The notes under the pieces: model-generated
Database searches by the model: none
What the model was told of the DNA's origin: nothing
What the model saw: the letters and a program-made list of their open reading frames with translations, nothing else
Assembly (NCBI RefSeq): GCF_000003605.2
Contig: NW_003130360.1
Location: 338,464 to 365,353, forward strand
Source: Saccoglossus kowalevskii
Taxonomy: Eukaryota > Hemichordata > Enteropneusta > Harrimaniidae
Length of the DNA stretch: 26,890 bases
Reading direction: 5' to 3'
Made by a program: the position numbers and the translations under genes
Part shown: positions 1 to 26,890 of the stretch, piece by piece
How the letters are laid out: each line of letters begins with the position of its first letter
Numbering within the stretch: position 1 is the stretch's first letter

Positions 1-175
1 GACTTCCGGGAGCAGACTATTGAGGATTATCTAGAAAAATTGGCTGAACTTCAAAAATATGACGTCATTCATGCACTACAATGCGTGTACTTTTTCGCAG
101 ATCCACGTAACAGTTTGGTTACTCTGCACGGGATGCTGGATACAAATGGTTTATTTATAATAAGAGCTGCATCAG
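1..175 (+). CDS. Histamine N-methyltransferase-like, internal exon (5' part cut by window edge)
   Basis: The frame is open from base 1 and ends at a GT donor (bases 176-177) in phase 1. The encoded stretch includes the run KYDVIHALQCVYFFADP and ends in FIIRAASG. In established vertebrate histamine N-methyltransferase (HNMT) the matching part reads K-W-D-x-I-H, then two aromatic residues, then a hydrophobic strand ending in V-V-S-G. The family transfers a methyl group from S-adenosylmethionine to the imidazole of histamine in the cytosol. This exon covers the middle-to-late Rossmann-fold part; the glycine-rich SAM-binding loop must lie upstream, outside the window. HNMT-like paralogs are numerous in invertebrates and their substrates are mostly untested, so the true substrate is open. 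Identification is by remembered family motifs, not by search. Confidence 0.85.
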
Positions 176-323
176 GTAATTTATCTATTCACAACCCAAT
201 TGGGAGTAACAATTGATTGAACTATTAAAAAGATAGGTAGTTGTGTTTTAAATAGTGTTTTATTTGTGAAACCTTGCCAATGCATCTTATTTTTGTGCAC
301 ATTCTTTTTCATCTTTCATATAG

Positions 324-670
324 GACACTGGGAAGATTGCTTATTGAAAATCGGCGAGTACTATCACGACCCACGTAGCCATTACATAGGGACAAAGTAT
401 ATTAAGACACTATTGCGTTCAGCTTTACAATCTGCAATTATAGAGTCATACTACTCTGAATTATCAATGAACGTAAGCGATTGCTTCAATAACGAATCCG
501 TAGATGGGAATAAGAAAATTGATTTTATTTTTCAGGTTTTGAATTTTCGTCAAAGTCTGCCTCCCGAAAAACAGCAGATTTTTTTCGAGTTTTTCAAAAA
601 ATGCTGTGATGAGGAAAATGGTGAGATGATCTTCAATACCATAGAGGAAGATTTGGTTATTATTAAGTAA
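324..670 (+). CDS. Histamine N-methyltransferase-like, terminal exon
   Basis: An AG acceptor at 322-323 follows a pyrimidine-rich tract, and the phase-1 join with the previous exon gives G-H-W-E-D-C. About 115 residues follow to a TAA at 668-670. The reading matches the C-terminal part of HNMT: an S-G-x-x-W/E-x-x-L segment, then ELSMNVSDCFNNES, which corresponds to the human segment with D-I-S-D-C-F, then a helical W/I-D-F stretch, and a final strand E-E-D-L-V-I-I-K like the family's S-F-I-V-I terminus. The intron is 148 bp (176-323). The ATG at 266 lies inside the intron and is not a credible start. The two exons together give about 173 residues of a family usually near 290. No frameshift or internal stop is present, so the gene looks functional. 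Confidence 0.87.
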
Positions 671-684
671 CTATAATAGGCTTG

Positions 685-690
685 AATAAA
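685..690 (+). promoter_or_regulatory. Candidate poly(A) signal of the methyltransferase gene
   Basis: AATAAA occurs 15 bases after the stop codon. A second AATAAA lies at 981-986. Either could end the transcript; the first would give a very short 3' UTR. In DNA this AT-rich the hexamer also occurs by chance. Confidence 0.4.
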
Positions 691-2667
691 ATACAAATAC
701 TAGAATATAATTAGCTAAAACTAAAACAAAACGAAAGGATCCGTTTGTTTGTGGATTTAATCTAAATGTAATATTGATGGCAAATATTGATGAACCTGTA
801 TTGTTGTGTATTGTATGATTTAGGAAAAAAAATTACACGTACAAATTATGGATACAAATAATATTGAAATTAATTATGGAACATAGTGAAGAAAAAATAA
901 CTTTCTAATAGCACAGATGATTATATATTTATGTTTAGAAATTATAATGGGTACGACACTATCAAAAAAAATCAATGCAAAATAAATAGAATTATACGCC
1001 GCTAATAATGCTCAATTTGATATATACCTCTCTTGGACTACGCAGTATCCATTGTAATGGAAGAACTACAACTTTGTAATGCAAATATGTATATCCAACC
1101 ATAACAGATATAGAGAATATGTTGTCTATAGTAATTCTCATTTATACAATGGGTAAGCAAGCAAACTATCACCAATAAAATAAACATTTTCAACCACCTT
1201 TGTCCGTTTATGCTATGAGCAGTAATCTTCCCAAATATCTGCATTTGGTTAACTTTGTACAATCACAGTCACTCTATCTCCGGTCTGGCAACGATCATTG
1301 TATTAGGTGTAAATTGGCGTTCTTTCCTGGCAAAGGCACGTTGCGGGCATTGTCACATTATCAGTACACAGTCGGTCACTATTTTGACATCGTCAGTGTT
1401 ACGTGTTTTTTTTTTTACAACTTTATTCCAAAATTCAAACTTTTTTACATAATTTTTTAATCAGGATATCTGTATAAGGTGATATTTTAGCTGGCGAGTA
1501 GTTCTTTAATTTATCTATTTTACCAGCAGCGACACTTTTTCGCACACATTTTTCATACCTTTATCCAGAAAATTTTCGTGTTTGATTTAGAAGATGAACA
1601 TAATGGCAGGAACTGGATGTTTATGAGTTGGTAGGCTGGTTTTGAAATGAAACTCATAGTGCTAATTTCATCTTGTTTACATGTTTGTTTACGTTGTAGT
1701 TGCCCGAATTTGAGGTAAAAGTGAAGTCATACAACGAGGTATCGCTTTGCATGACGGCAAATTTGCCGATTTTAATTAATATTCTGACGGTATTGTAATC
1801 TATGACTGCCTTACTCGCTCGACCCGGGTGTGAACGGTTTGTTTACCCACAACGCGGTTCGAGACAAAAGAACGCTAATCATTTCCAGACCTGGGATGAG
1901 GGACTGTAGTACAAGTGTGTCATTTCATTCCCATTGTGTGACTTGAGTATGTTTTTCTATCTTATTGTAATCAGGGCCATCTGAAGTTCATTATTAGAAA
2001 ATGCCTAATATTTATACTTTAGTTAACATTTGATCTTTGTGAGAAGTCATTGTATGGTGATTACATCTGGTCAAGGTTTGTATTCAAGCTCACTTGTCAA
2101 CAATTGCTTGAGCTTGGTACTGTCACCAGTAAAAACACATTCTTTTAGTTTTGTTAGTTTGTTAAACCAGACGTGAGGCACTGTGGTTAAACATAAGACA
2201 GTATTATACTGTAAGCAGTTGTACTGGGCACTAGTCCTCATTGTTCAATGAGTTATAAACTAAGTGCAATAAGTTCTGTAAAGTTGCTACTGTATATGCA
2301 CAATAAGTTATATCCTTATATATTATAAGTTGCTATAAAGCATATTCAGTATTATTCAGTGTAATAAGTTTTCTAAAGATATTACTGTGCAATCGGTTAT
2401 ATTAAGTCACATAAGGTAATTATACTATAAGTTGGCATATATAGTAGTTATTAACTGAGCAGTATTTGCCTATTAAGTTCACTTTGCACAATTATACGTG
2501 TCATTTCAATATCATTATTTAGAATGCCTTGACTTAAGATAAAGAGTTTTAGACTAAAACGCGAACAAAATAAAATACATGCAGGAAATAAGAGCATGCT
2601 TGTCGCAGCTTCAATAGCACAGTAAACAACAAAACCTTGGAGTAAATATTTAAACATTTCCTCAGTC
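691..2667. other. Non-coding stretch, no gene seen
   Basis: AT-rich DNA with only short open frames that have no coding character. Between about 2260 and 2440 the motif ATAAGTT and close variants recur many times at irregular spacing, which looks like a decayed short-period repeat. A somewhat GC-richer patch lies at about 1800-1910. It may include introns of the exon-like frame that starts near 2668. Confidence 0.5.
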
Positions 2668-2826
2668 AGGTAATCGTGTAAAATTAGATGTTACCCATGA
2701 AGTTGATAATTTTATTGACCAATTAATGAACAAACCTGACAGACTAACAAATCAAAGTGAAATATCTTCAAATGTAATGCAATTACTAAACCAGTTTGAC
2801 CTGTATCAAAAGAATATTGTGAGTAC

Positions 2827-2835
2827 TGATTGGAT
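2827..2835 (+). repeat. 9-bp target-site duplication, left copy
   Basis: TGATTGGAT, directly repeated at 4160-4168 on the other side of the inverted-repeat element. The match is 9 of 9. Confidence 0.9.
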
Positions 2836-3118
2836 CAATCTGATTAAAATCTGATGTAGTGTACGGGTTTTAATTATTTTGGCTATAAATTTATTTTTTA
2901 TTACTTTTGTTATTAATGCCTTTTTGTTTTATTATTTTACTTTGATTTTGAGATTTTTTTTAAATTCCGCCCTACATACATCTGACCCGATGCCTATGTA
3001 ACGAGATTTCAACGAGACCCACTATCGACGATTTTAGTCAACGAATCACAGACCTCCTTTTATAGCGCACATGATTACGTCACCGGGCAGAGTCAGGTGG
3101 CAGACACAGTCAAATAAA

Positions 3119-3166
3119 ATGGCGGACTATACCGACGTTAGCGACCGAGAAAAACACGGCTTTTCG
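3119..3166 (+). CDS. Candidate first coding exon carried inside the MULE-like element
   Basis: An ATG in a favourable context (AAAATGG) begins MADYTDVSDREKHGFS, ending phase 0 at TCG followed by GTAAGT, a consensus donor (GT at 3167-3168). The composition, rich in Asp and Ser with no stop, is typical of an N-terminal coding exon. It lies just inside the left arm of the element, where a transposase promoter or a captured gene's first exon would sit. I do not recognise the protein. Confidence 0.45.
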
Positions 3167-3241
3167 GTAAGTTTATCATTGTTAAATGCAACGAAATGCA
3201 TTTTTTATGTTTATATTGTGGCTTGAATGGTTCGACTTTAG

Positions 3242-3457
3242 ATCGTTATTTTCCGTAGTTATTCTGGAAGTGACGATTTTGTTTCCACCGGTTCGACCGA
3301 ACACCGGTGTCTTTTTCCAGTCGCTTGCCCTGGAGACGGGTGATGTTTTGTTGACGATCGGGCCAAAATCTTCTACGGTATTGAAGCCGTAGCTGTAAAT
3401 ATTCATCAAATTGTATCAACATTTTGTACATTATACAATAACTATTTAGTAAAGTAA
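3242..3457 (+). pseudogene. Candidate second exon of the element's gene, with an in-frame TGA
   Basis: An AG acceptor at 3240-3241 joins in phase 0 to the exon ending at 3166. The frame then reads I-V-I-F-R-S-Y-S-G-S-D-D-F-V-S-T-G-S and continues to G-D-G, where a TGA occurs at 3341-3343. It then resumes in the same frame as C-F-V-D-D-R-A-K-I-F-Y-G-I-E-A-V to a TAA at 3455-3457. Both halves look protein-like, so one TGA may have inactivated a longer frame. A poly(A) signal (AATAAA, 3815-3820) and a good acceptor near 3655 (TTCCATTCTAG) lie downstream, so the element may hold a small multi-exon unit. The splice choice is not proven. Confidence 0.3.
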
Positions 3458-3814
3458 TTGAGCTGATTTGGACTGGAATAAAATATTTGGAACACATCGC
3501 AATTGATCAGGAAATATTTGTTTGCTCCAATTTTCTGCGTCGATGCCGTGGGCCGGTGACCGTTATACAATTTGAAATCAGTTTGCATTGTTTACTATAG
3601 CTGTTTACAGTGTTCTAATCATTACGATTTACTTATTTTTTTGCTTCCATTCTAGATAATTATGCTCAATGTTTGATGTAAAATTGAAGCGATGACTGAG
3701 TAAACGAACCTTGGCTGGCGAAGATGTATCAGGAAGTGTACACATTTGTTGGAAGTGAAAAAAATATTCAATGTAATGACAAAAATTGTAAAATGCTGTG
3801 GAATTTCTTTTGTA

Positions 3815-3820
3815 AATAAA
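3815..3820 (+). promoter_or_regulatory. Candidate poly(A) signal inside the MULE-like element
   Basis: AATAAA preceded by TTTTGTA, before the right arm and on the same strand as the candidate exons. It is consistent with the end of a transcript carried by the element. Confidence 0.3.
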
Positions 3821-4159
3821 AATATACTAGCAATTTTCTATTAATGGTTTATTCAAGTGGGCAAAATATAATGTACAGAAAGATTGCCCGTAGAGTATCG
3901 CTACACTGAAAAGTAAGCAACCGACAGCCTGTATAAAAGGGGGTCTGTGATTGGCTGTTACTTACGCGAGATTTGAACGGGACTCACATAGGCGTCGGAT
4001 CAGATGTATGTAGGGCGGAATTAAAAAAAAAATCACAAAATCAAAGTAAAATAATAAAATAAAAAGGCATTAATAACAAAAGTAATAAAAAAAAATTAAA
4101 ATAAATTTATAGCCAAAATAATCAAAGCCCGTGCACTACATTAGATTTTAATCAGATTG

Positions 4160-4168
4160 TGATTGGAT
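4160..4168 (+). repeat. 9-bp target-site duplication, right copy
   Basis: TGATTGGAT, identical to 2827-2835. Confidence 0.9.
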
Positions 4169-4244
4169 AGATGTTATAAATGGACTCTCTGTTGGTTTAC
4201 AAAACCTTCGGCCGGAACGCAGCCAAGCGTTTTGACCGTTATTA

Positions 4245-5540
4245 GGCCACACTGATTTAATTTTATGGATGACATCCTCTGAAGACCCCAAAACTAATGC
4301 GAGAGGGCGAAAAAAAAATCCTGCCAAAAAAATGATGCTAAAATCACAGGACTACGGAGCTGTTATTACGTATTGAACCACAGTGTATCAAAACAACAAC
4401 AACAAGTCTTTATTTGTAGGAGGCACATGTTGATGTACACATCTCTTACTGTATTACTGTCACAGGTATCATCACCTTTGATTTTGAAAAGGCTAGAGGA
4501 TAAGGCAGGTGTTAGCTTTGCCAAAGGCATACACACCAACTCAATAATAAAGAAAAACTTACTTTGTTGTATTGAATAAAAAAATAATTAAAAATGAACA
4601 ATAAGTTTGTCAACAGCAACTTGGAAATTAACTTCTTTGACATTCAAATTACAGCTCTTAAAGTGACACTTCGGATAGACTAAGTGTAGACACAAATGCT
4701 CTAGAACTACTTCAACTATGTAACAAATTATAAGAGGCTCGATATTGAAAAAAAATACACCAACAGAGAGTCAACAAAAATTTGGATGCAGAAAATTATG
4801 TACATGTATCTTGATGAAAATTTGTCTTATGATCAAATTATTACTGACTGTATGTGCAAGCAAATTATCCGAATCAGAAAATGAAAAAAAATAATAAGAA
4901 ACTTTTCTTCACTCCGAAAGGAGACTTCGGCCGAGAAGCTTCCGCTGCTTTCGTTGCAGTTTTGTCGACTTCAATGCGGACAAAGCAACCAAACTGACTT
5001 GTCGCCTGACCGACTTTTAGGCCACCACGCACCTCCACTCCTCTCCCATTCCTCTCATCGTTGCAGAAGAAACGCGGGACCGCTCTGGACAATATGTCCT
5101 TAAAGTTGTCTGGGCGAAACTCGCTTGCCGCTGTCGATCTCTCGTATAGCTGTGTAAACGTCACATCTCCCTGGCCAACGTCAATTGCGTATCAGTCTAC
5201 AACAATCCCTCCGTTTTACCTCTGAACTTTTATGCTCACGTATTTTGGTGGTGTGGTCGCCACGTTGGATCATTTATGACAAAATTGGCATGTTTTGAGA
5301 CAATCTCCTTCCCATAGGTCTTTGCGCTTTACGTAACGCGCATCTAACTGTGCGGAGTTTGGTTTTTAGGTAGTCCAAAATGAGTTTTATGACAAGTCGG
5401 CGCTTTGCGACAATATGAGTCGGCAAGTTCCGGACAGAAAACTGATCTTTGGAGACTCGTCGTCGGAGATTTTTTTTTTGAGAACAGGCGAAAACTAATG
5501 CGCGCGCGGATGTCATCCATAAAATTAAGTCGGTGTGGCC
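4245..5540. mobile_element. Terminal-inverted-repeat element with TTA flanks, PIF/Harbinger-like, 1,296 bp
   Basis: The left end (4245-4277) begins GGCCACACTGATTTAATTTT and ends GACATCC. The right end (5508-5540) is its reverse complement with 2 differences over 33 bp. Both ends are flanked by TTA (4242-4244 and 5541-5543). GG-starting ends and a 3-bp TWA duplication are the known hallmarks of PIF/Harbinger, but a 3-bp match has a notable chance probability. Inside the ends, a short A-rich run after a GCGA or TCTC motif is also loosely shared. Minus-strand open frames lie near the right end (see separate entries). It starts 10 bp after the stop codon of the interrupted exon-like frame. Confidence 0.65.
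4874..5200 (-). pseudogene. Unidentified minus-strand coding-like frame inside the TIR element
   Basis: Reading the minus strand from about 5200, a frame begins after a TGA as Y-A-I-D-V-G-Q-G-D-V-T-F-T-Q-L-Y-E-R-S. It continues through F-R-P-D-N-F-K-D-I-L-S-R-A-V-P-R-F-F-C-N-D and a basic region ending P-K-S-P-F-G-V-K-K-S, then becomes low complexity. GC content and amino-acid mix are higher and more protein-like than in neighbouring DNA. No DDE or MYB/SANT motif can be seen. It may be a fragment of an accessory or transposase gene, or captured sequence. A second basic minus-strand frame (5274-5516), rich in Arg and Lys, lies upstream in the same direction and may be a preceding piece. Confidence 0.3.
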
Positions 5541-5543
5541 TTA

Positions 5544-5975
5544 GGCGGGATTATTAGATTTAAGTAGCGCCACCAACGGCACGAAATCCTGTTTTTATAA
5601 AAATGCGGAAGTGATGTGGTAACTTCCCGCGGTATTTTCTTTTTGTGTTATTTTAGAATCTTGTCAAAAATCATAATTTAAAAATGACTAATATGCAGGT
5701 CTAAAATGCAACGTTGTCCAATAGGTTTTCGATAAAAAAATCAACGAATGTATTAAAATATGCAATTTACAATGACCTTCGTATTCACTTTTCAAAATCA
5801 AAACATTAAGTTTGGTGTTTTTGTAAGTGTCGCATTTTCTTATAAAAATACTTTTTAATTTTCTGGTTTGACTAGGACAAAAAATATGTTTGAATTCATA
5901 ATTTAATATAAAAATATCAGTACTACACTCAGCGAGCGTTGCAATTTTGACCTTTGCACTGGCGTGTATGACAAG
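5544..5975. other. Non-coding stretch between element and LTR
   Basis: No gene seen. A short imperfect hairpin (GCGGAAGT paired with ACTTCCCGC) lies at 5607-5632. The rest is AT-rich. Confidence 0.4.
5972..5975 (+). repeat. 4-bp target-site duplication of the LTR, left copy
   Basis: CAAG, repeated directly after the LTR at 6668-6671. Confidence 0.65.
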
Positions 5976-6667
5976 TGTTACGATGTTCTATTTTTGCTGT
6001 AATATAAATGTATTTTGATAATGCCCAGTTAGCTAGCGAGGCTTGCCCAGCTGCGGAATTAGAATAGACAGCATGTATTGTCATTGCTAATTAATATTCT
6101 TTTATTCGTGATTGTGCTCAGCTCCAGTGTCAACGTGGCAGCCAACTTACGTCTCAAGATATTGCTTTTCAAATCCGGCATCTGTGACTGATTGATGCAA
6201 GACAGCCTATTGTGGTTCTGCGCTGTAAAACCAAACATTCTTCAAAGACCTGTGTTTCGTCAGAAAGCGTGGTTTGTTGATCTTGGTTCTTTCTCTGCAC
6301 GGACGGCATGAAAGTCGCGTAAAATTACGGTCAGTGTCGTGTAATTTGCATTTCCCGAAACCTCGTAGTTTGGAGCTGTAGAACTGATATCGTCGTCGAC
6401 GTTGCTGTGAATGACTGTACTATCGCTGAAACTACGCAGTACGAGTTCTGCACTTAGGTAGGGTAGGCAATTCCGGGCTGGGCTATTATCATTAATGTTA
6501 TTATTGTGATTTATATTACTCCTGTTAATGATTTATGCTTATTGTATTGTATTATTAAATTAGTATTATTTGACATATTCTGGTTTTGTGTCTTTGTTTG
6601 ACCTTTAGTGTTGCGTCCCGGAGTGCGGGATATTGGCGGCCAGGTTCCCGTATTCCCGTTCGTAACA
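5976..6667. mobile_element. Solo LTR of an LTR retrotransposon, 692 bp
   Basis: It begins TGTTACG and ends CGTAACA, a perfect 7-bp terminal inverted repeat with the canonical TG...CA ends. It is flanked by CAAG on both sides. Inside there is no long frame, and composition rises in GC in the middle and just before the 3' end. No primer-binding site, polypurine tract or second LTR is seen next to it, so it is read as a solo LTR left by recombination between two LTRs. A 4-bp TSD fits Ty3/gypsy-type elements. Orientation cannot be fixed because the ends are symmetrical and no clear AATAAA is visible. Confidence 0.7.
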
Positions 6668-6702
6668 CAAGCCACTTTCTGTCTAATGATGGCGTTGGCA
6701 TA

Positions 6703-6730
6703 GCCACAGTCCCTCTAGAGGGGCTGTGGC
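6703..6730. repeat. 28-bp near-perfect palindrome
   Basis: GCCACAG at the left pairs with CTGTGGC at the right. The centre CCCTCTAGAGGG is self-complementary, with one T/G mismatch on each side. It would form a cruciform or RNA hairpin with a very small loop. It stands alone, 36 bp after the LTR, and no protein-coding or RNA-gene context explains it. Confidence 0.85.
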
Positions 6731-6778
6731 GTAGCATAACACGTTTATCGAGCGGTCTCTGAATCTTTCAGTGTTTGG

Positions 6779-6784
6779 CTAATC
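6779..6784 (+). repeat. 6-bp target-site duplication, left copy
   Basis: CTAATC directly before the left end of the 4.5-kb element; it recurs at 11280-11285 directly after the right end. Confidence 0.6.
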
Positions 6785-6804
6785 TACTGTGGCCCATATA
6801 TACA

Positions 6805-6870
6805 ATTGGTCCGCTACTTGAAAACTGCTCCGCTTCATGAAAATTGCTCAGTTTTCTAGAAAATCGCGTC
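6805..6870 (-). repeat. Left subterminal 19-bp repeat array (3-4 units)
   Basis: Units such as CTCCGCTTCATGAAAATTG, the reverse complement of the right-end units. The last unit is degraded (TTTTCTAGAAAATCG). Confidence 0.7.
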
Positions 6871-9800
6871 GTATGTTGCGAGGTAACCTTCGACCTTAAG
6901 GTATGACCCAGAAGAACAACATGTAAGGTATACCATTGTTTGTGTATGCTTACGAAGTCGGGTAAACCACGTTTTCACTTGTTTGTTAAATAAAATGAAG
7001 TCAACCAACCTGCTTACTTTAAACATCATATCTGCATGTGTTGAATGTATTGACATCATGATGCTGACTGTAGACTTTCAATGTAAACAGATTACAAGTC
7101 AGTGTGCCATTCTAACCCTATCCCGGGAACCCTATACAACCACAAATTTTTACCATTCGTTACCAAAATCTACTGTGCCGTGTATCACGTTTACATCACT
7201 ATAAATCAGTTTCATGCCTTTACTACTACTAAGTTATTTGGCTTTTATTCACCCATCAAACGAGCGAATTAATGTTGTCAACATATATGAGAGTGGGCAA
7301 AGGAGATAGCTGATACAGGTTACAGAAAATAAAAATGGCATTTTACGTTTTTACAAGAAATAAAATGAAAATTCCATTTATAGTAAAAAAAATAGGTTTT
7401 TACACTTTACAGATAAAACAAATTCATAATTACATTTTAAAGTTGTTTAATATATTTGATAATTTGTGTTTAAGAATCAAACAATATCACACATAATAAT
7501 CTTCCGGTCACGGTCAACTCGTTCTGCTGTGACAAATCTTCGGTTTGTGTGACGTACACCCGCGAACCAGGACAGGAATGATGTTGAAAGTTAAAGTGCG
7601 ATATTATTTCCAATGTAATATACTTTCCAGTGTTCTAAGAATAATATTTGACGAGAACACTTGCACACCGTATTAAATAGTGTAGATAACATTGCGTACA
7701 TGTCATTGTAAAAGTCGGAATATTTTGAACATCGTGTGAACTTCGAACGTCACTCTAAATGACTCATTGTTTTAGTAAATAAGCATACAAATTAAATATG
7801 CATATAATAATTTGCATCTTCGTCTTGAAAACCAGTAGCCCGAGTCATTAGATGAGATGTTCAATATACTACTACCTTGAAAGGGACTCTTAGATTTTGT
7901 GTCAATATTGTATTTTTGTGAATATTTTAGGTCATTTATGTCAAAACTGCTATTTCAGACGACTTCTTGAAAACTACCAGCTCAATTGATATACTTGTTA
8001 TGGAGCTATCGTGGGTTAATCTGATAGATATTTTTGTTTTGGGACGATATCAACAATTCTCAATTCTTAAGAATTATTTTTTTCATGTTTGGAAAAATAA
8101 AATCATACGTGGTCATGCTTGACATGCATGTGGAATCATCAATAGAACGGAACTAGAAGAGAAAGCTTTTTCACATAATAGAATAGTTGAATTACAAAAA
8201 CAATGCGACGCGTATTATGTACAACGCCAGGCAAAATAATATTAATTCTTTATAATCCTTAAGTAAATAACACATCTAGTGTTTGCCTGTTGAACTTCCA
8301 CGTACAATTGCCAAGATACGCACAGAGGTGCTCGTCATATTGCTAGGTTGTTTTATTTTGTTTATAAATGTAATATTTGTATTTACTGATAGTTTCTGCA
8401 ATTGTATCTTTGGTATCAGTATTTCAGAGAATCCCGGGACTCCCAACAACAGATAATTTCAATAACTCGTTGCGCACATTGCAAGCATGGTGTATTTATT
8501 ATTATTTAATATAAAATACAATTATAAGTATGATCAACTGATACGATTACAAAATGTAATATCGATGTGTTCAGCAACTACCGGTATACATACATAACCA
8601 ATATAAGTTTACAAAAATACTTCTAGTGCGACGTCTATGTAAACTTAAAAAAAATTTTTTGTTGTTGAAAAAATCAATATCAAACTTACAGACTGCAAAC
8701 TAAACTAGTTCAGGGAAGATATACAATTGTCAAAATACAAGCGTGTAAATAAATATTTCGTCAAATTTAATCCGAATAAGCTGTACACTTGACGTACGAG
8801 TTATTGGTAAATATAAATACGCCGTACTTTGAAATGTACGAGTTATTAGTATAAATAAAATAATTTGAATATGAATATGTAACTGCAAGGATTCAATCAA
8901 CAAGATATAAAACGTGTGTGGCCGAAATTTCGTGGCCGAAACTATCTATACATTTGAGATATACGTAACAACTTGGCCCTCTGCCGTCGATGTATCAACA
9001 GCAGAACGTGTATTTTCAATGCACATTACAGCGCAAAAGAAATTCAAGAACTTCACTGCGCTTGTGCAATGACCTCACCCGGAAGTTTTAGCCCACGGAA
9101 GATTCTTTGCATTCAAAGGGGAAAGTACAAGTTTGTAATTTCGTACGAATTACAACATTTATTGTGGGAAAATGGTTTATATACTTACAAAAAATAAGAT
9201 TAGTGTATAAATTAGAATAGAATAGCTGATTACGTTTTACACCTTGCTCATGTCTACGAAATTACGTTTTTTATTTATTTAAATTACATTATTACGAAAA
9301 TAAAAACAATTGATTACAGCTTACGAAAATACCTCTTGCCGACCGTCATATCACATGATTCGCAACTACGGGTCGTGAATCAGACACTAATGTTCATGAC
9401 TTATCTAATTACAAAAAATCTGTGTGATTGTCAAAGCTGAAGTGATAGAATGGTCAACTAAACTAATTGCACGGAAAAACAATATGTTATCTAAAATAAT
9501 TGAAATGTGTGCGCTTTTGGCGCGACACACAAATCTTACCTACACGCTATGAGGACATGCTGCAATTCGTGTGTCTTTTTTCTACAATTTGGTTGTGAAT
9601 GTATTGTGCACACATGATTTCTAAAATATATTAAAAAAAAGCGATAAACGTCAAGACAAAATTTCGCCCACAAAGCCCATGCACATATCATGGACTATGT
9701 TTGGTCTATAATGAGGTGCAGTCAGTCATAATTTGATCTAAAATGCGATATACTTTTCACTTTCAAATGGTCTATGACCATGTATGGATTTGGGAGTCTG

Positions 9801-10078
9801 GTTAAAACAGCCCTACCACTGCAGCTAAGAAATATGTCCTATCACGTGAGTAACACAGTGCCTCGGGACAAGATGTCCAGTTGAGACGAGTCGTAGCAGT
9901 TTGTGCGTGTGTGCGTGTGCGCGTGTGCGTGTGTGCGTGTCAGATTTTTCCACATTGTAAAACTTTTCGTAAAACTTATAATCAATTAGAAGACAGAATT
10001 CAGTTACATGACGCAATATTTATCAATAAACACAATTAGGAATAAACAAAATATTTCTATATGAACTATAATATTATA
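6871..10078. other. AT-rich interior of the 4.5-kb element, no gene seen
   Basis: Open frames are short and lack coding character. A (GT/GC)n microsatellite is annotated separately. The 15-mer GTAAATATAAATACG occurs at 8807-8821 and again at 10915-10929. TACGAGTTATT occurs twice near 8796 and 8839. Confidence 0.4.
9902..9939. repeat. (GT)n/(GC)n microsatellite
   Basis: Alternating purine-pyrimidine tract of GTGCGTGT units. It has Z-DNA-forming composition and is bordered by ordinary AT-rich sequence. Confidence 0.9.
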
Positions 10079-10208
10079 AGGTTATTACGAGGATACCTCA
10101 AAGTATGCACAAAAACAGTACAGAGGGAGTAGCGACCGACGCGCAGCGGAGGTCAATGCGACGGCGTACTGTCTGAGTGCATACTTTGAGGTATACTCGT
10201 AATAACCT
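10079..10208. mobile_element. 130-bp inverted-repeat element (module Y)
   Basis: The left arm AGGTTATTACGAGGATACCT continues CAAAGTATGCAC and is mirrored by the right arm ending GGTATACTCGTAATAACCT. The arms match for about 31 bp, then more weakly through an ACAGTAC motif to about 45 bp. No convincing TSD is seen. A related single arm with the same TACGAGGATACC end lies at 16742-16806, so it belongs to a dispersed family. Confidence 0.65.
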
Positions 10209-10324
10209 AATTCTTGTACACCTTTTTCTTTCCAAGGATACATCATGAGAATGTCAAAAAACAAAAAGTTTAGAACAAAATCAGCAAACGTCTTTGTGTA
10301 GAGACAGGTCAAACCCTGGTGGCA

Positions 10325-10490
10325 GCCATATTTGTTTTTATTATCAGAGGACGCTTACGCGCGTAATCATTCCATATTTTGAATTCGCATTTTCTAATAT
10401 GGTAGGATGAAAATACCCTGTAAAATACAGTAAAATAAGGCACTCTGTAATTTATGGCGTTTCGGTGACAGATGTATAATAATAATTTGT
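10325..10490 (-). repeat. Dispersed repeat (module X), inverted copy
   Basis: Its reverse complement carries ATTATACATCTGTCA, ACGCC, GGGTATTTTCATCCTACCAT and ATGATTACGCGCGTAAGCGT in that order. The same order is found on the plus strand at 16590-16742 and, shortened, at 17495-17592. It lies beside module Y here, as it does near 16742. Confidence 0.75.
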
Positions 10491-11094
10491 AATACTCAAG
10501 AATGGACAGAATCTCGATTGCCAAACCGGATATGTGCGTAGATCAAATTGATACTTGAATACTAGATAGATGAAATTGTACGACATCGTATTACAATAGT
10601 AAAAAACAAACCAGGTGAAGGTTCAAAACCGCGTGAACACGTGTGCCCCTCTTCCAGCGGTGATAATAATACATAAACTTATAATGGCAAAACAATAAGG
10701 AGTTCTATACCATATTAACTTCTAAACAACAACAGTGTTAATTACAACAGCGAAAAATATATACTAGTATGCATGATATCGCAAAACATGTGTAAATTAT
10801 CTCGTTTAGAATTTCTTCGCAAAGTTAAGTTAAAGAGCTACATGCTTATGTCAAGTCATTGCTCTCGATTTAAATTTAAACTCTTCATTGTACGTCACGT
10901 ATAGCAAGCGTTTAGTAAATATAAATACGAGTTTTACACTATGCCGTTATATAGATTTAAAAATAATTAAACAATACGAGACACATCATCTTCAGCCCAT
11001 TGAGGTGCATATAGTTTCCCGTTTGTTTTCTTCAAAAATTAAATAATTTGTGTTACCATGATTTTCCATCAATTTGCATATAGTCAAATAATAA

Positions 11095-11259
11095 CGGAGC
11101 AATTTCCAATTAGCTGACCAATTTTCATGTAGCCAACCGATTTTCATGTAGCGGAGCAATTTTCAAGTAGCGGAGCGATTTTCATGTAGCCGACCGACTT
11201 TTTTTCAAGTAGTGGAGCGATTTTCAAATAGCGAACGGATTTTCCTGTAGCGGACCAAT
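11095..11259 (+). repeat. Right subterminal 19-bp tandem array (about 8 units)
   Basis: Consecutive units such as CGATTTTCATGTAGCGGAG and CAATTTTCAAGTAGCGGAG. They vary mainly at the second base and in the GGAG/CGAC end, with one unit lengthened by a T-run. Confidence 0.85.
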
Positions 11260-11279
11260 TGTATATATGGGCCACCGTA

Positions 11280-11285
11280 CTAATC
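11280..11285 (+). repeat. 6-bp target-site duplication, right copy
   Basis: CTAATC, matching 6779-6784. Confidence 0.6.
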
Positions 11286-11893
11286 GTATTGTGGTGTTTT
11301 AGGGTCAAGTTGAGGGTTTTAGTGTATTTTGTTGTATTCGTCCCCATCTATGGGTTAACATACACGGTGATGTGTGGACCATGCGTTTATTTTCTTGAGT
11401 CGGAATTTCTTAATCTCGAATCCTTGTTGAGTATGTTGTAAACTTCAAAAAATGTTTGCGTTAGCTCTGACTACTTGGCGCTTGTTTCTGGAGTGTCGAG
11501 CTTGAAACAGAAATATTTCTAATGTCCGGCTATAATATAAAGTTACGTTTTTAGAGTTACCAAAACAGTGATTTTCATAAAAAGGATTTAAATATAATGA
11601 AATAATATTTACTGTCATACGGATACATTGAAAGTGTATGAAAAAATGGGATTCCTAATCACAAAGCCCCATTTTCAAAATCCAGTAAAACACATTCTAT
11701 ATCATGATATTGATTCACGTTGTATTGATGGTTTGTGATTTCAGTTTTTGATATATCATCAGTTTTTGATATCACAAATTAAATGTATGTCATGACAGAA
11801 ACATATAAACACATACTACGATTGTACATGTCAGTACTTGTCCTTGGTTTGAAACTGCGCGTTTGTCAAAGCTAATTATAATAGATAGGTAAG
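11286..11893. other. Non-coding stretch
   Basis: No gene seen. CAGTTTTTGATAT is repeated twice within 25 bp near 11745-11772. The remainder is AT-rich. Confidence 0.4.
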
Positions 11894-11923
11894 GTGGTAT
11901 TATACACACACGTAGCGGGGAAA

Positions 11924-12379
11924 ATGTCGTCTGCGTCAAGTATTGTGTTGTCTCCCTCGGCAAAAGTGAGCAAAATTAGGGAAGCATTTCGAGCTTTGCG
12001 CGATGCAAGTTTGTTGTTACAGCAAGCTGTTTCAGCGACCAATGCTGAAATAGTGTCACGATCGCCGCTGCCGATTGAAACCAATCCCGGTCAGAATGTT
12101 CAAGTTAGTTCAAATGGGAGCTCCTTGTCGCGTCCGGTGACTTCCACGAATACGCTCTCCGCACGGCGTTCTCGAGACATCAGAGATGATTCGGTGTTTC
12201 CGTTCGGGAAGAAGAAGGGGTCGCCGTGAGAATCGTGTATGGGGGGGGGGGGGGGTATGCCAACAAGTTCTCGACCGACATGGCCTCATGCTTGGATAGC
12301 ATTGGCCACCACAGGCCAGGATTGGGTACCTTCCACTCAGGAGCGGCGCATTCTGTCAAAAGCTAGATTGCCCATCTGA
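11924..12379 (+). pseudogene. N-terminal relic of a G2E3/HECT-like element-associated protein
   Basis: The ATG at 11924 (context GGGGAAAATG) opens a GC-richer frame with a Ser-rich start, a helix S-K-I-R-E-A-F-R-A-L-R-D-A-S-L-L-L-Q-Q-A, a Ser/Thr-rich linker and a basic patch R-S-R-D-I-R, ending at a TGA (12227-12229). The same frame resumes through a 15-G run into T-W-P-H-A-W-I-A-L-A-T-T-G-Q-D-W-V-P-S, then E-R-R-I-L-S-K-A-R-L. That pattern (aromatic-x-H, L-A, V-P, E, I-L, A-x-L) is what I recall from the multicopy proteins of fish and invertebrates labelled G2/M-phase-specific E3 ubiquitin ligase-like, which carry a C-terminal HECT domain. No HECT domain is present here. The plus-one frame through the basic patch is also open (R-R-R-G-R-R-E-N-R), so the G-run may mark a frameshift. 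Family assignment is from memory. Confidence 0.45.
12241..12255. repeat. 15-base poly-G run
   Basis: Uninterrupted G15 within the coding relic. It may mark where the ancestral frame broke and is prone to assembly error. Confidence 0.95.
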
Positions 12380-12404
12380 AGGGTACTCACAGAAATATAT
12401 TGCA

Positions 12405-12770
12405 TATAAAATGTCAACATAATGATGAAATAATGTAAGAATGCTAACAAAATGAAAAATAATTAGAACATAATGCTAAAATAATATAAAATGTCAACAA
12501 AATGATGAAATAATGTAAAAATGCTAAGAAAACGAAAAAAAGCAATGTGAACATAATGATGAAATAATATAAAAATGTCATCATATTGATGAAATATAAA
12601 TGATAAAAACTGATGTGAGCATATGATAAAATAATATAAAAATGTGAACATATTGATGAAATAATTAAAAAATGATAAAATAATGATAAAAATAAAAATG
12701 TGAACATAATGATGAAATATTTGAAAATTTTTTAACAACATGAAAAAAAAGGATGTTAACATAATGGTAT
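12405..12770. repeat. Degenerate AT-rich minisatellite, period about 25-40 bp
   Basis: The core ATGATGAAATAAT recurs at about 12421, 12501, 12556, 12588, 12622, 12651, 12672 and 12706. The spacers read roughly ATAAAAATGTGAACATA. The long minus-strand open frames here, rich in Phe, Ile and His, are products of this repeat and not genes. Confidence 0.85.
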
Positions 12771-12908
12771 AATGCTAATACAAATGTTATTGGCACTGAT
12801 CTCACCCCATGTCACAAACGTCGTGGAGGGAAATTTACAAGTACAAGAACACAAAACAAATTACTGAAATTGACAAAACAAGTGCCACATCACAGTCAAA
12901 TCAGTGAA

Positions 12909-13280
12909 AAAGAGATAGTATAGTGGCTGTCGCTTCAGACTCATGATCAGAAGACTTAAGTTCAAATCCTATCTTAGACTGAACATCAAATGGTCGACCC
13001 CTACCCTTGGTGAGTGTGCTACAGACTCAATGGGAAGGCCAATTCCACTGGCCGAGATTCATTCACTAACGAATGCTACATTGGGGGAACCTTGGTTAAG
13101 GTCCGCAGGTGCTTGTATTCGACCGAGCCTGGTTGACGCCAGGATAGCGTATTAAAATTGCCATTTGGCAGAGAGATGGCCACACAGCCCTATCATGTAG
13201 TCCCAAACATGAATATGACCTCTGTGACAAAATGCACTATGTATCAGCACTAGCACTTGTAATTTGCACATACAAAAAAA
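12909..13280 (+). mobile_element. tRNA-Met-derived SINE
   Basis: The A-box TAGTATAGTGG is at 12916-12926 and the B-box AGTTCAAATCC at 12959-12969. They start 43 bp apart, the spacing of a tRNA gene. Counting from the A-box, the anticodon arm falls at 12935-12951 with 4 of 5 stem pairs and loop CTCATGA, so the anticodon is CAT (methionine). The acceptor and T stems are decayed, so it is not a working tRNA gene. About 300 bp of unrelated body follows, including GGAAGGCCAATTCCACTGGC and CAGAGAGATGGCCACACAGC, ending near an A-run at 13273-13280. The right border and TSD were not found. Confidence 0.7.
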
Positions 13281-14040
13281 GTCAGGAGAGACAACAGTGA
13301 CATTCAAAGTCCATAACTGTCGCCTGGCACAAAAATATATTTAAAAAAAAAAGAGATATATGAACTTCATGATATTTATCAAGTACAAGTACACTATAGC
13401 GTGAAATCATTGATAAATTAGTGGGAAAAAAATTTAAATCTAGAGTACAAGTAAACTAAGATACATTCTACTATGTTATTCTCGTAGATTCGGAAGTTTT
13501 TTTTTAAAAAAGTATAGCATTTTTTAAGAAAATCACTGAGCTTAAAGTCGACATATTTAGCTTTCTAATGATATCCTACTTATCGTCCTACACCGTCTAC
13601 ATGCGAAGATATAGTACTATGAATAATAATAACTTGCTCCGATGACCCATTTTCCCCTCGCTAACGACGAGGAAAAATGATGTGGGGCGATTCTAAAAAT
13701 ACTGTTGGCCAAATCAAGCGCACTATTTAGCACATAAGAACTATATTTCATTATATATGCCAGAAAATTCCAAATTTCCAAAGACTACGGTGTTCAAAAT
13801 AACAGTTTTGCTGGTCTATCGGAAATACATTTGAAATTTGTCACGTGACCTATGTCAAATAAGCGCCCTATGACAGTGGGTTTGGTTCCGGCTGCTTGGA
13901 CTTACCGTTACCGGTACATGTTCAATGCAGAAAAAAATAAAACGCCATCTTGTTATGGGAATCATTTATAATCCAGATATATTTGGGTTACAACAGTTTT
14001 AATAGTGCAGCATGGTTACAGAAATACATCAGTCTAATCC
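13281..14040. other. Non-coding stretch
   Basis: No gene seen. It contains A- and T-runs (about 13341-13350 and 13498-13505), a small inverted motif CCTCGCTAACGACGAGG near 13657, and a GC-richer patch (13860-13920). Confidence 0.4.
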
Positions 14041-14043
14041 ATT

Positions 14044-14160
14044 ACATTACTATCTAAATCATCTGATAACTGGTATAAATTCAATGATGATAGCGTAACA
14101 CTTATTGATATCGAAAAGTGTCATAATGAGCAGGCTTACATCAGGATTTTAGCAGTTGAT
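14044..14160 (+). pseudogene. Relic of a ubiquitin-specific-protease C-terminus (His-box region)
   Basis: A plus-strand frame reads S-K-S-S-D-N-W-Y-K-F-N-D-D-S-V-T-L-I-D-I-E-K and then N-E-Q-A-Y-I. It is followed by a small disruption, after which the next frame suggests L-F-Y-like residues before Q-L-I-E. In ubiquitin-specific proteases (cysteine deubiquitinases) the C-terminal catalytic block is G-H-Y-T, about 10 residues, then W-Y-x-F-x-D-x-x-V and x-x-A-Y-x-L-F-Y. The order and spacing fit well, and CATTACATTAC just upstream may be what remains of H-Y-T. The enzyme's Cys-box is not in the window. The fragment is frameshifted and cannot be active. It directly precedes another decayed frame, so both may come from one element gene. 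Confidence 0.5.
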
Positions 14161-14208
14161 AGAAATAAATAGTAATTGTTATGAATCCACCAATAACAAT
14201 CGAGAACC

Positions 14209-14805
14209 ATGTCACATACTTGGCAAGATTTGTCTACTTATATGAAAGATCTGGTTCAAAATAAGGCTGATGTTAGTTTATCTCTTCAATATGATATGTT
14301 AAGTAAAAAAATTGCACAGGCAAATTGAGCTTGATGAAATAAAAAATAGGCATGTGAAAGCTGATGTTATTGGTCGTAAGAGGGAATATACAAAACAATA
14401 TATGAAATAGAAACGTAAAAACAAATGTTATCGTCAATCAAAATCAAGAAAAAAAATCTCACAACTGGAGAAGGAAAGATATTCAAGGAGATTAAGTAGG
14501 GAAAATATAGAACAATTGGAAAAAGAGAGAAATGAAGTGAGATTAAAGAGGAAAATATAGAACAATCAGAAGAATGCAATGAGAATAAAGGGGAAAAATA
14601 TACAACTAGAGAGAGCGTTGTGCGAAGAGATTAAGTAGAAAGAACGTAAAACAATTGGAAGAGAGAATTGCAAAGAGAACAAGTAGAAAATATATAGAAC
14701 AGTTGTAGGAGAAGAGATTAAAATATACAACTTGAGGAAAAGTGTAATGCTAATGAAAATCATAGAAATGTACCTGAAGGAAACAATGATCAACCACTAT
14801 TCTAG
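14209..14805 (+). pseudogene. Decayed gene for a basic, coiled-coil-like repeat protein
   Basis: The ATG at 14209 opens M-S-H-T-W-Q-D-L-S-T-Y-M-K-D-L-V-Q-N-K, which stops near 14328. Shifting frame by one base restores I-E-L-D-E-I-K-N-R-H-V-K-A-D-V-I-G-R-K-R. It continues past an in-frame TAG through Y-R-Q-S-K-S-R-K-K-I-S-Q-L-E-K-E-R and R-L-S-R-E-N-I-E-Q-L-E-K-E-R. More units of the form R-K-x-I-x-Q-L-E-x-x follow in shifting frames down to Q-L-E-E-K-C-N-A-N-E-N-H, ending near 14805. At least three frameshifts or stops are needed. Such Arg/Lys/Glu repeats with R-x-x-x-E-N occur upstream of the helicase in invertebrate Helitron-type or PIF1-like element proteins, so a Helitron link is possible but is an inference. 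No helicase motif is visible. Confidence 0.5.
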
Positions 14806-15434
14806 AGAAAACTCAATGGAAGCAGAACATCACAATATCAACAACTCTCCCCAAATGTATAGCTCTAAGGGATATTTGGTAGTAAGAAATGAAAATTATG
14901 TTATAAAATTTCACTATTTCAAGAGCCAATTCTTGGTCTCAACTTAACCAGTTGTATCAACTAATCTTTTGTGGGCAAGGTTTCAATAGTTTTGTTATGT
15001 ATATTATGACATCTGCGAGTCGGATTTTACCCCGGGCACCTGGCCAGGCGGGATTTATAAACAATCAGCTGATCGATATTTAGCATACAAGTGCGTACAA
15101 GCTCACCAAAATAAATTTGTGCAGATTTAATTAATTTCTTTTAAAAACAGTGTTGTTCCAGTTGTGGTACTTGATCCTTTCGTGGTGTTTTGGCATTGTC
15201 CAAAGGGTAGGTGAAACGATACTAGTGCTAGCGCGTAAATTTCCAAAACGGCGATTATCTCAACTTCATTTTCAACCTCAACCAGGTCCTTCAAAACTAT
15301 TTAGCTCCCAGACTATTTCGTCATTTCCTTTGAAATTTTCAGAAACTATTATTCCGATCTGACAACGGCGTTAATTACGGGTCAATTTAAAAGTGTGAAA
15401 CTTTTAAGAAGCACTGTGAAAAAACTATGTAGCA
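14806..15434. other. Mostly non-coding stretch
   Basis: The first 150 bp may be the eroded tail of the preceding relic. A GC-richer segment (15010-15060) contains CCCCGGGCACCTGGCCAGGCGGG. A 70-codon open frame at 15150-15362 has a Pro/Ser-rich second half but no recognisable motif, so it is not called as a gene. Confidence 0.35.
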
Positions 15435-15596
15435 CAGGGACGGATACAGGATTTTCTATTGGGGGGGGGTGTCCAAACTTTAAAATCGCCGGACTAAGTT
15501 AATGATTTTGTCATATTATAAAAAAAAAATTGAATACATTTTTCAACGAGGGGGGTTCGGACCCCAAGAACCCCCCCCCCCCTAGATCCGCCACTG
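15435..15596. mobile_element. 162-bp hAT-type MITE with G-run and C-run
   Basis: The left end CAGGGACGGATACAGGATTT and the right end TAGATCCGCCACTG are imperfect inverted repeats of the widespread CAGTGGCGGATC-x-AGG type that marks many hAT-like MITEs. A G9 run follows the left end and a C12 run precedes the right end, as is usual for this family. A clean 8-bp TSD is not present; TATGTAGC on the left and TATGATAC on the right are only similar. No coding capacity. Confidence 0.75.
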
Positions 15597-15997
15597 TATG
15601 ATACTTTTGAAAATCTGGCAAAATAAGCTTTCATGTGGTATATAACATGACAAAATTAACGTATTCGTTAGTAGTGTAATTTATTGTTTAACATTCCTAT
15701 AAATCATAGTACAGTGCCACCTTGAAATGGTTTATTTTTTCAAAACATCTCTGTCAAGAAACTTCTCAAAAAATGCAAATATTTATATTAATTGTATTTT
15801 CTTTTGACATTTGAGATTAAATATACCAGCGCAAAAGGTTTCTTCAAAGTAAAATATTTGTAATGAATAAACTATATATCTAAATTCAACATTCAAAATT
15901 GTGACACCATAATTTTCTGAATAACTCTAAACACAGTAGTTTTTTTTTCAATTATTACTGCATATTTGAAATAACTTATTACAGATTTAATTTTGGC
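15597..15997. other. AT-rich non-coding stretch
   Basis: No gene, repeat end or regulatory signal recognised. Confidence 0.4.
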
Positions 15998-16413
15998 CTA
16001 ATCTGGTGAAATATTCGACAGAAACAAATCCAACATGGCAGTCGGTGAGTGGTCGGATAAAAGCATAATATTCTGGCTCCTGAATGCCTTGCTTGCAGCC
16101 ACCGCGAGAGAAGTGCACCACCAACACAACGACAGAGAAACTTCTGTTAATGAAACAGAACAATGCAATGTTCTTCCTTCATACTCAACGATCTCCTTTT
16201 TGTACGTTTCAAAATAACTTGTACCATACAACTGTAACAGCTCTGGAGTGGGGTCGCCCATCATACTATAGTACACACAATCCATTTTGTCACTTGATAT
16301 GATTGCTGTAACCAAATAGAATTTTGAAGTGTCACGCATTTTCACTCTTTCATAAACATTACACCAACACAGCAGAATTCTTGAATCAACAATGGTGTTT
16401 AAGATATATTAAA
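15998..16413 (-). CDS. Unidentified minus-strand open frame (possible exon)
   Basis: The minus strand is open from a TAA near 16413 to a TAG at 15998, roughly 135 codons, long for DNA this AT-rich. It reads through N-T-I-V-D-S-R-I-L-L-C-W-C-N-V-Y-E-R-V-K-M and D-T-S-K-F-Y-L-V-T-A-I-I-S-S-D, then T-P-E-L-L-Q-L-Y-G-T-S-Y-F-E, then a hydrophobic segment (S-L-S-L-C-W-W-C-T-S-L-A-V-A-A) and S-D-H-S-P-T-A-M. An exon start after CAAG near 16382 is possible but its pyrimidine tract is weak. The opposite strand also has a shorter ATG frame (16035-16217) in good context with GTGAGT nearby, so the coding strand is uncertain. No family recognised. Confidence 0.3.
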
Positions 16414-16431
16414 ATTCAAATGATATTGAGT

Positions 16432-16742
16432 TATCAAGTATAATTAGTCATAGTTTTCTATTTCACCCTGTTCAAGTTCACCCTGTTGTAATTGAACGAT
16501 TGAAACTGATTAAGCATTGGGAGGTCATCAGATATGGCCCTGTACGGAAGTATTATTGTATCATCACAAAACAAACGAGCAAATCGGGATATACCGGTAT
16601 GTCATTATTATACATCTGTCATCTTAACGCCACAAGTTCCACCGTGCCGTAAGTTTGCGGTATATCACGGGGTATTTTAATCCTACAATATTAGGAAATG
16701 AGAATTCCAAAAATGAAATGATTACGCGCGTAAGCGTCCTCT
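16432..16742 (+). repeat. Dispersed repeat R, copy 1 (contains module X)
   Basis: Matches 17342-17592 with moderate divergence. Shared landmarks are ATCAAGTATAATTAGTC, GATTGAAACTGATTAAGCAT, CATCACAAAACAAACGAGCA and the ATTTTMATCCTACMATAT block. The 3' part, ending ATTACGCGCGTAAGCGTCCT, is also found inverted at 10325-10490. Confidence 0.8.
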
Positions 16743-16806
16743 ATACGTCGGTCGATACTTCCGCTGTACTGTCTTCGAACATACTTTGCGGTATCCTCGT
16801 AATAAC
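16743..16806 (+). repeat. Module Y single arm
   Basis: Carries GTACTGTCTTCGAACATACT and ends GGTATCCTCGTAATAACC, matching the right half of the 130-bp element at 10079-10208. Confidence 0.7.
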
Positions 16807-16931
16807 CTCATAGTATAGTCATACAGGTGTTGACAGTTTATTAAACTTTTATATATACAACATAATTGCAGAAAATAACATTTTGGAAAAAGTACATTTA
16901 ATATATAATATCTTTTTTATTCATACGTGTG

Positions 16932-17272
16932 TCCTGTATTTAAATATGTTGCACAATTCCATTTCTACTGGTACACAAAAATATAGAGACTATTTAGTGA
17001 CGTCACAGTATTCCATATCACATTCGAAAGGAAGCACTGGAAACAAATTCATCTGTAATTAAGCTATTTCATTCATTTACATCATGTAATAATTAATGTT
17101 GTTCAATATCTATTATATAACCATTACGCCACAGTCTGAGTTATATTACTGGTATATTCCTGATACCATATACAGTTGTTTTAGAATATCACTGATTTTT
17201 TATTTATGTTATAAAATACTGGCCTATTTCCCAGGATTAGGCTAATACAATGTGTTATTGTAAATATTTACA
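16932..17272 (+). repeat. Repeat B, copy 1
   Basis: Shares TTTCTACTGGTACAC, ATAGAGACTATTTAGTGACG, GCACTGGAAACAAATTCATC and CCACAGTCTGAGTTATATTA with 23721-24072 and 26193-26440. It contains a CRE-like TGACGTCA. No coding frame. Confidence 0.85.
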
Positions 17273-17705
17273 GTAAGTGTTTCACAGATAACTCAATACA
17301 CTATCAAATTTGGTTTACAAATAATATAATACATATTAGGATATCAAGTATAATTAGTCGTAGTTTTATATTCTACATAGTTCATCCTGTTGTAATTGAA
17401 TGATTGAAACTGATTAAGCATTTGGAGGTCATCAGATATGGCTCTGTATAGAAGTATTATTGTATCATCACAAAACAAACGAGCAAATCGGGATATATGT
17501 CATTATATTACATCTGTCATTGTAACGCCTTAAGTTACAGCGTGTCGTAAGTTTGCGATATTTCACGGGATATTTTCATCCTACCATATAGGAAATACGA
17601 TTCCCAGGATAGGCTAATACAATGTGTTATTGTAAATATTTACAGTAAGTTTCACAGATAACTCGATACAGTATCAAGATTGGTCTACAGATAATATATT
17701 ACGTT
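17230..17705 (+). repeat. Partial tandem duplication with about 373-bp period
   Basis: The block beginning CCCAGGATTAGGCTAATACA at 17230 recurs at 17603, including ATGTGTTATTGTAAATATTT and ACAGTAAGT. Between the two blocks lies the second copy of repeat R (17342-17592). Confidence 0.8.
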
Positions 17706-19770
17706 ATTTATGCATATCATTTAGGAGATATATGAGCTGCTTGATTGGCGTATTTTGTCAGTTTACATCATTGAATAATTTTAGTAAATTGCTTGGTGTT
17801 CAACATAATATTACAGCTGTTTAATCATTTAATCAAAGAAGGGGTGTTGGCGCTTTCTGATGTTCCACAGAGATGGCTACTTATACACTGAGTGCTTTAA
17901 TTAGCCCTCATTCGGACGTCTAAAAACGGGGACACATGGATTGACCTCGCTGTGGGTATATGCGTGTATGTGTGCGTGCGTCCATCCGTTCGTTCGTATC
18001 CATCGCACACTTGCTTGAACCAATTAAGTTCAAACTCCACAGATACATCCTATTAATATGGTATTTGCACATGCATTTTTGTCATTGTTGAACTCGAAAT
18101 TACCTTTTTAAGATTAAAATTGTATCACATATTTTCACCATTCATCATTATATCAGACAAATACACGTACATTCATCTCAGCATCAAATCCAAAATGTCT
18201 GACTAGTGGACAGTTCCACAGAGCCATATTTTAACAGGCTTGGACCAATCATGTTAAATCTTCACACATGCATCACACATCAGGTTATATATATATCAAG
18301 TTTATAATAAACATGAGTACTCTGACATTGGCAATGACTTGTTTAGCTTGAACTTCAAGGTCATTAAGTCAACATAATTCCTCCATCAACAAATCATTGT
18401 TTATACAGTACAACACCTGCTTTGCAACGTTTCAGGCTAGTTGCTTTGATGTTTACAGTTGAGGAATTATGACCAGTAGCACCACAGCTACTGCAAGAAA
18501 TCAATATATCCAACTTAATCTAACCTGGTATAATGCTGACATTTTGAGTTACATAACAATTAAAACTAGTTCCAAAACCTATAGAGAATCTTCATAAGCG
18601 AGCTAACTCAAATGTGTGAGTGAAAATGATGAGAAAAACTTACACATATGTTACCCAGATCAGAAGCCATTTAGTTCATAAGAGAAGTATCCATGTGGAC
18701 ACCCTTGATTCTTGATTAAGGGATAATGTCGTTTACAACAACAACTGCAACCACGTAAAAGCTTTGTATTGAAAAGCATTATGTATTTACAAACACAGAC
18801 TCGCTACTCATTGATATGTATAGAAAGCTTTATATACTCGGTGCTGTGGTCTCTATGCCACTACTCCCACACAACACGACAAAAACGGCTTTAAGCAAGA
18901 GACACGATTAGAGTGCCCATCTGCCTGCGTGCAGCGATGCTTTCAAAACTTGAGGCTGTTGGGGGGAAAACATCAAAAAGCAAAGGGCATTAAAAACATA
19001 TTCATCATAAGCAATAAATGGTTATTAAGCCATCATATATATAAACAGCACTAGAATATATCACTGTTTTAATCAGCAAGCATTCAGCAAAAAAATAACT
19101 CCCTCTGATGACGGTTCACTTTTCCATTCAGAGTTATTATGACATCAAGCTGTCAAGCCACCCATTTTGATGACCCGGTCTCTGGTGCATGGTTATTGTA
19201 TTTCCTGTGCATATTGTTCCAATAATACTCTGGTTCCAGTGGAATTAAATATGAACTTGTCTGACTCCATGACTCCACAACTATACACATGACTCTGGGT
19301 AAACACTCTTTTACTAAAGGTAGGCTGTGTTAAAACACAGTAGCTATATGGGTTTTTCTAGTAGTGATCATTATAACAATAAAAATCAAGCGGTAGAATC
19401 ATTCTAATTTCAAAACGTTTAGACTAAGGTACCTATATATTTACCTAATATTGGTATTGTAATATATTCATACAGATTATTATGACTGAACGTATATCTT
19501 GTCTATCCAATCATGGTGCGGAATATTATGACAAAATGGGCGTACTCTTTGGAGTAGTAATCAGTAGTAACCTCAACTGGTAATCAAAACATCAAGAAAG
19601 CTCTGGCGAAATTGAAACGAGACCCATTGCATGAACTACGTGTTTTAGCAATTGGTAGCGCGACCGGTAAATGCTGCAGTTGTTGACAGTTATTATAAAC
19701 AAACTTGAATTCATAATAATAATTATTTGTATCTTGCCCTGTGTCGCATACGACTTATTTACCACTTCCG
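17706..19770. other. Non-coding stretch
   Basis: No gene recognised. It contains a GTGTGCGTGCGTCCATCCGT simple-sequence patch (about 17960-18000) and two TTAAGTTCAA/AACTTCAAGG-type lines, suggesting an old dispersed repeat at 17900-18500. A short AT microsatellite lies near 18286. All frames are short. Confidence 0.4.
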
Positions 19771-19779
19771 TGTCACTGA

Positions 19780-19792
19780 GAATGTTCTAGAA
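19780..19792. promoter_or_regulatory. Heat-shock element 1 (perfect)
   Basis: GAATGTTCTAGAA fits GAAnnTTCnnGAA at all nine fixed positions, the trimer site bound by heat-shock factor. Confidence 0.75.
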
Positions 19793-19810
19793 CCGTACTG
19801 TGTCTGGGTG

Positions 19811-19823
19811 GAATATTCTAGAT
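19811..19823. promoter_or_regulatory. Heat-shock element 2 (one mismatch)
   Basis: GAATATTCTAGAT fits GAAnnTTCnnGAA except the last base. A further GAA follows 9 bp later in TTTAGAAACT. Confidence 0.65.
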
Positions 19824-19883
19824 TTTTTTTAGAAACTGGTTGAATAGGTAATAGAACACTGTAGGAGGCAATAGAAGGTAATG

Positions 19884-19896
19884 GAACATTCTAGAA
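19884..19896. promoter_or_regulatory. Heat-shock element 3 (perfect)
   Basis: GAACATTCTAGAA fits GAAnnTTCnnGAA at all nine fixed positions. A weaker site (AAATTCCAGA) follows at 19906-19915. Confidence 0.75.
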
Positions 19897-19961
19897 ATTA
19901 ATAGTAAATTCCAGACTCAGTATGTATGCTGATGTAATGGTCTATTTATAGACAGTGTGGG

Positions 19962-19997
19962 TATATATAGGGGAGTTGTTCAACACTGAGATCAGAT
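19962..19997 (+). promoter_or_regulatory. TATA box and initiator
   Basis: TATATATAG at 19962-19970 is followed about 31 bp later by GATCAGATC (A at 19994), close to the arthropod-style TCAGT initiator. The spacing is that of a standard RNA polymerase II core promoter reading to the right. It lies 66 bp after the last perfect heat-shock element. Confidence 0.55.
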
Positions 19998-20248
19998 CGG
20001 AGACCACGTTGAATTGTATTGGAGTTTAAGTATCTAGTCATTGGAGTAGTTGAGTTTTACCGCGATATTGTACTTGATGTTTGCAGAGTATAATAATACC
20101 AGTACCAGTTGAAACCTCATCTGTTGGCTCCGTGTTCGTATTTTATCATCGCCGCCAGGGAAGTCTTTCTGTTACTGTTGCCATTTTGGTATTTGAACCA
20201 TCACACCTGTACTATACCAATTACGGTAATATTACGTTACGTGTGACA

Positions 20249-21840
20249 CCCTGATGTGTTTACAAGAAACCATTTACAACCCATGAAAATACAAGTAACT
20301 TGTTGAATATGGAGATAAGTTTTATCCCTAGGTTATAAAATGGGTTAGTTTACAGTATTTATTAAATTATAGTATCAGATTGTTTGGACTGATTTATTGT
20401 GTATGTGTTGCTGAGTATATTTACAAATTGAAGGTATGCTGAACCATATAATAATCATTAAAATTAAAATGATCACTAAAACAACATTATTATCATTCAA
20501 TTTGAACAGTTTGAATAGAAACGAGAGTTTATTCCGTTGTTTGGTTTTTCACTTTAGATTCGGTAAACTGCCAATTACAGAATGATTTGTTATATTTTAT
20601 GTTAAAGCTAATAACGCAACAGTAACTGAATATAGGCCAGACTTATTCTTGGACCAACAATTTTTCTAAACTACTTGCATATAATGTATAGGAAGCATCA
20701 TTTTCATAAATGCAGTAGGGTGGTTTGCCCCCTCTCCCGCATATACACATGTACATGTACAACTTGTATAATGTACTGACAGGTAAATTACTTCAATATT
20801 GCATTAAAATCTTGCAAGCCGAATATGGGGAAGTATCAAAGGTTAGTGAAAACCAAGTTTTGTTTTAGGTCCGCTATCAAATTCATCGAGCGAAGCTAAT
20901 TATATTACTGATTGACCTTCGTTGTTGTCCAGTGGCATCAACTTCTTGAAAACCAATGTTATTGATAGGTCTACTCAACATACATGTATATCAACTATTA
21001 GATTTGTTCATTTCGGCTGGAAAACAGCTCACCCAATCGCTTTACTATTGTATATTGTATATGTGTGGACTCATCTAACATTTGTTCAGATTGCTTGTGA
21101 AAATGTGCATTGCTTGCAGCGATGCTATCTCAGTTGAATCGCTGCTTGTTTTATTATAGAAGAAGTGATTTTTAAATGAGATGCTCTATATAATATTAAT
21201 TACTTTAAGTGAAATCATATCATTTGCTGTTATGATTTTTATTATGATTAATCGTGCACATGAATTGCAAAAAAAGATTCTTATAACAGTTATTGCAAGA
21301 AGAACCCAGTAGTAGGTAGCATCACACAAATATACACGTTCTATTCAATTCATTACTACAGCATCCGACCATAAATAGCCCCAATTCACTACCAAACGCG
21401 TGATTTCGGTCTTTTTAGTGCAGTAATATTTCTATGCCTAGCCTATAAATCAGCTGACATCTGGCTTATTAAATAAGACAAAGGATGAAGGCACAATTGG
21501 TCTGATTGTGTGTACGTTTTACGAATCAGTTACCCTCGTGCTCTGGTCCGTAATCAGTCATGTGATTTGTGCATGACAAATTTCTAGATCCGGCCGATAC
21601 ATACAGGTTAGGCATACAGCTTATTTTATTCCCTGGGCTCCCTATGTCTTAACACGTTATGTATCGTTGCTTTTAGCATATTCTGTTGATGCCATATTTT
21701 TTACACACGTGCAAGTCCAAGATTGGTCAAACAATTACGTAACAAACCAAAGTAAATTCATTTTAATACGTGATGAACCAATGCATTGCCTGATATTAAA
21801 AGTTCAGAAACTAAGTTTTTAGAACATAAGTATAAGCATT
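20249..21840. other. Non-coding stretch
   Basis: No gene recognised. The 71-codon frame at 20922-21137 is Cys/His-containing but has no motif and no splice context, so it is not called. AT-rich throughout. Confidence 0.4.
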
Positions 21841-23162
21841 CAGTAATTTTAATGAAAAAAGTACATTTTTCTTAGTAATAGTGACACCTGTTGTTTAGTA
21901 TGATTGATCCCCACGGTTGGGTGGAGGAGCATAGAAGTTTTTAATTAAAATTATTTTCCATAATAAACAAGAAACCATCATAGATGTTCTTATAAACAGC
22001 CTTTCAATTCATAGTGGGGGGTGGAGTAAACCTGTGATTATTTTTATTACTTTCTGACTATCTAGTTTGCCGTTCACCATGTCCATTTCCATATAAACAA
22101 AAGCTCCAGCCAATATCAGATTTGACTACTTGTTTTAAGTTGTGGCACTTGGAAACGAGTGTTAGTACATGTGGCAAATGTCCAACTGTCTTGGGTAATA
22201 AGATTGGCTAAATTTCAACTAGAAACAGGTAAACCAGTATACCTGTATGTACGAAGCCAGTGAATTTGATACAAGCGAAAATAAACTGCATCTATCTATG
22301 TATATAAATATACATGGACAGAGAATATTTTCTTAGAGCACTAAATGTGACAATTGCCCTATTGTCTGTGCTGATTTGGTAGGTTAAACCCACCTTTAAT
22401 ATACCACACCAGCCACATAGCGCCCGATGCGGAGCTGGGTAGGTACTGAAAAAAAACATTGACTGAAGCATTGCAAAGGACTGAATTGTTGTCAATAACA
22501 ACAAACATATTGGAAGGTCAAAGAGAGTGAAAAAAACATACAGGCATATAACAACTTTCTGGGACCTTTCTTTGTTCCAAGTAATCCACAGTAGAACGAG
22601 ATGAAACAACGCTATACTCCGCCATCTTTATTTTGATATTGGATTCAACGATTATTTTATGGGAACCATGGGTCATAACTTGAGGGGAGTTAACACCCAT
22701 GATATTAAAAATGCCTTGATTATTAAGAGTCTAAATTACAAGGAACCAATACTTTGATTTTTTCAGTGGACCAATAAAAGCATTTGAAAGTATATAATTG
22801 TTCATATGACATCCTTCATGTGTATAGTTGCTGTCACAGTGTAAGTCCTGCTTATCACAATTGAGAGGGCCACCCACAGAACTCGCACTGGACAGGGGGT
22901 TCTGTCACTGCTAGAATGGGGTAGACAAGACAATAGTATTGAAAATGAAATACACATACACCAAAATATCGAGTTAAAGCTCCTGACTTTAATACCTCTC
23001 AAAATAATTAAAGGAAATTATTCACCTTTATGACAGTTATCATACGGCAATGCACACCGTTTCTTTCCATGATTCCATGCACACTTATATGTGCAGGGTT
23101 TGAGGTAATATGACAACAACATAAAATAAAGGATGCTGACAGTTGTCAATTACAGTAACATC
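21841..23162 (+). repeat. Repeat A, copy 1 (about 1.32 kb, complete)
   Basis: Starts CAGTAATTTTAATGA and ends near TTGTCAATTACAGTAACATC. Aligns along its whole length with 24753-26033 at high similarity and with 26447 to the window end. Landmarks are AGTGACACCTGTTG, CAAAAGCTCCAGCCAATAT, GCACTAAATGTGACAA, ACCACACCAGCCACATAGCG and AGAGGGCCACCCACAGAACT. No transposase or reverse transcriptase motif is visible on either strand. Confidence 0.9.
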
Positions 23163-23167
23163 GCTAT

Positions 23168-23720
23168 AACAACCCTATAGTCCGCTATCTTTATTTTAAT
23201 ATTGGATTCAACCATTATTTTATGGGAACCACGGGTCATAACTTGAGGGGAGTTAATACCCATGATTTTAAAAATGTCTTGATCAATAAGAGTCTAAATT
23301 ACAAGGAAACATTATTTTGATTTGTCAGTCGACCAATAAATGCATTTGACAGTATATAATTGTTCATATGACCTCCTTCATGTGTATAGTTGTTGTCACA
23401 GTGAAATGCCTGCTTATCACAATTGAGAGGGCCACCCACAGAACTCAAACTGGACAGGGGGTTCCGTCACTGCTAGAATGGGGTAGACAAGACAATAGAA
23501 TTGGAAATGTAATACACACTAAAATATCGAGTTAAAGCTCCTGGCTTTAATACCTCTCAAAACAATTTTAAGAAATAAATCACCTTTATGACAGTTATCA
23601 CTCGGCAATGTACACCGTTTCTTTCCATGATTTCATGCACACTTCTATTTGCAGGGTTTGAGGTAATATGACAAAAACATAAAATAAAGGATGCTGACAG
23701 TTGTCAATTACAGTAAAATC
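23168..23720 (+). repeat. Repeat A, partial tandem copy of the 3' part
   Basis: Matches 22605-23162 and 25480-26033, beginning at CCCTATAGTCCGC. It sits head-to-tail directly after the complete copy. Confidence 0.9.
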
Positions 23721-24072
23721 AACTAACTAGGACAGATTAAAAAGGACCAGAAATGTATTTAAATACGTTGTACATTCATTTCTACTGGTACACACAAATA
23801 TAGAGACTATTTAGTGATGTCACAGTATTCTATATCACACCCTAAAAGAAGCACTGGAAACAAATTCATCTGTAAGTGAGCTATTTCATTTATTTACATC
23901 GTGTAATAATTAATTTTATTCAATATCTATTATATAAAAATTATTACACCACAGTCTGAGTTATATTACTGTTGTATCTACATATATATAAAGTTGTTTT
24001 TAGATATAACTAAATTCTTATTTATAATATACCATACTGGTCAATTTCCCAATGTGTTGTTGTGAAATGTTA
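23721..24072 (+). repeat. Repeat B, copy 2
   Basis: Follows the A copy without a gap (AACTAACTAGGACAG). Aligns with 16932-17272 and 26193-26440. The CRE-like site is changed to TGATGTCA here. Confidence 0.85.
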
Positions 24073-24752
24073 CCATCCAAGTTTCTGAAATGAGCGTGTT
24101 TGTGAATAATAAGAACTTGACTTGATTGTATTAAATACTAACGCAATAGTACAATGGAAATATACTTTTTGTATAACACATGCAAAGTGATATGCTTCCT
24201 ACATTAGTCATGGTGGTTTGCATAGATGTCCGCCATTTTTAAAATCTGCCTTACTTAAAATTAACATTCATTAAATCAAATAGAATACTACACTGAAATT
24301 GATTTTTTAACAACAGTATAATATTGACAGACAAACAGAAGAATTTGCGATCAAAAATCAAACTCCATAAAACGTTTTATTTTCATTTTTTGTGTCGGGT
24401 TACAACAGGGACATGCATGGGTTACGGAGATTGATCATGTCAACAGATCCTGTTGATAGTGATTACACACAATCAGTGATGACACTGAGCAGTGATTAAT
24501 CAAGGCTAATTATGATTTAACAAAGCATAATGTGGGTAAAAATGTTTTACCATTAACACTCCAATACATAGTATTTTAATAATTCTAATCACAATCACCA
24601 GTGTATGCTAGTATAGCATTTTATAAAAGACTAAACAAATACTTTCTGGGGGCAGAGGATATCACAAACATATCACATAGAGGATATTTTATATTATACA
24701 CATATGTATCAATCATTTGTTAAGCTTGCAGCAAATATATATATATATATCT
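24073..24752. other. Spacer between repeat units
   Basis: No gene seen. It ends in an (AT)n microsatellite (24736-24750) that directly abuts the next repeat A. Confidence 0.5.
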
Positions 24753-26033
24753 CAGTAATTTTAATGAAAATGAAGCATAATATTCTTAGTAATATTGACA
24801 CCTGTTGTTTAGTATGATGGATCATCACGATTGGGTACAAGAGTATAGAAGTTTAAAATTAAAATTGTTATCCATAAGAAACATGAAACCATCAAAAGTG
24901 TCATTATAAACAGCCATTTAATTCATAGGCGCAGTAAGCCTGTGCTTATTTTTATTATTGTCTGACCATCGAGTTTGCCATTCACCGTGACCATTTCCAT
25001 ATAAACAAAAGCTCCAGCCAATATTATATTTTACTACTTGTTCTAAGGTTTGGCACTTGGAAATGAGTGTTGTGAAATGTGGCAAATGTCAAACTGTCTT
25101 AGGTAATAAGATAGTATGTACGAAGCCAGTGAATTTGATTCAAGGAAACAGAAACAGCATCTATGTGTATAAATACACATGGACAGAGAATATTTTCTTG
25201 GAGCACTAAATGTGACAACTGCCCTACTGTCTGTGCTGATTTGGTAGGTTAAACCCACCTTAAATATACCACACCAGCCACATAGCGCCCAATGAAGAGC
25301 TGAGTAGGTAGTGAAGAAAAACATTGACTGAAGTATTGCAAAGGACTGAAGTGTTGTCAACAAACATATTGGGAAAGTGAAAAAAAAGACAGTGAAAAAA
25401 AAACACACAGGCATATAAATTCTAACTTTCTAGGACCTTTCTTTGCTCTAAGTAAGCCAGAGTAGAACGAAATGAAACAACACTATAGTCCGCGATCTTT
25501 ATTTTAATATTGGATGCAATCATTATTTTATGGTAACCACGGGTCATAACTTGAGGGGAGTTAACAACCATAATTTTGAAAATACCTTGAACAATAAGAG
25601 TTCAAATTACAGGGAAAACATTATTTTGATTTTTCAGTGAACCAATAAATGCATTTGACAGTATATAATTGTTCATATGACCTCCTTCATCTGTATAGTT
25701 GTTTTCACAGTGAAAGGCCTGCTTATCACAATTGAGAGGGCCACCCACAGAACTCACACTGGACAGGGCGTTCTGTCACTGCTAGAGTGGGGTAGACAAG
25801 ACAATAGTATTGACAATGAAATACACATACACTAACATATCGAGTTAAAGCTCCTGGCTGTAATACCTCTCAAAATAATTAAAGGTAATAAATCACCTTT
25901 ATGACCGTTATCACACGGCAATGCAAACCTTTTTTTTTCCTCGATTCCATTCACACTTATATGTGCAGGGTTTGAGGTAATATGACAAAAACATAAAATA
26001 AAGGATGCTGACAGTTGTTAATTACAGTAACAT
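24753..26033 (+). repeat. Repeat A, copy 2 (complete)
   Basis: Full-length homologue of 21841-23162 with scattered substitutions and small deletions, for example loss of the TTGGCTAAATTTCAACTAG segment present at 22204 and 26809. A minus-strand open frame (about 25043-25414) overlaps the matching frame of copy 1 (22292-22609). Confidence 0.9.
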
Positions 26034-26165
26034 CAACTAACTGGCCATTGTAAATGAAATGTTAAAGGAAAGATTAAACAATACCAGACATGTATTTAAA
26101 TATGTTGTACACTCACATTTTTACGGGCACACACAAATATAGAGATTATTTAGTGACGTCACAGT
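26034..26165 (+). repeat. Repeat B, truncated copy
   Basis: Contains CATGTATTTAAATATGTTGT and stops abruptly after GTGACGTCACAGTA, where sequence from the end of repeat A restarts (AAGGATGCTGACAGTTGTCA). Confidence 0.85.
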
Positions 26166-26440
26166 AAAGGATGCTGACAGTTGTCAATTACAGTAAAATA
26201 AACTAACTAGGAAAGATTAATGAGGACCAGACATGTATTTAAATACGTTGTACATTCATTTCTACTGGTACACAAAAATATAGAGACTATTCAGTGACGT
26301 CGCAGTATTCTATATCACACCCTGAAAGCACTGGAAACAAACTCATCTGAAAGTGAGCTATTTCATTCATTTACATTGTGTAATAATTAATTTTGTTCAA
26401 TATCTATTATATAACAATTATTATACCACAGTCTGAGTAT
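26166..26440 (+). repeat. A-tail plus repeat B, copy 3
   Basis: The last 30 bp of repeat A, then repeat B from AACTAACTAGGAAAG to CCACAGTCTGAG. This is an internal partial tandem duplication of the A/B junction. Confidence 0.85.
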
Positions 26441-26446
26441 ATATAT

Positions 26447-26890
26447 CAGTAATTGTAATGATAAAAATGTACATTTTCTTAGTAATAGTGACACCTGTTT
26501 CGTATGATTGATCTCCACGATTGGGTGCAGGAGCATAGAAGTTTATAATTAAAATTATTTTTCATAATAAACATGAAACCATCATAAATGGCCTTATAAA
26601 CAGCCTTTCACTTCATAGTGGGGGGTGGAGTAAACCTGTGATTATTTTTATTACTTTCTGACTATCTAGCTTGCCGTTCACCATGTCCATTTCCATATAT
26701 ACAAAAGCTCCAGCCAATATCAGATTTGACTACTTGTTTCAAGCTGTGGCACTTGGAAACGAGTGTTAGTACATGTGGCAAATGTCCAACTGTCTTGGGT
26801 AATAAGATTGGCTAAATTTCAACTAGAAACAGGTAAACCATTATAACTGTATGTACGAAGCCAGTGAATGCTATTCAAGCCAAAGAAACT
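26447..26890 (+). repeat. Repeat A, copy 3 (cut by window edge)
   Basis: Begins CAGTAATTGTAATGAT right after repeat B, so B-A adjacency is seen here. It is closer to copy 1 than to copy 2: the GTGGGGGGTGGAGTAAACCT and AACTAGAAACAGGTAAACCA segments are shared with copy 1. Confidence 0.9.

Follow-up and report, generated by a model that had tools for sequence, protein, structure and literature searches.

A solo LTR with a predicted heat-shock promoter in its U3, from a young retrovirus-like family of Saccoglossus kowalevskii

The window, by which we mean the whole analysed stretch of 26,890 nucleotides of S. kowalevskii DNA, contains a solo LTR that derives from a retrovirus-like element, probably Ty3/gypsy, and whose U3 is predicted to hold an HSF-driven heat-shock promoter, a reading to which we assign a probability of about 0.78. 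The unit is an LTR, it was inserted at its present site, it belongs to a dispersed family and its promoter motifs are intact. Judged from these motifs, HSF would bind the LTR, heat would induce it, transcription would start at a predictable position and the host gene might be affected.

Boundaries of the inserted unit

The solo LTR occupies 19742–20248 (507 bp), reads TGTCGCA at its start and TGTGACA at its end, and is bordered on both sides by an exact CCCTG. The features that delimit it are as follows.

19742..20248, + strand: solo LTR of 507 bp in U3-R-U5 orientation on this strand, defined by genome copies, duplication and ends
19737..19741, no strand: 5' target-site duplication CCCTG, equal to 20249–20253, with a single CCCTG in the unoccupied paralogous site in L081
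20249..20253, no strand: 3' target-site duplication CCCTG, the same letters as 19737..19741
19742..19748, + strand: 5' terminus TGTCGCA, short inverted repeat and integrase end
20242..20248, + strand: 3' terminus TGTGACA, partner of the TGTCGCA terminus

The TGTCGCA/TGTGACA pair of ends was present in 54 of 58 distinct copies, a set that includes the window's own copy and takes in matches covering about 480 or more of the 507 bases. Within the window, 3 of 1853 CA ends do as well in combining an exact duplication with such ends, 19742–20248 being one of the three. The original prediction had placed the 5' end at 19771. There the flanks read TTCCG versus CCCTG, hence without a target duplication, and the 6-bp inverted termini are at chance level (482 of 516 anchors were as good or better), and this start was rejected. 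The true start lies 29 bp to the left of that edge, and was then confirmed by genome copies that align end to end.

Copies in the genome

The 572,110,611-base assembly (4830 contigs) was searched with the 507-bp unit and with the 20030–20248 piece alone, which gave 597 and 558 candidates, respectively, at a first look that does not count confirmed copies. As the best 40 were scored in each case, the solo copies sampled are those closest to the query. Among the 40 scored for the 507-bp unit, to which the window's own copy belongs, 39 align over bases 1–507 and one over 1–506, with 96–100% identity, and the mean pairwise identity of these 40 closest copies was 97.25%. The segment is hence not the single-copy, unconserved sequence that the original prediction had named as its refuting case. 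Its suggestion of a solo LTR was upheld by exact 5-bp duplications around 43 of the 58 distinct copies (3 more have one mismatch; 32 of the 40 closest copies are exact), by an unoccupied paralogous site and by a complete relative with two LTRs.

The leader that follows the 5' LTR was detected at only 27 places (all 27 candidates were scored), compared to hundreds of LTR candidates, and therefore most copies are probably solo and solo LTRs probably predominate in the family. At 27 of 27 places the leader adjoins an LTR match, which is partial in three. Exact pieces of the LTR had no match in IMG/VR; likewise, no Rfam family reached gathering score and no tRNA was found.

Heat-shock elements, TATA box and initiator

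The heat-shock elements (HSEs) and core promoter motifs of the LTR are listed with positions relative to the predicted transcription start at 19994.

19780..19792, + strand: HSE1, perfect GAANNTTCNNGAA, start at -214, perfect in 52 of 58 copies
19811..19823, + strand: HSE2, 8/9 match, start at -183, 8/9 in 39 of 58 copies and less in the other 19
19854..19866, + strand: HSE3, degenerate 6/9 unit, start at -140, within a 29-bp direct repeat
19884..19896, + strand: HSE4, perfect GAANNTTCNNGAA, start at -110, perfect in 54 of 58 copies
19962..19969, + strand: TATA box TATATATA, at -32, unchanged in 51 of 58 copies
19992..19998, + strand: initiator TCAGATC, with predicted start A at 19994, unchanged in 55 of 58 copies
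20092..20097, + strand: AATAAT, which may be a weak polyadenylation signal, with a GT-rich stretch after it at about 20120–20144

The promoter elements proposed in the original prediction, namely two perfect and one near-perfect 13-bp HSE followed by a TATA box and an initiator at fitting spacing, were recovered here as two exact matches with an 8/9 match between them, and as TATATATA at 19962 with the A of the initiator 32 bp further on at 19994. This heat-shock-type anatomy is common to the sampled family. The two exact GAANNTTCNNGAA sequences (19780–19792 and 19884–19896) are the only ones in the window and both lie inside the LTR; in 100 shuffles the mean count was 0.22, and 2 of the 100 reached two. 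Matches of 8/9 taken alone are common, with 11 sites in the window versus a mean of 8.49. A pair of perfect HSEs without overlap inside 130 bp occurred in 1/500, 0/500 and 0/500 simulated windows (Markov order 1, 3 and 5, respectively), and two perfect HSEs plus a third element in 0/1500; this null superseded a cruder one that permitted overlapping HSEs and gave 7/600 and 1/600. Each strand of the window has 4 instances of a TATA box with an initiator at 28–34 bp spacing; on the + strand, such a pair lies 50–200 bp downstream of 1.35% of positions.

HSE1 and HSE4 are perfect three-unit elements; for heat-responsive LTR elements of the ONSEN type, PMC5059998 uses the presence of three or more adjacent nGAAn units as its criterion. 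A 29-bp direct repeat (19846–19874 and 19876–19904, 76% identical) holds HSE3 and HSE4. In the 507-bp LTR there is no canonical AATAAA or ATTAAA, AATAAT at 20092 being the sole candidate.

Retention of the promoter motifs across the family

Motif retention was assessed in 78 distinct LTRs, defined as matches that start by base 3 and end at base 505 or later (10 partial rows were dropped). At least one perfect three-unit HSE was found in 77 of the 78 LTRs (two in 62, one in 15 and none in 1), and TATATATA was kept in 72 and TCAGATC in 71. The 43 copies with exact duplications had two perfect HSEs in 37 cases and one in 6, the 23 five-prime LTRs had two in 15, one in 7 and none in 1, and the 12 other LTRs had two in 10 and one in 2. 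At the family mean rate a nine-letter site is expected to be intact in 73% of copies, compared to 87% for HSE1 and 88% for HSE4, figures that are descriptive and do not amount to a test because the copies are related.

Variation in HSE1 and HSE4 across the 78 LTRs was 0.031 versus 0.034 elsewhere, with 243 of 507 circular shifts as low, so that conservation was not significantly above neutral. The corresponding comparison within U3 was 0.031 versus 0.050 (32 of 252 shifts as low), and as many as 342 of 507 shifts were as low in 23 divergent LTRs and 344 of 507 in 24 five-prime LTRs. All three HSEs taken together were more variable than the rest of the 78 LTRs (484 of 507 shifts as low), and for the TATA box plus initiator 162 of 507 shifts were as low. 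For the 40 closest copies, the figures were 29 of 507 for HSE1 and HSE4 and 190 of 507 for all three HSEs. An apparent extra conservation of HSE1, HSE4, TATA box and initiator together in these 40 copies (8 of 507 shifts) was not retained, since it had been computed without HSE2 and found no support in wider sets. As conservation of the HSEs was not significantly above neutral, their presence across the family may reflect recent common descent.

Structure and class of the parent element

A short complete element (L074/L108) consists, in order, of TAATG, an LTR, TCTGGGGGCTCGTCCGGG (primer-binding site), a 410-bp interior of which 50 bases are N, GAGAGGGGAGGCA (polypurine tract), an LTR and TAATG. 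Aligned with each other over 511 columns, the two LTRs of this element show 5 mismatches and 3 gap openings (94.5% identity counting gaps). Directly after the LTR, TCTGG was present in 23 of the 78 distinct LTRs, 15 of which carried the exact 16-base primer-binding site. The 3' flank TCTGGGGGCTCGTCCGGGAACAG is common to L034 and L039, and we take its TGG... part to resemble the tRNA-Pro-type primer-binding site of murine leukaemia virus. At a further locus (L007/L014), GAGAGGGGAGGCA lies just 5' of the LTR and an RNase H domain was identified at L007:826-1179 (RT_RNaseH_2, E 3.3e-34; RT_RNaseH, E 1.9e-33), in one copy and covering the RNase H part only. Both models are presumably typical of Ty3/gypsy. 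From this domain to the 3' LTR there are about 320 bp, too short for an integrase, and therefore part of the interior appears to be missing from the copy at L007:826-1500.

Because the copies share their ends, and because an empty site, a complete relative and a relative with RNase H exist, the unit in the window is the solo LTR of a young retrovirus-like family. On the evidence of a single RNase H domain and of the motifs at the LTR ends, this family is probably Ty3/gypsy. Among the other copies, L076 reads CACAC, LTR, the primer-binding-site side, a partial LTR (bases 419–507) and CACAC, and is an internally deleted element; the interior at L048 is N throughout (4501/4501).

Insertion site and host gene copy

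The contig (C2226) holds a tandem array of histamine-N-methyltransferase-like genes (window 1–670 and 19482–19666; L080–L082), and tandem paralogues of the LTR region lie on this same contig. In L081, from 1313, the site without the LTR reads CTTGCCCTGATG and has a single CCCTG; its counterpart in the window is CTTGCCCTG, then the 507 bp, then CCCTGATG. A second, more diverged paralogue near L082:2238 is likewise without the LTR, and a partial LTR copy (bases 1–437) is present elsewhere in L082. The exon that precedes the insertion is:

19482..19666, + strand: frameshifted exon 1 of a histamine-N-methyltransferase-like gene copy, matched by tblastn with the L082 paralogue as two pieces in two frames

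The donor GT of this exon is at 19667, and the LTR starts 75 bp past it, in the following intron and in sense orientation. The paralogous first exons are stop-free (L081:1050-1238 and L082:1999-2187), the L081 copy being without an ATG. Later exons of the preceding gene copy were found at window 1–177 and 326–667, with counterparts downstream in L080–L082; for the last exon, the matches in L080–L082 represent DNA likeness only. The gene is named methyltransferase-like from these later exons, as histamine N-methyltransferase was the best PDB match of both window 1–177 (7e-05, chain residues 128–175) and window 326–667 (0.0076, chain residues 215–283; the next was calmodulin, 0.063). A phmmer search with 55 aa of exon 1 of the L082 paralogue gave no PDB match, so the place of exon 1 in the gene rests on exon order in the array. 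Pfam, run on the three longest ORFs of the window and on the first exon, returned methyltransferase domains only, in the first exon, the best having an E of 0.00044 and 20.4 bits, below the Pfam cut-off of 27. The 10 kb from the window's end onwards, which cover the middle of the LTR-bearing gene copy, are N except for 50 bases.

Other repeats and frames in the window

Large collinear duplications relate window 422–18598 to L080:1066-9993, in pieces and at 71–90% identity. A stop-free frame of 136 aa at window 15998–16408 (- strand) is paralleled by a similar one of 162 aa in the tandem duplicate (L080:5732-6217, - strand); the window frame had no Pfam match and is possibly a repeat-borne or host coding remnant. 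A long inverted repeat at 2836–2999 and 3986–4159, with arms that are 87–96% complementary and about 1 kb apart, resembles DNA transposon ends. The arms of another inverted repeat (6785–6849 and 11215–11279) are 4.4 kb apart, the right arm edging a 19-bp tandem array, and are possible ends of a larger transposon. The region 21892–26795 is internally repeated, with units of about 150–300 bp at spacings near 560, 2300 and 2900 bp.

Proposed function and alternative explanations

HSF trimers bind inverted nGAAn arrays and bring Pol II to TATA promoters. The motif layout of the LTR closely fits this mode, and heat-driven transcription is therefore its most likely function. In the mechanism that we propose, stress-activated HSF trimers would bind the two perfect HSEs, and probably the 8/9 one too, 110–214 bp upstream of a Pol II start near 19994 that would be controlled by the TATA box. 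In the parent element, the resulting heat- or stress-induced RNA would feed retrotransposition. Recombination between the two LTRs of a parent retrotransposon would have left the solo LTR, which could still launch transcripts in sense orientation within intron 1 of the methyltransferase-like copy.

The strongest competing account accepts the solo LTR and regards its HSEs as passive passengers today, which methylation or piRNA would silence or whose binding would lead to no productive transcription, and is compatible with an active parent. The HSEs change at about the LTR average (243 of 507 shifts), and the 43 of 58 sampled copies that are solo with exact duplications require no element function, both of which agree with this account. 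However, two perfect HSEs persist in 62 of 78 LTRs, with the TATA box in 72 and the initiator in 71, and the copies are young (mean pairwise identity of 97.25% in 40 copies), and we consider passenger status rather unlikely. It is less probable still that the promoter is constitutive or germline-specific, its HSE-like motifs being sites for another factor or degenerate repeats of an enhancer. Direct repeats are common in U3 enhancers, and HSE3 and HSE4 do lie within the 29-bp direct repeat (76% identical), but two perfect three-unit HSEs with the TTCTAGAA core suit HSF trimers, and clustering by chance was rare (1/1500 simulated windows for two and 0/1500 for three).

Two further explanations deny the LTR itself, and to both we attach a negligible probability. 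The arrangement of HSEs, TATA box and initiator recalls that of hsp70 promoters, as would be expected of an ordinary single-copy promoter of a host heat-shock gene or non-coding RNA; such a promoter was rejected on copy number, given hundreds of candidate copies (the best 40 scored having the same boundaries), and is also at odds with the 5-bp duplications and the unoccupied site. A MITE, that is, a non-autonomous DNA transposon, whose 7-bp inverted ends are imperfect would account for the 43 of 58 sampled copies that stand singly, with short inverted ends, between exact 5-bp duplications. It would not account for a complete element in which a single duplication encloses two LTRs, a primer-binding site and a polypurine tract, for the RNase H that adjoins one copy, or for a leader that was always beside an LTR match (27 of 27 places), and was rejected accordingly.

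Returning to the heat-responsive solo LTR, a broader version that we put forward tentatively, at somewhat less than even odds, is that hundreds of near-identical HSF-driven promoters, mostly solo LTRs, are strewn over the 572-Mb genome, and that heat would fire dispersed non-coding and chimeric transcripts from them, one from intron 1 of the methyltransferase-like copy; this would be an animal counterpart of the plant element ONSEN in which solo LTRs keep their HSEs. If the LTR is heat-responsive, the genome probably offers hundreds of near-identical natural heat-shock promoters at different sites, and thereby a ready experiment on how transposons rewire a stress response and on how chromatin context chooses the active copies. 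HSF-hijacking LTRs would then extend from plants, where they are shown, and fungi, where they are predicted, to an animal LTR retrotransposon family. Heat-responsive LTRs are already known from plants; of moderate interest here are this family and the fact that its solo copies have mostly kept their HSEs.

Comparison with known systems

The assignment to Ty3/gypsy can be compared with published LTR end motifs, which are TGTYANR for Sushi and TGTNANR for rGmr1, with 3' CNTNACA and CGTNACA (PMC3601003). By eye, 6 of 7 letters fit these motifs at each end of the present LTR, and its length of 507 bp is in a range similar to the Sushi and rGmr1 training lengths of 572 and 695 (PMC3601003). AATAAA is described as one conserved motif of animal Metaviridae (PMC3601003) and is absent from the LTR here. 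In the R of Ty3/gypsy elements it is common but not strictly defining. No chromodomain or integrase was seen in the parts of the interior that were read.

Among animal elements, the retroviral LTR of HIV-1 has been described with a heat-shock element (PMC9367301), and Cer1 of C. elegans, which is Ty3/gypsy-related, shows temperature-dependent expression (PMC3315495). A literature search by titles and the beginnings of abstracts, which may miss older Drosophila work, revealed, among the matches listed, no family of animal LTR retrotransposons whose LTR bears HSEs. Helitrons of Caenorhabditis bear HSEs, and HSF-1 binding and heat-induced genes have been reported for them (PMC6927752); like the family here, they are animal transposable elements that strew HSEs genome-wide, but unlike the present LTR they are DNA transposons. 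In Cryptococcus, TCN3 and TCN12 have putative HSEs in the LTR and TCN3 yields 5-bp duplications and solo LTRs (PMC12810828); the same source states that heat-shock-induced activation has been shown in plants and animals, with the Helitron paper among its sources. TCN3 and TCN12 thus share putative LTR HSEs with the family here, but are fungal, and their HSEs are likewise predicted only. DIRS-1 of Dictyostelium, a tyrosine-recombinase element with inverted terminal repeats, reportedly has a heat-shock promoter in those repeats, going by the title of Zuker et al. from 1984. Terminal repeats with a heat-shock promoter, predicted in our case, are common to DIRS-1 and this family, but DIRS-1 is without target-duplicating LTRs.

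The closest parallel is ONSEN/COPIA78, which together with other heat-responsive COPIA elements of Brassicaceae has HSEs in its LTRs and was shown to be activated by heat (PMC5059998, PMC3907296). In both ONSEN and the present family the LTR carries HSF-binding elements, predicted ones here, and in ONSEN the heat response is borrowed from the host. ONSEN, however, is a plant Copia element with demonstrated heat activation, whereas the family here is animal, retrovirus-like, probably Ty3/gypsy, and predicted to respond to heat. A functional HRE was present in 0 of 16 ONSEN fragments or solo LTRs in A. thaliana, and a putative HRE in 15 of 55 ONSEN copies, ten of the 55 being full-length, in A. 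lyrata (PMC5059998). In contrast to the A. thaliana remnants without a functional HRE, 37 of the 43 sampled solo copies in S. kowalevskii retain two perfect HSEs.
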